Of a stretch of DNA of 64,000 nt, positions 1-64,000 are shown piece after piece. Source of the stretch: an uncultured Spirochaetaceae bacterium (GTDB taxonomy: Bacteria; Spirochaetota; Spirochaetia; Sphaerochaetales; Sphaerochaetaceae); the NCBI GenBank assembly GCA_944389295.1, contig CALXLV010000030.1, positions 1 to 64,000 of the forward strand, read 5' to 3'. The notes below the pieces were generated by a model. The model saw nothing but the letters and a program-made list of their open reading frames with translations. It did no database searches and was not told where the DNA came from. Position 1 is the first letter of the stretch. Every line of letters starts with the position of its first letter. A program made the translations under genes and the position numbers.

Positions 1-1
1 G

Positions 2-682
2 ACGAGATTGGTAATGATTCTCAGAATCTTCGGAGCACGCGAACTCTATTTTGAGGACGGTGAGTGGAAAACCGAAGTCGGTACGCCTGAAAGTGTAGCC
101 GCGTTTGAGTATTTCCGCGATCTTGTCACAAAGTACAATGTTGTTCCGCCAGGAGCTCTTGAGAACAGCTTCAATGAGAACGTGAACCTCATGGCAATGG
201 AGCAGATAGGCATGCTCATCGCCGGTTCCAACTCAGTCGGCAAGATTTTCAATGCAAATCCGGCGCTTGAGGGAAAGATCGGAAGCGTGGAGATGCCTTC
301 AGCTGTCACCACATACACACCGTCATCAATCCTTGGCTGGTCTCTCAATCCTGACTGCCAGCACAAGGATGCGGCTATAAAGTTCATCAAGTTCATGTCG
401 AGCAAGGAGAACTCTCTCAGATGGGTTGAGGTCACAGGAAGAATGCCCTGCATGAAAGATGCGATAGCGGAGTCCGATTATCTCAGCACTCCTCTCTTTG
501 AAGGTTTTGTTGATGGTTTTGAGCATATGATCCAGGCTCCTAACGCTCCGTACTATGCGGAAGTAAAGACTGAGCTCGGAAAGTGCTACCAGAGTCTCAT
601 AATGGACCCCTCGCTTGATGCGGCGGAAGCTGTGGCTGCCTGCGGTGAGGCTATCCAGCAGATTATCGACAACAACGCCTGA
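2..682 (+). CDS. Sugar ABC transporter substrate-binding protein, 5'-truncated by window edge
   Basis: This is the C-terminal part of a family 1 extracellular solute-binding protein. The frame is open to the first base, so the true start lies upstream of the window. Visible signs are the SBP_bac_1-type closing segments: a GWSLNP stretch, an AIKFIKFMSSKEN helix, and a tail of acidic and alanine-rich helices ending in IQQIIDNNA. The protein would bind a sugar or sugar acid outside the cytoplasmic membrane and deliver it to the two permeases that follow. The neighbouring dehydratase and aldolase suggest a uronate- or aldonate-type ligand (inference). The N-terminal lobe and signal peptide are not visible. 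Confidence 0.9.
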   Translation, partial: TRLVMILRIFGARELYFEDGEWKTEVGTPESVAAFEYFRDLVTKYNVVPPGALENSFNENVNLMAMEQIGMLIAGSNSVGKIFNANPALEGKIGSVEMPSAVTTYTPSSILGWSLNPDCQHKDAAIKFIKFMSSKENSLRWVEVTGRMPCMKDAIAESDYLSTPLFEGFVDGFEHMIQAPNAPYYAEVKTELGKCYQSLIMDPSLDAAEAVAACGEAIQQIIDNNA

Positions 683-692
683 GAGGCATGAA

Positions 693-718
693 ACGGTTCC
701 GGCTCAGGCCGGAGCCGT
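693..718 (+). other. Intercistronic hairpin after the binding-protein gene
   Basis: A stem of about 11 bp closes over a TCAG loop (arms around 693-703 and 708-718, rich in CCGG). No T-run follows, so it is unlikely to be a full terminator. Such hairpins between a binding-protein gene and its permease genes commonly protect the upstream mRNA end and give more binding protein than permease. Two other importers in this window have a comparable structure at the same place. Confidence 0.6.
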
Positions 719-757
719 ATGGTAAGGAGCTTTTGCTCCATTGGAGGTTCCGCCGTG

Positions 758-1651
758 ATGAAAGGCATGATAAAGCATAAAGGGGATCTGCATCAGAACA
801 GACTTGGGTATGCGTTCACATCACCTGCCTTCTTTGTGCTTGTCCTGATGGTTGTATATCCTCTCATTTATGGAATCGTGATCAGTTTCTTTGATACGAA
901 CCTGGTCAACAAATTTGATTTCGTAGGGCTTAAATACTATAAACGGCTTATTGTTGACGGTACGTTCTACGCTTCACTGGGAAGAACGGTAGTATTCACA
1001 TTTTTTACTGTACTTGGAAGAGCTGTGCTTGCCATTCTTTTTGCAAACCTCCTCGTCATGAAAAATATGCCGTGCAAGACGCTTTTCAGGTCAATTCTTG
1101 TACTGCCGTGGTTCTTCCCTGATGTCGTGGTAGGCATCCTGTGGAAGTGGCTGTACAACGCGAATTATGGACTGTTCAACTTCATACTGCGTTCGCTTGG
1201 CCTGATAGATGCCCCTGTCGAATGGCTCAGCAACAGCAGCACCGCGATGTGGGCCGTAATAATGGTTGCTATCTGGAAAGGATTCCCGTTCATGATGGTC
1301 ATGCTTCTCGCGGCGCTGCAGACGATATCAAAGGATCTCTATGAGGCTGCGGAGCTTGATGGCTGCGGCATATTCCAGAGATTCCTTCATGTCACTCTTC
1401 CCGGAATCATGCCAGTCCTTTCCACGACGCTGATGCTGGAGGTGATGTGGTGCTTCAAGCATTTCACTCTCATCTGGAACCTCACGAAGGGAGGTCCGGT
1501 TGATGCCACGCAGGTCGTAAGCATAGATATTTACAACACGGCTTTCCAGTATATGCGGTTCGGAGAGTCCTCCACGAGGGCTGTATTCGTATTCGTGATA
1601 ATCATTGTTCTGACAGTGCTTCAGAAGAAGATGAAGAGAAAGGAGGATTGA
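758..1651 (+). CDS. Sugar ABC transporter permease, MalF/UgpA type
   Basis: A 297-residue inner-membrane permease with about six hydrophobic segments. The EAA loop that docks the ATPase is visible as EAAELDGCGIFQRFLHVTLP near residues 205-225. An upstream ATG at 719 is in frame, but a GGAGG at 743-747 sits 10 bases before ATG 758 and 7 bases before GTG 755, so translation should begin there. It pairs with the permease at 1653 to form the heterodimeric channel of a CUT1 importer. No ATPase gene is nearby, so a shared ATPase is expected. Substrate is inferred only from the downstream catabolic genes. Confidence 0.93.
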   Translation: MKGMIKHKGDLHQNRLGYAFTSPAFFVLVLMVVYPLIYGIVISFFDTNLVNKFDFVGLKYYKRLIVDGTFYASLGRTVVFTFFTVLGRAVLAILFANLLVMKNMPCKTLFRSILVLPWFFPDVVVGILWKWLYNANYGLFNFILRSLGLIDAPVEWLSNSSTAMWAVIMVAIWKGFPFMMVMLLAALQTISKDLYEAAELDGCGIFQRFLHVTLPGIMPVLSTTLMLEVMWCFKHFTLIWNLTKGGPVDATQVVSIDIYNTAFQYMRFGESSTRAVFVFVIIIVLTVLQKKMKRKED

Positions 1652-1652
1652 A

Positions 1653-2483
1653 ATGGGACAGAGAAAGAAATTCCCTGTAGCTGGATTCATACTGGTAATT
1701 CTCGGATGCTTGATGGTTCTGGTGCCTGTCTACTGGATGATAATTACATCATTCAAACCTGCTCCGGAGACGTTCCGCAATCCGCCGACGCTCTGGCCTG
1801 AATCGTTTACGCTGGATGCCTACCGCAAGGTGATTACCGATTATTCCTTCGGTGATTTCTTCGGAAACAGCGTGATAGTGGTTGTGGGATCAACGCTGCT
1901 CACGATACTGGTTGCGACAATGGCTGGTTTCGGAGCCTCCCGTTTCCGGTTCAAGGGCAAAGGAGCGTTCCTCGGATTCGTGCTTGTGACTCAGATGTTC
2001 CCTTCTGTGATCATGCTAATCCCGTATTTCAGGATTCTGAAACTCTACGGACTGATCAACACGCATCTAGGGCTCATAATCGTTTACATCTCATTCCAGG
2101 TTCCGCTCTGCACATGGCTGATGTACAGCTATTTCGAGACAATACCGAAAGACCTTGATTCGGCTGCGGCTATTGATGGTCTTAACAACTGGGGGATATT
2201 CAGGAAGATCGCGCTTCCGCTCAGCCTTCCCGGCATAGCCTCGACAAGCATCTATGCCTTCATAAACAGCTGGAATGAGTTCCAGTTCGCAATGGTTCTG
2301 ACAACGACGGAAGATATGAAAACCGTTTCGGTCGGAATAGGGCAGATGATCGACGATACGATGATCAACTGGAATGACATGATGGCGGCGAGCATACTTG
2401 CCAGCATTCCGCTGATACTCGTATTCCTGTTCTGCCAGAACCTTTTCTTTGAAGGGCTTACTGCAGGAGGTGTAAAGCAGTAA
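1653..2483 (+). CDS. Sugar ABC transporter permease, MalG/UgpE type
   Basis: A 276-residue permease, second channel subunit of the importer, starting 2 bp after the previous gene with the AAGGAGG of the preceding stop region as ribosome site. The N-terminal hydrophobic segment is followed by the typical ITSFKPAPETF periplasmic start. The EAA-type loop reads DSAAAIDGLNNWGIFRKIALP near residues 165-185. The C-terminus ends FFEGLTAGGVKQ, the usual ending of MalG-type permeases. Co-transcription with the binding protein and the regulator at 2520 is likely from the spacing. Confidence 0.93.
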   Translation: MGQRKKFPVAGFILVILGCLMVLVPVYWMIITSFKPAPETFRNPPTLWPESFTLDAYRKVITDYSFGDFFGNSVIVVVGSTLLTILVATMAGFGASRFRFKGKGAFLGFVLVTQMFPSVIMLIPYFRILKLYGLINTHLGLIIVYISFQVPLCTWLMYSYFETIPKDLDSAAAIDGLNNWGIFRKIALPLSLPGIASTSIYAFINSWNEFQFAMVLTTTEDMKTVSVGIGQMIDDTMINWNDMMAASILASIPLILVFLFCQNLFFEGLTAGGVKQ

Positions 2484-2519
2484 TATAATCAGGGAGAAAT
2501 ACGACGCAGGAGAAGTGAG

Positions 2520-3176
2520 ATGGATAGGATAGAAGTTGCGCTACCTCTTTCCGAGCAGCTGGCTAACATAATAAGGAAAAGTATAATCTCCGGAGAGCTG
2601 AAAGGCGGGGAGAAGGTATCCGTATCAATGTTCAGCAGAGAACTTGGCGTCAGTGCAACTCCTGTCAAAGAGGCATTCAAGATACTGCAGAGCGAAGGGC
2701 TGCTTACCACGAAGGAGAGATCCGGAACGATTATCTCGGATTTTGCCGCGAACAGCCTTGAGAGCATGGCGTTCATCCGCGGTGCTCTCGAGGGGACTGC
2801 CGTGAATCTCGCGACAAGGGCTTCCAGCGACAATGATCTTGAAGGGCTTCTGAGGATACTCGATAAAAGTGACGATGCGATCAGGAACAATGATCTTGAA
2901 ACGCTTGTCACTGTGAATACGGCGTTCCATAAACGTATCAGGGAACTTGCCCGCAATCAGTATCTTTACAATCTCATAGAGAAACTTGTTTCGTTTGATT
3001 ATACGTTCAGGAACAGTGCGCTTTCCGCTTTTGAGCTCAGAAAGAAAGGCAGCTTTGAACACCGCGGCATAGCAGAGCTTATGATCAAGCGGAAGTTCAA
3101 CGAAGCGGAAAAGGAAATGGTATGGCATATACGGCATACGGCCATAGATGTCATGACAATGGGATCTGACAGTTAA
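2520..3176 (+). CDS. GntR-family transcriptional regulator, FadR/FCD subfamily
   Basis: A 218-residue DNA-binding regulator. Residues about 8-70 form the GntR winged helix (LSEQLANIIRKSII, then VSMFSRELGVSATPVKEAFKIL). Residues about 80-210 are an all-helical FCD ligand domain with the expected NTAFHKRI and AERxM-like helices that normally carry the metal-binding histidines. AGGAGAAG precedes the ATG. It lies between the importer genes and the dehydratase and aldolase genes, in the same direction. It therefore probably controls this operon in response to the sugar acid or a breakdown product (inference). Confidence 0.9.
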   Translation: MDRIEVALPLSEQLANIIRKSIISGELKGGEKVSVSMFSRELGVSATPVKEAFKILQSEGLLTTKERSGTIISDFAANSLESMAFIRGALEGTAVNLATRASSDNDLEGLLRILDKSDDAIRNNDLETLVTVNTAFHKRIRELARNQYLYNLIEKLVSFDYTFRNSALSAFELRKKGSFEHRGIAELMIKRKFNEAEKEMVWHIRHTAIDVMTMGSDS

Positions 3177-3187
3177 GGAGATAATCT

Positions 3188-4303
3188 ATGAAAATCACAG
3201 ATGTTCGGACTTATATGCATTTTTCCGTTTGGAGAAATATAATATTTGTCAAAATAGATACCGATGAAGGAATAACAGGAGTAGGAGAAGCCACCATAAG
3301 GAACAAAGAGATGGCTGTGAAAGCGGCGATAGATGAGCATATAAAGCCCATGATCATCGGAAAATCCCCATTTGATATCGAGAGTTTCTTCAATACAGCC
3401 TTCATAAAGGATGCCTGGAGAGGCGGAGCTGTATTCAACAGCGCCATATCCGGCGTTGAAATGGCAATGTGGGATATCGTGGGGCAGAAGCTCGGACAGC
3501 CTGTCTACAATCTTCTCGGCGGCAAGCTGCGGACGAAGGTTCCTGTCTATGCGAACACATGGTTCATGGATGCGGTGACGATCGACGATTACGCTGAGGC
3601 TGCGAAGAAAGTCGTTGATATGGGATTCCATGCAATGAAGTGGGACCCGCTGAAAACGGCCGCGCCGGATGCTGATGAGCGGAAGCGTGTGGAGGCGGGG
3701 ATAAGCTGTCTCGCGGCAGTTCGTGAGGCAGTCGGCCCGGATACAGAGCTTTTCATCGAGCTTCACGGTTCTCTTTCATATGACGGCGCGCTGATGTATG
3801 CCCGCCAGTCCGAGAAATACAGCCCCGGGTTCCTTGAAGAGCCGATGCATCCCGATGATTTCACCGGATACCGCAAGCTGGCGGTCAAATCCGATGTTCC
3901 TATTGCGGCGGGCGAACGCTACTTCACGCGCTTCGGGCACAAAGCGATCAATGAGGAAGGCTTTTACTCAATCGTACAGCCTGACCTCACGCACTGCGGC
4001 GGCATTCTTGAGACAAGGAAGATGGCAGCTGCGGCGGAGACATATGGACTTAAATTCGCACCGCACAACAGCGGCGGTCCTGTAGGCACAATGGCCAGCG
4101 TGATGGTTGATGTCCTGTCGCCGAATTTCTATTACCAGGAATTCTCGATAGAGAACTTTGATCTCAGCAAGAAATACTTCAGAAAAGGACTGGATTACTG
4201 TGATGGTTTCCTGTCTGTCTCTGATTCCCGTCCCGGAATCGGGCTTGTTCCCGACTGGGATGTGATTGAGAAAGAGACCTATATGCATAAGCAGACGTTC
4301 TAA
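3188..4303 (+). CDS. Enolase-superfamily sugar-acid dehydratase, galactonate/mannonate dehydratase type
   Basis: A 371-residue mandelate racemase/muconate lactonizing fold. Residues 1-115 are the capping domain, followed by the barrel. Visible catalytic positions are K151 in MKWDP, metal ligands E191 (in IELHG), E217 (in LEEP) and E243 (in AGER), and H293 in APHN. The acid-x-His pattern at 191-193 together with H293 is that of D-galactonate/D-mannonate dehydratases, which dehydrate an aldonate to a 2-keto-3-deoxy acid. It begins 11 bp after the GntR gene with an AAGGAG site. Which aldonate is used cannot be read from sequence alone; a racemase or another acid sugar dehydratase is the alternative. 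Confidence 0.85.
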   Translation: MKITDVRTYMHFSVWRNIIFVKIDTDEGITGVGEATIRNKEMAVKAAIDEHIKPMIIGKSPFDIESFFNTAFIKDAWRGGAVFNSAISGVEMAMWDIVGQKLGQPVYNLLGGKLRTKVPVYANTWFMDAVTIDDYAEAAKKVVDMGFHAMKWDPLKTAAPDADERKRVEAGISCLAAVREAVGPDTELFIELHGSLSYDGALMYARQSEKYSPGFLEEPMHPDDFTGYRKLAVKSDVPIAAGERYFTRFGHKAINEEGFYSIVQPDLTHCGGILETRKMAAAAETYGLKFAPHNSGGPVGTMASVMVDVLSPNFYYQEFSIENFDLSKKYFRKGLDYCDGFLSVSDSRPGIGLVPDWDVIEKETYMHKQTF

Positions 4304-4321
4304 AGAGGGAGAGTGTACAAT

Positions 4322-5230
4322 ATGAAAGATGCTAAAGAATTTGTTCCCCGCGGTATAATACCGGCTTTGATCACACCGCTTAACAGCGATGAATCGCTTA
4401 ACTGCGATGCGCTTGCCAGGCATATCGAGTATCTGATTGACAACGGAGTGCATGGCATTTTCGTTTCAGGCACTACAGGTGAGTTCTATGCTCTCTCGCT
4501 TGAGGAAAAGCGCATGATGATAAGAACCGCCATCAATACGGTGAAGGGGAGAGTCCCTGTTTATGCTGGTACAGGCGGCATAACGACCAAAGAATGCATC
4601 GCGCTTACGAAGATGGCGGAAGAGGAGGGCGTTGATGCTGTCTCCGTTCTTACTCCGATGTTCATTTCTCCGAGCCAGGATGATCTTTATGATCATTACA
4701 AAAGGATAGCAGAATCAACATCGCTCCCGATCATCCTCTACAACAATGTTCCCCGTACAGGAGTGAATATTGCTGTAAAGACCGTGGAGAGGCTTTCACA
4801 GATCGACAACATCATAGGCATTAAGGACAGTTCCGGCAATTTTGATCTTACAAGCGAGTACATACGTGTTACCAGGAACAATCCATATTTCCATGTGCTG
4901 CAGGGAAGGGATACTCATATTCTCGCGGGTCTCACATACGGAGCAACCGGTGCAATCGCTGCCACGTCGAATGTTGCTCCCGCGCTTGTTGTCTCCATCT
5001 ACGAGAACTTCATGAAGGGGGATATGAAGGCTGCGCTTGATGCTCAGTTCAGGCTGGCGCCGCTGAGGATGGCTTTCTCTCTCGGAACATTCCCGATGGT
5101 GATAAAGAGTGCTCTCAGCATGATCGGAATTGATGCAGGCCCGTGCAAATCACCTGTATATGATCTGAAGCCTGCGGAGAAAGAGCAGCTTAGAGCCGTA
5201 CTGGAAGAAATGAATCTGATAAAGAAGTGA
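4322..5230 (+). CDS. DapA-family aldolase, probable 2-keto-3-deoxy-sugar-acid aldolase
   Basis: A 302-residue class I aldolase barrel of the dihydrodipicolinate synthase/N-acetylneuraminate lyase family. The GTTGE substrate-carboxylate motif is at 50-54, the catalytic tyrosine at Y140 (YNNVPRTG) and the Schiff-base lysine at K168 (GIKDSSG). ATG 4322 is chosen over GTG 4313 because AAAGAGGGAGAG lies before it. It sits directly behind the aldonate dehydratase, so cleavage of a 2-keto-3-deoxy acid to pyruvate plus an aldehyde is more likely than lysine biosynthesis. No KDG kinase is present nearby. A terminator follows. Confidence 0.82.
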   Translation: MKDAKEFVPRGIIPALITPLNSDESLNCDALARHIEYLIDNGVHGIFVSGTTGEFYALSLEEKRMMIRTAINTVKGRVPVYAGTGGITTKECIALTKMAEEEGVDAVSVLTPMFISPSQDDLYDHYKRIAESTSLPIILYNNVPRTGVNIAVKTVERLSQIDNIIGIKDSSGNFDLTSEYIRVTRNNPYFHVLQGRDTHILAGLTYGATGAIAATSNVAPALVVSIYENFMKGDMKAALDAQFRLAPLRMAFSLGTFPMVIKSALSMIGIDAGPCKSPVYDLKPAEKEQLRAVLEEMNLIKK

Positions 5231-5250
5231 TTTAATCATCAAATCCTCTG

Positions 5251-5281
5251 CCCGGAATCAGCAATGGTTCCGGGTATTTTT
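5251..5281 (+). terminator. Rho-independent terminator of the sugar-acid operon
   Basis: CCCGGAA (5251-5257) pairs perfectly with TTCCGGG (5268-5274) over a 10-base loop and is followed by TATTTTTC. It lies 20 bp after the aldolase stop. Confidence 0.8.
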
Positions 5282-5361
5282 CTGCCTATTTATCGTTATT
5301 AATGCGGAAGAAGGGGAATACGATGCCGCGAGGGGACTGGGACGTTGCCATGAGAGATTAA

Positions 5362-6651
5362 TCATAGCTGCTGGCTTTCAGGTTCATCAACAAGCCACGA
5401 ATACGCCGGTACTATATTAATTGTCAAACCGTTTTCCTGAATTGTCCTCTCTTCATGATCAGTTATAAGCAAAAGGTTTCTGCAGCCTGTCTTTTCTGCT
5501 GCGAGCAGAAGTCCCTTTATTTCTCTTTTGAATGTGCTTTCTTTTGATATGTCATAGGAAACCTGTACTGCAAGTTCTGTGTTTCTTCCCCGGCAGACGA
5601 GGAAATCACACTCTCCGTTTCGTTCCTGCAGATATGCTATATCCATTCCCTGAGAGCCGTATCTTCTCAGAAGTTCGATAAGCACGACAGTCTCAAGCCT
5701 CCAGCCTAGATTTCCACCAGCAAAAGCATCTTTTCTTTTGTTCATCAGCGAAATATCCACTGGATAGGCTTTTATGTTATGGACTCTGATCTGGCTCTTG
5801 TAGGAATGCCTTGAAACCATGCACAGGAGATATGCCCGCTCAAGGTACTCGACATAATTGTCTGCTGTATGTGATGATTTGAATCCAAACTCCTTACTGA
5901 GTTCCAGACTGTTTATCTTCACAGGAGCTATGTTCATCAGATGCTGAGCCATTTGTTCAAAAGAGGCTGTATATTTGATGCCGTATCTCTTTTCTATATC
6001 ATTTCTGAGTATGCCGTTTACAAGCTCATCAATATAGGCTTCTTTACGGCTCTCTCCTATAAGCTCAGGAAAACCTCCATCTTTCATATATTCGTCAAAT
6101 AAGCCGCGTAAAAGTCCCTTCTCTTTAGTAGTACCATGGGAGGTGGACATTCCTCTTGCCTCGCAGTATTCAGAGAATGAGAAAGGATAAAGTTCAATGG
6201 GGACATACCTCCCGGTCATATGGGTTGCAAGTTCGCTTGATAGCAGTTTTGCATTTGATCCTGTCATGATGATATGCATCCCGCTTCTGAGCAGTCTGTT
6301 CACAAAGCGCTGCCAGCCATTAACATTCTGGATCTCATCAAGGAACAGGTGATTGAAATCACCATATATCTGATAAAGGCATTCAAGAGCCATGTTGAGA
6401 TCTTCAGCTTTGAAATAGATCAGGTTCTCATCCTCAAAGTTCAGATACGCAAATTTTATACCTGATGATTTTATGACATTGATGCAGAGAATGGATTTCC
6501 CGGACCGCCTGACACCTATGACAACCTGAGCAAGCCTGCTGTCCAGACTGACCAGTTTCTCCTCTTTTCTGTGACACCATACACCTGAAAGAAGAGTCTC
6601 GAATTCCTGTTTCTGATCTCTCAGAATCGTTTCAAGATTTTGTCTTTCCAT
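5362..6651 (-). CDS. AAA-family ATPase with DUF4143 domain
   Basis: A 429-residue protein with the AAA_14 plus DUF4143 architecture. The Walker A motif RRSGKS is near residue 50 and the Walker B motif LFLDEIQN near residue 105. The C-terminal third carries the DUF4143 region with the nuclease-like ERNGECDFLV and AVQVSYDI segments. Such proteins are widespread in bacteria and archaea, often scattered and in many copies, and their function is not established. Some are suspected of defence or toxin roles. The gene is monocistronic, opposite to its left-hand neighbours, and preceded by a repeat-containing promoter (6669-6718). Confidence 0.88.
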   Translation of the reverse strand: MERQNLETILRDQKQEFETLLSGVWCHRKEEKLVSLDSRLAQVVIGVRRSGKSILCINVIKSSGIKFAYLNFEDENLIYFKAEDLNMALECLYQIYGDFNHLFLDEIQNVNGWQRFVNRLLRSGMHIIMTGSNAKLLSSELATHMTGRYVPIELYPFSFSEYCEARGMSTSHGTTKEKGLLRGLFDEYMKDGGFPELIGESRKEAYIDELVNGILRNDIEKRYGIKYTASFEQMAQHLMNIAPVKINSLELSKEFGFKSSHTADNYVEYLERAYLLCMVSRHSYKSQIRVHNIKAYPVDISLMNKRKDAFAGGNLGWRLETVVLIELLRRYGSQGMDIAYLQERNGECDFLVCRGRNTELAVQVSYDISKESTFKREIKGLLLAAEKTGCRNLLLITDHEERTIQENGLTINIVPAYSWLVDEPESQQL

Positions 6652-6668
6652 ATGTTAAGAATGATCCT

Positions 6669-6718
6669 TAATGCAATAAATTACAAGTTTTACAGTATTC
6701 ATAATGCAATAAATTACA
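6669..6718 (-). promoter_or_regulatory. Two 17-bp direct repeats forming the promoter of the DUF4143 ATPase gene
   Basis: The same 17 bases occur at 6669-6685 and 6702-6718, exactly 33 bp apart, about three helical turns. Read on the minus strand, the distal copy supplies a possible -35 (TTGCAT, 6704-6709) and the proximal copy a possible -10 (TGTAAT, 6680-6685), spaced 18 bp. This suggests a protein that binds both repeats and covers the promoter. The remaining bases from 6719 to 6907 show no gene I can support. Confidence 0.55.
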
Positions 6719-6907
6719 TATTTTGATTATGTTGGACTGCAAAATTTTGCATAAAAGGAATGAAGGCAGTTCACAAGTATTCATGGCAATATTTGCTTTC
6801 TGCGTACTTATCCTTGATGCACTGAATTTCAAAATAGGCAGCCTTAACGGCGGACGTCATCGGCTGTGTACAGTGCGCCTCAGAATCAGAGAGGAACGAA
6901 CAGAGTC

Positions 6908-6940
6908 AAAAAAAAAATCCTTCTGGCTTCAGAAGGATTT
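6908..6940 (-). terminator. Terminator of tRNA-Leu
   Basis: On the minus strand AATCCTTCT pairs with AGAAGGATT (arms 6931-6939 and 6917-6925) over a short loop, followed by a run of about ten T. It lies 11 bp beyond the tRNA 3' end. Confidence 0.9.
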
Positions 6941-6950
6941 AACAGTTGAG

Positions 6951-7032
6951 TGCGGTCGACTGGACTTGAACCAGCACAGCTCTCGCCACTAGCACCTCAA
7001 GCTAGCGTGTCTACCAATTCCACCACGACCGC
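6951..7032 (-). tRNA. tRNA-Leu(GAG)
   Basis: The minus strand folds as an 82-nt class II tRNA. The acceptor GCGGTCG pairs with CGACCGC, discriminator A. The D arm contains AATTGGTAGACACG, the anticodon stem CTAGC/GCTAG encloses loop TTGAGGT with anticodon GAG, and the T arm contains GGTTCAAGTCC. A long variable arm fits leucine. The CCA end is not encoded. Confidence 0.95.
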
Positions 7033-7045
7033 TCGACGCTTCAAG

Positions 7046-7074
7046 AATCTACGCTATTTGCATTTTTTCGTCAA
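7046..7074 (-). promoter_or_regulatory. Promoter of tRNA-Leu
   Basis: On the minus strand TTGACG (7069-7074) and TAGATT (7046-7051) are separated by 17 bp and lie just upstream of the tRNA. Confidence 0.6.
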
Positions 7075-7250
7075 TAGAATTAGGGAATTTTAATAAAAAA
7101 TATTCATCCTTTTTATCCATCTTCATATGACTGCTTGAATTACTGTTGTATCTGTCTATGAAATACGGATAAGAGGCTTTCCTTTGATACCCTTTCAATT
7201 TCCTCTCTTTTCTGGGAGAGTGTTGGGCAGAGAATTCGATGGAGGTTTTC

Positions 7251-8042
7251 ATGAAAACATTTGCGGTTGCCGGATGCGGACATCTTGGAAAGATAGTGTG
7301 CAAAGCATATAAGGACGGGCTTCTTGAGGGATATAAACTGGTCGCAGCTTTCTCAAGAAAGAGGGAAGATGCCGAAGAGGCCGTCAGGGGCACAGAAGCA
7401 GAGGCTCTTGCATCGATGGATGATGTCATTTCGCTCAGGCCTGACTATATCATTGAGACGGCATCCATCGCGCTTCTGAAGGATTTCGCCGTAAAGGCGC
7501 TTGATTCAGGATGCAGCATCATTCCTCTGTCAATCGGAGCTTTTGCCGATAAGGATTTCAGGAACACTTCAATGAAAGCTGCAGAAAAAAGCGAGGCGAG
7601 AATATACATTCCTTCCGGAGCTGTCGGCGGATTTGATGTGCTGAACACGATTTCCCTCATGGCAGAAGCTAACGGATGGAATATCAGAGCAGGGATACAC
7701 ACTCATAAGGGGCCAGATTCTTTGAAGAACACTCCTCTCTATTCTGACGATCTGCAGAAAGGGGAGAGAAGCGTATTCTCCGGTTCTACAAAGGAAGCGA
7801 TAGCACTCCTTCCCACAAAGGTCAATGTCGCTGTCGCCTCCGCGCTTGCCACAGTCGGGCCTGAGAAGGCTTCAGCCGAGATAACAAGCGTTCCCTCATT
7901 CATCGGCGATGATCACCGCATTACAGCAGAGACTGAGGGGCTCAAAGCTGTTGTCGATATCTATTCTGCGAAGAGCGATATTGCTGCATGGTCAGCTGTG
8001 GCTCTGATGAGGAATCTCTCATCAACAATGGTTTTCTTCTAG
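7251..8042 (+). CDS. nadX: Aspartate dehydrogenase-like oxidoreductase (NadX family)
   Basis: A 263-residue protein with an N-terminal Rossmann fold (VAGCGHLGKIVCKAY) and the family motif SGAVGGFDVL near residue 125, where aspartate dehydrogenases have SGAxGGxD. The family oxidises L-aspartate to iminoaspartate with NAD(P), feeding NAD synthesis in some bacteria. The ATG at 7239 overlaps a GGAGG at 7241-7245, so ATG 7251, 5 bases after that site, is the likely start. It stands alone between a tRNA and the pentose regulon and is not next to nadA or nadC. The real substrate is therefore open; a related NAD-dependent dehydrogenase is possible. Confidence 0.75.
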   Translation: MKTFAVAGCGHLGKIVCKAYKDGLLEGYKLVAAFSRKREDAEEAVRGTEAEALASMDDVISLRPDYIIETASIALLKDFAVKALDSGCSIIPLSIGAFADKDFRNTSMKAAEKSEARIYIPSGAVGGFDVLNTISLMAEANGWNIRAGIHTHKGPDSLKNTPLYSDDLQKGERSVFSGSTKEAIALLPTKVNVAVASALATVGPEKASAEITSVPSFIGDDHRITAETEGLKAVVDIYSAKSDIAAWSAVALMRNLSSTMVFF

Positions 8043-8221
8043 TTTTCAGATACTTGTCATAAGTTCCGGCCTTTATGGGCCGGGATAATGCAGTAAGATT
8101 TCCTCTCGCTTTTCTCCGCAATTTTATTGTTTTTGGTCAGTATTCGGGGAGGCTGATGTATATTGAAGCCGCTTTCTTAGGTTTTTTCCGCATACCGCAT
8201 TCGTATGATTTCCCTTGACTT

Positions 8222-8250
8222 TTGACAGTTCTGGTGTAGCATAGTAAATG
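8222..8250 (+). promoter_or_regulatory. Probable promoter of the isomerase-xylulokinase unit
   Basis: TTGACA at 8222-8227 with a weak -10 (TAAATG, 8245-8250) at 17 bp. The palindrome at 8258-8269 falls where the transcript would begin. An alternative -35 (TTGACT, 8215) with TAGCAT at 8237 cannot be excluded. Confidence 0.45.
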
Positions 8251-8257
8251 TAATAGT

Positions 8258-8269
8258 GTGCTCGAGCAC
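8258..8269. promoter_or_regulatory. LacI-type operator, copy 1
   Basis: A perfect 12-bp palindrome with central CG (GTGCTCGAGCAC) between the promoter and the ribosome site of the isomerase gene. The identical sequence occurs at 11484-11495 before the importer gene. Both units are encoded beside a LacI-family regulator (16170-17192), its likely ligand (inference). Confidence 0.8.
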
Positions 8270-8284
8270 GAGAGAGGAGGCTGT

Positions 8285-9766
8285 ATGATTAGGAACATAC
8301 CTGATGTAAAGCTGGGAATGATTGCGGTCAGCCGTGACTGCTTTGTGATATCGATTTCCGAGAACAGAAGGAAGAGCATCGGAGAGGAATGCGGTAAACT
8401 CGGCATAAAGGTGTTTGAGGCACCGACTGTCGTAGAGAACGAGAAGGATGCCCTCAAGGCGCTTGACGAGGTCAATGCAGCCGGCTGCAACGCGCTCGTA
8501 GTATTCCTTGGAAATTTCGGACCGGAGACACCGGAGACAATCATCGCACAGCGCTTCAATGGCCCTGTGATGTATGTCGCTGCTGCTGAGGAGAGGGGAG
8601 ACAACCTCATCAACGGACGCGGCGATGCATACTGCGGAATGCTCAACTGCTCATACAATCTCGGACTGAGGAAGATCGCTGCATATATTCCTGAATATCC
8701 TGTCGGAGATGCCGCTGACTGCGCGAGGATGATCTCTGAGTTCATTCCCGTTGCCAGGACGCTCATCGGCGTCAAGGGACTTAAGATAATCACATTCGGA
8801 CCGAGGCCTCAGGACTTCTTTGCATGCAACGCTCCTATCAAGGCTCTTTATGATATGGGAATCGAGATTGAGGAGAACAGCGAGCTTGACCTTCTTGTGT
8901 CTTACCGCGAGCACGCCGGAGACAAGAGAATTGATGCAGTCGCCAAGGAAATGGCCGAAGAGCTTGGAGCAGGCGACACCTATCCTGATCTTCTTCCGAG
9001 AATGGCGCAGTTTGAGATCACGCTTCTTGACTGGGCAGAGAACCACAGGGGAGCGAGGGACTATGTCGTATTTGCAGACAAGTGCTGGCCCGCTTTCCCG
9101 AAGGAGTTCGGATTCGAGCCTTGCTATGTGAACAGCCGCCTTGCCACACGCGGTATTCCAGTAGCCTGCGAGGTCGATATCTACGGCGCTCTTTCCGAGT
9201 ACATCGGAACCTGCATCTCGGGTGCTCCTGTAACGCTGCTTGATATCAACAACACAGTGCCGAGGGATATGTACGAGAGCGAGATCAAAGGAAAGTACGA
9301 CTATACTCTTCAGGATACATTCATGGGCTTCCACTGCGGAAACACTCCGTTCTGCCGTCTTTCCAGCGGTGCCATCAAATACCAGCTCATCCAGAACAGA
9401 ATACTTGAGGACGGCGGTACTCCTGATTTCACGCGCGGAACGCTTGAGGGCGACATCGCTCCGGGAGAGATCACATTCTTCCGTCTGCACTCCAATGCTG
9501 ACACATCCCTTCAGGCATATATCTGTCAGGGTGAGGTTCTTCCTGTCGCGACACGTTCGTTCGGAGGAATCGGCATCTTCGCTATTCACGAGATGGGAAG
9601 GTTCTACCGCCATGTGCTTATCGGAAAGCATTATCCGCACCATGGCGCTGTCGCTTTCGGCCACATCGGAAGAGCGCTCCATGCAGTCCTTACATATCTC
9701 GGCGTAAAGGACATCTCCTTCAACCAGCCGAAGGGAATGCTCTACAGCGACGAGTGCCCGTTCTGA
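8285..9766 (+). CDS. L-fucose/L-arabinose isomerase-fold sugar isomerase
   Basis: A 493-residue member of the FucI-like isomerase family (COG2407 type). It has the N-terminal VVFLGNFGPETPE segment and the C-terminal FRLHSNADTSLQAYICQGEVL and HHGAVAFGHIGRALHAVL segments typical of these metal-dependent aldose-ketose isomerases. An in-frame GTG at 8258 belongs to the operator; ATG 8285 follows GAGAGGAGG directly and is chosen. It is followed 10 bp later by xylulokinase, so it probably supplies a ketopentose such as D-xylulose, acting in place of a classical XylA, which is not seen here. Whether the natural aldose is xylose, lyxose or arabinose is not decided by the sequence. Confidence 0.8.
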   Translation: MIRNIPDVKLGMIAVSRDCFVISISENRRKSIGEECGKLGIKVFEAPTVVENEKDALKALDEVNAAGCNALVVFLGNFGPETPETIIAQRFNGPVMYVAAAEERGDNLINGRGDAYCGMLNCSYNLGLRKIAAYIPEYPVGDAADCARMISEFIPVARTLIGVKGLKIITFGPRPQDFFACNAPIKALYDMGIEIEENSELDLLVSYREHAGDKRIDAVAKEMAEELGAGDTYPDLLPRMAQFEITLLDWAENHRGARDYVVFADKCWPAFPKEFGFEPCYVNSRLATRGIPVACEVDIYGALSEYIGTCISGAPVTLLDINNTVPRDMYESEIKGKYDYTLQDTFMGFHCGNTPFCRLSSGAIKYQLIQNRILEDGGTPDFTRGTLEGDIAPGEITFFRLHSNADTSLQAYICQGEVLPVATRSFGGIGIFAIHEMGRFYRHVLIGKHYPHHGAVAFGHIGRALHAVLTYLGVKDISFNQPKGMLYSDECPF

Positions 9767-9776
9767 GGTCAGCGAT

Positions 9777-11246
9777 ATGATCGTAGCTGGAATAGATGCG
9801 GGAACCCAGAGCATCAAGGTTGTCGTATATGACAGTGCATCGCATAAGCTGATAGCTTCATCATCCGAACCTCTTCCTCTGATCGAGGAGGAGGGCGGAG
9901 TAAGGGAGCAGGAGGCCGGATGGTGGATAGATGCCATCCGCAAGTGCTTCGGCGCGCTTGATGCGGATATAAGGAAAGAGATCCGCGTGATCTCAATCTC
10001 CGGACAGCAGCACGGCTTCGTGCCGCTCTCCGCGGACGGGAAGGTTCTCTATAACGTAAAGCTCTGGTGCGATACATCCACTGCTGCAGAGTGCGGAGAG
10101 ATAGAGGAGAAGCTCGGCGGAAGGAAGGCTGTAGCTGACAGACTCGGCAATCCGATCCTGCCCGGATATACCGCGAGCAAGATTCTCTGGTTCTACAAGA
10201 ATCACCGCGATCTCTATGAGAAGATGGCGTATGTCCTTCTTCCTCATGATTACATGAACTGGTATCTGACAGGCCGTGCGGTCATGGAGAGGGGAGATGC
10301 ATCGGGCACCGGACTCATGAACATCTTCACTGGCGAGTGGGATAAGGATGCGGCTGCAGCCGTTGCTCCAGATCTCATGGAGAAGCTGCCTGAGATATCG
10401 AAAGAACCGGGTATTATCGGCAATGTCACCGAGAGGACTGCTTCCGAGCTGGGACTGAGTGTCTCTTGTGCTGTAGCTTCCGGCGGCGGCGACAACATGA
10501 TGAGCGCTATCGGAACAGGCGCTGTCGAGGATGGTGTGGTAACGATGAGTCTCGGTACTTCCGGAACGCTCTTCGCCTCATCCTCAAAGCCGTTCCATGA
10601 CAGTGAGAACAGGCTTGCCTCGTTCTGCTCGTCAGCAGGAGCATGGCTTCCTCTTCTCTGCACTATGAACTGTACTGTTGCATCGGAGACGATGAGAAAG
10701 CTCTTCGGAAAGGACGTCAAGGCTTTCGATGCGGAAGCTGAGGCGGCGGGTCCCGGAGCAGGCGGTCTGATGATGCTTCCGTTCCTCAACGGTGAGCGCA
10801 TTCCCGATTATCCTCACGGAGAGGGTGTAATTCTCGGAATGAGGCAGGGCAATGTCACGGAAGGGAATATCGCCAGAGCGGCGCTTGAGGGAGTCACATA
10901 TGAGTTCCTTCTCGGTCTCGATGCCTTCCGCGAGAATGGTGCTGAGGTAAGGTCCCTCAACCTCACGGGCGGCGGATCGAAGAGTGCCGTATGGCGCCAG
11001 CTTGTCGCAGATATGACAGGCTGTCCGGTGCGTGTGCCCGCAGTTTCAGAAGCGGCCGCGTTCGGTGCTGCTCTCCATGGACTGTGGTGCATGGAAGGCG
11101 GAAGCATAGCCGACATCGCGCATGAGCATATCGCTTATGATCCGTCGAAGAATGCAGAGCCTGATCCGTCGAAGCGCGAAGTCTACGACGAAGGATACAG
11201 GAGATGGCTGAGGTATTCTGATACTCTCGCGCCGATATTCAGATAG
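9777..11246 (+). CDS. xylB: Xylulokinase (FGGY carbohydrate kinase)
   Basis: A 489-residue FGGY kinase. The N-terminal phosphate-binding motif DAGTQSIKVVVYD is at residues 6-18. An ISGQQHGFVPL stretch near residue 75 is the xylulokinase-type substrate region, and the C-terminal adenosine motif LTGGGSKSAVWRQLVADM is near residue 400. It would phosphorylate D-xylulose to xylulose 5-phosphate for the pentose phosphate pathway. It follows the isomerase by 10 bp and is closed by a terminator, so the two form one unit under the operator at 8258. Length and motifs are normal for XylB. Confidence 0.9.
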   Translation: MIVAGIDAGTQSIKVVVYDSASHKLIASSSEPLPLIEEEGGVREQEAGWWIDAIRKCFGALDADIRKEIRVISISGQQHGFVPLSADGKVLYNVKLWCDTSTAAECGEIEEKLGGRKAVADRLGNPILPGYTASKILWFYKNHRDLYEKMAYVLLPHDYMNWYLTGRAVMERGDASGTGLMNIFTGEWDKDAAAAVAPDLMEKLPEISKEPGIIGNVTERTASELGLSVSCAVASGGGDNMMSAIGTGAVEDGVVTMSLGTSGTLFASSSKPFHDSENRLASFCSSAGAWLPLLCTMNCTVASETMRKLFGKDVKAFDAEAEAAGPGAGGLMMLPFLNGERIPDYPHGEGVILGMRQGNVTEGNIARAALEGVTYEFLLGLDAFRENGAEVRSLNLTGGGSKSAVWRQLVADMTGCPVRVPAVSEAAAFGAALHGLWCMEGGSIADIAHEHIAYDPSKNAEPDPSKREVYDEGYRRWLRYSDTLAPIFR

Positions 11247-11267
11247 AGGGCAGATAATGCTCTTCAG

Positions 11268-11298
11268 GGCCATATCTCATAGGGGTATGGCCTTTTTT
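11268..11298 (+). terminator. Terminator after xylB
   Basis: GGCCATA (11268-11274) pairs with TATGGCC (11286-11292), followed by TTTTTT at 11293-11298. Confidence 0.9.
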
Positions 11299-11444
11299 AT
11301 GCAGTATGATATTACTTTCTGCTTGATCTCTGATTGTTAAGATACAACGCACTGATCAGAATGTTCCGTCTTTTGCTTTCATGGTTTTCTTTGCAGGAAA
11401 AGAAATAAATATACGATAAATGAATAACCATTGTATAATTTTCC

Positions 11445-11473
11445 TTGACAGATATCGGATATAGGCCGATACT
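11445..11473 (+). promoter_or_regulatory. Promoter of the pentose importer-GH43 operon
   Basis: TTGACA (11445-11450) and GATACT (11468-11473) are separated by 17 bp. The operator starts 10 bp beyond the -10, so a bound repressor would block the start point. The upstream 11299-11444 is AT-rich and holds no gene I can support. Confidence 0.7.
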
Positions 11474-11483
11474 GTAGGACAGA

Positions 11484-11495
11484 GTGCTCGAGCAC
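11484..11495. promoter_or_regulatory. LacI-type operator, copy 2
   Basis: Identical 12-bp palindrome to 8258-8269. A half copy (GTGCTCG, 11499-11505) follows exactly 15 bp later and could be a second, weaker contact. Confidence 0.8.
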
Positions 11496-11531
11496 ACTGT
11501 GCTCGGGAATAGTCTTTTTACGGAGGTTATG

Positions 11532-12818
11532 ATGAATAAGAGAATCATCAGCATCGTGCTTGCGGCTCTCCTTGCATCCTCAATGGTATTCGCAGGCGGA
11601 AGCAGCGAGTCTGACGGAACATCGCTCAGGTTCATGTGGTGGGGCGGTGACGACCGCAATGCCGCTACTACGGAAGTCATAAACAAGTATATGGAGGAGA
11701 ACCCCGGAGTGCAGATCTCTGCCGAGATCAACTCGGATTCCGGATACATCGACAAGGTCGCAGTCATGCTTTCCAGCCGCACGGCTCCGGACATCATGCA
11801 GCAGAATGTTGATGCGGTTCCCGATTTCGTTTCCCGCGGTGATTTCTTCGTGGATTTCAACGAGTATCCTGAGCTTTTTGATACATCCGCGTTCGATCCG
11901 CACTTCCTTGAGAGCTTCGGAACATTCGACGGCAAGCTCCTTGCTATTCCTACCGGAATCTCAGGTCTTGCGATGGTCGCCAACAATGCAGCCGCTGAGG
12001 CATGCGGAGTTGATCTTACTCAGCAGCTTTCATGGGACAGCCTCTTCGCAGAGGGCGTGAGGGTGCATCAGGAGAACCCCGATTACTACCTTCTCAACGT
12101 TGATACCAAGATTCTCGCAGAGTATGTACTCCGCCCGTACCTCAGGCAGATCACAGGCGACAAGTTCATCGTTGACGAGGAACTGAGGATGGGATTTACG
12201 CGCGATCAGCTCGTTGAGGCTCTTTCCTATATTGATCAGTGCTACAAGCAGGGTGTATTCCAGCCCGCTCAGGAGAGCGCCACATTCAAGCAGCAGACAC
12301 AGAACAACCCGAAGTGGATCAACGGCCAGTTCGTATTCGGTTTTGCGGCCACTTCCAATATGAACCTTCTGATGGCTGCTATCCCCGGCGGTTCCTTCAC
12401 GGCTGTCAAGCTCCCGCTTGCTGAGGACAGAGTTACGGATGCCTACTTTGCCGATACTCCGCAGTACATGACTGTATATTCCGGATCAAAGAACGTGGAG
12501 GAGGCCATCAAGTTCCTCAACTACTTCTACAACGATCCTGAGGCACAGCTCATCCTCGGAGATGTCAGGTCCGTACCTCCCACATCCACTGCACGCCAGG
12601 TCTGCGCTGACAACGGCATGCTCGATCCTGTCATCATGCAGGCTGTCGAATATGCCCAGTCGATGAACGGAACGAGCGACAAGGGACTTTCAACGAATCC
12701 TGAGGTCATTCAGATTCAGGAAGACGCGATTGAGAGCGTGGCATACGGCACAGCAACTCCTGAGGAGGCTGCCGACAAGGCCATCACCCTTATCAACGAT
12801 TTCCTTTCAAGACAGTAA
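11532..12818 (+). CDS. Sugar ABC transporter substrate-binding protein
   Basis: A 428-residue SBP_bac_1-type protein. It has a clear signal peptide (MNKR, hydrophobic IISIVLAALLASSMV, cleavage after FA before GGSSE) and lacks a lipobox cysteine. The mature start LRFMWWGGDDRN and the later NPKWINGQFVFGFA and EEAIKFLNYF stretches are typical of CUT1 binding proteins. GGAGG at 11522-11526 serves ATG 11532 (or ATG 11529 immediately before). It is first in an operon with two permeases and a GH43 enzyme and under the LacI operator, so xylo- or arabino-oligosaccharides are plausible ligands (inference). Confidence 0.93.
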   Translation: MNKRIISIVLAALLASSMVFAGGSSESDGTSLRFMWWGGDDRNAATTEVINKYMEENPGVQISAEINSDSGYIDKVAVMLSSRTAPDIMQQNVDAVPDFVSRGDFFVDFNEYPELFDTSAFDPHFLESFGTFDGKLLAIPTGISGLAMVANNAAAEACGVDLTQQLSWDSLFAEGVRVHQENPDYYLLNVDTKILAEYVLRPYLRQITGDKFIVDEELRMGFTRDQLVEALSYIDQCYKQGVFQPAQESATFKQQTQNNPKWINGQFVFGFAATSNMNLLMAAIPGGSFTAVKLPLAEDRVTDAYFADTPQYMTVYSGSKNVEEAIKFLNYFYNDPEAQLILGDVRSVPPTSTARQVCADNGMLDPVIMQAVEYAQSMNGTSDKGLSTNPEVIQIQEDAIESVAYGTATPEEAADKAITLINDFLSRQ

Positions 12819-12827
12819 TGCAATGAT

Positions 12828-12861
12828 TCCCTGCGGCTATCCGGCAGCCGCAGGGATTTTT
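12828..12861 (+). terminator. Attenuating hairpin between binding-protein and permease genes
   Basis: An 11-bp perfect stem (12828-12838 with 12846-12856) is followed by TTTTTCC. The permease genes downstream have no promoter I can see, so this is likely a partial terminator or mRNA-end stabiliser that lowers permease expression relative to the binding protein. Confidence 0.75.
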
Positions 12862-12889
12862 CCTGCCGGAATAAATTTAGAGGTCTGCT

Positions 12890-13804
12890 ATGGCGAACAA
12901 CAAAACAGGGATTGCCGTTCAGGGGCGCAAGCATTGGGCAAAGAGAAACAGAACAGGTCTGTACTATGTCAGCATCTGGCTTATAGGCATGGCCGTATTC
13001 CAGCTTTACCCGTTCATAACATCCCTTTACTATTCATTCACCGATTATGGTATCTTCAATGCTCCGGAGTGGGTCGGAGGCGATAACTATGTGCGCCTCT
13101 TCACGCTCGACACCGAGTTCTTCAACTCAATGAGAGCGACGCTTGAATACACATTCATAACCGTCCCGGGAAAAGTAATCTTCGCTCTTATCATAGCCCT
13201 TATCCTCAATAAGAAGCTCAAGGGCGTTAACTGGATAAGGACCATATACTATATACCATCGCTTCTCAGCGGCTCTGTCGCGGTTTCTATCCTCTGGAAG
13301 GTTCTCTTCATGGATGACGGATTCATCAACAGCCTTCTTTCTGTTCTGCACATTCCCACAGTGGCATGGCTCGGCTCTCCGCATACGGCGCTTCTGACGA
13401 TCTGTCTGCTGGAGATCTGGCAGTTCGGCTCGTCGATGGTCATGTTCCTCGCAGCTCTCAAGCAGGTTCCCACCTCGCTTTACGAGGCGGCTCTCATCGA
13501 CGGTGCGAAGAAGACTACGATATTCTTCAAGATCACATTCCCGATGATCTCGTCCGTCACATTCTTCAACCTCATAATGCAGCTGATACAGGCTCTGCAG
13601 AACTTCACCAGCGCGTTCGTCATCACCAACGGCGGTCCGTCGAAGGCGACATATGTGCTCGGTCTGAAGCTCTACACCGATGCATTCAGGTATTTCAGGA
13701 TGGGATATGCCTGTGCGACTTCATGGATCATGTTCGCCATGATGCTCGTGCTGACGCTCATTCTCTTCGCCACATCGAAGAAGTGGGTCTACTACGACAA
13801 TTGA
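12890..13804 (+). CDS. Sugar ABC transporter permease, MalF/UgpA type
   Basis: A 304-residue permease with a basic N-terminus followed by six hydrophobic segments. The first is YYVSIWLIGMAVFQLYPFI. The EAA loop reads EAALIDGAKKTTIFFKITFP near residues 197-216. An AGAGGT site precedes the ATG. It pairs with the next permease (13 bp apart) to form the channel for the sugar captured by the protein at 11532. Its hydrophobic pattern and length match the CUT1 family; no ATPase is encoded here. Confidence 0.93.
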   Translation: MANNKTGIAVQGRKHWAKRNRTGLYYVSIWLIGMAVFQLYPFITSLYYSFTDYGIFNAPEWVGGDNYVRLFTLDTEFFNSMRATLEYTFITVPGKVIFALIIALILNKKLKGVNWIRTIYYIPSLLSGSVAVSILWKVLFMDDGFINSLLSVLHIPTVAWLGSPHTALLTICLLEIWQFGSSMVMFLAALKQVPTSLYEAALIDGAKKTTIFFKITFPMISSVTFFNLIMQLIQALQNFTSAFVITNGGPSKATYVLGLKLYTDAFRYFRMGYACATSWIMFAMMLVLTLILFATSKKWVYYDN

Positions 13805-13817
13805 TGGAGGTGTGAAA

Positions 13818-14663
13818 ATGACAGCAAAGCAGAGAGAAATAAAGACAATCGTCGCATATGCAGTGATAATAGTCGTCGGAATAGTGATGCTCTTCCCGCT
13901 CTTCTGGATGATTCTCGCGTGCTTCAAGACGAACAACGAAATCTTCGGAAGCCTGAAGCTCTTTCCTTCATCATGGAGTTTTGATGCATTTGTTAAGGGC
14001 TGGCAGACAACGGGAACATACACCTATGCCCGCTATTTCGCCAACACATTCGAGCTTGTAGTGCCTACCGTGATATTCACACTCATCTCCTGTTCGCTCG
14101 TTGCCTATGGTTTCGCGCGTTTTGATTTCAGGGGAAAGAATGTGCTCTTCATGGTGCTCATAGCGACCCTGATGCTTCCCAACTCGGTAATCATCATTCC
14201 CCGCTATTCGCTTTTCAACAAACTCGGATGGCTCGACACCTATCTGACGTACTGGGTACCCGCGCTCTTCGCGTGCTATCCATTCTTCGTGTTCATGATG
14301 GTGCAGTTCCTGCGCGGTATTCCAAGAGATCTTGATGAGTCCGCCTACATGGACGGCTGCGGATCGCTCAGATGCTTCGGGCAGATACTTCTTCCGCTTC
14401 TGAAGCCTGCGCTTTTCTCGGCATCGCTTTTCCAGTTCCTGTGGACGTGGAATGACTTCTTCAACACGAACATCTACATCAACTCGAACTCCAAGTTCCC
14501 GATGTCGCTCGCGCTGAGAATGAGCATCGATGTCACATCCGCGATCCAGTGGAATCAGATCATGGCAATGGGACTTGTCTCCATACTCCCGCTCGTGATT
14601 CTCTTCTTCGCTGGACAGAGGTATTTCGTCGAGGGTATCGCCACGACAGGCATGAAGAACTAG
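13818..14663 (+). CDS. Sugar ABC transporter permease, MalG/UgpE type
   Basis: A 281-residue permease, partner of the preceding gene. GGAGG at 13806-13810 is 7 bases before ATG 13818; the in-frame GTG at 13812 is too close to it. The first membrane segment is followed by MILACFKTNNEIF. The EAA loop reads ESAYMDGCGSLRCFGQILLP, and the chain ends YFVEGIATTGMKN, close to the family's usual EGLTxGGVK ending. It is translated just ahead of the GH43 gene, 8 bp downstream. Confidence 0.93.
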   Translation: MTAKQREIKTIVAYAVIIVVGIVMLFPLFWMILACFKTNNEIFGSLKLFPSSWSFDAFVKGWQTTGTYTYARYFANTFELVVPTVIFTLISCSLVAYGFARFDFRGKNVLFMVLIATLMLPNSVIIIPRYSLFNKLGWLDTYLTYWVPALFACYPFFVFMMVQFLRGIPRDLDESAYMDGCGSLRCFGQILLPLLKPALFSASLFQFLWTWNDFFNTNIYINSNSKFPMSLALRMSIDVTSAIQWNQIMAMGLVSILPLVILFFAGQRYFVEGIATTGMKN

Positions 14664-14671
14664 GAAGGAAT

Positions 14672-16183
14672 ATGTACTCTAATCCTGTTATCTATGCAGA
14701 TTACTCCGATCCTGATCCAGTCAGGGTCGGAGATGATTTTTATATGGTGGCATCATCGTTCACCTATGTTCCGGGTGTGCCGATCCTGCACTCGAAGGAT
14801 CTGGTCCACTGGGAGATAATCAATTACGCGGTGAGAAAACTTCCGTTCGAGAAGTACAGAAAGCCTTCCCACGGTTCCGGCACATGGGCGCCGTCCATCA
14901 GATACCGCGATGGAGAGTTCTACATCTTCATTCCTCTTGTTGATGAAGGCATAATGGTTGCGCGTTCCAGGGATATAAGAGGGGAGTTTGAACTCAATAT
15001 GCTCACGCATACGAAGGGGTGGATCGATCCCTGTCCGATATGGGACACAGACGGACGGACATACATGGTCTTTGCCTTCGCATTCTCCCGCTCAGGAAAG
15101 AAGCATAAGCTGGCCCTGATAGAGACAGACAATGACTTCCGCAGGACGATCGGGGATTACTCCATAATCTTCGACGGCTCTGTGATGGCTCCGACAGCAG
15201 AGGGCCCCAAGGCTTACTACCGCGGCGGGTATCACTACATAATGTTCCCCGCAGGCGGAGTTGCGACAGGGTGGCAGTGCTGCATAAGGTCGAAGGATGT
15301 ACACGGCCCTTATGAGTACAGGACAGTGATGCGCCGCGGCCTTTCCAATGTGAACGGACCGCATCAGGGAGGATGGGTAACCGCTCCTGACGGCTCCGAC
15401 TGGTTCGTGCACTTTCAGGATGTCATAGAGCTGGGCCGCATAACGCACCTCCAGCCCATGTGCTTCACGTCCGACGGATGGCCCGTCATCGGAGTGGACC
15501 GCGACGGCGACGGAATAGGGGAGCCTGTGGATGAGTGGAATCTGCCTGTTGAGGGCGCACCTCATTATTCGATAGCGATATCTGATGAGTTCGATGGCGA
15601 TGCGCTCTCGCTCCAGTGGCAGTGGCAGGCCAATCCCGATGAGAGTTTCTTCTCGCTCACGGAGCGCAGAGGATATCTCAGAATGAACTGTATCCTTAAC
15701 GATGAGAGGGAGAATCTTATATGGTATGCTCCCAATGCGCTGACGCAGATTCCGCAGAGCGATCACTTCACGGCTGAGGCATGTCTTGAGCTGAACGCGG
15801 CTGAGGATGGCGATTTCGGCGGCATAGGCATGATAGGCCATCAGTACGGTTTCATCGGCCTTGAGAGAAATAACGGTTCAATGCTCCTGAAAGTCATAAA
15901 AGGCACTGTCACGGGAATCACATACGAGGGAGAGGCTGTGGAAGAGGATATACTCTCGCTTCCTTTTGCTTCTGATCGTGTGTATCTCCGCATAGAGCTG
16001 AGAAAGGACAAGAACTACTTCCTCTCTTATTCTGCAGACGGCGGGCATTACACCACCGTCGATCATATCTTCCCGCTGGAGCGGGCCACATGGACGGGCG
16101 CAAAGCTCTCCATATGGGCCGGCAACAGGGAGAACAGGACTTCGGAAGGAAGTGCTGATTTTGATTATTTCAGATTGAGCTGA
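14672..16183 (+). CDS. GH43 glycosidase (beta-xylosidase/alpha-L-arabinofuranosidase type)
   Basis: A 503-residue five-bladed propeller enzyme with a C-terminal beta-sandwich. The N-terminus NPVIYADYSDPDPVRVGDDFYM contains the catalytic base D13. IDPCPIWD near residue 118 carries the pKa-modulating aspartate and TAEGPK near residue 176 the general acid. The C-terminal part (from about 300, FDGDALSLQWQWQANP) is the xylosidase-type concanavalin-like domain. There is no signal peptide, so it cleaves imported oligosaccharides in the cytoplasm, releasing xylose or arabinose for the isomerase and kinase upstream. GGAAGGA precedes the start. It overlaps the convergent lacI-type gene by 14 bp. Confidence 0.92.
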   Translation: MYSNPVIYADYSDPDPVRVGDDFYMVASSFTYVPGVPILHSKDLVHWEIINYAVRKLPFEKYRKPSHGSGTWAPSIRYRDGEFYIFIPLVDEGIMVARSRDIRGEFELNMLTHTKGWIDPCPIWDTDGRTYMVFAFAFSRSGKKHKLALIETDNDFRRTIGDYSIIFDGSVMAPTAEGPKAYYRGGYHYIMFPAGGVATGWQCCIRSKDVHGPYEYRTVMRRGLSNVNGPHQGGWVTAPDGSDWFVHFQDVIELGRITHLQPMCFTSDGWPVIGVDRDGDGIGEPVDEWNLPVEGAPHYSIAISDEFDGDALSLQWQWQANPDESFFSLTERRGYLRMNCILNDERENLIWYAPNALTQIPQSDHFTAEACLELNAAEDGDFGGIGMIGHQYGFIGLERNNGSMLLKVIKGTVTGITYEGEAVEEDILSLPFASDRVYLRIELRKDKNYFLSYSADGGHYTTVDHIFPLERATWTGAKLSIWAGNRENRTSEGSADFDYFRLS

Positions 16184-17192
16184 GATACTCCGAGTCGATA
16201 TTCTCGGTCAGCTTCACGATATGCTGGGTGCAGAGGTTTTCGGGTTTTATCCCGTCGATGAACCAGCTCTGCATCCGGCGTACCGACTCAAAACCCTGGC
16301 GGAAAGGCTCCTGGCAGATTGTCCATTTGATCCGTCCGCTTCTTATCAGATTCTTCGTCTCTGGAACATCATCGGATGTGAATATGAGAAGATTCCTTCC
16401 GGCTGCTCCCTTCACGGCACCAGATACGCCTGCCGTGGTTATGAAGAGGGTGTTTATTGTCTCATCCTCTGCAGTCTTTTCTCTGACTATTCTCTCCGAA
16501 AGCTCGTTGTCATCCGATGTGTCGTACTCGCCGGCTATCGTGGCATCGATTCCCTTCTTCACGAGAGTATCCGTGAATCCTCTGACTATATCGCCATGGC
16601 CCTTCATTGCCTCTGAACCTCTGAGTATGAGGATGCGTCTCTTCTTCTCTCCCGCAAGGGCCAGCAGTCCGGCGTGAAGCGCGCCTTTTGCGTAGTAGTC
16701 TGGGCCGACATAGCAGAGCTTTGAGGGAAGAGATATATCGGAATTTACGGCTATCACGGGAAGGGTGAGGTTTGCGAGGTAGTCGGTGATCATCCTGTCA
16801 TCTATCGTTGCCAGCACGAGCGCATCGCATTTCTCATCTTCAACTAGGTGTTTTATGGCTTCAAGATGCGTCGATCTGTCAAATCCCTTGACCTCTGCAA
16901 GCGCCAGTGAGAATCCTATGTCCTCATACTCGGACGTGGCCATCTTCATTCCCTCGATTACTGGATCAAAGAAGGGATTCCCCACGGAGGTGACGAGAGC
17001 ACCTATCCTGCGGGGCTGCTTTCTCAGTGCGAGCATCAATCCGGCCCTGTTCGGCTGGTAGTTGAGCTCCTTGGCCTTTGCCAGCACCTTTTCCCTTATT
17101 TCGGGAGATACCTTTCCCCTGTTGTGCAGAACGCGGTCCACCGTTCCGCGCGATATTCCGAGTATTTCAGCAAGTTCCTTTATCGTAACCAT
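16170..17192 (-). CDS. LacI-family transcriptional regulator of the pentose regulon
   Basis: A 340-residue regulator. Residues 1-55 are the LacI helix-turn-helix and hinge (VTIKELAEILGISRGTVDRVL, then SPEIREKVLAKAKELNYQPN). Residues about 60-330 are a periplasmic-binding-type sugar domain (IGALVTSVGNPFFDPVIEGM, and TICQEPFRQGFESV near the end). It is convergent with GH43 and shares 14 bp with it. Its neighbourhood holds two identical perfect palindromes with central CG, the form of operator LacI proteins bind, so repression of both units is the simplest reading. No such palindrome is seen before its own gene. Confidence 0.9.
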   Translation of the reverse strand: MVTIKELAEILGISRGTVDRVLHNRGKVSPEIREKVLAKAKELNYQPNRAGLMLALRKQPRRIGALVTSVGNPFFDPVIEGMKMATSEYEDIGFSLALAEVKGFDRSTHLEAIKHLVEDEKCDALVLATIDDRMITDYLANLTLPVIAVNSDISLPSKLCYVGPDYYAKGALHAGLLALAGEKKRRILILRGSEAMKGHGDIVRGFTDTLVKKGIDATIAGEYDTSDDNELSERIVREKTAEDETINTLFITTAGVSGAVKGAAGRNLLIFTSDDVPETKNLIRSGRIKWTICQEPFRQGFESVRRMQSWFIDGIKPENLCTQHIVKLTENIDSEYLSSI

Positions 17193-17230
17193 TTTTTCCT
17201 AGATAAGGATACCAGAGCGGGGCAATGGCT

Positions 17231-18211
17231 TCAATTGGATGTTTTTAAAGATATCTCTTTCTCAATGAACTTTCTCATGGTGCTGAAATAGTGCAGGGGA
17301 TCTCTCAGATACGCCTCCGCGTGACCCGCATCAGGTATGATGAGTTTCTCTTTCCATCCCTTTGTCTTTGCCTGAAAGCACTCATCGAGCATGCTTGTGC
17401 TGACGAAATGGTCCGAGCCTCCGTGTATGAAGAGCATTGGCAGCTCTGATTTCTTCAGCATCCGCAGGCTTGATGCCTCTTTCGGTGTGTATCCTGCCAA
17501 GAGGCGCGAGAAGAATGAGAAGATGTAGAGAAGGGGAAACGCCGGAAGATGATAGAGCATCTTCAGTTCGTTTTTGAAGATTTCCCATGCGGATGTGTAT
17601 CCGCAGTCCTCGACTGCAGCTTTTACACTGGATGGAAGATTCAGTCCTGATGCCATCATCACTGCAGCGGCTCCCATGGAAACGCCGAAAAGGATTATCT
17701 CCGCTTCGGGATCGCGCTTAGTGATCCACTCGCACCAGAGTTTTATATCATCTTTCTCAAGCCATCCCATTCCTATCCATCTGCCTTCGCTCTTTCCGTG
17801 GGAGCGGCAGTCGGGGATTACCAGGCTGAATCCCCATTCATGGAAGAATACGGAAGAAAGGAGATACATTGCTTTTCTGTCGCATTTATATCCATGGATG
17901 ATAAGGGCATAGCGGTGATTTCCGGAAGGTATGAAATCAGCTTCAAGTCTGAGACCGTCAGAGGATGTGATGGAGACAGTCTCCAATGGTGCGTTCCGGA
18001 AAACCTCATCTGAATACTTCTGCATCTCTTCCGTATTCCTGGCTATTATCCTGCGGCCTTCCGTCTCGGCACTGAGCTTTTCCCTCTCTTCTTTCGGCAC
18101 AAGAGATGCGTCGAGAGAGTCCTTGCGGAGCAGTGCGATCCTGACAAGCACGATTCCTGCCGATGACAGCAGAAGAATAAGCAGGATGAAAATGGCTATT
18201 CCAATCCCCAT
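17231..18211 (-). CDS. Membrane-anchored alpha/beta hydrolase
   Basis: A 326-residue serine hydrolase with one N-terminal membrane segment (GIGIAIFILLILLLSSAGIVL) and a catalytic domain outside or at the membrane. The oxyanion and nucleophile region reads LFGVSMGAAAVMMASG, with IHGYKCDRKAMY before it. The aspartate is in HGGSDHFV and the histidine in PDAGHAEAY. The frame is open further upstream, but that part is antisense to the MBL gene at 18275, so ATG 18211 is used. Related proteins (YqkD/BAAT-type hydrolases) have undefined substrates. It is divergent from the MBL gene. Confidence 0.83.
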   Translation of the reverse strand: MGIGIAIFILLILLLSSAGIVLVRIALLRKDSLDASLVPKEEREKLSAETEGRRIIARNTEEMQKYSDEVFRNAPLETVSITSSDGLRLEADFIPSGNHRYALIIHGYKCDRKAMYLLSSVFFHEWGFSLVIPDCRSHGKSEGRWIGMGWLEKDDIKLWCEWITKRDPEAEIILFGVSMGAAAVMMASGLNLPSSVKAAVEDCGYTSAWEIFKNELKMLYHLPAFPLLYIFSFFSRLLAGYTPKEASSLRMLKKSELPMLFIHGGSDHFVSTSMLDECFQAKTKGWKEKLIIPDAGHAEAYLRDPLHYFSTMRKFIEKEISLKTSN

Positions 18212-18274
18212 ATTGCGATTATATCCGATGCGGGATACTTTGTAAGTGTCATATTGTTTTCCGGAGGCTGGACT

Positions 18275-18916
18275 GTGGATTGTTCTGTTAAGAGCATCAA
18301 ATGCGGATTCGTCAATGCTTTCATAATAAGTTCCGGCAGCGGTGCTGTCCTTGTCGATACAGGTATGGAGGATTGCCGCTATGATGTGTTGAGAGAGGCG
18401 AGGGAGGCAGGCGTTAGGCTGCTGGTTCTTACCCACGGTCACATCGATCATGTGCAGAACGCCGCGTATATTTCCGCGGAGCTGGGGATTCCTGTCGCGA
18501 TGAGCGAAAAGGATGTGAATATCCTCACTGATCCTGAGGCGCAGACCATGACGGCAAGGGATATCATCGGCAAGGGGATTCTGCAGAAGCGCGGCGGTTC
18601 CATTCCTCCGTTCGCTCCCTCCATATTCCTCAGCGAGGGGGATTCTCTTTCCCCGTACGGAATCGATGCTTCCGTTATAGCGCTTCCTGGGCACACAGAC
18701 GGATCAATAGGGCTTGATATTGCAGGCAAGTATCTCATTGTCGGAGATGCCCTCATGAACATGATGCATCCCTCTCTTCCGCATATCTATCATGACAGGG
18801 GTGAGATGATGCGGAGCGCGGAGAGGATCACGGAAATGGGCGGCCGCATTATCCTGTTCGGTCACGGAAAGAGCGCGGAGAACAGAGTGTGGGTGAAGAA
18901 ACAGCCAGCAAAGTGA
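18275..18916 (+). CDS. Metallo-beta-lactamase-fold hydrolase
   Basis: A 213-residue MBL-fold protein. The metal motif THGHIDH gives H54, H56, D58 and H59. Further ligands are in LPGHTDGS, VGDAL and FGHG. GTG 18275 lies 7 bases after GGAGG (18263-18267); a longer frame from TTG 18254 would begin inside that site. The family includes glyoxalase II-type thioesterases and other hydrolases, and the exact substrate cannot be told. It is monocistronic and precedes tRNA-Met. Confidence 0.8.
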   Translation: MDCSVKSIKCGFVNAFIISSGSGAVLVDTGMEDCRYDVLREAREAGVRLLVLTHGHIDHVQNAAYISAELGIPVAMSEKDVNILTDPEAQTMTARDIIGKGILQKRGGSIPPFAPSIFLSEGDSLSPYGIDASVIALPGHTDGSIGLDIAGKYLIVGDALMNMMHPSLPHIYHDRGEMMRSAERITEMGGRIILFGHGKSAENRVWVKKQPAK

Positions 18917-19009
18917 TGCATCCGCATTTGTTTCTTTAAAGGACAGAAGGCGTGCAGGGAAGCGTACGGAGATATCCCTGATTTTGAGGAAAAATAAGTC
19001 ATTTTACTC

Positions 19010-19038
19010 TTGATGCAATCCTTCAAGTCTGGTAAATT
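19010..19038 (+). promoter_or_regulatory. Promoter of tRNA-Met
   Basis: TTGATG (19010-19015) and TAAATT (19033-19038) are separated by 17 bp, ending 25 bp before the tRNA. Confidence 0.55.
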
Positions 19039-19063
19039 CACATCGTTGCAGGAATGCAGCAAT

Positions 19064-19136
19064 GGCGAGATAGCTCAGTTGGTAGAGCAAGCGGCTCATA
19101 TCCGCTCGGTCAGGGGTCCGAGTCCCTTTCTCGCTA
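19064..19136 (+). tRNA. tRNA-Met(CAT), probably elongator
   Basis: A 73-nt tRNA fold: acceptor GGCGAGA with TCTCGCT, D arm GCTCAGTTGGTAGAGC, anticodon stem AGCGG/CCGCT with loop CTCATAT (anticodon CAT), and a T arm with loop TCCGAGT. The first pair is G-T in DNA terms. CCA is not encoded. The body resembles elongator Met; a lysidine-modified tRNA-Ile(CAT) cannot be fully excluded. Confidence 0.9.
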
Positions 19137-19138
19137 GA

Positions 19139-19167
19139 GTCCCGGTGAGAACCGGGATTTTCTTTTT
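19139..19167 (+). terminator. Terminator after tRNA-Met
   Basis: TCCCGGT (19140-19146) pairs with ACCGGGA (19151-19157), followed by TTTTCTTTTTC. Confidence 0.85.
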
Positions 19168-19213
19168 CAATGACAGAGGGCCGTCCTCTGACAGCCCTTT
19201 GTTCTTTCTGGTC

Positions 19214-19975
19214 TCATCCTCCGATTCTATTTTTAAGAATTCCCAGCCCCTCGATCTCTATTTCCACTGTGTCGCCCTTCTGCATCCCTGATATTCCTCC
19301 CGGAGTTCCGGTTGATATCACATCGCCGGGCAGCAGCGTCATTACATTCGAGAGATATGAGATGAGATAGGGAATCGTGAAGATGAGGTTTGAGGTGCGC
19401 GATTCCTGCTTCGTCACCCCGTTCACGCGGCTTGTGATATAGAGATCGCTTCCGTCTATTTCGTCAGAGATATACGGACCGAGCGGAAGGAAGGTGTCAA
19501 AGCTCTTCGCTATTGTCCACTGTCCGTTCTTCGGCTGCAGATCGCGCGCTGTGACATCGTTCGCGATTGTGTATCCAAGGACGTAATCCAGAGCATCCTT
19601 CTCGCTTGCCATATGGCACTCCCTGCCGATCACCACAGCAAGCTCTGCCTCATAGTCCAGTCTGTGACACATTGCCGGATAGATTATATCATCGCCGTAT
19701 CCCGCCGCTGCGGTTGACGGCTTCATGAATACGACGGGCGTCTCAGGAATCGGCAGGCCGAACTCCTCCGCATGATCGCGGTAGTTGAGCCCAATGCAGA
19801 CAGCCTTGGAGAAGGGGACCGGTGCAAGATAGCTAGCTGATTCAGCCTCTATAAACTCTCCAGTTCCTTCTGCTTTTCCGTCAAAAGGCGTTCCATTAAT
19901 GAGCTCTATCATTCCATCCCGGAGAATGCCGTATGCAGCGCTTCCTCCGGCTTTCCTTATCCTCACATATTTCAT
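19214..19975 (-). CDS. Fumarylacetoacetate hydrolase (FAH)-family protein
   Basis: A 253-residue FAH-fold protein. The substrate entry motif IGLNYRDHAEEF is near residue 62, the metal ligands lie in LDYEAELAVVIGRE near residue 107, and GYTIANDVTARDLQ near residue 135 is strongly conserved. The C-terminal GDVISTGTPGGI completes the signature. Family members hydrolyse or decarboxylate fumarylpyruvate, acylpyruvates or oxaloacetate; the substrate here is unknown. Its AGGAGGAGG ribosome site lies in the end of the GNAT gene, only 1 bp upstream, so the two are translated together. Confidence 0.88.
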   Translation of the reverse strand: MKYVRIRKAGGSAAYGILRDGMIELINGTPFDGKAEGTGEFIEAESASYLAPVPFSKAVCIGLNYRDHAEEFGLPIPETPVVFMKPSTAAAGYGDDIIYPAMCHRLDYEAELAVVIGRECHMASEKDALDYVLGYTIANDVTARDLQPKNGQWTIAKSFDTFLPLGPYISDEIDGSDLYITSRVNGVTKQESRTSNLIFTIPYLISYLSNVMTLLPGDVISTGTPGGISGMQKGDTVEIEIEGLGILKNRIGG

Positions 19976-19976
19976 C

Positions 19977-20783
19977 TTATTTCCTCCTCCTTATGTATAT
20001 CCATTTTCCGATATCCCTGAAACCGAGCGACCTGTAGATTCTTCCCGCTTCATCTCCGGTGTACCAGAGCGACAGCCTTTTCATGTCATTCTCTCTGAAT
20101 GATATATCCATAAGCGCTGAAACAACAGAGGCGGCAAAGCCTTTCCCTCTCCATTCCGGAAGTGTTGCCACCGCTGAGATCATTGCGTTCGGATGGTCAT
20201 AGTTGCTTATGTACGCGCCCGATACCGCTTCATTTCCCATGAATACCGCGGCGGCTGAGAATGGGGACGGCCTTGAGCTGAATGAGGAGGCGTTATGTTC
20301 ATCATCCTCTTCATGGAATGAATCTCCCATCTCCGGAATCCTTCTGTAAAGACGGAAGAGTGAGAGAAAATCATCGTGAGTTCTTAGAATTTTCGGCACT
20401 TCTCTGCAGTTTTCTCTCCGCTGTGATGAAAAGAAATCATCCGGTGTGATGGTCATCATGTGCCGCTCTTCAGCTGTGCTGCAGCGGATCAGCGGGATGA
20501 TTGCTGTCATTGTGTTCTCGGGGGCTATCATCGCATCTGCATCCAGAGTGCGTATGAAAACAGCCTCATCTTCCGAAGGTGTCCATCCGTCCTCTGCAAG
20601 GAGAACCGCCGATGCGGGGAAGCAGACGGCATGCAGCCTGCCGCTGCTGCGGATTGTAATTACAGAATCAGAGCTGTATGCCTTCAGATTATTTATGAAA
20701 AAGACAGCTCGCTCTCCCTTCTCTTTCTCAAGCCGGGAGGCAAGCATGTGCGCCTCTCTTTCACTGAGCTTTCGCATTTCCAT
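19977..20783 (-). CDS. GNAT-family acetyltransferase
   Basis: A protein of about 268 residues whose last 110 residues form a GNAT domain. The acetyl-CoA motif appears as ISAVATLPEWRGKGFAASVV, followed by LSLWYTGDEAGRIYRSLGF. The N-terminal half is unassigned. The open frame extends upstream within hflC on another frame and looks non-coding there. ATG 20783 (or 20777) overlaps the hflC end by 23 bp, suggesting translational coupling, though no strong ribosome site is visible. The target amine is unknown. Confidence 0.7.
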   Translation of the reverse strand: MEMRKLSEREAHMLASRLEKEKGERAVFFINNLKAYSSDSVITIRSSGRLHAVCFPASAVLLAEDGWTPSEDEAVFIRTLDADAMIAPENTMTAIIPLIRCSTAEERHMMTITPDDFFSSQRRENCREVPKILRTHDDFLSLFRLYRRIPEMGDSFHEEDDEHNASSFSSRPSPFSAAAVFMGNEAVSGAYISNYDHPNAMISAVATLPEWRGKGFAASVVSALMDISFRENDMKRLSLWYTGDEAGRIYRSLGFRDIGKWIYIRRRK

Positions 20784-21759
20784 GGGGAGTGTAGAGATAG
20801 CTGAAATAGTCCATATCGGTAGAGAGCGTCTTGTCCAGCGACGGCAGTGTTGTCCTGTAGCTTTCAAGCGTCGTCCAAAGCCTGAAGAAATCGGGGTTCC
20901 TGCTGTAGACGGAACTGTATATTCCCGCAGCTGCTGCATCGGCCTCACCCTTGATCTTCTCGCTTTCAGCATACGCTTCGGAGAGTATTGTTTTTCTGTC
21001 GTTCTCAGTGCGTCCCTGCCATGAGAGGAGCTGTCCGCGTCCATATGATCGGTATGCTTCGGCAATCTGGCTTCTCTCCTTGATCATCCTCGCATATACG
21101 GATGCAGTCAGATCATCGGAGTAGCGTATCTGCCTGATGATTATATCCTCAAGTTCGATGCCGTAGCTCAGTGTGAGCGGGGCCGCCTCGCTGAGCATCA
21201 TATCCGAAAGCCCTTCGCGGCCTATCCTGATCTCATCCTGTCTTGCGATCGTGTCAGTGAGAGAGCGCAGAGTCTCTGCATCCTCGGGGTCCTCAACATC
21301 CCCGTTGATCTCCTCCCTGTATTCGATCGTGTTTATCCTGTTTGTGGAACGCACTGCCTCGTTGAGATAGTTCTCCGAGATGACTGTCCTTATGGTTGAG
21401 TCAAGGACATCGTTGAGGCGGGCAAGTCCGCCCTCCACTGTCTTTACCGACATGTAGAAGAGGGAAGGATCGGCAATTCTCCAGCGTGCGGTCGCATCCA
21501 CCCATATGAACTGGTTCTCCTTTGTCGGAATACGCTGGGCATCTCCGTCCCATGAGAGAAGTGTCGACGGATATTTCGTCACATCATCTACAAGGGGCAG
21601 CTTCAGCTTGAGTCCGGCTTCCGTCTCCGATCCCACAATGCGTCCGAAACGCGTTATCACAGCCTGCTCTCCCTCCGAGACCATGTAGAACGGCCCCAGG
21701 AGGAGAAAGATGACGGCGAGTATTATAATGACGGCAAGTATCGTCCAGAACTTCTTCAT
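20761..21759 (-). CDS. hflC: HflC, SPFH-domain regulator of membrane protease FtsH
   Basis: A 332-residue SPFH/band 7 protein. An N-terminal membrane anchor (FWTILAVIIILAVIFLLLGP) is followed by the stomatin-like domain (EGEQAVITRFGRIVG onward) and a helical region with IAEAYRSYGRGQ and AESEKIKGEADAAAAGIY near residues 245-280. With HflK it forms a large periplasm-facing assembly around FtsH and modulates its proteolysis. The gene overlaps hflK by 4 bp (ATGA). Confidence 0.93.
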   Translation of the reverse strand: MKKFWTILAVIIILAVIFLLLGPFYMVSEGEQAVITRFGRIVGSETEAGLKLKLPLVDDVTKYPSTLLSWDGDAQRIPTKENQFIWVDATARWRIADPSLFYMSVKTVEGGLARLNDVLDSTIRTVISENYLNEAVRSTNRINTIEYREEINGDVEDPEDAETLRSLTDTIARQDEIRIGREGLSDMMLSEAAPLTLSYGIELEDIIIRQIRYSDDLTASVYARMIKERSQIAEAYRSYGRGQLLSWQGRTENDRKTILSEAYAESEKIKGEADAAAAGIYSSVYSRNPDFFRLWTTLESYRTTLPSLDKTLSTDMDYFSYLYTPHGNAKAQ

Positions 21760-22703
21760 ACCGAACCTCCCACATTCCTCACGGGGAGGAAGTTATCCAG
21801 TGATGAGTCTATCAGCACCGTGCGGCCCTCTCCTGAAGAGAGCACATCGGAAAGAGTCTCTATGTAGAGCCTCTCTGCGGTTGTCTCGGCATCCTTCTCA
21901 TACTCCTGCAGAACGGATGCGAAGCGGGCGGTATCGCCCTCGGCCCTGTTTACTCTGTCCGCGGCATATCCATGGGCCTCCGCAATCATCTTCTCAGCCT
22001 CACCGCGGGCTGCGGGAATTTCCTGATTGTAATACTGTTTTCCCTCGTTGATCAGGCTGTTCATGTCCTGTATTGCTTTGTTCACATCCTCGAAGGCATC
22101 CTGAACATCCCCCTCAGGAGGCATTATGTTCTGCAGCTTGACCGCGACGATCTCTATACCGAAGCCGTATCTGTCGAATATCTCCTGCATGTCGCGCTGG
22201 GCATCGGCTTCGATAGAGGTTCTTTCGCTGGTCATCACAGCGAGGATCGGGAGGTCGCCGACAAGCTGGTTCATCACCGACTGCGATATATCCCTGATCG
22301 TCGTCTCCTTGTCGCGCACGGAGAAGAGGTATGCTCTGGGATCATTTATCCTGTACTGTACTATCCATTCGACATCGACTATGTTGAGGTCTCCCGTGAG
22401 CATCATCGATTCGTCAGGATCGGGGAAGGCTCCGGTGAGCGCTGTTCCTGTGGCATCCGTCGGGCGGTATCCGAATGTAAGCGTCTGAACGACCGCAGTT
22501 TCGACATTGATATTCCTCTCTATGCCGAGCGGCAGTTTCATCTGCAGTCCCGGCCCTACGGTGCGGACATATTTCCCGAACCTCAGCACAACGGCGTTCT
22601 CTGTCTGATCGACGGAGAAGAAGGAGGTCATAAGGACGGCAAGAACCAGCAGTATGACCACTGCCGAAACGGCGAGCTTCGGCGAAAGGGAAGGTAATCT
22701 CAC
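21756..22703 (-). CDS. hflK: HflK, SPFH-domain regulator of membrane protease FtsH
   Basis: A 315-residue SPFH protein, first gene of the hflK-hflC unit. The N-terminal membrane segment LAVSAVVILLVLAVLMTSFFSV is followed by DQTENAVVLRFGKYVRTVGPGLQMKLP, the hallmark start of HflK/stomatin domains. The EIVAVKLQNIMPPEGDVQDAFEDV stretch near residue 195 is typical of HflK. The C-terminus ends IDSSLDNFLPVRN. The glycine-rich N-terminal tail of enterobacterial HflK is missing, making it shorter. Divergent from metG. Confidence 0.93.
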   Translation of the reverse strand: MRLPSLSPKLAVSAVVILLVLAVLMTSFFSVDQTENAVVLRFGKYVRTVGPGLQMKLPLGIERNINVETAVVQTLTFGYRPTDATGTALTGAFPDPDESMMLTGDLNIVDVEWIVQYRINDPRAYLFSVRDKETTIRDISQSVMNQLVGDLPILAVMTSERTSIEADAQRDMQEIFDRYGFGIEIVAVKLQNIMPPEGDVQDAFEDVNKAIQDMNSLINEGKQYYNQEIPAARGEAEKMIAEAHGYAADRVNRAEGDTARFASVLQEYEKDAETTAERLYIETLSDVLSSGEGRTVLIDSSLDNFLPVRNVGGSV

Positions 22704-22870
22704 ATTTCACTCCTTACACCGGATAATAATATTGAAGAGCCTTGTACGGCTAGGAGGCGGAATGTTCTCTCTCTTTCTCCGGTGAAAACAAGCTGCGGCA
22801 GGGGCATCAATAGCCTTGAATTACGGGGGTAGGGTTGTTTCGCATCCGCGCGATGGATATACTCAGGGTT

Positions 22871-25102
22871 ATGAAAAAAAGACTTATAACCTCAGCATTG
22901 CCATATGTGAACAACATCCCGCATCTGGGTAATCTGATGCAGGTTCTCTCCGCTGATGTTTTCGCGCGTTTCTGCCGTTCACGCGGCTATGAGACGATGT
23001 ATATCTGCGGAACCGATGAATACGGTACGGCAAGCGAGACGAGGGCTCTGCAGGAGGGAGTCACTCCCCGTGAGCTCTGCGACCGCTACCATAAGATACA
23101 TAAAGCCATATATGACTGGTTCAACATCTCCTTCGATTATTTCGGACGCACCAGCACTCCGCTGCAGACAGAGATAGTCCAGCACATCTTCTCCGAGTGC
23201 GATAAGCACGGATATATAACGGAGAAGGAGACGGAGCAGCTCTACTGTCCTCACTGCGGCCGCTTCCTTGCTGACAGGTTCGTCTCAGGAACCTGTCCTC
23301 ACTGCGGTTACGAGGGTGCGAGGGGAGACCAGTGCGAGAAGTGCGGAACCCTTCTCGATCCGACGGAGCTGATCGATCCAAAGTGCTCAGTCTGCGGCTC
23401 CACTCCTGTGCTGAAAAAGACGAAGAACCTCTATATTGATCTTCCCAAGCTCCTGCCTGTGTTCAAGAAGTGGATGGACAAGGCATCCGTCGACGGTTTC
23501 TGGGCAAAGAATGCCGTGCAGATCACTGCATCATGGCTCCGCGACGGACTGCAGGAGAGGTGCATAACCCGTGACCTCAAATGGGGAATCCCTGTAAACA
23601 AGCCGGGCTATGAGAACAAGGTCTTCTACGTCTGGTTCGATGCTCCGATAGGCTATATCTCCATCACAGCGAACAAGACGGAGAACTGGGAATACTGGTG
23701 GAGGGACCCCGAGAATACAGAGCTCTTCCAGTTCATCGGAAAGGACAACATACCGTTCCATACGGTTGTATTCCCATGCTCGCTTCTTGCAACAGGCGAG
23801 AAGTGGACGATGCTCTACCATATGTCCTCTACCGAGTATCTGAACTACGAGGGCGGCAAGTTCTCGAAGAGCAAGGGAATAGGAATCTTCGGCAACGATG
23901 TTGAGGAGACGGGAATTCCGGCGGATGCCTGGCGCTTCTATATGTTCTACAACAGACCTGAGAAGTCGGATTTCACCTTCACTTGGGCTGATTTCCAGGA
24001 GAAGATCAACAAGGAGCTCATAGGCAACCTCTCCAATCTTGTGAACCGCACGCTGACATTTGTCGGAAGGTTCTATGACGGTGATCTCGGAGATGGAGAG
24101 CTTGACGAGGAGATCGTGAAGGCTGCCAGAGAGAAGGAGGAGGCCATCACCGCCGCCCTTGAAAGGGCTGACGAGAGGGATGCCATCCGCGCCATATTCG
24201 AGCTTTCCGATATCGGCAACAAGGCTTTCCAGGACGGGGAGCCGTGGAAGGTGAGGAAGGAGAATCCGGAGAAGGCCGGAAAGCTGCTGAGGACGCTTCT
24301 CTATCTCATACGCGACCTTGCCGTCATGATAACGCCCTATATGCCCGCTACGGGAGAGAAGATACTCTCCTTCATCTCCTCTGAAGGTTCTGACTGGAAG
24401 AGCGTGGGCAGTTTCTCAGGCAGAGTGAAGGTCACATCGGCCGAGCTGCTTTTCCAGAAACTTGAGGATGAGAGGATTGCTGAGCTCAGGGAGCGCTATT
24501 CTGGTTCACAGGCTGAGAGAATGGAGAGAGAGAAGGAAGAGACTTCTCCGAAGGAAGGAAACAAAATGGAAGAGAAAAAGACGGAAGAGAGTGAGAGCAT
24601 TGCCTCACAGTTCGCGCGCAAGGTGATTTTGAAGGTCTCAAAGATAGTCAAGGTTGAGAAGCACCCCGGCGGTGACAAGCTCTATATCCTCACGCTTGAC
24701 TGCGGAGAGGAAGAGCCGAGAGTCATCGTCTCTTCGATCGTCCCGTTCTACAGGGAGGACGAGCTCCTGGGTCATAACATCGTGCTTGTCTCAAATCTCA
24801 AGCCGGCCAATTTCAGGGGAGTGAAGAGCCGCGGCATGCTTCTTGCGGCTTCCGATCCGACTGCCGAGGACCCTCATTCGACATGCGAGGTTATCTTTGC
24901 CGATGATATCGAGCCGGGAACCATCCTCAAGGCTGAGGATGAGGGAGAGGTGGAGAAGGTCACCACATACATCAAGCCCGATCACTTCTTCGCGCTTCCG
25001 ATGAAAACTATAGATGGTTATGTCACGGTGGACGGAAAGAAGCTCGGCCACAACGGCACTTTCCTCCGTGTCTCGAAGTACGTCAACGGAAACGTCGGCT
25101 GA
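22871..25102 (+). CDS. metG: Methionyl-tRNA synthetase with C-terminal tRNA-binding domain
   Basis: A 743-residue class I synthetase. The HIGH-equivalent motif is HLGN in MKKRLITSALPYVNNIPHLGN (residues about 18-21). Four CxxC pairs between about residues 125 and 180 form the zinc knuckle region, and FSKSKG near residue 345 is the KMSKS loop. After the helical anticodon domain, a charged linker leads to an OB-fold tRNA-binding domain (from about 590, VSKIVKVEKHPGGDKLYILTLDCG). ATG 22871 is chosen because homology begins there; ATG 22853 is an alternative. An internal ATG at 24566 has its own ribosome-like site (see findings). Confidence 0.95.
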   Translation: MKKRLITSALPYVNNIPHLGNLMQVLSADVFARFCRSRGYETMYICGTDEYGTASETRALQEGVTPRELCDRYHKIHKAIYDWFNISFDYFGRTSTPLQTEIVQHIFSECDKHGYITEKETEQLYCPHCGRFLADRFVSGTCPHCGYEGARGDQCEKCGTLLDPTELIDPKCSVCGSTPVLKKTKNLYIDLPKLLPVFKKWMDKASVDGFWAKNAVQITASWLRDGLQERCITRDLKWGIPVNKPGYENKVFYVWFDAPIGYISITANKTENWEYWWRDPENTELFQFIGKDNIPFHTVVFPCSLLATGEKWTMLYHMSSTEYLNYEGGKFSKSKGIGIFGNDVEETGIPADAWRFYMFYNRPEKSDFTFTWADFQEKINKELIGNLSNLVNRTLTFVGRFYDGDLGDGELDEEIVKAAREKEEAITAALERADERDAIRAIFELSDIGNKAFQDGEPWKVRKENPEKAGKLLRTLLYLIRDLAVMITPYMPATGEKILSFISSEGSDWKSVGSFSGRVKVTSAELLFQKLEDERIAELRERYSGSQAERMEREKEETSPKEGNKMEEKKTEESESIASQFARKVILKVSKIVKVEKHPGGDKLYILTLDCGEEEPRVIVSSIVPFYREDELLGHNIVLVSNLKPANFRGVKSRGMLLAASDPTAEDPHSTCEVIFADDIEPGTILKAEDEGEVEKVTTYIKPDHFFALPMKTIDGYVTVDGKKLGHNGTFLRVSKYVNGNVG

Positions 25103-25114
25103 TAAGGGGAGAAT

Positions 25115-25366
25115 ATGGAACTCGACAGAGATTCGGTTCATATAAGGCTTCTGAAGGTGGCGGGGCAGGTCTCCGCCATCGACAGGATGATCGCGGAAGG
25201 CGACAGCGCCGAGAGAATACTGGTGCAGATCAACGCGGCGAAGTCCGCGCTGCACAAAGTGGCGCTCTTTGTGGCAGAAGATGCCGTCTCGTCCCTGCTC
25301 GGACAGGATGAGGAGAAGAGCGGAGAGGCCGCCGTCGTTCTGGAGCGTTTCTCATCGCTGCTCTGA
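25115..25366 (+). CDS. CsoR/FrmR-family protein lacking all cysteines
   Basis: An 83-residue all-helical protein matching the CsoR/RcnR/FrmR family by its opening HIRLLKVAGQVSAIDRMI, central VQINAAKSALHKVALFVAEDAV, and length. Family members are tetrameric repressors that sense copper, nickel, persulfide or formaldehyde through a conserved Cys and a His-Cys pair. Here there is no cysteine at all; the usual first Cys position is the serine of EGDSAERI, though the helix-2 histidine remains. It is 12 bp after metG and likely co-transcribed. Ligand and DNA site are unknown. Confidence 0.75.
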   Translation: MELDRDSVHIRLLKVAGQVSAIDRMIAEGDSAERILVQINAAKSALHKVALFVAEDAVSSLLGQDEEKSGEAAVVLERFSSLL

Positions 25367-25390
25367 TAGTGCCTTAAAAGAAGCTGAGGC

Positions 25391-26683
25391 TCAGGCTTTC
25401 GTGACTGCCTCAACGGCACTGCGGAACGCGCTTCCGCGCTCAAATTCATTGGCGAAGTGTTCATCCGCATAGGCTCCGGGAGAAAGAAGTATTATCTCGG
25501 AGCTGTCTCTTTTTCCCCTGTGCTCCCGGGCTTTTCTGAAAGCGTCTCTTACCGCCTCCTCCATGCTGTCGAACGGGCCGCTGAATCTGATCTCCTCGTA
25601 GTGCAGCAGCGGAAGGAGCTTTTCTGTGAGACTCCCCGAGAGAAGCGTCACCGAGACAGCCTCGTCCAGAGGAGCCTCAAGCTCTGAGATATCTGTATGG
25701 CTCTTGTCCGTTCCTCCGAGGATGAGATGCACCGGCGTTCCTTTCATTCCCCGCATTGAGAAGGCGACTGAAAGCGGCAGGACCGATGATGAGTCATTTA
25801 TGAATGACACTCCGTCCTTCACTGCCACAAGCTCGAGCCTGTTCGGTATTCCCTTGTATCCTCTGAATGAGTCAGAGATATCCTTTGTCCTGAATCCCAT
25901 CGCCTTGATGCATTCCCATGCGAGCTCTGTTCCTGCGCCGTTTCTGAAAGGATTTCTGAGCGACGGATAGCCTTTCACCTTCGCTTTAGGAATAATGCCT
26001 GAGAAGAGCATCTTGCTCCGCAGGAAGCGGGGGATTATAAGACGGCGCACCCAAGGCCCGATGAACAGAGAGCCCTCTGATGTGATGTCGGAAGGGGAGG
26101 CTGGAATCGGAATCGTGTCCGTCACTCCGATGATGTCTATTCTCGGCCATGAGTATCCCAGCGAGGCCGCGGTGTCCTTTATCTGCCAGAGCGACATCTC
26201 TATCACGATCGCATCGTAGAGATGATCGTCATTCTCTATGTCTGAAAGGAGATGAAACGCCGAATATCCGATTCCCTCCGAGAATGCAGCTTTCACTCCG
26301 AGAGAGCAGAGCGCATCTGTCAGTGCTGAGGCGGTGCTCGTCTTGCCCTTCGCTCCGGCTATTATTATCTTTGTCATTCTCTCCGTTTTCGGATCAGTGA
26401 GAAGAGCCGCTATGTCGTTTGTGGTCTTTCTTGCCTTTTTCTTGATGGGATAAGGGATTGGAATTCCTGGAATCTTGACGACAAGGTCTGCATCCCCTGC
26501 CGATGATACCGCCTCCTCCCTGGTTATGAAACGCGCCCCCATCTGCTCAAGGCTGCGGATCACAGGTTCCGCGCTGCTGCCGGAAGGGCCTATGATCTCC
26601 ACTTCATGCCCGAGCTTGAGATAGTATTCTGCCGCTTCCGCACCGCCCCCGGATGCGCCAAGGCCAAGGATAAGGACTCTCAT
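25391..26683 (-). CDS. murD: UDP-N-acetylmuramoylalanine-D-glutamate ligase-like Mur ligase
   Basis: A 430-residue Mur ligase. The N-terminal Rossmann domain begins MRVLILGLGASGGGAEAAEYY. The ATP loop is IIAGAKGKTSTASAL near residue 110 (family norm GTNGKT, here with A and K substitutions). The central domain has VIEMSLWQIKD, where MurD has the ELSSFQL motif. The C-terminal domain contains PNRLELVAVKDGVSFINDSSSVLP and LILGGTDKS. The last two are close to MurD's HRxE and NDSKAT motifs. It would add D-Glu to UDP-MurNAc-Ala in peptidoglycan synthesis. It is convergent with the CsoR-like gene and alone, outside a dcw cluster. Confidence 0.85.
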   Translation of the reverse strand: MRVLILGLGASGGGAEAAEYYLKLGHEVEIIGPSGSSAEPVIRSLEQMGARFITREEAVSSAGDADLVVKIPGIPIPYPIKKKARKTTNDIAALLTDPKTERMTKIIIAGAKGKTSTASALTDALCSLGVKAAFSEGIGYSAFHLLSDIENDDHLYDAIVIEMSLWQIKDTAASLGYSWPRIDIIGVTDTIPIPASPSDITSEGSLFIGPWVRRLIIPRFLRSKMLFSGIIPKAKVKGYPSLRNPFRNGAGTELAWECIKAMGFRTKDISDSFRGYKGIPNRLELVAVKDGVSFINDSSSVLPLSVAFSMRGMKGTPVHLILGGTDKSHTDISELEAPLDEAVSVTLLSGSLTEKLLPLLHYEEIRFSGPFDSMEEAVRDAFRKAREHRGKRDSSEIILLSPGAYADEHFANEFERGSAFRSAVEAVTKA

Positions 26684-26743
26684 CGCTATGATTATAGAAT
26701 TATTTGCACTCTCTATAAAGAGAATTAGTTCTTCTCTTGCTAC

Positions 26744-26772
26744 TTGACAGCTGACACTGAAAAAAGCAGAAT
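26744..26772 (+). promoter_or_regulatory. Promoter of the COX24/mS38-type small gene
   Basis: TTGACA (26744-26749) and CAGAAT (26767-26772) separated by 17 bp, 42 bp before the start codon. Confidence 0.6.
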
Positions 26773-26814
26773 GAACCGGTAATTACACAAAATCCATGGA
26801 TAAGGAGCATTACT

Positions 26815-26904
26815 GTGCCTTGCGGAAAGAAAAGAAAGAAGCATAAGATAGCGACACACAAGAGAAAGAAAAGACTCAGAATGAACAGACATAAGAAGAA
26901 GTAA
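26815..26904 (+). CDS. 29-residue basic protein, AURKAIP1/COX24 (mS38) type
   Basis: GTG 26815 opens a 29-residue frame starting MPCGKKRKKHKIATHKRKK and ending NRHKKK, with GGAG at 26803-26806. Nearly every residue is Lys, Arg or His. The KRKKHKIATHKRKKRLRxNRHKKK pattern is that of the COX24/AURKAIP1 domain, which includes mitochondrial ribosomal protein mS38 and small bacterial proteins of spirochaetes and Bacteroidetes. A ribosome-associated role is therefore likely (inference). It has its own promoter (26744) and terminator (26930), so it is a separate highly compact transcription unit. Confidence 0.85.
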   Translation: MPCGKKRKKHKIATHKRKKRLRMNRHKKK

Positions 26905-26929
26905 TCTTCCTGTCTAGGCTATCTAAGGA

Positions 26930-26958
26930 GGACTGCCGGGTTCCGGCGGTCCTTTTTT
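26930..26958 (+). terminator. Terminator of the small basic protein gene
   Basis: GGAC-T-GCCGG pairs with CCGGC-G-GTCC over a short loop, then TTTTTT at 26953-26958. Confidence 0.9.
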
Positions 26959-27010
26959 GATGCTTCCGGCAGGCTTTCCGTCGGCTTCCCTGTATGTTAT
27001 CCTTCTCCGT

Positions 27011-27358
27011 ATGAGAATCTCGGGACTGCCGTTTGTATATATCTTTGAAAGTGATGATCCGGGCCGTGAGGCTGTTCTGAGGATAGGGGAGGAGAACGGA
27101 ATGACCGTTTATCGCTTTACCGTCAGAACTCCGCTTCTCATCCGCATGGGAGATGAGAATGACAGCCATGCCGATCTTTTCCTCGGCGGCAGATGGGAGA
27201 GTTTCTACGCTTCGCGCCGCTCGACTATGGGCATAGTTCCTGAAGTCGAGATACTCGAAAACAATAACAGGACGTCGCGGTACAGGATGACAATAAGAAT
27301 TCCATCTCCGTGCCCGGAGGAAATCAAAGCCAGAGCTGAAGGGCTCATTTTAGATTAG
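27011..27358 (+). CDS. Hypothetical protein
   Basis: A frame of 115 residues from ATG 27011, ending 1 bp before the convergent tcdA stop. Composition is protein-like (DPGREAVLRIGEENGM, HADLFLGGRWESFYASRRS, and TSRYRMTIRIPSPCPEE), but I recognise no family. No ribosome site precedes ATG 27011, whereas GGGGAGGAG lies just before an internal ATG at 27101, giving an 86-residue alternative. The absence of a competing gene on the other strand favours it being real. Confidence 0.5.
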   Translation: MRISGLPFVYIFESDDPGREAVLRIGEENGMTVYRFTVRTPLLIRMGDENDSHADLFLGGRWESFYASRRSTMGIVPEVEILENNNRTSRYRMTIRIPSPCPEEIKARAEGLILD

Positions 27359-28117
27359 CTATGCTTCTTTTCCGTCAAGAGTTCCTTCCGGAAGGAGTTT
27401 CCTGAGCGCTATATTCGCCAGCGTGATTCCGAATACAGCTGTCACAGACGGCAGTGAGCCGAGCACCGCGTGCTTGCGTCCTGTATCCATCTTCTCGGCT
27501 TCCGGATCATCTTCCGGCTTGATGTAGCTGAAGTTTACTTTTTCAGGCGAGAATACCACCGTTATTCCTTTGCCGACGCCTCTCTTCCGTAGCTGCGAGC
27601 GCACCTGTCTTGCAAGCGGGCATCCCCAGGTGTCGAAAAGATCACCTTCTCTTATCAGGCTGAGATTCCTTCTCAGTGCCGCTCCCATCGATGATGCTAC
27701 CGGGACGCCTTCTCTGTATGCGGCTTCCAGAAGGGAGACTTTCGGCCCGACGCTGTCGATACAGTCGAGAACCATGTCTGTATCGCTGGTAAGGATATTC
27801 AGGTTATTATCAGAGAGAAATACAGGATAGTCCTCAACGATGCACTCCGGATTGATGTCGAGGATTCTCTCTTTCATCACCTCTGTCTTGAGTCTGCCGA
27901 CAGTGGAGTGCAGCGCTATTATCTGACGGTTGATATTGCTCTCTGCCACAGTGTCAAAATCGAGAATCCTTATCCTTCCGATGCCTGAGCGTGCAAGCAT
28001 CTCTACAGCATATCCGCCGACGGCTCCGATTCCTGCTACAGAAACTGTTTTTCGTGAGAGAAGCTCCACATTCTCCTCTCCTATGAATCTCGCTATTCTC
28101 TGAAACTGTGCCTTCAT
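27359..28117 (-). CDS. tcdA: TcdA-type tRNA threonylcarbamoyladenosine dehydratase
   Basis: A 252-residue ThiF/E1-like protein. The nucleotide-binding start VSVAGIGAVGGYAVEMLARSG is near residue 25. RILDFDTVAESNINRQI near residue 50 carries the Asp and Arg of the adenylation site, and DCIDSVGPKVSLLEAAY near residue 115 follows. This combination is that of TcdA (CsdL/YgdL), which cyclises t6A to ct6A at tRNA position 37 with ATP. It overlaps the upstream TatD-like gene by 4 bp. Other E1-like proteins (MoeB, ThiF) usually carry zinc CxxC motifs, not seen here. Confidence 0.87.
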   Translation of the reverse strand: MKAQFQRIARFIGEENVELLSRKTVSVAGIGAVGGYAVEMLARSGIGRIRILDFDTVAESNINRQIIALHSTVGRLKTEVMKERILDINPECIVEDYPVFLSDNNLNILTSDTDMVLDCIDSVGPKVSLLEAAYREGVPVASSMGAALRRNLSLIREGDLFDTWGCPLARQVRSQLRKRGVGKGITVVFSPEKVNFSYIKPEDDPEAEKMDTGRKHAVLGSLPSVTAVFGITLANIALRKLLPEGTLDGKEA

Positions 28118-28728
28118 CCAAGCAGCTCCTGCATTATCATCACCGTTCTTTTCTCTACGTCGATTCCCGTCATCTCAGATAATCTCGCATTCCACTCAGA
28201 GAGCGTTCTTCTCTGGTCCTCTCCCGTCATCATGTCTGTTTCCGTTACAAACGGGAGTGCAAGAAGCGATCGGAAACTCTTTGTCCTCTCCGCTCTGGGA
28301 GAGAGTGAGATGACAGCGCCGAGGGATATGAGCTCTCTGGCGGTTTCCGCAGAACCGGTGAAACCATGTATCAGAATTTTCCTGTGGCCCGATGTCCTGA
28401 GTATCTCCGCTGCCGTATGATATTCTTTCACAATATGGATGACTGCTGCTCTTCCGTACTCCCGTGCGATGCTGAGCGCGGCAGCGAATATCTTTTTCTG
28501 CTCTTCCATGCCGCCATAGCGTCTGTCCAGCCCGATCTCGCCGATATGGAATCCTTCCGCAGCGGCTTTCCGGAGTATGCAGAGGTCAGGCTGCATCCCT
28601 CCCTCTGCTATTGATCCCAGCGCTCTGTGCGGGAAGGGGAGGAGTGTCTCATATTCGTCCGTGGATGCCGAAGCCACGAATGCATCTTCTGTAAATTCCC
28701 CTGCATGGGCATGTGCATCGAAAGCCAT
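28114..28728 (-). CDS. TatD-family metal-dependent hydrolase, short form
   Basis: A 204-residue TIM-barrel hydrolase fragment-like protein. The first metal motif is DAHAHAGE at residues 4-11, the second glutamate is in FHIGEIGLD, and later histidines are in VIHIVKEYH and ILIHGFTGS; a late FVTETDMM supplies an aspartate. TatD proteins are magnesium-dependent DNases, normally about 255 residues. Here the segment between the first motif and GEIGLD is about 40 residues shorter, so activity is uncertain. It is translationally coupled to tcdA by a 4-bp overlap. Confidence 0.75.
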   Translation of the reverse strand: MAFDAHAHAGEFTEDAFVASASTDEYETLLPFPHRALGSIAEGGMQPDLCILRKAAAEGFHIGEIGLDRRYGGMEEQKKIFAAALSIAREYGRAAVIHIVKEYHTAAEILRTSGHRKILIHGFTGSAETARELISLGAVISLSPRAERTKSFRSLLALPFVTETDMMTGEDQRRTLSEWNARLSEMTGIDVEKRTVMIMQELLG

Positions 28729-28884
28729 GGCAGAATTCTAATTCTTATGTTTCCTTTTTTCCACATCCACGGATTTCAGGTGATGCCTTATACTTGAATG
28801 CAAAGACTTTTTTAATATGAACAGCGAAGGAAGAGAGTACACAACATAAAGTATCAAGCAGAACAGACAGCACTGAATCTTGCA

Positions 28885-29034
28885 GTTTGCTCCACGAGTG
28901 TGGAGATGTTTCTCTAATTATGGCTCTACTACGGTATCAGCCTCGGTTTGCTCCACGGGTGTGGAGATGTTTCCGAAAGAGAACCAATCCCTCCAGACCA
29001 GGCTGAGTTTGCTCCACGGGTGTGGAGAATTTTT
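28885..29034 (+). CRISPR. CRISPR remnant A: three 28-bp repeats, two 33-bp spacers, no cas genes
   Basis: Repeats begin GTTTGCTCCACG and end GTGGAGATGTTTC, at 28885-28912, 28946-28973 and 29007-29034, with a constant 61-bp period. The first has CGAGTG and the others CGGGTG at the centre; the third is degenerate at its 3' end. The internal TCCAC/GTGGA arms form a hairpin. Repeat length and 61-bp period resemble type I-E. The 28741-28884 stretch upstream is AT-rich and may be leader or plain spacer. No cas gene lies within the window. Confidence 0.85.
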
Positions 29035-29056
29035 CTGCTGCAGATTTATCCTGCAT

Positions 29057-29085
29057 TTGACTTTTCCTAAGAGCATGGCAATAAT
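29057..29085 (+). promoter_or_regulatory. Promoter for antisense antitoxin RNA
   Basis: TTGACT (29057-29062), a 17-bp spacer and AATAAT (29080-29085) form a near-consensus promoter. Nothing protein-coding lies downstream on this strand before the hairpin and the antisense of the toxin gene. Transcription would begin near 29092. Confidence 0.7.
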
Positions 29086-29091
29086 GAAGAT

Positions 29092-29180
29092 AGAAAGGGT
29101 GCTGCAAACAAGCGGCGTGCCCCTGAAAACTAAACGATCAACGGACCGCTAAGAGCTTTGAGAGGGCTTAGCGGTCGTTG
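29092..29180 (+). ncRNA. Putative type I antitoxin RNA
   Basis: Expected transcript from the promoter at 29057 to the hairpin at 29139-29180. Its 3' part is complementary to the last codons, stop and 3' end of the toxin mRNA from the minus strand. This convergent, 3'-overlapping layout is that of txpA/RatA-type type I toxin-antitoxin pairs. The ends are estimates. It may run further through the toxin gene if the hairpin terminates poorly. Confidence 0.55.
29139..29180. terminator. Bidirectional hairpin shared by toxin mRNA and antisense RNA
   Basis: About 14 paired bases (arms 29139-29153 and 29167-29180, one bulged G) built on GACCGCTAAG and CTTAGCGGTC. T-rich bases follow on the plus strand (TGTTTTAT) and on the minus strand (TTGATCGTTTAGTTTTC). 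The toxin stop codon and last codons lie within one arm, as is common in these loci. Confidence 0.65.
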
Positions 29181-29248
29181 TGTTTTATAAGAGCCATTAC
29201 TACTGTCACGCTGGTTAGAACCACCATGACTATTTCATATGCGCTCAT
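29168..29248 (-). CDS. Holin-like type I toxin, 26 residues
   Basis: The minus strand encodes a 26-residue peptide opening MSAYEIVMVVLTSVTVVMAL and ending IKHNDR. A short S/T-x-YE start, one membrane-spanning segment and a basic, Asn/Asp-rich tail are the hallmark of the putative holin-like toxin (Hol_Tox/TxpA-BsrG-like) family. Such peptides insert into the membrane. AAGGGTG precedes the ATG. A minus-strand promoter (29368-29396) gives a leader of about 110 nt with several GC-rich hairpins, one (GGATAA with TTATCC) next to the ribosome site. An opposing promoter at 29057 supplies antisense RNA. The module lies between the two CRISPR remnants. It is too short for ordinary gene callers. Confidence 0.75.
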   Translation of the reverse strand: MSAYEIVMVVLTSVTVVMALIKHNDR

Positions 29249-29367
29249 AGCTATCACACCCTTTATCCACTTCGCCTTGGATAAGGCTCTATGTCATCGG
29301 GAGGCTTCGCCTCTCCTCCCGCTAGGAGGGACAACGCCGCTTGCCGTGCTTTACAGCACCCGCTGCC

Positions 29368-29396
29368 ATTATATCGGGCCTTTTTGCTGTTGTGAA
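29368..29396 (-). promoter_or_regulatory. Promoter of the toxin gene
   Basis: On the minus strand TTCACA (29391-29396) and a perfect TATAAT (29368-29373) are separated by 17 bp. Predicted start near 29361, followed by a structured untranslated leader down to 29249 (arms such as GTGCT/AGCAC, CCTCC/GGAGG and GAGGC/GCCTC). Confidence 0.75.
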
Positions 29397-29463
29397 GTTA
29401 AGGCAAATTGGCTATGAAGTCAGCAGCATGAGATTTTTATGACCAAGATCAAAACTGGTTTTA

Positions 29464-29554
29464 GTTTGCTCTACGCATGTGGAGATGTTTCTTTCCATGC
29501 CTCATCCATAACTAGCAGGGTAGGTCCGGCTCCACATGCTGTGGAAAACTTTTC
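29464..29554 (+). CRISPR. CRISPR remnant B: one good and one decayed repeat around a 33-bp spacer
   Basis: A repeat at 29464-29491 differs from remnant A only in the centre (CTACGCATG). A clearly decayed copy follows near 29525-29554, with CTCCAC and TGTGGA arms retained but a changed start and end. The distance between them keeps the 61-bp period. About 430 bp carrying the toxin-antitoxin locus separate it from remnant A. The rest of 29555-29668 is AT-rich with no gene. Confidence 0.7.
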
Positions 29555-29668
29555 AATTGAAAAAGACAGCGGTGTTTAACTTTCAGAGCTAATGTGAGAT
29601 GATTCCGTTCACTTCTTTTCCTTTTATAGATAATCCATCACGACATATAAGATTATTCTGTTTAATCC

Positions 29669-29697
29669 TTGACCCTCTTCCTCCGATCTGATATAAA
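29669..29697 (+). promoter_or_regulatory. Promoter of the rpsF-ssb-rpsR-rplI operon
   Basis: TTGACC (29669-29674), a 17-bp spacer and TATAAA (29692-29697). Start expected near 29704, giving a leader of about 54 nt. Confidence 0.8.
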
Positions 29698-29711
29698 CAG
29701 ATGACCTCTTT

Positions 29712-29731
29712 ATCCGGGCGTATGCTCGGAT
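29712..29731 (+). promoter_or_regulatory. Leader hairpin before rpsF, possible S6-S18 autoregulatory element
   Basis: ATCCGGGC (29712-29719) pairs with GCTCGGAT (29724-29731) over a GTAT loop, within the rpsF leader. In many bacteria the S6:S18 complex binds a CCG-containing hairpin in this place to repress the operon. Position and CCG fit, but I cannot confirm the family motif. Confidence 0.4.
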
Positions 29732-29757
29732 CGAATCTTAGTCCACAAGGAGGAACC

Positions 29758-30045
29758 ATGATCGCGAATTATGAGTTCACAGTCATCTTCGACGCAGACG
29801 AAGAAAAGACAAAGTCAGGTCTTGAGCTTGTTAAGAGCACCTTCGAGCGCTTTGGCGCAGAGATAGAGAAGGAAGAGGATCTTGGCGTAAGGACACTTGC
29901 CTACACAATCCACAAGCAGGATAAGGGCCACTATGTCTACTTCGAGCTTAAGGCTGACACAGCGACGATCGGACAGATGAACAACATCTTCCAGCTTTCG
30001 ACGCTTGTCCTCAAGTTCCTGTTCGTAAATCCCGAAAGGAAATAA
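29758..30045 (+). CDS. rpsF: 30S ribosomal protein S6
   Basis: A 95-residue S6 with the family start NYEFTVIFDADEEKTKSGLE and the RTLAYTIHKQDKGHYVYFELKAD strand region near residues 45-70. It binds 16S rRNA with S18 on the platform of the small subunit. AAGGAGG at 29748-29754 serves ATG 29758; the longer frame from 29701 would begin in the leader. First gene of the operon with ssb and rpsR, the standard bacterial order. Confidence 0.97.
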   Translation: MIANYEFTVIFDADEEKTKSGLELVKSTFERFGAEIEKEEDLGVRTLAYTIHKQDKGHYVYFELKADTATIGQMNNIFQLSTLVLKFLFVNPERK

Positions 30046-30054
30046 GGATAGCCT

Positions 30055-30537
30055 ATGGCTTCGGATGTCAATGTCGTAGTCCTCGTAGGGCGTCTCACCC
30101 GCGACTGCAATCTTAGATACACAAACAATGGCACACCCATCATCTCTTTTTCGATCGCCGTCAACAAAGCAAAGAGGAACAGCGACGGCTCGTGGGGTGA
30201 TGAGCCTCTCTTCATAGATTGCGTCTACTTTGCCAGCAATGCCCAGAATATAAGCCAGTATCTTCTCAAGGGAAGGCAGGTTGCCGTTCAGGGCGAGCTG
30301 AGGCAGTCTAAATGGACGTCTCAGGATGGACAGCCGAGATCGAGGCTTGAAGTTGCCGTCAATACGCTTTCCCTGCTCTCATCCGGGCAGGGGCAGACTG
30401 CTGGGGGAGGATTCAGCCAGCAGTACTCGTCACAGCGTCCCGTTCAGCAGAGCGAGCCTGTGCAGATGCCCGCGCATCAGCAGGAAGCTCCGATTGCGGG
30501 GCCGGAATCATTCGAGGATGATTCCATACCATTCTGA
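30055..30537 (+). CDS. ssb: Single-stranded DNA-binding protein
   Basis: A 160-residue SSB. Residues 1-110 form the OB fold (VVLVGRLTRDCNLRYTNNGTPIISFSIAVN, then FIDCVYFASNAQNISQYLLKGRQVAVQGELR). A glutamine- and serine-rich linker follows, and the tail ends FEDDSIPF, the conserved acidic tip that recruits repair and replication proteins. It coats single-stranded DNA as a tetramer. The location between rpsF and rpsR is the usual one. Confidence 0.97.
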   Translation: MASDVNVVVLVGRLTRDCNLRYTNNGTPIISFSIAVNKAKRNSDGSWGDEPLFIDCVYFASNAQNISQYLLKGRQVAVQGELRQSKWTSQDGQPRSRLEVAVNTLSLLSSGQGQTAGGGFSQQYSSQRPVQQSEPVQMPAHQQEAPIAGPESFEDDSIPF

Positions 30538-30552
30538 CAAGGAGTCTTTGAA

Positions 30553-30831
30553 ATGCGTGAAGATACTGAATTTACTGAGAAGGATGGCGCGCTCAAGGAT
30601 AGCAAGATTGGCGCAAGGAAGCTCGGCTTCAAGAAGAGGGTCTGCGAGTTCTGCCAGGGTGCAGCTCCTGCTGACTACAAGAATCCGGATATGCTCCGCC
30701 GCTACATCACAGAGCGCGGCAAAATCCTTCCTGCCCGCATAACGGGCACATGCGCAAAGCACCAGAGAGCTCTCAACAGAGAGATCAAGAGGGCAAGGGT
30801 GCTCGCATATCTTCCTTTCGAGAAGAAGTGA
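30553..30831 (+). CDS. rpsR: 30S ribosomal protein S18
   Basis: A 92-residue S18. After an acidic N-terminal extension of about 25 residues comes the core [54 protein letters not shown] in family order (positions about 29-82). Four cysteines form a possible zinc-binding C+ type, including the CxxC at CEFC. It partners S6 on the small-subunit platform. Confidence 0.97.
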
Positions 30832-30833
30832 TT

Positions 30834-31802
30834 ATGGAGAGAGGAAAAGGAGCTTTAGCGGGAGAAGCCGTGCTGCTTCTTGCGGCGAGCCTGGTGCTCT
30901 ACCGCATGGATCTGGCGATGCTTGTGTTCCCTGCTCCTCTTCTTCTGTTTTCCATTCACGGAGGGAGGAAGGCTGCCTCTCTCCTTGTCGCGGCTGGCTT
31001 TGTACTTGCGGTTATCACCGATCTGGTTGCCGTGGGGATGCCGTCGGGCAGGGAAAGCATGGTATTCTTCCTCATCAGCATGTTTATTCCCCTGTCGCTG
31101 TCAGCGGCTGGGATAATCTGGCTTGGAACGGAGGGAAGGGGGCTGCTGCCGCGTCTTTTTCTGACGATGGCTCCGGCTCTTGTATTCGCCGCCGTTCTCG
31201 CTGTGTTCATCGGTACTGATAGGGCGCTCCTTGAATCGATCATAAGTCTATTTCAGGATGCGTTTGCCGCAATGCTCGGCCCGGTTATGAGCGCTGTATT
31301 CCCGGGGCTTGATGTAGGCTTCATTGCTTATGTCGCGCTTCTGGCTGCAGCTTCGCTTATATTTCCGGTACTGCTATGCGGCATCTGTGCAGGCTGCTTC
31401 ATCTTTGAATCTGTCCTGCATTCAAGAGAAAGCATGTGGGAAGAAAAGGTCATGCGCTTCGAGTATCCCTCGAACGCTGTCTGGGGCTTCATAGCATCAT
31501 GGGCTCTGGTGCTTCTTCTCCGCTTTGTATCGGTACCTATGCTGCTTGAGATAGCGGCGCTGAACTTGGCAACCGTATGGGCTGTCATATATGCCATCGA
31601 GGGATTCTCGGTCATATTCGCCCATATAAGGAAGCGCTGGGAGCATGTGAGAAGCATGACCGTTCTCATTCTGCTCATGGTGATAGGCCTCTTTGTCCCT
31701 GGGATAAATCTCATAGTTCTCATCGGCCTTCCTCTTCTGGGGGTCTTTGAGACATTCTTCGACCTGAAGAGAATAGGAGCAGGAAATGAAGATTATTCTT
31801 AA
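30834..31802 (+). CDS. DUF2232/YybS-like integral membrane protein
   Basis: A 322-residue protein with about eight hydrophobic segments and short charged loops. It sits between rpsR and rplI, where many bacteria carry a DUF2232 (YybS-like) membrane protein. The pattern and position support that family, but its role is not established. ATG 30834, 2 bp after rpsR, is used; the longer frame from 30750 would overlap rpsR. It overlaps rplI by 17 bp, indicating coupled translation. Confidence 0.75.
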   Translation: MERGKGALAGEAVLLLAASLVLYRMDLAMLVFPAPLLLFSIHGGRKAASLLVAAGFVLAVITDLVAVGMPSGRESMVFFLISMFIPLSLSAAGIIWLGTEGRGLLPRLFLTMAPALVFAAVLAVFIGTDRALLESIISLFQDAFAAMLGPVMSAVFPGLDVGFIAYVALLAAASLIFPVLLCGICAGCFIFESVLHSRESMWEEKVMRFEYPSNAVWGFIASWALVLLLRFVSVPMLLEIAALNLATVWAVIYAIEGFSVIFAHIRKRWEHVRSMTVLILLMVIGLFVPGINLIVLIGLPLLGVFETFFDLKRIGAGNEDYS

Positions 31803-32397
31803 TCAGGATGTCGTGCACCTCGGAGAAGAGGGCGATGTCGTAGAGGTAAAGGACGGATACGCCCGCAACTACCTCCTGCCTACAAAGGCTGCGGTTGTCT
31901 ACAACAAGGCTAATGCCGCGATGTTCAAGTCACGCGCTGCGGCAATTGAGAAGAGAAAGGCCGAGAAGAGGGCTGCATCTGCTTCCCTCAAGGAGAAGCT
32001 CGACGGAGTCGTCCTCGAGATCACAGTGCCGGCCGGCGAGTCCGGAAAGCTCTTCGGTTCTGTCACTTCCTCCATGGTTCAGACAGAGCTCCAGAAGCTC
32101 GGCTTCGAGATCGAGAGGAAGAAGATAGAGGTTGCCACTCATGCGATCAAGATGACAGGCACATACACTGTCGTCATCCATCTCTATGAGAACGATCTTT
32201 CTCACATCAAGCTCATCGTCCTCTCCGAGGCTGAGAAGCTTGCAGCTGAAAAAGCTAAGGCTGAGGCGGAGGCAAAGGCTCAGGCGGAAGCTGAGGCCGC
32301 TGCCGCTGAGGAAGCTGCTGCCGCAGAGTCAGCTGAGACTGCATCTGAGGAGCCTGCTGCTGAGGCAGAGCAGACAGAGGCAGCGGAAGAGAACTGA
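31786..32397 (+). CDS. rplI: 50S ribosomal protein L9 with Ala/Glu-rich tail
   Basis: A 203-residue L9. The N-terminal domain has the signature MKIILNQDVVHLGEEGDVVEVKDGYARNYLLP; the long helix and C-terminal domain end near residue 148. The remaining 55 residues are a low-complexity tail of Ala, Glu and Lys repeats beginning AEKLAAEKAKAEAEAKAQ, absent from the usual 150-residue protein. L9 contacts 23S rRNA and helps keep the reading frame. The start lies inside the end of the membrane-protein gene. Confidence 0.96.
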   Translation: MKIILNQDVVHLGEEGDVVEVKDGYARNYLLPTKAAVVYNKANAAMFKSRAAAIEKRKAEKRAASASLKEKLDGVVLEITVPAGESGKLFGSVTSSMVQTELQKLGFEIERKKIEVATHAIKMTGTYTVVIHLYENDLSHIKLIVLSEAEKLAAEKAKAEAEAKAQAEAEAAAAEEAAAAESAETASEEPAAEAEQTEAAEEN

Positions 32398-32417
32398 TTC
32401 CAGCTGTATTCAGCATG

Positions 32418-32448
32418 AGGGCTGTTCCTGCGGGAGCGGCCCTTTTTT
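32418..32448 (+). terminator. Terminator of the rpsF-rplI operon
   Basis: GGGCTGTTCC pairs with GGAGCGGCCC over a TGCG loop (two G-T pairs), followed by TTTTTT. Confidence 0.9.
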
Positions 32449-32514
32449 CATCTCTTCATCCTCTCTGATTGTCTCTGACCGTCCTTTGCCTTATCATATG
32501 AAGCCGGAGCCGAA

Positions 32515-33921
32515 ATGAGAACACAGCCACACAACGACGAAGCGGAGAAAGCCATACTCGGTGCCCTGCTGATGAGGGATGATGCCTTTGATATGGTGTC
32601 ATCGATCATCGGGGCAGGGGACTTCTATCATCCAGTTAATGCTGAGATATTCTCGGCCATAGAGAAGATGAAGGAGCGGGCCAGCACTGCGGTCGACATC
32701 ATAACGCTGATAGATTTCCTGAAAAAGGAGGGAAATCTCGACAAAGCAGGAGGCATGGCCTATATCGCCGGTCTCACTGAATCAGTTACTGTGACCTCAA
32801 ACGTCGAGCAGTACGCGCGCATCGTAAAGGAGATGTCTCTCCGCCGCTCCATGCTCTCTATGAGCTCTGATCTTGCGGAGAAGGCCCTCGATCCCACTGC
32901 GGATGTCTATGCGACGCTCGATGAAGGGCAGGGCGATATGCTGCAGCTCTCGCTTGCCGGAGCACGCCAGGAAGAGGACTGGGCGATTTCATCGATAGTC
33001 AGCAGCGTCGTAGACAGGATAATCAAGAAGATGGACGGCACTCTCGAAGATGACTCAGTGCCCACCCATTTCGATGTTCTCGACAAATACACCAACGGGG
33101 GATTCAAGCCGCAGGATTACATAGTCATAGCGGCACGGCCTTCGATAGGAAAGACGGCTTTCGGCGTCTCCCTGATAAGAAACATGCTGCGCGACACAGA
33201 CAAGCCTCAGCGTGTGGCTTTCTTCTCTCTTGAGATGCCGGCCAGCCAGATAACGGAGAGACTGCTTGCCAATCTCTCCCATGTGAATCTCCGCAGCATC
33301 GCGCAGGCGCACTTTGTCAACGAAGAACTCGACAGGGTCATGAATGCCGCGGATACGCTTTTCTCGAAAGAGCTCTACATAGTCGATGTCCCGAACATAA
33401 AGCTAAATGAGCTCAGGGCAAAGGCGAGGGCGCTGAAGAGGGAGAAGGATATCACTGTCCTGATGATAGACTACATCGGACTTATTGATCCCGGACTTCC
33501 TGCTCAGACACCGCGCCATGAGGTCATAGCCACCGTATCACGCTCTCTTAAAAGCCTTGCAAGGGAACTCAAGATTCCTGTGATCGTGCTCTGTCAGGTA
33601 TCCAGAGACAGCGAGGAGAAGGCCCCGATACTCTCCAACCTCCGCGACTCAGGCTCAATCGAGCAGGATGCCGATATAGTCATGTTCCTCCACCGCAAGA
33701 GAATTCTCTCCGAGGAGGAGAAGGAGAGGAACGCGAAAGACAGCGAGGGAAGGGCTACGCTGCAGGTCACCAAGGTCATAGTTGCAAAACAGCGCAACGG
33801 CGAGACAGGAGAGTTCAAGGTCGGATACAACGCCACAACAACGTCCTTTGAGCAGGTTGTTCAGACGGCTGAGTTCATCGAGCCTACTCCGCCTGAGAAG
33901 AGGGGCTACGAGAAGAAGTAG
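32515..33921 (+). CDS. dnaB: Replicative DNA helicase DnaB
   Basis: A 468-residue hexameric helicase. The N-terminal domain starts PHNDEAEKAILGALLM. The RecA-like motor has Walker A ARPSIGKTAFGVSLI near residue 208, the SLEMP motif near residue 240 and the VLMIDYIGLI Walker B near residue 320. The DnaB pattern SNLRDSGSIEQDADIVMFLHR follows near residue 375. It unwinds the fork on the lagging strand. It sits after the rplI terminator and overlaps the convergent rseP gene by 16 bp. Confidence 0.97.
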   Translation: MRTQPHNDEAEKAILGALLMRDDAFDMVSSIIGAGDFYHPVNAEIFSAIEKMKERASTAVDIITLIDFLKKEGNLDKAGGMAYIAGLTESVTVTSNVEQYARIVKEMSLRRSMLSMSSDLAEKALDPTADVYATLDEGQGDMLQLSLAGARQEEDWAISSIVSSVVDRIIKKMDGTLEDDSVPTHFDVLDKYTNGGFKPQDYIVIAARPSIGKTAFGVSLIRNMLRDTDKPQRVAFFSLEMPASQITERLLANLSHVNLRSIAQAHFVNEELDRVMNAADTLFSKELYIVDVPNIKLNELRAKARALKREKDITVLMIDYIGLIDPGLPAQTPRHEVIATVSRSLKSLARELKIPVIVLCQVSRDSEEKAPILSNLRDSGSIEQDADIVMFLHRKRILSEEEKERNAKDSEGRATLQVTKVIVAKQRNGETGEFKVGYNATTTSFEQVVQTAEFIEPTPPEKRGYEKK

Positions 33922-35219
33922 GCTTTAACATCGAGGGAGTACATCATTATCATCATGATGAGGGCGAGCACCATTCCCGCTATCTGCAGAAGCACATAGG
34001 AACGGGGGGAGAGCTCCCTTCTTTTTATCATCTCGGCAACGTTTATGAGCATCTGGCCTCCATCAAAGGTTGGAATAGGAAGTATGTTTCCCACCGAAAG
34101 TGAGACAGAGACCATCGCAGCAAGCAGCATCAGACTTCTTGCTCCGCTTCCGGTACTTTCCTGAAATGCAAGTACTGTTATTCCTCCGATGCTCTCTGCC
34201 GCCTTCACCGGGCCTGTGAGCACGGTCAGTGCATCCTCAAGATGGAAGGTTATGAATGCTCCCAGAGCTCTCAGCGCGGATATGAACATCTCGGAGGCTC
34301 TCGTGAGTCCGTAGAGGAGTGGATCGCTGCTCTCTGCGCTCTTGCGTGTGCCGCTGTACCATGCGAAGGGCAGCTCTCCGTTCTCGATCCGTGCTTTGAC
34401 CAGTTCTCCGCCTCGATCAATTACTATGTCAAAAGAAGGAGAGTCAATGGCGTAGATATCGAGCGTGCACCCGACTTTCTTCCCGTCAGCTTCGACAATT
34501 CTGTCTCCTGGAATGAAATTGTCAGAGAGCGACCTCCCGATCACAGGTGCCTGCATGTTGGTTATTCCGTACACCCATCCAGTCTCAGTCATCGTCGGAA
34601 CAAGCGTGCTTTCAATGATCTTTCCATCTCTCTCAAGCGTTGCAGGAATATCCTCTCCTGCATGTTCCTCGATGAATGCTGCAGCATCCTGCCAGTCGGC
34701 GAACGTGTGTCCTGATGCCGAGATGAGGATATCTCCCTTATGTATTCCTTCCTGATATATTCCAGATGGAAAGAGCTCCGGGTATTCCGATACAGGAGTG
34801 ACGACAGCAGGATCGGAGAGCCGTTCGACGGGTATTGCGGCTGAGAGTGCGATAAGGATTACCGCGATGATGAAGTTCGCAAGAGGGCCTGCGAGATAGA
34901 TGAGGAAACGGCAGAACGGAGAGGCTCCGAAATATGATCCTTCCTCCAGCTTTCCCATTGACTTCGCATTGTCCTTGAGCGCTTTCATGAGATCAAGCGA
35001 TCCCTTCATCCTGCAGTATCCTCCGAATGGGAATGCCGATATCCTGTATTCGGTTTTCCTGCCGCGGAATGATACGAGTTTTGGCCCCATGCCGTAGGAG
35101 AGGACCTCCACATCGACCTTCATCAGCCTTGCCGCAGCGAAGTGTCCGAGCTCATGGAGAAAGAGGACGAAGCCTATCGCAAGCAGACCGACAGCCATGT
35201 GGAGAATGGTGATCAGCAT
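33906..35219 (-). CDS. rseP: RseP-type site-2 protease (M50)
   Basis: A 437-residue intramembrane zinc protease. The HELGH active site is at H22-H26 inside the first membrane segment. A central periplasmic PDZ-like region (about 120-280) is followed by the second metal motif NILPIPTFDGGQM near residue 390 in the C-terminal membrane part. Such proteases cleave anti-sigma factors or signal peptides within the membrane. It is last in rpsB-tsf-frr-uppS-cdsA-dxr-rseP and overlaps dxr by 7 bp. Confidence 0.95.
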   Translation of the reverse strand: MLITILHMAVGLLAIGFVLFLHELGHFAAARLMKVDVEVLSYGMGPKLVSFRGRKTEYRISAFPFGGYCRMKGSLDLMKALKDNAKSMGKLEEGSYFGASPFCRFLIYLAGPLANFIIAVILIALSAAIPVERLSDPAVVTPVSEYPELFPSGIYQEGIHKGDILISASGHTFADWQDAAAFIEEHAGEDIPATLERDGKIIESTLVPTMTETGWVYGITNMQAPVIGRSLSDNFIPGDRIVEADGKKVGCTLDIYAIDSPSFDIVIDRGGELVKARIENGELPFAWYSGTRKSAESSDPLLYGLTRASEMFISALRALGAFITFHLEDALTVLTGPVKAAESIGGITVLAFQESTGSGARSLMLLAAMVSVSLSVGNILPIPTFDGGQMLINVAEMIKRRELSPRSYVLLQIAGMVLALIMMIMMYSLDVKAYFFS

Positions 35220-36292
35220 AAAGTCTCCGCTCTCTCTCCGGCTTTTTCTGCGATCGAGAGTATCTCCTCAAGGGACTGCGGCTCTGCAGAGGGGTAATCA
35301 TCCTCAAGCACTGCCTTGACTGTCTCAGCTATCCCGTTGAATGTGATCTTCCCTTCAATGAATGCATTCACGGCAGCCTCGTCTGCAGCTGTGTATGCGA
35401 TTCTGTATCCCGCTCCATTCCTGAGCGCCTCATATGCCAGGGCAAGCATCGGGAAGCGCCCGGCATCCCAGCCGCTGAACGTCAGGGAGAATCCTGATGA
35501 GAAGGAAAGGGGGGATACAAGATCATGCATTCCGCTGCCTTCGCCCATTATCGCGGTGAGGACAGGATGCGTCATGTCAGGAGGCGACATCATGGCATAT
35601 ACAGCACCCTCATCTGTCTCTATCATCGAATGCACAATAGATTCCTTGTGTATCGTCACATCAATGGATGAAGGGGGAAATGAGAAGAGAAGCGAGGCCT
35701 CCATCACCTCAAGGCCCTTGTTCGCAAGCGTCGCCGAGTCTATCGTTATCTTCTTTCCCATCTTCCATGTGGGGTGCTGCAGAGCTTCCTCAAGCGTTGC
35801 GGACGATGTATCCTCCCTCTCTCTGAACGGCCCTCCGGATGCGGTTATTATCAGACGTCTGGCCTTCCTTCCTTTAAGGAGGTGGTATATCGCGCTGTGT
35901 TCGCTGTCCACAGGTATTATCCTGGCTCCATGACGCTCAGCTGATGAGAGGAGAAATCTCCCTCCCATCACTACGGATTCCTTGTTCGCCATTGCGATGT
36001 CTACGCCTTCCTCCGCTGCCGCAGCCGAGGCGGGAAGCCCATCCTTTCCGGCTATGGCGTTCAGAATTATGTCGGGTTCTGTCTTTCTTATGAACTCTCG
36101 TATGGCAGACATGTCGCTGCCGCCTGCATAGAGGAAAGGCGCATCAAACTCCTCTGCAAGAGATGGAAGGGCAGGGGATGATAATGCCGTGAGTCCTGCG
36201 ATCCTGATATCGTCAGCAAGCCCATTTCTCAGTGCGCTAAGGCATGTAGTTCCTATCGATCCTGTGGCTCCGAGTATCAGGAGACGCTTCAT
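35213..36292 (-). CDS. dxr: 1-deoxy-D-xylulose 5-phosphate reductoisomerase
   Basis: A 359-residue enzyme of the MEP isoprenoid pathway that converts DXP to MEP with NADPH. The NADPH site is LILGATGSIGTTCLSAL at residues 4-20, the MANKESVVMGG motif is near residue 105, and PVDSEHSAIYHLL near residue 132 carries metal- and substrate-binding acids. WKMGKKITIDSATLANKGLEVMEA near residue 178 follows. It is slightly shorter than the usual 390. It overlaps cdsA by 4 bp. Confidence 0.96.
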   Translation of the reverse strand: MKRLLILGATGSIGTTCLSALRNGLADDIRIAGLTALSSPALPSLAEEFDAPFLYAGGSDMSAIREFIRKTEPDIILNAIAGKDGLPASAAAAEEGVDIAMANKESVVMGGRFLLSSAERHGARIIPVDSEHSAIYHLLKGRKARRLIITASGGPFREREDTSSATLEEALQHPTWKMGKKITIDSATLANKGLEVMEASLLFSFPPSSIDVTIHKESIVHSMIETDEGAVYAMMSPPDMTHPVLTAIMGEGSGMHDLVSPLSFSSGFSLTFSGWDAGRFPMLALAYEALRNGAGYRIAYTAADEAAVNAFIEGKITFNGIAETVKAVLEDDYPSAEPQSLEEILSIAEKAGERAETLC

Positions 36293-37131
36293 AGTCCGAG
36301 GAATACTGTAAGAATGGCAACATATACAGGAGCAGCCATCACGATGGAGTCAATGGAGTCAAGTATTCCTCCGCGTCCCGGGATGATCGTTCCTGAGTCC
36401 TTCACCTCAGCGCTTCTCTTGAATGATGATTCTATGAGATCGCCTACGACTGCGAGTGCCGCTGTCAAGAGACCGAGGAAGAATCCCTCGACGATGGAGT
36501 AGGTGAACACCGCAGGGAAGAGCACTGCCGAGAGAAGCCCGAAGAGGGCCGGAATCAGAAGGCCTCCGACAAAACCCGCGATGCTCTTGTTGGGGCTGAC
36601 CTTTATCACTCCCTTATTGTTCTTCCCGAACGCGATTCCGCAGAAGAATGCGAATGTGTCGGAGCTGAACACGAGAAGGAAGAAAAGCAGTATGAACCAT
36701 GCCGCGTTCTCGATGAATGCTATCCTTATTACAAACGATGAGAAGAGGCCGGGGTAGATTATGTTCAGTACCGTCTTGCTGTTTCTCTCCCATGTTCCTT
36801 TGAAACTGTCCTTCGCTCCCGTGAATATCTCCATGAAGAGAGTTAGGCCAATGAGGAACATAAGGGTATAGAATGTAAGTTCCGTGTCCGGCATGTAGCG
36901 GTACTGCACATACTGTGCCAGCGGCAGAACCGCGCCTGCATATGATGTGAACGGCAGTTTCTCGTTGTCTCTGGAGAGAAGCGCGTGCATCTCTATCGAA
37001 CCAAGGAACGATATGAGTGTGAACAAAAGGCAGAACGCGAGGAAATCCAGATAGGGAAGGAGCACCACTATGACAATCAGTACAGGAATGGCAATGGCAC
37101 CTGTAAGAATCCTGCTCCTCAATCCGCTCAT
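36289..37131 (-). CDS. cdsA: Phosphatidate cytidylyltransferase
   Basis: A 280-residue integral membrane enzyme that makes CDP-diacylglycerol from phosphatidate and CTP for phospholipid synthesis. About seven membrane segments are visible. The family signature runs from VGDLIESSFKRSAEVKDSG to IPGRGGILDSIDS near residues 230-262, preceded by SPNKSIAGFVGG. Starts and stops overlap its neighbours by 4 bp on both sides, indicating coupled translation. Confidence 0.96.
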   Translation of the reverse strand: MSGLRSRILTGAIAIPVLIVIVVLLPYLDFLAFCLLFTLISFLGSIEMHALLSRDNEKLPFTSYAGAVLPLAQYVQYRYMPDTELTFYTLMFLIGLTLFMEIFTGAKDSFKGTWERNSKTVLNIIYPGLFSSFVIRIAFIENAAWFILLFFLLVFSSDTFAFFCGIAFGKNNKGVIKVSPNKSIAGFVGGLLIPALFGLLSAVLFPAVFTYSIVEGFFLGLLTAALAVVGDLIESSFKRSAEVKDSGTIIPGRGGILDSIDSIVMAAPVYVAILTVFLGL

Positions 37132-37811
37132 CGCAGTCCTCCGAATTTCCGCTCCCTCCGGGAGAAATCTATGATTATCTCATCAATCATCGATTCATCC
37201 CAATCTGGCCAGAGTTTATCATAAAAACCTATCTCTGCATAGCTTGATTGGTAAAGCAGAAAACCTGAGAGTCTCTGCTCTCCCGCAGAGCGCGCGATGA
37301 AGTCGGGAGCGGGGACGGAGGGATTGTCCAGATACCGGGATATCGTCTCCTCTCCGAAGGTTTTCTCTCCTGCTGCAACTGCTTTTCTTACGGCTCTGTC
37401 GATCTCATCATGCCCGCCGTAGTTTATCGCAAGCTGCAGTGTCATCGCATCCGCTTCCGCCGTCTCTTTTTCAGCCTCTCTGAGCGCTGTGACTACATCG
37501 GCGGGGAGTCTTTCCTCCGAGCCGAGGTGGAGTATTTTTATTCCTTTCTTCCTTGCTTCCGGCACAGCCTCTTTCAGGCGTGACGAAAGAAGGCCCATGA
37601 GGCAGCTGACCTCGCCTCCGGGCCTTTTCCAGTTTTCCGTGGAGAAACAGTAGAGCGTAAGGTATTTTATCCCGCGGCTGAGGGCGGCATCGATTATCCT
37701 CACCGCCGCCCTGCATCCCTCTGCGTGTCCGGAGGAACGGGGCAGGCCGCGTCTTTCGGCCCACCTTCCGTTGCCGTCCATTATTAGAGCGAGATGGACA
37801 GGAATATTCAC
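37128..37811 (-). CDS. uppS: Undecaprenyl diphosphate synthase
   Basis: A 227-residue cis-prenyltransferase that builds the C55 carrier lipid for peptidoglycan. The catalytic MDGNGRWAERRGLPRSSGHAEG is at residues about 10-31, YCFSTENWKRP near residue 60, AINYGGHDEI near residue 145, and RSAGEQRLSGFLLYQSSYAEI near residue 190 provides the diphosphate-binding arginines. It starts 1 bp after frr ends. Confidence 0.96.
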   Translation of the reverse strand: MNIPVHLALIMDGNGRWAERRGLPRSSGHAEGCRAAVRIIDAALSRGIKYLTLYCFSTENWKRPGGEVSCLMGLLSSRLKEAVPEARKKGIKILHLGSEERLPADVVTALREAEKETAEADAMTLQLAINYGGHDEIDRAVRKAVAAGEKTFGEETISRYLDNPSVPAPDFIARSAGEQRLSGFLLYQSSYAEIGFYDKLWPDWDESMIDEIIIDFSRRERKFGGLR

Positions 37812-37812
37812 C

Positions 37813-38367
37813 TTATATCTCCATTATCTCCTTCTCCTTTGCTTCGGAGATCTTCGCGACTTCCGCGATAGCATTGTCGGTGAGCTTCTGTATCTTCTGC
37901 TCTCCTTCCTTCTGCTGATCCTCGCTGATGTCGCCGTTCTTCTGGAGTTTCTTCAGCTCGTCCATCGCATCGCGCCTGATGTTGCGCACTGCGACCCTCG
38001 CATTCTCCGCTGTCGCCTTGGCGCTCTTTGCGAGCTCCTTTCTTCTCTCCTCTGTAAGAGGGGGGAATGCGACGCGGATCAGCTTTCCGTCGTTGTTCGG
38101 ATTGAGTCCGAGCTCAGACTTCTGGATAGCCTTCTCGATTGCGGGGAGGACGCTCTTGTCCCACGGCTGGATAACGACGAGCCTTGCCTCCGGCACGCTG
38201 ATCGAAGCGACCTGCGAAAGCGGAGTCTCGGCACCATAGTAATCGACCTTGATTCTGTCGAAGAGCTGAGCGGATGCGCGTCCTGTGCGGAGCGAGGCAA
38301 ACTCCTGAGAGAGTGCCTCGACGGATTTCTTCATCCTCTCGCTGCAGTTGTCGATGACAGTCTGCAT
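37813..38367 (-). CDS. frr: Ribosome recycling factor
   Basis: A 184-residue two-domain factor that with EF-G splits post-termination ribosomes. Visible hallmarks are the N-terminal helix MKKSVEALSQEFASLRTGRASAQLFDRI, the VDYYGAETPLSQVASISVPEAR hinge, and the C-terminal helices with LTEERRKELAKSAKATAENARVAVRNIRRDA. It follows tsf directly; pyrH, common between them in other phyla, is absent. Confidence 0.97.
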   Translation of the reverse strand: MQTVIDNCSERMKKSVEALSQEFASLRTGRASAQLFDRIKVDYYGAETPLSQVASISVPEARLVVIQPWDKSVLPAIEKAIQKSELGLNPNNDGKLIRVAFPPLTEERRKELAKSAKATAENARVAVRNIRRDAMDELKKLQKNGDISEDQQKEGEQKIQKLTDNAIAEVAKISEAKEKEIMEI

Positions 38368-38376
38368 CGTTCCTCC

Positions 38377-39231
38377 TTAGGCTGTTACGCCGGCCTGATA
38401 CACGCAGTATGCGGTGATAGAGAGCTTGGCTCCGTGAGCCTTGCCGACAGCATCAAGCATCTGGCTGACTGACTTTGTGTCGTCCTTGACGTATGCCTGA
38501 TCGACAAAGCAGACTTCCTTGTAGAGCTTGGAGAGCTTTCCGCGGACGATTCCTTCCTTGACTTTGTCAGGCTTGTTGGCGAGCTTCTCGTCGGTCTCGA
38601 CCTGCTTCTGGAAGATAGAGAGCTGCTCTGCCTCGTAGTCTTTGCTGACGGACTTCTCATCAAGGAACTGGGGCTTGTAAGCCGCTGCGTGCAGAGCGAG
38701 GTTGTGTGTGAACTCCTCGACGTCAGCCTCCTTGAAGATTTCCGGCTTGTCGGACTGGAGCATCACGAGAACCGCCACAGCTCCGTCTCCGTGGATGTAT
38801 GTCGATGCATAGCCTCCCTCGGGGATGTCATAGACGGAGAACTTTGCAAGGTGCATGTTCTCCTTGATGATGGCGATGAGAGCATTGACCATATCCTCAA
38901 GCTCCGCGTTGATCTCTGTATATCCCTTCTCGAGGATGACTGTGCAGAGATCGTCTCCGAGCTTTGCGAAATCCTTGTTCTGTGCGACGAAGTCCGTCTC
39001 GCAGGAAAGTGAGAGCACGACAGCCTTGCCGTTTCCCGTTTTCACGAATACGCGGCCGTTCTCCGTTGCTCTGTCCTGGCGCTTAGCAACCGCTGCCAGT
39101 CCCATCTCTTTGAGGATCTTCTCAGCCTGGGCGAAATCTCCGCCGGCCTCGGTAAGAGCCTTCTTGCAGTCCATCATGCCTGCTCCGGTTTCGTCCCTGA
39201 GCTTCTTTACATCTGCTGCGCTGATTGCCAT
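38377..39231 (-). CDS. tsf: Translation elongation factor Ts
   Basis: A 284-residue EF-Ts, the guanine nucleotide exchange factor for EF-Tu. The N-terminal domain begins AADVKKLRDETGAGMMDCKKALTEAGGD, the universal signature, and residues about 55-280 contain two core subdomains (GKAVVLSLSCETDFVAQNKDF is the key contact). It is 11 bp after rpsB. Confidence 0.97.
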   Translation of the reverse strand: MAISAADVKKLRDETGAGMMDCKKALTEAGGDFAQAEKILKEMGLAAVAKRQDRATENGRVFVKTGNGKAVVLSLSCETDFVAQNKDFAKLGDDLCTVILEKGYTEINAELEDMVNALIAIIKENMHLAKFSVYDIPEGGYASTYIHGDGAVAVLVMLQSDKPEIFKEADVEEFTHNLALHAAAYKPQFLDEKSVSKDYEAEQLSIFQKQVETDEKLANKPDKVKEGIVRGKLSKLYKEVCFVDQAYVKDDTKSVSQMLDAVGKAHGAKLSITAYCVYQAGVTA

Positions 39232-39242
39232 ATTCAGCCTCC

Positions 39243-40121
39243 TTATCTTGTGAAGTAGTCCTCTTCCTCCGCCTCTTCCTCAGCTTCCTCTTCCTTGTTC
39301 ACATCGGAATCTGACGGCTCATAGTTGGAGTAGTCGATTGTCTCATCATCGGAATCGGCATCCTTGTTCTCAACAGGAGCTTCCTCGATGGCTGCTTCCT
39401 CATCCTCGTCATCAAGTGACTCGACGATCTGGATTCCTGCCTCGCTGTCGGCATCGATGACAGCATTCGCGATGATCTCTACAAAGAGCGAGATTGCCCT
39501 GATGGCGTCGTCGTTGCCCGGGATGGGGTAGGTGATGTCAGTGGGGTCACAGTTCGTATCAACGACTGCGATGACGGGGATTCCAAGCCTCTTGGCCTCG
39601 GCTACCGCAAGCGCTTCCTTCTTCGTGTCGATGATGAAGAGTGCGCCGGGGAGCTCCTTCATGTCCTTGATGCCGCCGAGGTTCTTCTCGAGCTTGTTCT
39701 TCTCTTTCGTATAAAGAGCGACTTCCTTCTTTGTGAGGGAATCGAATGTGCCGTCGGCCTCCATTCTCTCAATTTTCTTGAGCTTGCCGATGCTCTTCTT
39801 TATTGTTGTGAAGTTTGTGAGCATGCCGCCAAGCCAGCGGTTCGATACATAGGGCATGCCGCATCTCTTGGCTTCTGTCTCGATTGCCTGCTGCGCCTGC
39901 TTCTTTGTGCCGACGAACAGGATCTGCTTTCCGTTCTTGACCTGTCTTCTAACAGCCTCGTATGCCTCTACGATGCAAGCTGAGGTCTTCTGAAGATCAA
40001 TGATGTGAATACCGTTTCTCTCTGTGAAGATGAAACGAGCCATCTTCGGATTCCACCTCTTTGTCTGGTGTCCGAAGTGTACACCTGCTTCAAGCAGGCT
40101 CTTCATGGTTACTACTGCCAT
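39243..40121 (-). CDS. rpsB: 30S ribosomal protein S2 with acidic C-terminal tail
   Basis: A 292-residue S2. The family starts [29 protein letters not shown] and includes [17 protein letters not shown] and [13 protein letters not shown]. The core ends near residue 228; a tail of over 60 residues follows, rich in Asp and Glu ([31 protein letters not shown]). GGAGG 6 bases upstream fixes ATG 40121; an in-frame start at 40163 lies in the leader. First gene of the conserved operon. Confidence 0.95.
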
Positions 40122-40127
40122 AGTAAT

Positions 40128-40205
40128 CCTCCATACGCCTGACGCCTTAGCGTCCTCCAGCACTGTATCTCACCCGTACGGGCGGAAATTCTGCATAATG
40201 CAGTC
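40128..40205 (-). promoter_or_regulatory. Structured rpsB leader
   Basis: The minus-strand leader contains three small stems: GACGC/GCGTC just before the ribosome site, CCGTACGG, and a perfect palindrome CTGCATTATGCAG (40191-40203). A promoter may lie further upstream (TTGAAC, 17 bp, GATATT on the minus strand). Autoregulation by S2 is known elsewhere, but I cannot match a known motif. Confidence 0.35.
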
Positions 40206-40410
40206 TCGGGTAATATCGCATAAAGAAAGTTATTGTTCAAGAAGTCTGAAAGCGAAGAGGAGGGCAATATTCCGTTTATATTTATTTTACGGTTCACAAC
40301 AGTAACGTTTCTGCTGTAAACTCATTATGACATAAGGGAATTCATGCCGGTTGATTCCGGTATTTTCCTGTAAAAGGTTTCCTGACCTGATCTGGAAGGA
40401 GGATTTATTG

Positions 40411-41190
40411 ATGCGACGGATTCTTCTGCTTCTGCTTGCAGCGGCGATTATTTTCCCCTCTTGTTCTCTCGATGCGCTTGAGCGGACAATGAATGGGTTT
40501 GGAGACTGGATAGGAGGAGATGCTGAAACTCCTGATACGTCGAAAGTGACAAGTACAGTCGAGTCTGCCGGAAAGGATAATATAGCCATAACCGGTGGCA
40601 AGTTGGATTTTTATGGTGTGAATATAGATCTTGAAAACGAGAATGTATCGCAAATGCTTCCTGCCGCTTCAGAAGTTCCAGGGCTTATCGATAGTCTCAA
40701 GGAACAGCTCTATACGGATGGTAAAAATAACGCTTTCAGAGAAGCGATGAACCAGCCTGTAAGTGATGAGGCTACAAAAGCCGGAGCAGAAGGCTCTGCT
40801 GCAGTAGTTGGTAATGCCATAGACAAAGCGATGGAGACTATTGGAAATGACGGTGATGAGTATAAGGGAATTCTTGATGCGGTGAAGAATTTCTCAGATA
40901 CGCTTTCCTCAATATCCACAGGAGAAAGTGAAGTTACGCAAGGTGAAGCTATGACGATAATGCTTGCAACTGATCTTGCGAAGGATGTGGTCAATATGGT
41001 GCAGACTGATGGGGCCGGTAATATGACAGGCTTCAATTCCGATGAAGTAGGTAAGGATGAAGTCGATTCGCTGCTTGCTAGTATTCAGCTTATTTCCGAC
41101 TTCTCATCAAAGATTGATCAATCACCACTGACAGAGAGTATCAATTCGCTTATGGATGCTATGGACTCCTATCTCAAGGATAATATTTAA
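40411..41190 (+). CDS. Lipoprotein of unknown function, paired with an outer-membrane barrel
   Basis: A 259-residue protein with a lipoprotein signal peptide (MRRILLLLLAAAIIFPSC; lipid-anchored cysteine 18 after FPS). The mature chain is hydrophilic and helical, with many Asp, Ser and Asn residues and no domain I recognise. ATG 40411 follows GGAGG (40398-40402) at 8 bases. It is 11 bp before the barrel protein at 41202 and likely works with it at the outer membrane (inference from operon only). Confidence 0.8.
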   Translation: MRRILLLLLAAAIIFPSCSLDALERTMNGFGDWIGGDAETPDTSKVTSTVESAGKDNIAITGGKLDFYGVNIDLENENVSQMLPAASEVPGLIDSLKEQLYTDGKNNAFREAMNQPVSDEATKAGAEGSAAVVGNAIDKAMETIGNDGDEYKGILDAVKNFSDTLSSISTGESEVTQGEAMTIMLATDLAKDVVNMVQTDGAGNMTGFNSDEVGKDEVDSLLASIQLISDFSSKIDQSPLTESINSLMDAMDSYLKDNI

Positions 41191-41201
41191 GGAGGCTGAA
41201 A

Positions 41202-42404
41202 ATGAGAAAATTAATAATATTGGTACTTATTGCTCTTGCCTCTGTTTCGCTTCTGAATGCGGCGGAAGTTATTGATCCTTCGAAAAATAGTGCATATGCA
41301 AAACTTCTTGATCCCATTGCTCCGATAAACACAAGAATGATGGGTATGGGAGGAGCTGGTCTTGCTCTTGCAAAAGCCAGTGATTCGTTCTTTGTCAATC
41401 CGGCAGCTCTTGCTTCAAAGGATTTCTCTCTTACGGTAGGTTCTCCTACGATCACGTTCTATAACGCGGCTAAGATGCTTTCTACCGATCTCATTGATTC
41501 CGCCACGTCAGGAGACACTGACAAGATAGTTGATGCTGCCACAGATTTCCTCAATACGCTGAAGCAGTACAACAGGGTGGCGGCAATCGATGCGTCTCTT
41601 TCGTTTACTGCTTCCGGATTCGGTTTCGGAATCTTCTTTGATGATATAATCCATACAACGGGAAATGGACTTTCAGCCAGTGTTATAAATCAGGCTGCGG
41701 TCAATATAGCGCTGGGTTATGGATACAGCTTCAAGCTGCCGATGGATTTCTCCATTGATATCGGTGCAATGGTTCATTTCTCTTATATGGCATTCAATAA
41801 GGGGATAAGCGCAGGAACTGTTGTTGAGGAGATGAAACTGGATGATCCTGATTTCCTCAATTTGTTCACAGGACAGCCGATGATGGCCGGATTCGCAATT
41901 CCTATTGACCTCGGCGTCAATGTCGGAATGCCTCTCGGTTTTGATTTCAGCGTCGTTGCTCGCAATCTCAACGGCAAGTATTACATGACTGCTTTTGAAG
42001 ATATTGATGCCCTTTCTTCAAATCCTTTCGGAGGAAAGGATAATGAGGATTTCTCCTTCACGACAGACTGGTCGCTTGATGCCGGTCTCGGCTGGCATGC
42101 GGACACATGGTATCTCAGTCCCGGTCTTGCCGTTGATTTTGTCGATATCGTCGGATTTGCCGAGGATGAGGCCACATGGAAGGGACTTCTTGATCATCTC
42201 AAGATAGGAGCGGAACTGAGAGTTCTCAGCTTCCTTGAGCTCCGCGGTGGTCTGAACCAAGGATACTGGACAGCCGGTGTCAGCCTTGATCTCTATGCAG
42301 TCAGGGTTGATGCATCTTATTTCTGGCAGAATTACGGGACTGTCCCCGGTGGACAGGGAATGGACGGATTCTCTGTCAGAATCAACATCGGTTTCGACAG
42401 ATAA
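41202..42404 (+). CDS. Outer-membrane beta-barrel protein, FadL/PorV/TraF-like
   Basis: A 400-residue protein with a cleaved signal peptide (ending LLNA before AEVIDPSK). A motif like TRMMGMGGAGLALAKASDSFFVNPAALA at residues about 46-73 is typical of FadL- and PorV/UPF0164-type outer-membrane proteins. Alternating aromatic and hydrophobic strands follow to the C-terminal strand SVRINIGFDR. Treponemes carry several such FadL-like proteins. Its substrate is unknown. A terminator follows. Confidence 0.8.
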   Translation: MRKLIILVLIALASVSLLNAAEVIDPSKNSAYAKLLDPIAPINTRMMGMGGAGLALAKASDSFFVNPAALASKDFSLTVGSPTITFYNAAKMLSTDLIDSATSGDTDKIVDAATDFLNTLKQYNRVAAIDASLSFTASGFGFGIFFDDIIHTTGNGLSASVINQAAVNIALGYGYSFKLPMDFSIDIGAMVHFSYMAFNKGISAGTVVEEMKLDDPDFLNLFTGQPMMAGFAIPIDLGVNVGMPLGFDFSVVARNLNGKYYMTAFEDIDALSSNPFGGKDNEDFSFTTDWSLDAGLGWHADTWYLSPGLAVDFVDIVGFAEDEATWKGLLDHLKIGAELRVLSFLELRGGLNQGYWTAGVSLDLYAVRVDASYFWQNYGTVPGGQGMDGFSVRINIGFDR

Positions 42405-42422
42405 ATCTATATCGTTTTCCAG

Positions 42423-42446
42423 AGCGGGCTGCGGCCCGCTTTTTTC
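42423..42446 (+). terminator. Terminator of the lipoprotein-barrel operon
   Basis: AGCGGGC pairs with GCCCGCT over a TGCG loop, followed by TTTTT. It also overlaps the end of the convergent brnQ gene. Confidence 0.9.
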
Positions 42447-43698
42447 ATCTGTGTTTCAGCTTCAGCATATCGGCGGCAAGGCCTGCAAGGGAGAATATGA
42501 GAGAGGGGATTATCCATCCGAAACCTGATGATGAGAAGGGAAGGGAAACTCCTGCAGTTGTCAGAAGTGATGATATCAGGGCAGCGGATACGCCGAGCCT
42601 GTAGGTGCATATCATTCTTCCGCTTCCTGGAATCAGTCCAAGAATTATCAGCATTATGGCTCCCGGATAGATCAGAGATAGGATTGGAGAGGAGAGCGAG
42701 ATGATCTTCTCAAGTCCTGCGTTGGCTATGATTCCTGATATCACGGCGAAGAGCGCGATCCACTTTCCTCTCGATATGGAGGGGACCAGTCTTGAAAAAT
42801 ACTCACCGCAGGATGAGAGAAGGCTTACGGATGTGTTGAAGCAGGCTATTATGAAGATTAGGGCTATCAGGATTCTTCCGTATGACGGGGATATCTCTGC
42901 CGCTGCTGCGGATAATATGTCCGCTCCGGTCTGCGGAGATGATATGAAGCTGTGGCCTCTCACTCCTATGAAGGCGAGAGCGGAGTAGATAAGCAGAAGC
43001 AGCATTCCGCCGAAGAGAGAGGCTATGGCGCCCTCCTTGAGCTTCCTGTCATCGCTGACTTTCATCTCCGTGAGATTGACAGAAAGAAGAAGTCCGAATA
43101 CAAGGCCTGCTATCGCATCCATCGTCTGATAGCCTTCCTGAAAACCAACTGAGAACGGATGCCCGGCATATCTTTCCGAGACTGCATTCCCTGCTGCAGC
43201 GGGTTCTGCTGCAACTCCAGCGAAAAGAATGACTATAAGCAGAATAAGCAGAGGAGAGAGTATGCGGCCGAGTCTTTTTGAGAGTTTCTCCGGTCTGAGC
43301 GCTACCAGAGCTCCGGCAGTGAAGAAGAGAGCAGAATAGATTATTCCTGGAATTCCGCGCGGTATTCCTGCTGCCGCTACAACCATCTCGAAACTTGTGC
43401 TGGCAGTTCTCGGAATCGCTAGGCATGGGCCTATTGTCAGGTAGATGGCTATTGTGAATATGACGCTGAAAATGGGATGCACACGGGAGGCAAGTTCCGT
43501 GAGCGATCCGGAGCGGCCTATCGCGATAAGCGAGAGGACGGGAAGTCCGATAGCCGTCAGCGCGAAACCAGCAAAAGCGGGAATGAGAGATGGCCCGGAT
43601 TCATATGCCAGGAATACAGGGAATATTAGATTGCCGGCTCCGAAGAACATTGCGAATACCGTGAATGATAGTATCATCCTTTCCTTTGCTCTGTGCAT
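42445..43698 (-). CDS. brnQ: Branched-chain amino acid:cation symporter
   Basis: A 417-residue LIVCS-family carrier with about twelve membrane segments. The start MILSFTVFAMFFGAGNLIFPVFLAYESG is characteristic of BrnQ, which imports Leu, Ile and Val with Na+ or H+. Two starts are possible: ATG 43698, and ATG 43677 preceded closely by AAAGGAAAGG. The second matches the family's usual start better. The gene is monocistronic and convergent with the barrel-protein operon. Confidence 0.9.
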   Translation of the reverse strand: MHRAKERMILSFTVFAMFFGAGNLIFPVFLAYESGPSLIPAFAGFALTAIGLPVLSLIAIGRSGSLTELASRVHPIFSVIFTIAIYLTIGPCLAIPRTASTSFEMVVAAAGIPRGIPGIIYSALFFTAGALVALRPEKLSKRLGRILSPLLILLIVILFAGVAAEPAAAGNAVSERYAGHPFSVGFQEGYQTMDAIAGLVFGLLLSVNLTEMKVSDDRKLKEGAIASLFGGMLLLLIYSALAFIGVRGHSFISSPQTGADILSAAAAEISPSYGRILIALIFIIACFNTSVSLLSSCGEYFSRLVPSISRGKWIALFAVISGIIANAGLEKIISLSSPILSLIYPGAIMLIILGLIPGSGRMICTYRLGVSAALISSLLTTAGVSLPFSSSGFGWIIPSLIFSLAGLAADMLKLKHR

Positions 43699-43739
43699 GG
43701 CTCTATGATAGCACTTCGTCAGATGTTATATTCATATCC

Positions 43740-43883
43740 ATGGGCGATAATGAAGGAAAACCGGAGAAATCCGGAAAAGAGGATGAAAAGAAAGAGGAGA
43801 TCATCTACGGTTCATGGTCTCCAGACGACGGCATTGTGCTTGAGTGGATGGGCAGGGCAGAGGGGCTCAGCAACGAGCAGTAA
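43740..43883 (+). CDS. Small acidic hypothetical protein
   Basis: A 47-residue frame (MGDNEGKPEKSGKEDEKKEE, ending GRAEGLSNEQ), highly charged. It fills the gap between the divergent brnQ start and the MFS stop, overlapping the latter by 17 bp. No ribosome site is visible, and I recognise no family. It may be chance coding. Confidence 0.3.
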   Translation: MGDNEGKPEKSGKEDEKKEEIIYGSWSPDDGIVLEWMGRAEGLSNEQ

Positions 43884-45057
43884 CTTTATTTCTTTCATCG
43901 TTTTTCCATGCTGCTATCAGAATTATGGGAATAAGCATTGATAGTGACATTATCATAAAGCCCTTCTTCAGCTGAATTATATCTGCAGAGAAAAAGGATA
44001 TTATCCATGGTCCTATTGTTCTTCCGAGACATATGCTCAGCTGCTGTATTGTGACAAGCCTCGGAGCATTTGCTTTCTTTTCCATCATCAGTGTGTTTGT
44101 TGCTGTTTCGGCCAAACTGTATCCTATTCCGAATGTCAGAGCGGAAATTGATGAGAGGAGATAGAAACTCATGTTTGAAACCGTTGCTGCAATTATCGCA
44201 AAACAGAGAAGCCCATATCCGAAGATGAGCCGTATTTTGGTTGTTATGCATATGCTGGTGTATAGTTTCTGCGAGATGACCATTGAGAGTGCGAAGATCG
44301 CAAAATAGAATGAGTAGCTTCTCTCTTGTCCTTCAGCAAGCAGAGGAAAATACGTTAGAAGCAACATATCCACTATCCCAAGAAAAAAGAATGCAATTAT
44401 CGGGAGGATTGTTGTTTTTGAAAAATTTTCTTTGCCTCCTTCTGCATTGGCTGAAGCAGGTGAGAACTGAGATGTTCTTTCCAGAATTTCAAGACCTTTT
44501 ACGTATAGAATGAGGCAGATAATAGATGAAGATAGGGCAACAACAAATACAGCATCATATGTATATCTGGATAGAAGATACTCTGTTATAGCAGGAGAGA
44601 GCATCATTGAAATAGGCATTGCCATTCCTATGAGGCTCGTATGCTTCACCATTTCCTTTCCTGTATTTGCTGTATTTGTTATTGCAATGAGATTTATGAC
44701 CGGAAATAGTGAGAAAGGTGCTCCGAAAAGTGCTCTCAGCAATGTGATTGCCATAGGGGAGTTCGCCCCAAATAATATAAATGCAAGCGTTATAATCGAG
44801 AGACATATCAGGTCAGCAATGATGAGCTTTTTGAGTTTGATCCGTTTTATCATTGCCGGTGTAATAAATTTCATTATGATTGTAACAGCTCCCATGGCTG
44901 CAGTACATTGCCCAACGACTTTCAGCGGGAATCCCATGTCATTTATCAGCAGGGGAATGGCAACAGAAAGAATATGATTGTTTGCAAAGAAACAGATTGT
45001 ACCTGCAACCATGAGAAGAATTCCAGCTTCTCTTCTGTTTGCATTAGAAATGAGCAT
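43867..45057 (-). CDS. Major facilitator superfamily transporter
   Basis: A 396-residue transporter with about twelve hydrophobic segments. The inner-loop basic patch PAMIKRIKLKKLIIADL lies after segment two as in MFS proteins, and a charged linker splits the two halves near residue 200. The substrate is unknown. It overlaps the BtpA/SgcQ gene by 14 bp and should be co-transcribed with it, diverging from the sugar ABC locus at 45933. The genes from here to about 51850 look more AT-rich than their neighbours, which may reflect transfer. Confidence 0.85.
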   Translation of the reverse strand: MLISNANRREAGILLMVAGTICFFANNHILSVAIPLLINDMGFPLKVVGQCTAAMGAVTIIMKFITPAMIKRIKLKKLIIADLICLSIITLAFILFGANSPMAITLLRALFGAPFSLFPVINLIAITNTANTGKEMVKHTSLIGMAMPISMMLSPAITEYLLSRYTYDAVFVVALSSSIICLILYVKGLEILERTSQFSPASANAEGGKENFSKTTILPIIAFFFLGIVDMLLLTYFPLLAEGQERSYSFYFAIFALSMVISQKLYTSICITTKIRLIFGYGLLCFAIIAATVSNMSFYLLSSISALTFGIGYSLAETATNTLMMEKKANAPRLVTIQQLSICLGRTIGPWIISFFSADIIQLKKGFMIMSLSMLIPIILIAAWKNDERNKVTARC

Positions 45058-45799
45058 TATCTATGAACCGCTTCATCTTATCCTGGTCGAAAGCCTTATT
45101 TGTTTTCAGACATGAGCTTACTATGACTCCATCACATAGGGAGAGAATCTCATGTACGTTATCAGGGGTTGAGTTACCTCCGCATATTACAAATGTCTCA
45201 GGAAAGTCATTTTTAACTTCTTTTATCATGCGGATTGTTTCCATATAATCATGCCCGCATATTATGAGAGCAGATACTCCAAGTTTTATCGCCATTGAAC
45301 ATGCAGTTTTTAAGGGTATCGTACCAAGTGGAACTCCTGTAAGGTTGAATATATCTGAAAATATCATGGCATCTACTTTGTTCTCGATTTTATACCTTAC
45401 AGCCTCTGGACCCTGACCATTTATAAGCCCGCTGTTTCTGATAGAAGCTCCTATGAAGTTCTTTATTCTTACCATATCGCATGCTGCTGCTTTTGCTGTT
45501 GCCAGTATTGCCTTCGCATCATCGCATTCCATTTGTGATCCAATCGAAAAACCGGGTGTCCTGTCCTTTACAACTGCAGTAATTGCGGCCAGATTCGCAA
45601 TTGTATCCATCGTCAGGTTGCCCGGCGTAGTATCCTGAATAAAAACACCATGAAAGCCTTTTTCTGCAAAAATAAACGCATCATAGGCTGCTTTTTCTGT
45701 TATTTTTGATATATCGGCTTCCGATTTTCCGAGAAAAGATGGAAGCTGGATTGAGCCTAGAAGCAATTTTTCATTTGAATTAACTTGTAATGATAACAT
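45044..45799 (-). CDS. BtpA/SgcQ-family TIM-barrel protein
   Basis: A 251-residue protein with the BtpA-type sequence: LLGSIQLPSF at the start, GFHGVFIQDTTPGNLT near residue 50, MVRIKNFIGASI and a closing CDGVIVSSCLK. BtpA was named for photosystem I stability in cyanobacteria, but SgcQ-type members occur in sugar gene clusters of heterotrophs and have no agreed reaction. Here it is divergent from an ABC importer with SIS and PfkB enzymes, consistent with a sugar-phosphate role (inference). Confidence 0.8.
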   Translation of the reverse strand: MLSLQVNSNEKLLLGSIQLPSFLGKSEADISKITEKAAYDAFIFAEKGFHGVFIQDTTPGNLTMDTIANLAAITAVVKDRTPGFSIGSQMECDDAKAILATAKAAACDMVRIKNFIGASIRNSGLINGQGPEAVRYKIENKVDAMIFSDIFNLTGVPLGTIPLKTACSMAIKLGVSALIICGHDYMETIRMIKEVKNDFPETFVICGGNSTPDNVHEILSLCDGVIVSSCLKTNKAFDQDKMKRFIDNAHF

Positions 45800-45872
45800 T
45801 ATAACCTCGCTATACCTGATTTTACCTAATATAGTTATAAAGTCAATTAATTTCTGTATTCATAAAAATTTG

Positions 45873-45901
45873 TTGACTGCCCTGGCTACAGATGATATGT
45901 T
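45873..45901 (+). promoter_or_regulatory. Promoter of the second sugar ABC operon
   Basis: TTGACT (45873-45878), 17 bp, TATGTT (45896-45901). AGTCAA, its reverse complement, lies at 45841-45846; the same pair of arms occurs as a perfect inverted repeat upstream of the regulator gene at 51897. Confidence 0.55.
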
Positions 45902-45932
45902 GACATTATAAGTTACCAAAAGGAGGTGTCTT

Positions 45933-47183
45933 ATGAAAAAGGTTGTGGTTACACTGCTTGGATTTCTCATATTAACATCCGTCTGTTTTGCTGGTGGTTC
46001 ATCCGAAGCAGAGGGAAATCCCGTTATATGGGCCAAATCGGGACCGGAAGGAACAGCACTTCAGGCGGCGGCCGAAGTCTATAAGGAGGAGACGGGAAAG
46101 ACAATCGATGTTGTAATTCAGGGCAGAAGCGGTTATCGACCTGCCTATAATACAGCACTTTTGGCAGGCAGTTCCGAACTGGACGCCGTCCTTGATACAG
46201 CTTTTGTTGTACCAGGACTTGCAGCAGGTGGACATATTCTCTCTGTTGATCAGTATATAAAAGACGCTGAAGGATACGATATTGATGATTTTGACGATGT
46301 AATCGTCAGCGAAATGTCATATGGCGGCGAGTGGTACATGTTCCCCACCGATATCTCTGCTGAATCGCTCGTATATAGAACAGATCTTTTTGAGAAGAAA
46401 CCTGAGACTTGGGATGAGCTTATCGAGATGGCAAAAAAGTTTACGCGTTCGATAAATCCTGATTCTCCAACAGAGTATGGCTTTGGATTCTCAGGCATGA
46501 ATAGCGTACTTGAAGGTACTTTCCAGGGAATAATGAAGGCATATGGTGCTGAGCTTATAGATGAAGAAACAATGGAGATAAAAGTTGATTCAAAAGAGGC
46601 AAAGCAGGCCTTCCAGATTTATACCGATATGAGAAACAATTGGAAGATCGTGCCTCCGGATGTTACTGCATGGGATTATGCGGAACCTCTCATTGCACTT
46701 CAGGAAGGTGTTGTTGCCTCTGCGCAGTTCTTTACAGCAGGAATGCCCGATCTCTATTCCGAGGAACTTACTCCCGAGCTAGCTGGAAAGTTTGCTTTTG
46801 TAGCTCAGCCGGCAGGACCATATGGATCATTCACAAGAATTAATCCTTTGGGAATTATGGTTAATGCAAATGGCGAACATCTTGAAGCAACGATAGAGTT
46901 CCTTCTCTGGCTTACCGGAAAGGAAGGAGGCAGAGTCTATACTGATGCGGGCGGAGCATCTCCGAGAAAGTCGATTATGTCCGATCCTAAATACATGGAA
47001 GAAAGACCATGGTATGAAGAACTTATCAAGGCTACTGAACACGGTGTTGGAAGCATTCGTGTCGCAGAGCAGGCAATTATAAAGGAATCTTTTAACAAAT
47101 GGGCAAGTTTGGCTCTCAATGGTGATATGAGCGTCGATGAGGCTTTTGATGCTGCAGCTGAAGAGATGAGAGACAGCATCTGA
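45933..47183 (+). CDS. Sugar ABC transporter substrate-binding protein
   Basis: A 416-residue binding protein with a signal peptide (KKVVVTLLGFLILTSVCFA, then GGSSEAEG; the cysteine is not in a lipobox position). The chain has SBP_bac_1 features: QGRSGYRPAYNTALLAG, ETWDELIEMAKKFT and IEFLLWLTGKEGG near residue 310. AAAAGGAGGTG precedes the ATG. It starts the operon of SIS protein, PfkB kinase and two permeases. The ligand is therefore likely an amino-sugar or fructosamine type compound (inference). Confidence 0.93.
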   Translation: MKKVVVTLLGFLILTSVCFAGGSSEAEGNPVIWAKSGPEGTALQAAAEVYKEETGKTIDVVIQGRSGYRPAYNTALLAGSSELDAVLDTAFVVPGLAAGGHILSVDQYIKDAEGYDIDDFDDVIVSEMSYGGEWYMFPTDISAESLVYRTDLFEKKPETWDELIEMAKKFTRSINPDSPTEYGFGFSGMNSVLEGTFQGIMKAYGAELIDEETMEIKVDSKEAKQAFQIYTDMRNNWKIVPPDVTAWDYAEPLIALQEGVVASAQFFTAGMPDLYSEELTPELAGKFAFVAQPAGPYGSFTRINPLGIMVNANGEHLEATIEFLLWLTGKEGGRVYTDAGGASPRKSIMSDPKYMEERPWYEELIKATEHGVGSIRVAEQAIIKESFNKWASLALNGDMSVDEAFDAAAEEMRDSI

Positions 47184-47198
47184 GAAAGGAAGATGAAG

Positions 47199-47227
47199 AC
47201 GCATGCAGCATGTGAGGCTGCATGCGT
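47199..47227 (+). other. Intercistronic hairpin after the binding-protein gene
   Basis: ACGCATGCAGC (47199-47209) pairs perfectly with GCTGCATGCGT (47217-47227) over a 7-base loop, with no T-run. As at 693 and 12828, it lies directly after a binding-protein gene. Confidence 0.7.
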
Positions 47228-47253
47228 TCCTGTAATAGCATTGGAGATTATTC

Positions 47254-48384
47254 ATGAGATATGCTGGAATGCCTCGTCCCAGAGCGAAGGCGAAGGAAAA
47301 ATCATTGGATACCGGACGTGATCCAAACAGGATCAGCAGGGTAGAGAAGACATACAAGGAGCTGATAGCTCAGCCTGAGGCTTTCAGTAATACAATTCAT
47401 TATACTGATGAGGTGAAGGAGAAATTCACGGATGATCTGCTCCACAGGAAAATTAGGAGAGTAGTTCTCATCGGGTGCGGTGATTCCTGGTTTGTGGGAA
47501 CATGCCTTGAAGTTCTTATCGAGAAACTGCTTGCATGTCCTTGTCAGAGTTATGATGCGTTTGAGTTCTATACATCTCACTATAGTGTTGCGAATGAAAA
47601 TACGCTCCTTATCGGACAGAGCGCAAGCGGAACGACAAAAGCTGTAATCGGCTCAATTAAGAGAGCAAAGGAACGCGGCTCATACACAGTTGGAATAAGC
47701 AACACACCGGATGCAGAGATACTTACAATTGCTGATTTTGGTCTTCTTGTACAAGCAAGCCGTGAAGGCTGGCCAACTCAGGCAACGATTTCTGCAATAG
47801 GGGCAATTGCTCAGCTTTTTGCATCGCTTTGCCTCGCGAGAGGGGAGAATGTCTCATATGCTGATAACGTAATCCGAGAACTGTTTCTGCTTCCTCTAAA
47901 GATCAGAAAAGCGATTGATGATAATGAGGAGATCATAAGTAAGTCTGCTTCTCTCTTTGATAGGACTTTGTTTTTTCAGGCTGCAGGATCGGGATGTCTT
48001 TATGGAGCCAGTATGATAGCTGCAGCAAAGCTCAAGGAACTCTGTCCTGTTCATGCTTCATCCTATCCGCTTGAGGAATTTCATCATTATAGAAGCCTGA
48101 AGCCTGCTGATCCACTTATTCTTTTTGTTCAAGGAGGAGATATACAGCAGAAAGAGGAAGATACAGCTCTTGTCGGTGCATATGACGGTGGTGTGATTAT
48201 AGTAATCGGGAATTCTATTACAGATGAGATGCATAAAGTAACTGATCTATTTTTCATTGTACCGGAAACTTTGAGGGAACTTCAGTCTATTGTTTCGGTG
48301 ATCCCTGCTCACCTCTTCGCATATTACGTTGCGAAGAGCAAGTTTGAAGCAGATATTGGATATCCATCCATGGAGCAGCTATGA
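47254..48384 (+). CDS. Tandem SIS-domain sugar-phosphate isomerase/deglycase-like protein
   Basis: A 376-residue protein with two SIS domains. The first has VLIGCGDSWFVG near residue 70 and LLIGQSASGTTKAVIGSI near residue 112, the sugar-phosphate serine loop. The second has FQAAGSGCLYGASMIAAAKLKEL near residue 247 and YPLEEFHHYRSLKPADP near residue 270. The layout is that of GlmS isomerase-domain relatives, including fructosamine-6-phosphate deglycases (FrlB) and AgaS. The following kinase overlaps it by 4 bp, so kinase product and SIS substrate are probably the same compound. The exact substrate is not determined. Confidence 0.8.
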   Translation: MRYAGMPRPRAKAKEKSLDTGRDPNRISRVEKTYKELIAQPEAFSNTIHYTDEVKEKFTDDLLHRKIRRVVLIGCGDSWFVGTCLEVLIEKLLACPCQSYDAFEFYTSHYSVANENTLLIGQSASGTTKAVIGSIKRAKERGSYTVGISNTPDAEILTIADFGLLVQASREGWPTQATISAIGAIAQLFASLCLARGENVSYADNVIRELFLLPLKIRKAIDDNEEIISKSASLFDRTLFFQAAGSGCLYGASMIAAAKLKELCPVHASSYPLEEFHHYRSLKPADPLILFVQGGDIQQKEEDTALVGAYDGGVIIVIGNSITDEMHKVTDLFFIVPETLRELQSIVSVIPAHLFAYYVAKSKFEADIGYPSMEQL

Positions 48385-49376
48385 TCAATAAGAGCATCTT
48401 TGCAGGCAATAGCTCGATAGACAATGTCGTCACTTCTGATGGGGTATTCCATCAGAATACATGCGGTGGAAACTGCTTTCACGCAGCAATGGCTGCGAGG
48501 ATTCTTTCAGAAGAGAACAGAGTTGCAATATTGTCGTCTGTACCAGAAAACTTCCCAGAGAGCATTATCACATCACTGAATGAGCATTGTATCGATACGT
48601 CTCTCATTACTCATGAGTCTGAGAAAGTTGAATGGAATGAGCTCTTTGTTTATGGTGCTGACGGAGAAAGAAGAGATGGCATCTTTATTTCTCTCCGCAG
48701 TGATCTTGATGGCAAGGTACTCTCTGCAGATGAAAAGAAGAGGCTCCTGTCGCAGAAATGTGACGACTATACATATGCAGATTTCAGACGTGATCATGTA
48801 CCGGATATATCTCTCATTCCGGCTGAGTGGAATGTGATATCTCTGCATCTGGCTCCATCGACGCTTTCGGCTCATAAGGCATTTCTTGAGAAGAGGTATC
48901 CTCTTGTTACTCTTGATCCCGGAAGGTATTTGGTCGGAATGAAATACGATGATGTTATAGACATCATCAGAATGACTGATGTTTTCATTCCATCAAAGAA
49001 AGAGATGAAATTCATCTTTGATGATGACAATCTTGAACGTTCTGTACGTAAGCTGGCCTCTGATGCTGGAACAAACATAATCTGCAAGAACGGAAAGTCG
49101 GGCTGCATTGTCTATGACAGCAGAAAGAAGAAGTTATATGAGGTTGGCATCTATCCAGAGGAGAAAGTTGTCAACCTTACGGGAGCAGGAGATTCATTCT
49201 GCGGTGCTTTGAATGCGGCAATTGTTTGCGGATACGAACTTCTGGAAGCAGCACGCATTGCGACTGTTGTTGCAGCTAAAGCAATTGAGACCGTTTCCGC
49301 CATTGACAGGGACAAAATCACAAAAGAAACTGCTGTCTCACTATCTGAGGCTGTTCCATGCAAGGAGGTTTTATGA
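48381..49376 (+). CDS. PfkB-family sugar kinase
   Basis: A 331-residue ribokinase-fold enzyme. The N-terminal region has GGNCFHAAMAARIL near residue 28, and the phosphate-transfer motif NLTGAGDSFCGALNAAIV is near residue 262, with the catalytic Asp in GAGDSF. SKKEMKFIF near residue 198 is the TPNExE-like segment. Family members phosphorylate ribose, fructose, nucleosides or fructosamines. It overlaps the SIS gene (4 bp) and the next permease, so it acts in the same pathway. In frl-type loci the PfkB enzyme (FrlD) phosphorylates the Amadori product before the deglycase. Confidence 0.87.
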   Translation: MINKSIFAGNSSIDNVVTSDGVFHQNTCGGNCFHAAMAARILSEENRVAILSSVPENFPESIITSLNEHCIDTSLITHESEKVEWNELFVYGADGERRDGIFISLRSDLDGKVLSADEKKRLLSQKCDDYTYADFRRDHVPDISLIPAEWNVISLHLAPSTLSAHKAFLEKRYPLVTLDPGRYLVGMKYDDVIDIIRMTDVFIPSKKEMKFIFDDDNLERSVRKLASDAGTNIICKNGKSGCIVYDSRKKKLYEVGIYPEEKVVNLTGAGDSFCGALNAAIVCGYELLEAARIATVVAAKAIETVSAIDRDKITKETAVSLSEAVPCKEVL

Positions 49377-50287
49377 TGCAAAAAGCATTGGAGAAGAGGA
49401 GATTTTTTAGGTTTCTTGATGATCATCTTGGACTTGTATTCATAGTTCCAGCAATGCTGATTCTCTGTCTGCTAATCGTTTATCCGCTGCTGTTCAATAT
49501 CAACATGAGTCTTCACAAAGTGAACATGCTGAACTTTCGTTCATCGGAATGGGACTTCGTCGGTCTTGAAAATTATATCGATGTGCTCACAGATAAAACA
49601 GTTCTGGTATCCTTGCTTAGAACAGTAGCATTCATGGTTATAACTGTTATCGGTCAGGTCGTACTTGGGATGATAGGAGCTTTAACCCTGAATACAAAGA
49701 TAAAGGCAAAAGGTGCATTCACCGTTTGTGTCCTGCTTCCGATGATGATGACGCCGATCGCTGTAGGTCTTTTCTGGCGAATACTGTTCAACCGACAGTG
49801 GGGGCTGATAAATTATTTTATCGGTTTCCTTGGATTCGAGCCTGTACCATGGCTCTATGAGTCGACCACAGCTTTTATATCAGTTTGTTTCGTACAGATA
49901 TGGTGGGGTGTCTCTTTTGTCATACTTGTACTTTTAGGAGGATTGAGCGCGCTTCCTGCAGAGCAGTTCGAAGCTGCGGAGATTGATGGTGCCTCAAAAT
50001 GGCAGAGCTTCATTCACATCACGCTTCCAGACATGAAGCCCGTTCTGAATACTGTGATTATGCTGAGGGCGATCGATGCCTTCAGAGAGTTTGATCTTAT
50101 ATATACTCTCACACAAGGAGGGCCTGGAGAGGCTACCAGGGTCTTCTCTCTGCAGCTTTATCTCACATCATTTGAAAGTCATAACTTCTCAGATGGAGCA
50201 GCTGAAGCGATTATTCTGACGATTATCACGCTTGTTCTTGCCAGCGGTCTTATCAAGAGTTTAAGTGAGGGGGATAGCAATGACTGA
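49376..50287 (+). CDS. Sugar ABC transporter permease, MalF/UgpA type
   Basis: A 303-residue permease. AAGGAGG (49362-49368) is 7 bases before ATG 49376; ATG 49373, which overlaps the kinase stop as ATGA, is the alternative. Six hydrophobic segments are visible from FLDDHLGLVFIVPAMLILCL on. The EAA loop reads EAAEIDGASKWQSFIHITLP near residues 202-221. Partner of the next permease, feeding the kinase and SIS pair. Confidence 0.92.
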   Translation: MQKALEKRRFFRFLDDHLGLVFIVPAMLILCLLIVYPLLFNINMSLHKVNMLNFRSSEWDFVGLENYIDVLTDKTVLVSLLRTVAFMVITVIGQVVLGMIGALTLNTKIKAKGAFTVCVLLPMMMTPIAVGLFWRILFNRQWGLINYFIGFLGFEPVPWLYESTTAFISVCFVQIWWGVSFVILVLLGGLSALPAEQFEAAEIDGASKWQSFIHITLPDMKPVLNTVIMLRAIDAFREFDLIYTLTQGGPGEATRVFSLQLYLTSFESHNFSDGAAEAIILTIITLVLASGLIKSLSEGDSND

Positions 50288-51116
50288 TTTACAGATAGGA
50301 AAAGGACCTTTTCGCAATATTGCTGCATATATCATAGGAATACTTCTCGTCATCATATTGATAGCTCCTCCTATTTATATGATTTCTATATCATTCAAAA
50401 CTGGGCGAGATGTCTTCAGCATGCCGCCTAAATTCATATTTACTCCATCACTGGAGAATTATAAGGAGATTTTCTCTTCACGAGGTTTTCTTGATACCGT
50501 ATTCAATACGGTTGTCATCAGCCTCATTTCAACACTCCTTACAGAGGTCATTGGAGCTATGGCTTCATACAGCATTGCAAAATTCAGGACAGGTGGAAGG
50601 CCTGTTCTCTACAGTGTGCTGATAATGAGAGTACTCCCATCTGTCGTTCTGGGACTTCCACTTTTCATAATGTTCTCAAAACTCCATATTCTAGATACTA
50701 TCGGTGGACTTACTCTTGCATATATTGGATTTCTCCTGCCCAATACCGTATGGCTAATGATTCCGTTCTTCCAAGGTGTTTCAAAGAGCATCGAAGAGGC
50801 TGCAAGAATTGATGGGTGTTCAAACTTGAGAACATTTATGAGCATATCCCTTCCTCTTTGTCGTTCAGGAATTATTGTCACGACGGTGTACAACATAACA
50901 GGTGCATGGAACCATTTCTACTATGCTCTGACGCTTGCACCAACAAAAACGCGGGTTCTCTCAGTTGAGGCATCACAGTATGTAGGGGAGTATGCTGTGC
51001 AGTGGGGAACGGTTGCTGCAATATCTGCTGTATTGATAATTCCGCCAGCTGTCCTAATATTCTTCATCCAGAAGCAGCTTATTTCAGGACTGTCTCTTGG
51101 AGGCGTCAAAGGATGA
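50280..51116 (+). CDS. Sugar ABC transporter permease, MalG/UgpE type
   Basis: A 278-residue permease overlapping its partner by 8 bp. GAGGGGG at 50268-50273 precedes ATG 50280, favoured over GTG 50265. The chain has MISISFKTGRDVFSMPP after the first membrane segment, the EAA loop EAARIDGCSNLRTFMSISLP, and ends LISGLSLGGVKG, typical of MalG-type subunits. It ends 1 bp before the convergent regulator's stop. Confidence 0.92.
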   Translation: MTDLQIGKGPFRNIAAYIIGILLVIILIAPPIYMISISFKTGRDVFSMPPKFIFTPSLENYKEIFSSRGFLDTVFNTVVISLISTLLTEVIGAMASYSIAKFRTGGRPVLYSVLIMRVLPSVVLGLPLFIMFSKLHILDTIGGLTLAYIGFLLPNTVWLMIPFFQGVSKSIEEAARIDGCSNLRTFMSISLPLCRSGIIVTTVYNITGAWNHFYYALTLAPTKTRVLSVEASQYVGEYAVQWGTVAAISAVLIIPPAVLIFFIQKQLISGLSLGGVKG

Positions 51117-51117
51117 T

Positions 51118-51846
51118 TCAGTAATCTATCTTCTTGATTATGAATTCGAACTTGTCTGCCCTCATCAGAGTGTATGCGAGTTCGAATTTTTTGTCGCCGA
51201 TATAAGAGGTCGATACAGTCTTGCAGCATGTAAATCCATCTGCAACTTCAAGTAGTCTGGCATCGGAGCCATAGACATTCTCAACTGTCAGTCTTATCGT
51301 TCCGGATGTCGGTTCCTGCAGGAATTCAGTTCTCATGTAGTTTGTTATTGAAAAATTGTCCTGAAGTGGAATCTGCAGCAATCTTGCTCCATACTGCCAG
51401 AGCATGTAACTCCATGTTATTGCAACAGGTACATCATCTATAAGTCTTAGGCGTTTTAGATATACCGCTTTTTCATTCGGCTGCGCATCAAGCTCTCCTG
51501 CTATAGCACTGTCAAGCAGTTCTGTTCTGATCTGGAGTATCTGTGTTGATGGGTGAATATCCTTCTCGCTCTCCATCATTCCGAAGAAACGGGTTTTTGA
51601 AGAGGAAAGGTCTCTGGAGATTTTTGGCTGAGCTACATAAGTGCCTTTTCCTTGCTTGCGGAATATATATGAGTCATTCTGAAGCATCTGAAGCGCAGAG
51701 ATGATCGTTGTCCGGCTGACTTTGAATCTTGTACAGAGCTCAGCTTCGCTTGGAAGCATTTCTCCTGGTTTAAATACACCTTTTACTATCGATGTCCTGA
51801 GCTGCTCATAAATTTGATATTTCAAAGGGACATTGTTGAGTGTCAT
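51118..51846 (-). CDS. GntR-family regulator, HutC/UTRA subfamily
   Basis: A 242-residue regulator. The winged helix has VPLKYQIYEQLRTSIVKG, LPSEAELCTRFKVSRTTIISALQML and the QGKGTYVAQ wing (residues about 4-72). The UTRA ligand domain follows (EKAVYLKRLRLIDDVPVAITWSYM near residue 137), ending KFELAYTLMRADKFEFII. UTRA regulators usually sense phosphorylated sugars. It is convergent with the importer operon it most likely controls. FrlR of the fructosamine systems belongs to the same subfamily. Confidence 0.9.
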   Translation of the reverse strand: MTLNNVPLKYQIYEQLRTSIVKGVFKPGEMLPSEAELCTRFKVSRTTIISALQMLQNDSYIFRKQGKGTYVAQPKISRDLSSSKTRFFGMMESEKDIHPSTQILQIRTELLDSAIAGELDAQPNEKAVYLKRLRLIDDVPVAITWSYMLWQYGARLLQIPLQDNFSITNYMRTEFLQEPTSGTIRLTVENVYGSDARLLEVADGFTCCKTVSTSYIGDKKFELAYTLMRADKFEFIIKKIDY

Positions 51847-51941
51847 CAGAACGCATTAACTCCTGAATTTTTTGATAAATAGATTATCTGTCAGCAATTG
51901 ACTGAAGTCAATCTGAATGCGGAATGCATGACAATAATGAT

Positions 51942-51971
51942 GCAGAAAAGAGGACCGCCGCAGCGGTCCTC
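51942..51971 (-). terminator. Terminator of argG
   Basis: GAGGACCGC pairs perfectly with GCGGTCCTC (51963-51971 and 51950-51958), followed on the minus strand by TTTTCTGC. Confidence 0.85.
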
Positions 51972-51997
51972 CCAGGATATCTTTGTAGGAACTGATC

Positions 51998-53230
51998 TTA
52001 TTCGTCGATTCCCTTCATTTCCCTCATCGAGGAAGCCATGAGCCTGATGGCGTTTATGTTTATGAAGCCCTTGCAGTCGATCGGGTGATAGCCGCCGGCC
52101 TTGTCCATTGAGCCGAGGTCCTCGTTGTAGAGCGAGCAGCCCGATTCGATTCCGGCGTTTATCACATTTCCCTTGTAGAGGGCGACTGTCGCCTTGCCTG
52201 TTACATACTTCTGGCTCTCATTGAAAAGCGCTGTGAGCATGTTGAACTCCGGGGCTCCCCAGTAGCCGTTGTAGATGAGCTCCGCATACTTCGGGGAGAG
52301 CATATCCCTGAGGTGCATCGCTTCCTTATCCATTGTGAGGCCTTCGAGGTTGTGATGCGCTTTCCAGAGAATCTCGCAGCCCGGAGTTTCATATACGCCC
52401 CTGCTCTTGATGCCGATGAACCTGTTCTCGACCATATCGACTCTGCCGATCGCATTGTCATGGCCCATCTTGTTGAGATAGAGGATCATCTCCACAGGAT
52501 CGGAGACAACCGTTCCGTCATTCTCGTTCTTCACATACTGCGGCACTCCGTCCTTGAAGTAGAAGGTGAGGAGAGTCTCCTTGTCGTTCGCCTTCTCGGG
52601 AGAGAGCGTGAGAGAGTAGACATCCTCAGGGCATCTCTTTGAGGGGTCCTCGAGGATTCCTGCCTCGTGGGAGATATGGATGAGATTCTCATCCTCGCTG
52701 TAAGGCTTCTTTGTTGTAGCCTTCACGGGGATTCCGTTCTCCTCAGCATATTTCATCATGTCTGAGCGTCCTTCGAACTGGGAAAGCCACTCCTCGTCCT
52801 TCCAGGGGCTGATGATCTTCACGTCGGGCATGTTCATGTAGTAGCCGAACTCGAACCTTACCTGATCATTGCCCTTTCCGGTTGCGCCGTGGGCTACATA
52901 CTTTGTGCCTTCCTTCTTGGCAATCTCAATATGCCTCTTGGCGATGATGGGCCTTGCCAGCGATGTGCCGAGCATATATGTTCCCTCGTAGATCGTGTTT
53001 GCCTTGAGGGCAGGGAAGATGTAGTCAGTCACGAGCGGCTTCTTGAGATCCTCTATATATACTTTGCTTGCACCTGTGGCGTAAGCCTTCTCCTCAACGG
53101 CCTTGAAGTCCTCCTTCTGGCCGACGTCCGCAACGTAAGCGATGACGTCAAAGCCCTTGTTGGCAAGCCATTTGAGAATGACCGATGTATCCAGTCCGCC
53201 AGAATATGCAAGAATGATTTTCTCTTTCAT
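51998..53230 (-). CDS. argG: Argininosuccinate synthase
   Basis: A 410-residue enzyme joining citrulline and aspartate with ATP. The N-terminal P-loop [18 protein letters not shown] is at residues 5-22, [18 protein letters not shown] near residue 108 binds citrulline and aspartate, and [23 protein letters not shown] is near residue 260. Length and motifs are normal. It is monocistronic, with a promoter and ARG-box-like sites upstream and a terminator; argH is not in the window. Confidence 0.97.
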
Positions 53231-53253
53231 TGTTTATCTCCTCGATGGCTTGT

Positions 53254-53303
53254 ATTATGCATATTCATCGACTTTGTGCAATAGATTTATGCATAAATAT
53301 TCA
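53254..53303 (-). promoter_or_regulatory. argG promoter with two ARG-box-like sites
   Basis: On the minus strand TTGCAC (53276-53281) and CATAAT (53254-53259) are 16 bp apart. Two related elements built on TGAATAT and ATGCATAA lie at 53254-53267, overlapping the -10, and 53287-53303, just before the -35. They resemble ArgR/AhrC boxes (TGAAT-type arms), which would repress argG when arginine is plentiful. The match is imperfect. Confidence 0.5.
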
Positions 53304-53394
53304 AAAATTGAAATAAAACCTTTTAACTCTGCATTATTGATGCATATGGCCGGGAAAATTAAGCCAAACCTGAGCATATAAAGTTCTGTGAATG

Positions 53395-53555
53395 AAAGGC
53401 GAGGTCCGCCGGAGATAATTGCGGTGAAAAATAATTCCCCAGCGGCTCTGCTCCGCTGGGGAGTGTGCGCCCCGGACTATTCCAGAGACGTCTATGGCAG
53501 TCCCTCTTCTGGGCGACCTGGCTGTGCCATTTAAGCCACTGCTTACTGAATAACA
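53395..53555. ncRNA. Structured intergenic region, candidate non-coding RNA
   Basis: This 390-bp gap has no convincing gene. Its middle is GC-rich with a 12-bp stem (53434-53445 with 53453-53464, based on CCCCAGCGG/CCGCTGGGG). A second compound hairpin (GGACT/AGTCC around CCA-AGA/TCT-TGG, 53473-53503) follows, flanked by AT-rich DNA. I compared it with 6S, SRP, tmRNA and RNase P hallmarks and found none. Strand and ends are unknown. Confidence 0.35.
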
Positions 53556-53676
53556 TGGAAAAATGATTCTGTAAATGGGTTTTGTAGGAAAAAGTATTGA
53601 ATCTGTATAACTCCTTACAGATGTGATTCAGATATTGATGTTGATTATGCTGTCCTTATTCCGTACATTCAGATGT

Positions 53677-54456
53677 ATGAAAGGATTTTTCATAAAAAAG
53701 GCTTTCTTCGACGGCTGGGACAATCTCATCGGCCTCGTGATCTTCAATCTGGTTTATATCGCGCTCTTCTTCCTCGCTTTCTGGGCGAGCACGCAGCTGG
53801 GGCTAATTCTCCCTGCCGCAGGATATGCGCTGGTGGCTTTATCTCTTCTCATTGTCTCTGTGCTGATGGGCGGGACGGCCTCTGTCGCACACAGCTATTC
53901 TGATTACAAAAGAGATTCATGGCAGTCCTTCATCTCGGGAATAAGAAGGAATATAAGGCACTCGCTTCTTCATTTTGTCTTTCTTCTCTTTGCGGTCTCA
54001 AACGTCGCCCTGATCATTCCGTTCTATCTTGCATACGGCAACATCTTCGGTACCGTGATCGCTGTTTTGATGATATGGATTGAGGTGGCGGTCATTCTCG
54101 CGCTTCCGTATTATTTCCCCCTTATGAATCTGCTTCCCGCAGACAGACCGCTGAAAACGGCGAAGAAGTGCCTGATCGTTGTCGGCGACAACATGGGCTT
54201 CACGCTTTTCTATCTTGTCTACAATCTCATCTGCACCGTGCTCTCCGTTTTCACGCTCGGCCTTGTTCCCGGGCTCTCAGGCATGCAGCTCGCGGCTCAG
54301 GACGGGATGAAGCTCCTGATGCTCAAGTATGATTATCTTGAGGAGAATCCGGATGCAGACAGGAAGCATATCCCCTGGGATGAGCTTCTCTATGATGAGA
54401 GGGAGAAGGTTGGGCCGAGATCGCTCAAGTCGATGATATTCCCCTGGAAGTATTGA
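53677..54456 (+). CDS. Integral membrane protein of unknown function
   Basis: A protein of about 259 residues with five or six hydrophobic segments. It starts MKGFFIKKAFFDGWDNLIGLVIFNLVYIALFFLAF and includes an ILPAAGYALVALSLLIVSVLMGG segment. The hydrophilic C-terminus has MKLLMLKYDYLEENPD. I cannot name the family. The open frame starts at 53623, but the hydrophobic pattern fits ATG 53677; neither has a good ribosome site. It ends 1 bp before the CYTH gene, so the three following genes look like one operon. Confidence 0.7.
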   Translation: MKGFFIKKAFFDGWDNLIGLVIFNLVYIALFFLAFWASTQLGLILPAAGYALVALSLLIVSVLMGGTASVAHSYSDYKRDSWQSFISGIRRNIRHSLLHFVFLLFAVSNVALIIPFYLAYGNIFGTVIAVLMIWIEVAVILALPYYFPLMNLLPADRPLKTAKKCLIVVGDNMGFTLFYLVYNLICTVLSVFTLGLVPGLSGMQLAAQDGMKLLMLKYDYLEENPDADRKHIPWDELLYDEREKVGPRSLKSMIFPWKY

Positions 54457-54457
54457 G

Positions 54458-54991
54458 ATGCGCGAAATAGAGATGAAAGCGAGGATCGGGGATGCGGATA
54501 AAACCGCCGCTTTTCTGACATCGAGGTTCGGCTCTCCGCATCCCGTTCACAAGCTGGATCACTACTTCCGCCGTCCCGGCGAGAACATTCAGGCGCTGAG
54601 AATACGCAGGAACGGTGATCTTCTTGAGTTCACAGCCAAGAGAACATCATCTGTGGACGGACGGGAGGATAACGAGGAATTCGAGTTCCGGGCCCTGCCG
54701 TCCGAGCTCGATGCCGCCGTATCTTTCTTTCATGTGCTCGGCTACGAGGATTTCTTTATAAAGAAGAAGGACGGCTGGGAGTGGTTTGACGGAGAAGCCC
54801 ACATAGAGCTTCTCTCTGTGAATGATCTGGGCTGGTTTCTTGAAATAGAGATACTTCTGCCTTTCTCATCACAGAAAAGTGATGCCATCAGGGCGGAGGA
54901 GCATATACTCTCGCTGATGCGCGATGCGGGAGTAGGGAGCGGCGGCATAGAAAGACGTTCGTACCGTGAGATGATAACAGGGAGGAAGTGA
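54458..54991 (+). CDS. CYTH-domain protein, class IV adenylate cyclase-like
   Basis: A 177-residue CYTH/triphosphate-tunnel protein starting MREIEMKARIGD, the ExExK signature that binds metal and triphosphate. HKLDHYFRRPGENIQALRIRRNGDLLEFTAKR follows near residues 28-60, with alternating charged strands and FLEIEILLPF near residue 130. Relatives include CyaB adenylate cyclases and thiamine triphosphatases, so its product cannot be named from sequence. It overlaps the parvulin gene by 4 bp. Confidence 0.85.
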   Translation: MREIEMKARIGDADKTAAFLTSRFGSPHPVHKLDHYFRRPGENIQALRIRRNGDLLEFTAKRTSSVDGREDNEEFEFRALPSELDAAVSFFHVLGYEDFFIKKKDGWEWFDGEAHIELLSVNDLGWFLEIEILLPFSSQKSDAIRAEEHILSLMRDAGVGSGGIERRSYREMITGRK

Positions 54992-55266
54992 TGGAATTCA
55001 GGGCAAGTCATATACTGGTGAAGGATCAGAGCACAGCTGAGAAACTCTATGAGAGAGTGAAGAAAGGGGAGAGTTTTGAATCTCTCGCCCGTCAGTACTC
55101 CACATGTCCGTCCAAATCCAAGGGCGGGGACCTAGGCTGGTTCGGAGAGGGAAAGATGGTCGCCCCATTCGAGAACGCCGTCAGGCGCATGTCAAACGGA
55201 ACTATCTCCCGTCCTGTCAGAACACAGTTCGGCTGGCATATCATAAAGAAAACTGGTGTAAGATAA
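54988..55266 (+). CDS. Parvulin-type peptidyl-prolyl isomerase
   Basis: A 92-residue single-domain parvulin (PpiC type). It has FRASHILVKDQSTAEKLYERVKKGESFESLARQYS, then SKSKGGDLGWFGEGKMVAPFE and TQFGWHIIKK, the complete fold including the active-site histidines and cysteine region. There is no signal peptide, so it catalyses prolyl cis-trans isomerisation in the cytoplasm. It is the last gene of the unit with the CYTH gene. Confidence 0.9.
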   Translation: MMEFRASHILVKDQSTAEKLYERVKKGESFESLARQYSTCPSKSKGGDLGWFGEGKMVAPFENAVRRMSNGTISRPVRTQFGWHIIKKTGVR

Positions 55267-55325
55267 TTCTTGGTAATAAAAGAAAATCAATATCCAATAT
55301 GGGTTAAATGTGCCCATTGGTCTGC

Positions 55326-55360
55326 ATTTTGTCTGCGGATTTTTAATCTGTAGACAAAAT
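55326..55360. other. 15-bp perfect-type hairpin between convergent genes
   Basis: Arms 55326-55340 and 55346-55360 pair over 15 positions (two G-T) around a TTTTA loop, between the parvulin and higA stops. It could end transcription from both sides, but the T-run is weak. Confidence 0.5.
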
Positions 55361-55382
55361 TGTACTTAATGCATTCTGCTTG

Positions 55383-55712
55383 TTATCTGGCTATATGCAG
55401 CTTTGCTGATGCATTATTCCAGTCATATACTGGCAGATTCTTTGTTTCCTCCGCAAAATCATTCTTTCTGTTCCGTAGGGAGTACTCGGCCTGTACATTC
55501 ACAAAGAAGTTCAGACTCATTCCGAAGTATCTTGCAAGTCTCCAGCAGACATCATCAGACATCCGGTTTCTGCCATTGAGTATCTTGCTGAGGGCCATGG
55601 ACGAGATTCCCAGATCTTTTGCCAGCTTATAGGCAGAGAGGCCCAGCGGCTCCATCCAGTCTTCTTTGAGGTATTCTCCGAATGTTCCGAGATTGATTTC
55701 GTATGTATTCAT
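55383..55712 (-). CDS. higA: HigA antitoxin (XRE family)
   Basis: A 109-residue antitoxin with a helix-turn-helix at residues about 25-60 (LSAYKLAKDLGISSMALSKILNGRNRMSDDVCWRLARYFG). The FFVNVQAEYSLR tail is typical of HigA. ATG 55712 follows the GGAGAG 11 bp after higB; an in-frame ATG at 55727 overlaps the toxin stop. It should neutralise HigB and repress the operon at the palindrome at 56023. Confidence 0.92.
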   Translation of the reverse strand: MNTYEINLGTFGEYLKEDWMEPLGLSAYKLAKDLGISSMALSKILNGRNRMSDDVCWRLARYFGMSLNFFVNVQAEYSLRNRKNDFAEETKNLPVYDWNNASAKLHIAR

Positions 55713-55723
55713 ATTCACTCTCC

Positions 55724-56008
55724 TCAATGATAATCTGTAAACTCCACCTCATAAGCATCACCATCTTTCCATGTAAAGCAGATTCTGTATTGATCATTCA
55801 CCCGGATAGAATGCTGATGTTTCCGTTTGCTCTTTAGCTGTTCCAGCCTGTTGCTGGGAGGGATTCTGAGATCAGTGATAGTTTGTGCGCTGTTCAGATC
55901 AATCATTCTCCGCAGGGCTCTTTGGGCAATATCAGCAGGAATTTTTACCGGGGCTTTCCCGCTGAATATCAGCTCAGTATCCTTATCTTTGAATGATTTG
56001 ATCATCAT
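55724..56008 (-). CDS. higB: HigB toxin (RelE superfamily)
   Basis: A 94-residue ribosome-dependent mRNA endonuclease. The start IKSFKDKDTELIFSG, the middle LRIPPSNRLEQLKSKRKHQHSIRVNDQYRICF and the end DAYEVEFTDYH match HigB closely. It cleaves mRNA during translation when not bound by HigA. Two ATGs (56008 and 56005) follow a GGAGA site. Toxin first, antitoxin second is the usual hig order. Confidence 0.93.
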   Translation of the reverse strand: MMIKSFKDKDTELIFSGKAPVKIPADIAQRALRRMIDLNSAQTITDLRIPPSNRLEQLKSKRKHQHSIRVNDQYRICFTWKDGDAYEVEFTDYH

Positions 56009-56022
56009 TGTCTCCTGTAATT

Positions 56023-56045
56023 ATATTAAACTGGCAGTTTAATAT
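56023..56045 (-). promoter_or_regulatory. higBA operator and promoter
   Basis: An 11-bp perfect inverted repeat with a single central base (ATATTAAACTG, G, CAGTTTAATAT). On the minus strand it lies between TTGACA (just upstream, near 56046-56051) and a possible -10 TAATAT inside its right arm, so a bound HigA would occlude the promoter. Confidence 0.8.
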
Positions 56046-56162
56046 CTGTCAATATATTTATAATCATGCAGTGAATCAGTCCGGTATTAAAATATAATCA
56101 GCATCACAAATAGGTTTGACTGCCCAGTGCAAAATACCTACCATCACGATGTCTCAGGAATT

Positions 56163-56188
56163 GACTTTTATCGAGAGGCGATAAAGTC
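56163..56188. other. Inverted repeat in the AT-rich 56046-56394 gap
   Basis: GACTTTTATCG pairs with CGATAAAGTC (one extra T) around AGAGG. The surrounding 350-bp gap is AT-rich and contains no gene I can support. It is the upstream region of both higBA and rnhA. Confidence 0.4.
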
Positions 56189-56394
56189 GTTATTATTTTC
56201 ATTCCTGCAGAACACTGCAATTTCCTGCGAATTTACACAGTTCTTAAAATTTTCTAAAATATCTTAGCAATAAAAATGTAAATTCATTATTGTTCTAATT
56301 TTATAGGAGTAAACAATTTGTCAAACTTTATGACATTTTACGGCATCAGCTGTGATTTTAAAAGCAGCTTTCATATAAAGAAGGGAATGAGGGG

Positions 56395-56838
56395 ATGATG
56401 GAAGTCACCATCTACACAGACGGAGCGTGTTCAGGAAATCCCGGCCCAGGAGGCTGGGGTGCAATCCTCAGATACGGGGAGGCGGAGAAGGAACTCTCAG
56501 GGGGAGAGGAGAGTACGACAAACAACCGCATGGAGCTGATGGCCGCCATCGCTGCGCTTGAGACGCTGACGCGTCCCTGTCAGGTCGCTCTCTACTCGGA
56601 TTCAAAATACCTTGTCGACTCTGTAGGCAAAGGCTGGCTCTCATCATGGGAGAAAGCCGGATTCATCAGAAAGGGGAAAGCTGTCCCGAACACTGATCTC
56701 TGGCAGCGCCTCCTTGTGCAGCTTAGGCGTCATTCAGTCAGATTCATCTGGGTAAAGGGACACGCCGAGAATCCTCACAACAACCGCTGCGACGAGATGG
56801 CAGTGGCGGAGTGGAAGAAGATAAAGGAGAACAGTTAG
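56395..56838 (+). CDS. rnhA: Ribonuclease HI
   Basis: A 147-residue RNase H. All four catalytic acids are visible: D in [16 protein letters not shown] in [15 protein letters not shown] in [12 protein letters not shown] and D in NNRCDEMA, with the flexible-loop histidine in VKGHAEN. It removes RNA from RNA-DNA hybrids. GAGGGG precedes the start. Its TAG stop overlaps the convergent TPR gene's stop by 4 bp. Confidence 0.96.
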
Positions 56839-57500
56839 GAATCCTGCTGTGCGGCAGCGGAACTCTCTGAGAGAAGCCTTTCTCCTCTCAATATCCTGAG
56901 CGGAGAGTAGATGAACGGCGCCTCAGACCAATCTCTCCCTTTCTCCTCCGCGATATCCGGAGAACCTGCTGATGGGGCTATCGCCCGGAAGAAATCGCTT
57001 TCATATCCAAGCGCCATGAGCACATCGCCGTTTTCAGGAGTCCACAGCACCGCCTCCTTTGCAAGCGCCGCAGCATCCTTCTTCCTTCCTGTTTTTATAT
57101 AATGCTCGAGCAGCATACCGCGTATGTCATCGTTTCCAGGATCATAGGCGAGTATTTCCCCGAGGGCTTTCTCATAGCTGTAGTATCTTCCGCTCTCTCT
57201 GAGAGCATATGCTCTGAGATACATGAAGCGGAGCATGCCGGGAAAGAGATTCAGAGCCTCATCTGCCGTTCTTATCGCCATATTATATTCTCCCGCTTCA
57301 AGATAGGAGTACGCAAGATTGTAGTAGACTGTGGAATCTGAGGCCTCTGCGACAGCTTCCTCGTAGACCGATGCCGCCTCGCTTCCGGATAGGCCGTAAG
57401 CCTTCTCGATATAGCGTGCAGCCATCTCTTTCTCCGTCGTGCAGGAGACGAGCAGAAGCATGGCGATAATGCTAGGCAAGAACAGTTTTCTCAATTTCAA
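56835..57500 (-). CDS. TPR-containing lipoprotein
   Basis: A 221-residue lipoprotein: signal [15 protein letters not shown] with the lipid-anchored cysteine near residue 20, then tandem TPR helices ([70 protein letters not shown]). TPR lipoproteins usually scaffold envelope complexes; no partner is evident. It overlaps the end of the UPRTase-like gene by 29 bp. Confidence 0.85.
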
Positions 57501-58524
57501 TCACCTGCTTTCTGTAAAGGTTGACGATCCCTTTGCCGTAGTCTGCAATGAGCTGGATCATGTTCCGCGGCTCTGGCCCTTCGTCCCTGCCGTTCAGTCT
57601 GTCTCCGGCATCTCCGAGCCCGGGAAGGATGTAGGCATCATCATTCAGCACCGGGTCCATCCATAGGGTATATACCTCGGCTTCGGGAATTGCCCTCGTG
57701 ACGCGGAGTGATCCTTTGAGTGCAGATATCACATTGATGAACTTTATCGATCTGGGCTTCACTCCTATCTTTCTGAGATAGTTCACTATAGTTATCAGGG
57801 AGCCTCCCGTAGCGTTCATCGGATCTGCGAATACCAGATCTTTTCCGTCAAGCACCGCAGGATCAAAGAAAGACTTTCTGAGGTCAAGCACATAGTCCAT
57901 GTCCTTCTCGCTCCTTGACTCGTCCCTCTTTATCCTGAAAAGTGCGAATGGGGTGATGAAGCCGTCCGAGGAGTGGTCCTCTATCTCCTTTGAGATGATC
58001 ATAGACGGAAGGAGCGCGCCGCGTAGCATCACGCACATGACTGTATTGCGGACGAGATCGTCCACATCTGGTATCCAGTGAACTGCATAGTTCCTCACAG
58101 GTGATGTGACGGGCGTTTTCTGCACTATCGCTCTCTTTCGTTTCAGGCACGGGTCGGAGAAGCAGTGATCGAACATCAGCTCATACGCCCTCTGGATGTA
58201 GTAGAGAAACTCCTCATGTCCTGTGTCAGGACTGCGGAGCTTCGCCGTTATTCTTGATGCAGCACCGTGCATCTCCTGCGGTGTCTCGAAGGAATAGACG
58301 TGTATGCCGGGGTTTCCAGCTGCTGCCGCCTCGAGCCTGCGGCCAATCGCACCGGCCGTTTCTGCCAGTGCTCGTTCTGCGCTCTTGTCTTTTCCGTTTT
58401 TCTCAAGTGCGGCGCAGAGATCGAGATATCCGCTGTACATGGCTGTTATCTCTTCGATCTCTTTCCTGTCTGCGGCGGTGAGGTATCCGTCAAGGTCGGA
58501 TGCATGCAGTGTGATTCTGTCCAT
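57472..58524 (-). CDS. Uracil phosphoribosyltransferase-like protein with N-terminal extension
   Basis: A 350-residue protein. The C-terminal 210 residues are UPRTase-like. PVRNYAVHWIPDVDDLVRNTVMCVMLRGALLPSM is near residue 142, the PRPP loop VFADPMNATGGSLITI near residue 233, and the uracil-binding end YILPGLGDAGDRLNGRDEG near residue 300. The first 130 residues are helical and unlike any domain I recognise, making it far longer than the usual 208. It would salvage uracil to UMP with PRPP. Start 58524 matches the gap; the TPR lipoprotein follows. Confidence 0.8.
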   Translation of the reverse strand: MDRITLHASDLDGYLTAADRKEIEEITAMYSGYLDLCAALEKNGKDKSAERALAETAGAIGRRLEAAAAGNPGIHVYSFETPQEMHGAASRITAKLRSPDTGHEEFLYYIQRAYELMFDHCFSDPCLKRKRAIVQKTPVTSPVRNYAVHWIPDVDDLVRNTVMCVMLRGALLPSMIISKEIEDHSSDGFITPFALFRIKRDESRSEKDMDYVLDLRKSFFDPAVLDGKDLVFADPMNATGGSLITIVNYLRKIGVKPRSIKFINVISALKGSLRVTRAIPEAEVYTLWMDPVLNDDAYILPGLGDAGDRLNGRDEGPEPRNMIQLIADYGKGIVNLYRKQVIEIEKTVLA

Positions 58525-58642
58525 ACAGTGAATGTTATCCCAATGAGGGATTAAGGAACAGTGCGGGCTCCGGCACTTTCTCCCTTTCCATATCCCATTA
58601 TCCGGAAATGCCGTCTCTTCTGTGGGAAAGAAAGTTCTCTTC

Positions 58643-58651
58643 TGCTATAAT
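58643..58651 (+). promoter_or_regulatory. Extended -10 promoter of adk
   Basis: TGCTATAAT at 58643-58651 is an extended -10 element 17 bp before the adk start codon; no good -35 is seen. Confidence 0.55.
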
Positions 58652-58668
58652 CGGTGCAGAGGTGAGAA

Positions 58669-59301
58669 ATGAATATAGTACTTCTTGGCCCTCCGGGGGC
58701 CGGCAAAGGCACTGCAGCAGCTCTCATGAAGAAAGAGCTTGGGATTCCGCATATCTCTACAGGCGATATATTCAGGGAGAACATAAAGAACGGAACTGAA
58801 CTGGGAAAGAAGGTTCAGGGAATCATGGCAGCCGGCGGTCTCGTTCCGGACGAGGTTACGATCGAGATGGTCAGGGACAGGCTCTCCAAGGATGATACCG
58901 CTTCCGGATACATCCTCGACGGCTTCCCTCGCACGATCGCACAGGCAGAGGCGCTTGAGACGATCGACGAGATCGATAAAGTCATCAACTTCGTGCTTGA
59001 TGAGGAAGAGATCGTCAGAAGGCTTTCCGGCCGCCGTCTCTGCAAGTCCACGGGAAGGATATACCACATCGTCTCCAATCCGCCCAAGAAGGAAGGAATC
59101 GATGACGAGACAGGCGAGCCTCTGATCCAGAGAGACGACGACAAGCCGGAGGCGATAAGGCACAGGCTTGAGGTCTACAGGAAGGACACGGCTCCTCTCA
59201 TTGATTTCTACAGGAAGAGGAATCTCATTGCCGACATTGATGCTTCCGTATCGCCGGAAGAGGTTCTTTCAGCAGTAATCGCAGCGCTCGGCGCCAGATG
59301 A
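58669..59301 (+). CDS. adk: Adenylate kinase
   Basis: A 210-residue kinase interconverting 2 ADP with ATP and AMP. The P-loop LLGPPGAGKGTAAALM is at residues 4-19, the AMP-binding HISTGDIFRENI at 28-39, GYILDGFPRTIAQAEAL near residue 80, and a long LID region (about 120-160) with RLCKSTGRIYHI and RDDDKPEAI. The LID has one cysteine only, so no zinc form. A GAGGTGAG site precedes the start. Confidence 0.97.
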   Translation: MNIVLLGPPGAGKGTAAALMKKELGIPHISTGDIFRENIKNGTELGKKVQGIMAAGGLVPDEVTIEMVRDRLSKDDTASGYILDGFPRTIAQAEALETIDEIDKVINFVLDEEEIVRRLSGRRLCKSTGRIYHIVSNPPKKEGIDDETGEPLIQRDDDKPEAIRHRLEVYRKDTAPLIDFYRKRNLIADIDASVSPEEVLSAVIAALGAR

Positions 59302-59349
59302 TGCTGTCGGTGCGCCTCATCGGATGCTATCATCTGATGAGGTGGCATC

Positions 59350-61191
59350 ATGATAAAAGCATTCTCATCATTTTCTGATCACTTCGTATCGCCTCTCTAT
59401 CCGGAGAGGGGAGAGGAAACAGAGTTCTCGATAGTCTTTGAGGAACGCCCCGACTCGGTTCTTCTCCGTGCGGACAGCGACAGCGGACTTGTCTGCACTT
59501 ATCCAATGGCGGAGAGCGGGATTTTCAACGGTGCTTTCAAGTATTCAGGAAAAGCTCCGGTGACATCCACTGAGGGCCTCTTCCGCTATTTCTTCGTATT
59601 CTTCCATCATGGTGCAAGCTGGTACTATTCCAGACGCGGCGTTACGCGGAGCACGCCTAAGATATCGGACAGGTTTTCTCTGATTCCATCCCTTGATACT
59701 CCATCATGGGTGCCCGGCTCAACCTGCTACCAGATATTCCCTGACAGGTTCTTCCGCGGCAATCCTCTTCTGGGGGCAAAGGCGGGAGAATACAGCTTTG
59801 ACGGTGGTATCGTCACAACACCCTCTTTCGGTGATGTCCCGCGTTCATACGATGAGGCGAGATGTCTCGATTTCTACAATGGCGATCTCGACGGGATAAT
59901 AATGAAGATTCCGTATCTGAAAACTCTTGGCATCACCGCCGTATATCTCAACCCTATAAACGATTCACGTACTGTGCACCGCTATGATTCAGCGGATTTC
60001 TTCCATGTCGATCCAAAGCTCGGAGGAGATGAGGCTTTCCGCCGCCTGATGGATGCGATGCATGATAACGGCATCCGCGTCATTGTCGATATCTCCATAA
60101 ATCATACAGGGACAGAATCGGCGTGGTTCAAGAAGGCCCTTTCGGATGCCTCTTCGGAGGAGAGGGGATACTACTATTTCGATGGCGGCGGGGCCCGCTG
60201 CTGGCAGGGAGTGAGGACTCTTCCGCAGCTTAATTACAACTCTGAGCAGCTCCGCGATAAAGTTTACCGCTCGCCGGAGAGCGCGATGCAGAAATTCCTC
60301 CGTGCTCCATTCATGCAGGACGGGTGGCGCCTCGATGTCGCCCCGGAACTCGGCCGCACTGAACACGATCAGCTGACGTATGAGGTCTGGCGAGAGGTAA
60401 GGAAGAGCCTCAAGACTGTGAGGAAAGACCTCTATCTCGTGGGAGAGGACTGGGATGACAGCATTCTCTACATGCAGGGAGATATGTGGGATGCGACGAT
60501 GAACTACTATGGTGTCTCGCGTCCCGTGCGTTCATGGATGGGAGAGCGCGACCGCTTCCTCACAGGCGGCTGGGGCCATGCTCCGGAGAGTGAGGAGGGG
60601 TGGAACGGATATGAGATGGCTGAGGCCTTAACGGATGCAATCGCATCGGTTCCGGACCAGAGCGCATTTTTCCAGATGAACCTCTTCGACAGCCATGACA
60701 CGCCGCGGCTCCATAACAATGCCGCCGTATTCAATAAGAGTATATATGCAGGTGTTGTCATAACCTCATTCTTCCTTCCCGGTATGCCGTCCGTCTACTA
60801 TGGAGATGAGATTCTTCTTGACGGCAGGATGGGCTCTGTGGAAGGCGCCCGCTATCCGATGTGCTGGGATGAGTCTGCGTGGGACATGGATACGATGGAG
60901 GTCTACAGGAGTATGGCGATGCTCAGAAAGGAGGATTTCTTCCCGCTCTCTGCCTGCCGCATCGAGGCTGTGGACAGGGATGCTTTCGTCATTGAGAGGA
61001 TATCTTCAGGAAAAGCTGCTGCGGCAATCGTGAACAAAAGTCCGGAGCGAAGGAAGGTCTCCGTCAGCCTTTTTGCAATGCCTCATAATGCTGCTGATAT
61101 CTGGTACGGAGAAGGGGAGGCAAGCATCCATGACGGTATGCTCGAGGTCGTGCTTGAGAAAGAGTCGAGCGCGGTCGTTATTCTTTCGTGA
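59350..61191 (+). CDS. Cytoplasmic GH13 alpha-glucosidase family enzyme (neopullulanase/cyclomaltodextrinase type)
   Basis: A 613-residue GH13 enzyme without signal peptide. Residues 1-115 form an N-terminal beta domain like that of neopullulanase, followed by the barrel. The conserved regions are VIVDISINHTG near residue 258, GWRLDVAPE with nucleophile Asp near 329, LVGEDWDD with the acid Glu near 366, and LFDSHDTPR with Asp near 450. The C-terminal domain contains an Ala- and Val-rich beta end. It should hydrolyse maltodextrins or cyclodextrins in the cytoplasm. GAGGTGG precedes ATG 59350, 48 bp after adk. Confidence 0.9.
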   Translation: MIKAFSSFSDHFVSPLYPERGEETEFSIVFEERPDSVLLRADSDSGLVCTYPMAESGIFNGAFKYSGKAPVTSTEGLFRYFFVFFHHGASWYYSRRGVTRSTPKISDRFSLIPSLDTPSWVPGSTCYQIFPDRFFRGNPLLGAKAGEYSFDGGIVTTPSFGDVPRSYDEARCLDFYNGDLDGIIMKIPYLKTLGITAVYLNPINDSRTVHRYDSADFFHVDPKLGGDEAFRRLMDAMHDNGIRVIVDISINHTGTESAWFKKALSDASSEERGYYYFDGGGARCWQGVRTLPQLNYNSEQLRDKVYRSPESAMQKFLRAPFMQDGWRLDVAPELGRTEHDQLTYEVWREVRKSLKTVRKDLYLVGEDWDDSILYMQGDMWDATMNYYGVSRPVRSWMGERDRFLTGGWGHAPESEEGWNGYEMAEALTDAIASVPDQSAFFQMNLFDSHDTPRLHNNAAVFNKSIYAGVVITSFFLPGMPSVYYGDEILLDGRMGSVEGARYPMCWDESAWDMDTMEVYRSMAMLRKEDFFPLSACRIEAVDRDAFVIERISSGKAAAAIVNKSPERRKVSVSLFAMPHNAADIWYGEGEASIHDGMLEVVLEKESSAVVILS

Positions 61192-61204
61192 TGGCGGTGA
61201 TCTG

Positions 61205-61234
61205 TTGAAAATATCCTTTATTGGCGGTAATAAT
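61205..61234 (+). promoter_or_regulatory. Promoter of guaB
   Basis: TTGAAA (61205-61210), 18 bp, AATAAT (61229-61234), about 20 bp before the guaB start. Confidence 0.55.
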
Positions 61235-61254
61235 GGATAGCCAAGGAGAACCCC

Positions 61255-62766
61255 ATGGCTTATTTCTACAGCGAGCTTTCCCGCACATTCAGCGAGTACC
61301 TGCTTGTCCCCGGATATTCCTCTTCGGATTGCATCCCGTCAAATGTATCTTTAAGAACGCCTCTCGTGAAATTCCGGAAGGGAGAGGAGCCTTCCCTTCA
61401 TCTCAACATACCGATGGTCAGCGCCATAATGCAGGCGGTTTCCGGCGAGAAGATGGGAGAGGCGCTTGCAAGGGAGGGCGGCGTCGCATTCATCTACGGT
61501 TCACAGAGCGCGGAGGATGAGGCCGCGATGGTCAGGAGGGTCAAGGCATACAAGGCAGGATTCGTCGCATCCGACAGCAATCTCTCTCCTGAGAGCACTC
61601 TTGCCGATGTGCTTGAGCTTACGAAGAGAACAGGGCACTCGACTATAGCTGTCACATCCGACGGCACGCCCAACGGACGCCTTGAGGGGGTTGTCACCTC
61701 CCGTGACTACAGAATCTCCAGAATGGGGACCGACACGCCTGTACGGACGTTCATGACGCCTTTTGACAAACTCATCTACGGCAGGGATGGAATAATGCTT
61801 TCCGAGGCGAACGACATCATATGGGAGCACAAGCTCAATCAGCTTCCGATTGTTGATGAGAACGGCTGCCTGACTGCGTTCGTATTCCGCAAGGATTACT
61901 CCGAGCATAAGGAGAATCCCAAAGAGCTTCTCGATGAAAGAAAGCGCTATATCGTTGGAGCAGGAATAAACACAAGAGATTATGAGGAGAGGGTTTCTCT
62001 GCTTATTGAAGCGGGAGCCGATGTTCTCTGCATAGATTCCTCCGAGGGTTTTTCCGAGTGGCAGAAGCGTACGCTTGCGTGGATAAGGGAGAAATACGGG
62101 GAGAGCGTCAAGGTCGGAGCCGGCAATGTCGTGGACAGGGACGGTTTCCGCTTCCTTGCCGAATGCGGCGCCGATTTCGTCAAGGTCGGTATCGGGGGAG
62201 GTTCCATCTGCATAACGCGTGAGACGAAGGGCATAGGAAGGGGTCAGGCTTCCGCCCTCATCGATGTGGCCGCTGCACGCGACGAGTATTTCAGGGAGAC
62301 CGGCATATATATTCCCATCTGCTCAGACGGCGGCATCGTCTTTGATTATCACATCACGCTGGCGCTTGCCATGGGGGCGGACTTCGTGATGCTGGGCCGC
62401 TATTTCGCGCGCTTTGATGAGTCGCCGTCCGCGCTTGTGAATATCAACGGCAACTATCTCAAGGAGTACTGGGGCGAGGGTTCTCAGAGGGCAAGGAACT
62501 GGCAGAGGTACGACCTCGGCGGCGACAGGAAGCTCTCTTTCCCTGAAGGCGTTGATTCCTATGTTCCATATGCCGGACCGCTGAAGGACAATGTGGCCCT
62601 GACGATATCGAAGGTGAAATCGACGATGTGCAACTGCGGAGCGCTCACTCTGGCAGAACTCCGGGATAAGGCGAAACTGACTGTCGTCAGCGCGACCTCG
62701 ATAAAGGAAGGCGGCGCCCATGACGTCATACTTAAAGATCATGGCAGAGTAGCCTCCGAATACTGA
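61255..62766 (+). CDS. guaB: Inosine 5'-monophosphate dehydrogenase
   Basis: A 503-residue IMPDH oxidising IMP to XMP with NAD for guanine nucleotide synthesis. The barrel is interrupted by two CBS domains at about 100-215 (GVVTSRDYR and [12 protein letters not shown]). The active-site loop [12 protein letters not shown] has its catalytic cysteine near residue 319. [29 protein letters not shown] near residue 360 binds the phosphate, and a C-terminal flap follows with [18 protein letters not shown] precedes the ATG. Confidence 0.96.
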
Positions 62767-62777
62767 GATAATGACCA

Positions 62778-62812
62778 GAGAACCGCTGTGCGAAACGGCG
62801 GTTCTCTTCTGT
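62778..62812 (+). terminator. Terminator of guaB
   Basis: GAGAACCGC pairs with GCGGTTCTC (62778-62786 and 62798-62806) with an 11-base loop, followed by a weak T-rich tail (TTCTGTAC). Confidence 0.75.
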
Positions 62813-62870
62813 ACTTTCACTTTTTCATTTGGATAAATTCATCTGAGCGTCCGTATTCAGTACGGCAACT

Positions 62871-62955
62871 CATTTACTTTTTGCTGCCATCTGCCAGTAA
62901 AAAGTAAATGAAATCCTTGATTCTGCGGTTTTTGCTTACTTTTTCATGGCAGCAA
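62871..62955. repeat. Interlocking inverted repeats with pseudoknot topology
   Basis: Stem A is a perfect 12-bp repeat (CATTTACTTTTT at 62871-62882 with its complement at 62899-62910). Stem B (TTGCTGCCAT at 62881-62890) starts inside A's loop and pairs with ATGGCAGCAA at 62946-62955 outside it. The gap of 62767-63089 otherwise holds only terminators and no gene. Confidence 0.65.
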
Positions 62956-63035
62956 GCAGACTGCTAGAAGATAATGCTGCGGTAAATATCACTTTAATGG
63001 GCACAAGCGTTGCTGATGAAGTCAGAAAATGAACA

Positions 63036-63060
63036 GAGCCGGTTTTTGGATAACCGGCTC
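63036..63060 (-). terminator. Terminator of the DMT transporter gene
   Basis: GAGCCGGTT pairs with AACCGGCTC (63036-63044 and 63052-63060). The minus strand continues TGTTCATTTTC. It may also act on the plus strand. Confidence 0.65.
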
Positions 63061-63089
63061 CATATTTCTGCATAATGATCTTTTGCCCT

Positions 63090-64000
63090 CTATTTTTCAT
63101 ATTTTCTGTTTACCACGTAGATGCCGGCACAGACAAGAAGGAGTGCGAGGAGCTTGTTTAGCTGCAGTGCCTGATCAACCTCTCCGAGGAATATAGCGGA
63201 GAGAAGGACGCCGAAAAGAGGCGTAAGGAAGTTAAAGATCGTGACACGGCTTACAGGGTTGTATTTGAGAAGTATTCCCCAGACAGAGTATGCCACCGCG
63301 GAGATGAGCCCCATGTAGAGAAGGAGGATGTATGCCGAAATATTGTGAGGGAGCGATATTCTTCCTCCGAGCAGAAGCCCAACGATAATCATTACAAATC
63401 CGCCAAGAATGAACTGATAGCCGCTGAGCATGACAACGCTGAATCTTTTTGAATATTTCTTTGAAAGTATTCCTGATACCGCTAGGCTTATCGCTGAAAG
63501 GAGCACAAAACCTTCTCCGTTGAGGGCGAAGTGGAATGATGCGCCGCCGGAGAAGGATACGTTCATTACGACAACTCCAAGAAGTCCCATAATGCATCCG
63601 ATGATCTTTGGCGTAGTGAGTTTTTCATATTTGAAGAGAAGGCTTGCGAGGATGATTGAGAAGAAACCTGATGTTCCGGAGATTATGGTTCCAGTCACTC
63701 CCGTCGTATGAGCAAGTCCTACATAGAAGCAGAAATACTGGACCATGGTCTGTGCGAGGCTGAGCTTGAAGATTGAGGGGAAAGACCCCTTCTCCGGTTT
63801 TATGAAGGTTCCAGCCATCAGTGACTGGAAGAGAATCACAAGCATTCCTGCAAGGAAGAACCTTATTCCTGCGAAAAGAATTATCGAAACGGTATCTGAT
63901 GATGCGATACCGAACATCTCATAGCCTATCTTGATGGAAGGCGTAGCGCTTCCCCAAAGAAAACAGCTGAGCATTGCAAGCAGGAATACGACGGGAAGCT
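63090..64000 (-). CDS. EamA/DMT-family transporter, 5' end outside window
   Basis: A membrane protein of at least 302 residues with about ten hydrophobic segments and two EamA repeats. The frame remains open upstream of ATG 63974 to the window end, with hydrophobic residues (LPVVFLLA) continuing the first membrane segment, so the start lies beyond 64000. Features include FLWGSATPSIKIGYEMFG in the first segment and LLKYNPVSRVTIFNFLTPLFGVLLSAIFLGE near the end. It probably exports metabolites or amino acids; substrate unknown. Confidence 0.88.
   Translation of the reverse strand, partial: LPVVFLLAMLSCFLWGSATPSIKIGYEMFGIASSDTVSIILFAGIRFFLAGMLVILFQSLMAGTFIKPEKGSFPSIFKLSLAQTMVQYFCFYVGLAHTTGVTGTIISGTSGFFSIILASLLFKYEKLTTPKIIGCIMGLLGVVVMNVSFSGGASFHFALNGEGFVLLSAISLAVSGILSKKYSKRFSVVMLSGYQFILGGFVMIIVGLLLGGRISLPHNISAYILLLYMGLISAVAYSVWGILLKYNPVSRVTIFNFLTPLFGVLLSAIFLGEVDQALQLNKLLALLLVCAGIYVVNRKYEK

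Follow-up and report, generated by a model that had tools for sequence, protein, structure and literature searches.

The eight genes described here probably form an accessory, self-contained catabolic cassette for an N-substituted sugar, either an amino sugar or an N-linked glycoside, rather than an frl-type fructosamine locus. The cassette lies in the window, the whole 64,000-nucleotide stretch of DNA from an uncultured Spirochaetaceae bacterium that was analysed. Open reading frames and Pfam searches confirmed the ABC importer, double-SIS protein, PfkB kinase and GntR/UTRA regulator that the original prediction had placed at 45873–51846. They also confirmed the BtpA/SgcQ protein and MFS transporter that it described as diverging from this operon; both are encoded on the minus strand within 43867–45799 and, lying outside 45873–51846, are part of the unit. 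The complete set is thus a substrate-binding protein (SBP), a double-SIS enzyme, a PfkB-family kinase, two permeases, a convergent GntR/UTRA regulator and a divergent BtpA/SgcQ–MFS pair, and the domain scores of all eight proteins exceed the curated Pfam cut-offs (Table 1). From the SIS gene to the second permease gene, successive genes overlap by 4, 19 and 23 bp, and the BtpA and MFS genes overlap by 14 bp.

Table 1. Features of the cassette in the window, with the identity of each protein to its counterpart in locus L003.
Feature	Length	Coordinates	Strand	Evidence or remark	Identity to L003
MFS transporter	396 aa	43867..45057	-	PF07690 (MFS_1), 91.7 bits	57%
BtpA/SgcQ-family TIM-barrel protein, divergent subtype	251 aa	45044..45799	-	PF03437, 88.2 bits (gathering score 30 bits)	69%
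19-bp element copy 1, operator candidate		45781..45799	-	overlies first BtpA codons	
19-bp element copy 2, operator candidate		45897..45915	+	non-coding, upstream of SBP gene	
ABC importer SBP	416 aa	45933..47183	+	PF01547 (SBP_bac_1), 108.1 bits	87%
Spacer with strong hairpin, between SBP and SIS genes		47184..47253	+	11-bp stem, z -3.14	
Double-SIS enzyme	376 aa	47254..48384	+	PF01380, 74.5 bits, two stretches	66%
PfkB-family kinase	331 aa	48381..49376	+	PF00294, 75.2 bits	
ABC permease 1	309 aa	49358..50287	+	PF00528 (BPD_transp_1), 66.1 bits	85%
ABC permease 2	283 aa	50265..51116	+	PF00528 (BPD_transp_1), 54.9 bits	88%
GntR/UTRA regulator, convergent to operon	242 aa	51118..51846	-	PF00392, 75.6 bits; PF07702, 66.9 bits	85%

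A second spirochaete carries the same cassette. Locus L003, in an uncultured Spirochaetaceae MAG, has the same eight genes in the same order and with the same flanks, at 56–88% protein identity. In the window and one relative the eight genes sit between argG and a neighbouring permease gene, and this site is empty in 7 of 16 same-genus genomes, where argG and the permease gene are separated by about 200–260 bp (the spacer was read in six of the same-genus genomes). On this sequence comparison, the eight genes behave as one insertable unit, an accessory cassette. A scan of genome contigs, limited in reach to close relatives, yielded a single locus, and at E 1e-30 the SIS query against 148 genomes of the class hit nothing beyond its own genome and a GlmS-like frame of 618 aa. 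No relative was present among viral contigs scanned with the BtpA and SIS alignments, and a tblastn search of plasmids with the window PfkB gave no match.

The empty-site comparison, together with SIS–BtpA pairs in other genomes, identifies BtpA as a cassette member, and we rejected the view that it is a chance neighbour. SIS and BtpA genes are neighbours in Mesorhizobium, Streptosporangium and Nonomuraea, in loci that were reached via SIS alone. Five plasmid records match the Streptosporangium SIS; BtpA is adjacent in three (at 47 bp, at 46 bp and with a 4-bp overlap) and a fourth plasmid carries it at a distance of about 20 kb, whereas 176 of 72,556 records gave a hit to a BtpA query. M. huakuii plasmid pMHb (MCHK_8404 to MCHK_8397) has the window's four kinds UTRA, PfkB, SIS and BtpA in one row and a PfkB that groups with that of the window in the kinase tree, but its importer is of the BMP type, no MFS gene is annotated, and its proteins are 22–31% identical to those of the window. 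On the other side, 11 further plasmid BtpA loci had no SIS gene nearby; nor did any of the 18 other Spirochaetota places with BtpA (four on contigs <9 kb), and the R. leguminosarum SIS locus had no BtpA within 7 kb. In the BtpA tree (built without L011, L014, L039, L040, L046, L047, L049, L050, L053, L062 and L104), five SIS-linked rows came together at 62/87 and the window, L003 and L006 at 79/56, groupings for which the program gave a long-branch warning.

The SIS enzyme of the cassette stands outside the FrlB/Soc type. The 25-row SIS alignment and tree comprised eight proteins of the window's group, seven FrlB/Soc-type and eight GlmS rows among others; a second SIS gene of L083, which is cut, and the SIS of Thermomicrobium were left out. 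All seven FrlB/Soc-type rows formed a 100/100 clade that excludes the window SIS. The latter occupied a long branch of its own, and L003 was its sole firm partner; the two joined the six other group proteins at 54/55 support, again on long branches. GDS, Lys259 and Glu274 are common to all eight proteins of the window's group, and Lys259 occurs in none of the seven FrlB/Soc-type rows; Glu262 and His278 are kept throughout the alignment (25/25). Lys259, Glu262 and His278 align with K485, E488 and H504 of GlmS. A term search of two FraB papers gave no residue numbers for the FraB active site, so the equivalence to these GlmS residues and to K603 is drawn from the usual GlmS numbering and the present alignment. 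Conversely, the FrlB-type C-terminal RRY...Y end is found in 7/7 FrlB/Soc-type rows and 0/8 of the window's group, although a motif near the end of the M. huakuii SIS, RRFFG, resembles RRYYG in E. coli FrlB, so that this signature is no clean divide.

By profile and predicted fold, the SIS protein appears nearest to the GlmS isomerase domain among the matches listed. It scored 116 bits against the GlmS profile, the alignment starting at model position 252, and its AF2 model (mean pLDDT 69.7) matched the GFAT/GlmS isomerase domain at Z 31; two FrlB entries, including 8glr at Z 21.5, ranked close to the bottom of the 50 matches listed (Z 21.5–21.6). The Lys/Glu/His residues are shared with GlmS, but the window protein is accessory, not housekeeping: no N-terminal glutaminase domain was found in its 376 residues, which hold SIS only, and the GlmS C-terminal PRNLAK.VT tail with its lysine (8/8 GlmS rows) is absent from all eight proteins of its group. 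We rejected a GlmS substitute on the lack of glutaminase domain and tail.

This resemblance bears on ordinary hexosamine catabolism, in which SIS would be a standalone aminosugar-phosphate deaminase/isomerase with a role like that of NagB-II or GlmD, the kinase would make a hexosamine phosphate, and BtpA and MFS would be auxiliary. We consider such a pathway unlikely. It fits the proximity to GlmS and the ranking of the NagB-II and GlmD models above FrlB, and a Thermomicrobium relative of the SIS belongs to an ordinary GlcNAc/MurNAc locus that also has NagA, anhydro-MurNAc kinase, hexosaminidase and MurQ genes. However, the window SIS falls far under the equivalog cut-offs, with 54.7 of 430 bits for NagB-II and 44 of 580 for GlmD, the GlmS-type tail and lysine are missing, and neither a NagA nor a NagB gene is among the eight.

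A true fructosamine pathway with divergent enzymes, in which PfkB would phosphorylate a fructosamine and SIS would release glucose-6-phosphate and the amine, is in our view improbable. The likeness in gene content noted by the original prediction is right: according to PMC12632257, B. subtilis frlBONMD with convergent frlR encodes an SBP, two permeases, a SIS-type deglycase and a kinase, and the window too has these kinds of gene and a convergent regulator in one locus. The likeness also extends to sequence features of the enzyme, in that the window SIS keeps the Glu/His columns of FrlB-type rows and, like FrlB, lacks the GlmS lysine tail; FraB and FrlB have a common general acid and base, according to PMC9609667. 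An AU test rejected neither a position sister to the FrlB-type proteins (p 0.12) nor one sister to GlmS (p 0.42). The families themselves, on the other hand, differ. The SIS scored 20 of 430 bits against the FrlB equivalog model PRK11382, lacks the FrlB-type end and has Lys259. In the 17-row kinase tree (without the kinases of L011, L013, L014, L037, L039, L040, L058 and L083), all four FrlD/Soc rows formed a 100/100 clade without the window kinase, which grouped at 97/96 with the SIS-linked kinases of L006 and L035, the program warning of long-branch joining. This kinase has its GAGD motif at residues 268–271, scored 31.6 of 247 bits against the FrlD equivalog model and is, as had been pointed out, longer than FrlD (261 aa in E. 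coli; an Enterococcus protein with the annotation fructoselysine 6-kinase has 271 aa).

Gene order also separates the two systems: the window runs SBP-SIS-PfkB-permease-permease with divergent BtpA and MFS genes, which a fructosamine pathway leaves unexplained. The frl operon has FrlP just downstream, replaceable by MsmX, and no ATPase gene is among the eight here. Agrobacterium Ti plasmid locus L082 likewise has a SIS gene adjoining PfkB with an ABC importer, but its SIS and kinase fall within the FrlB/FrlD-type clades. Loci of this kind presumably serve opine (santhopine-type) catabolism. Trees, SIS end signature and model scores led us to reject membership of the fructosamine families, though a fructosamine function is retained as a rival reading. 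The fructosamine comparison is right for gene content and unsupported for the identity of the enzymes. Phylogenetic placement of SIS and PfkB, which had been proposed as a check, put both outside the FrlB/FrlD clades; it gave no firm grouping with AgaS or GlmS either, the SIS being nearest GlmS by profile and fold, on its own branch in the tree, and under the AgaS-family cut-off (26.7 of 529.2 bits). The earlier remark that a different amino sugar is possible fits best.

Nucleoside-like N-glycoside catabolism, with BtpA, in the manner of TrpF and HisA, performing an Amadori-type rearrangement of a phosphorylated N-glycoside and SIS deglycating the aminoketose, we regard as improbable, ranking it just after the fructosamine pathway. 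Genomic neighbourhoods speak for it. BtpA occurs with BMP/PnrA-type importers in 7 of the 18 Spirochaetota places and adjoins PfkB kinases in 5 of them (in one place, L059, Pfam searches confirmed both Bmp and PfkB), and a BMP-type importer is also part of the M. huakuii locus. Relatives of the SIS have as neighbours a nucleoside phosphorylase-like gene in L035, a nucleoside hydrolase and a deoxyribosyltransferase in L073, and 7-deazapurine genes in L034. The BtpA AF2 model (mean pLDDT 74.9), a predicted TIM barrel, matched HisF, HisA, RPE and TrpA among others. Yet the fold search, in which dihydropteroate synthase (Z 18.6) and HisF (Z 17.7) tied and aldolases and Kemp designs also matched, points to many TIM barrels and singles out no function, Amadori isomerases included. 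Most BtpA loci inspected have no SIS, the window importer is of the SBP_bac_1 and not the BMP type, and the cassette holds no nucleoside enzyme. A particular three-step route, in which PfkB would phosphorylate the N-glycoside, BtpA as a HisA/TrpF-like barrel would rearrange it to an aminoketose phosphate and SIS would deglycate that product, is likewise improbable. The hexosamine and N-glycoside readings are partly special cases of an N-substituted sugar cassette, and their likelihoods therefore overlap with it.

Among the control genomes, BtpA/SgcQ proteins are found in those of bacteria (E. coli, a cyanobacterium) and of archaea. One branch of the family carries an NCBIfam name that refers to photosystem I biogenesis; the window protein is divergent, scoring 94.7 of 153.4 bits against subfamily TIGR00259, below its cut-off. 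E. coli SgcQ shares its Pfam family, but sgc is a PTS locus lacking SIS, and SgcQ-type proteins form their own 100/99 clade. A literature search, with most subscription papers outside its reach, turned up no reaction for the BtpA/SgcQ family and nothing on BtpA together with SIS. A likeness of the Rhodococcus cluster, which has adenylation/NRPS genes and an extra ileS, to altemicidin clusters was considered and dropped; in the main texts of two papers, the terms BtpA and isomerase are absent from PMC6331615, and ribose and hydrolase from PMC11610977.

In the N-substituted sugar cassette that we favour, the SBP and two permeases would take up the compound, working with an ATPase whose gene lies elsewhere, and the PfkB kinase would phosphorylate it. 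The double-SIS enzyme would then open and isomerise the phosphosugar and move or release its nitrogen using Glu262/His278 (and Lys259), and a further step on the phosphorylated compound would fall to BtpA, as a phosphate-binding type of TIM barrel. The UTRA regulator would respond to a phosphosugar and govern both divergent units. Two copies of a 19-bp element, equal at 16/19 bases, lie at the two divergent promoters in both the window and L003; copy 1 encodes the first BtpA residues, and conservation there may therefore be coding. The pattern built from these sites had no other own-genome match at ≤2 mismatches and five further places at 3 mismatches, against 10 for a reversed control pattern. 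The SBP–SIS spacer of L003, like that of the window, contains an 11-bp stem (z -2.70). A promoter scan was uninformative (20 sites vs 19.1 expected by chance). Terminator-like sites numbered 17 vs 5.8.

A matching list of SBP, permeases, SIS, PfkB and UTRA genes is insufficient to call a fructosamine locus. The cassette, which two spirochaetes carry and a rhizobium and actinomycetes share in part, ties BtpA/SgcQ to enzymes of understood chemistry and reduces the question to a class of substrates that can be tested. The three-step Amadori route, if true, would provide a reaction for the orphan BtpA/SgcQ family and a fructosamine-like pathway that begins one step earlier, at the N-glycoside.

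Open reading frames and Pfam domains bore out the gene positions of the original prediction, beyond whose coordinates the MFS and BtpA genes are two additional members of the unit. All eight genes, with the order and flanks seen in the window, are present in L003 (contig CALXYI010000039.1), the locus of a second uncultured Spirochaetaceae MAG and, among genome contigs, the nearest relative of the window, itself labelled Spirochaetaceae. Protein identity between the two carriers is 56-88% across the eight cassette genes (87% for the SBP) and 95% for the flanking argG.

Coordinates of the cassette genes and adjoining features in the window
Feature	Position	Strand	Remark
Branched-chain-permease-like gene	42445-43698		searched together with argG
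MFS	43867-45057	-	diverges from the SBP operon together with BtpA
BtpA	45044-45799	-	diverges from the SBP operon
SBP, SIS, PfkB, two permeases	45933-51116	+	operon
SBP-SIS spacer	47184-47253		strong 11-bp hairpin
GntR/UTRA regulator	51118-51846	-	convergent to the operon

We looked for argG and the branched-chain-permease-like gene in 16 same-genus genomes; each was matched in 12. The two matches lay about 200-260 bp apart in seven genomes (G431, G470, G093, G140, G455, G462, and G417) and on different contigs in G124, G427, and G471; the permease gene was unmatched in G422 and G437, argG in G034 and G398, and both in G069 and G133. In six of the seven, reading the spacer by eye showed the argG terminator running straight into what is, in the window, the sequence beyond the MFS gene. 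Judged from these sequences, the argG-permease junction in those genomes is an empty site of the cassette. A BtpA query at E 1e-6 found no match in 14 of the 16 genomes, and the BtpA proteins of the other two (G124 and G427) belong to other subtypes. The empty sites, the recurrence in L003 and this absence or divergence of BtpA therefore indicate that the eight genes were gained or lost together. The simplest account is a gain in the common ancestor of both carriers; loss elsewhere is a possible alternative.

The original prediction had likened the locus to a fructosamine (frl) operon. In gene kinds the locus matches B. subtilis frl, whose repressor is likewise convergent to the operon (PMC12632257). 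Unlike frl, the cassette has a SIS protein and a PfkB kinase that both fall outside the corresponding clades. The SIS tree had 25 rows, in which the seven FrlB/Soc-type proteins formed one clade (100/100) and the eight GlmS proteins another (99/99); the SIS proteins of the window and L003 stood apart from both on a long branch. In a kinase tree of 17 rows, the window PfkB lay outside the FrlD/Soc clade (100/100) and grouped with the kinases of the Mesorhizobium and Rhizobium SIS loci (97/96), with a long-branch warning on the tree.

The SIS protein scored 116 bits with the GlmS model, 54.7 with NagB-II, 44 with GlmD, 26.7 with AgaS, and 20 with FrlB, reaching the cut-off of none of these five. 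Its AF2 model, built from two sequences with a mean pLDDT of 69.7, matched GFAT/GlmS isomerase domains at Z 31, GlmD, AgaS, and NagB-II entries at Z about 24-28, and the FrlB entries 8glr and 3eua at Z 21.5-21.6. Glu262 and His278 are conserved in all 25 aligned rows. Lys259 is shared by the window's group (8/8) and GlmS (8/8) and found in none of the seven FrlB/Soc rows, while a GDS motif with Asp77 occurs throughout the window's group (8/8) and in no remaining row. In the same alignment, the window SIS lacks both the FrlB-type RRY end and the GlmS PRNLAK tail, although the M. huakuii SIS has RRFFG at the position of RRYYG in E. coli FrlB. The SIS model scores, both trees, the missing RRY end and the presence of Lys259 argue against membership of frl, despite the match in gene kinds.

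A SIS query of the window's own genome (1.98 Mb, 87.5% complete) gave no second match at E 0.01, hence no sign of GlmS there; a SIS profile at E 1e-15 had no match in four same-genus genomes (G034, G069, G133, and G140). Further ABC-importer-like and sugar-enzyme-like ORFs, judged by eye, lie at 1-17192, so that one or more additional sugar loci probably occupy the window start.

The search for SIS-BtpA neighbourhoods covered Spirochaetota genomes and plasmid records. With the window SIS, tblastn identified Mesorhizobium huakuii pMHb, where UTRA, PfkB, SIS, BtpA, and BMP-type importer genes are consecutive; the M. huakuii SIS and its Streptosporangium relative as queries led to five plasmid records. 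SIS and BtpA are separated by 47 bp in Mesorhizobium and 46 bp in Streptosporangium, and overlap by 4 bp in Nonomuraea. Rhodococcus opacus has no BtpA within 6 kb of SIS, yet its plasmid carries one at a distance of about 20 kb. Rhizobium leguminosarum has none within 7 kb; its SIS locus instead holds PfkB, an ABC importer and a nucleoside-phosphorylase-like gene. The BtpA query matched 176 of the 72,556 plasmid records. By contrast, SIS was absent nearby in 11 other BtpA plasmid loci examined, in 10 of which PfkB adjoins BtpA, and in all 18 further Spirochaetota BtpA places, four of them on contigs shorter than 9 kb. The SIS-BtpA pairs and the SIS-less loci with PfkB together show that BtpA is associated broadly with PfkB and with SIS in one branch.

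Two other kinds of BtpA locus were seen. One, conserved in L057-L060 (genomes G104, G124, G427, and G423), has a BMP-type SBP, an ABC ATPase and two permeases, then PfkB and BtpA, with Fe-ADH, isochorismatase, and aldo/keto reductase genes added in L059; it looks like a nucleoside-type catabolic pathway. The other, common to Rhizobiales, Rhodobacterales, and Pantoea plasmids (L007-L011, L013, L039, and L040), combines phosphotriesterase-like and glutamine-amidotransferase-like genes with PfkB and BtpA, in most cases together with an ABC importer and TenA or hydrolase/peptidase genes; the annotations state no function.

Between BtpA and SBP, both the window and L003 carry two copies of a 19-bp element in opposite orientations, each directed toward its gene and identical to the other at 16 of 19 bases within each species. 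In the window, the two copies fall within 45781-45915. Because the copy on the BtpA side doubles as the beginning of the BtpA reading frame, coding constraint is absent from the SBP-side copy alone. A pattern derived from these sites found no further place in the window's own genome at up to two mismatches. The SBP-SIS hairpin is conserved in L003 and may reduce expression of the genes that follow SBP.

Judged by the established chemistry of its SIS, PfkB, and UTRA families, the cassette probably acts on a phosphosugar that bears nitrogen at C1 or C2. SIS and BtpA relatives often lie near nucleoside-type genes. BMP-type importers accompany BtpA in 7 of 18 Spirochaetota places (Pfam-confirmed in one), and a phosphorylase-like gene lies near the R. 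leguminosarum SIS relative (L035). A same-genus genome contains a further SIS that belongs broadly to this group (L073, G124:C3:55274-73188, 7110-12341); it neighbours a xylose-isomerase-like protein, UPF0047, a radical-SAM-like protein, an IU-type nucleoside hydrolase, a nucleoside deoxyribosyltransferase, an ABC importer, and a UTRA-type regulator. In Streptosporangium (L034), the 7-deazapurine genes folE-queE-queD stand beside BtpA and SIS. Adenylation/NRPS-type genes were also seen beside actinomycete BtpA/SIS in Nonomuraea (L041) and, with an extra ileS, in Rhodococcus (L104); the three actinomycete loci hint at an additional role in natural-product assembly.

A bold reading would make BtpA an Amadori-type isomerase, because its TIM barrel resembles HisF, HisA, RPE, and TrpA and because a kinase and a deglycase-like SIS stand alongside; the fold search did not favour Amadori-type isomerases over other TIM barrels. 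For the cassette as a whole, an amino- or N-linked sugar is the favoured substrate, given the family chemistry, the nucleoside-type neighbours, and the location of one related SIS in an amino-sugar locus.
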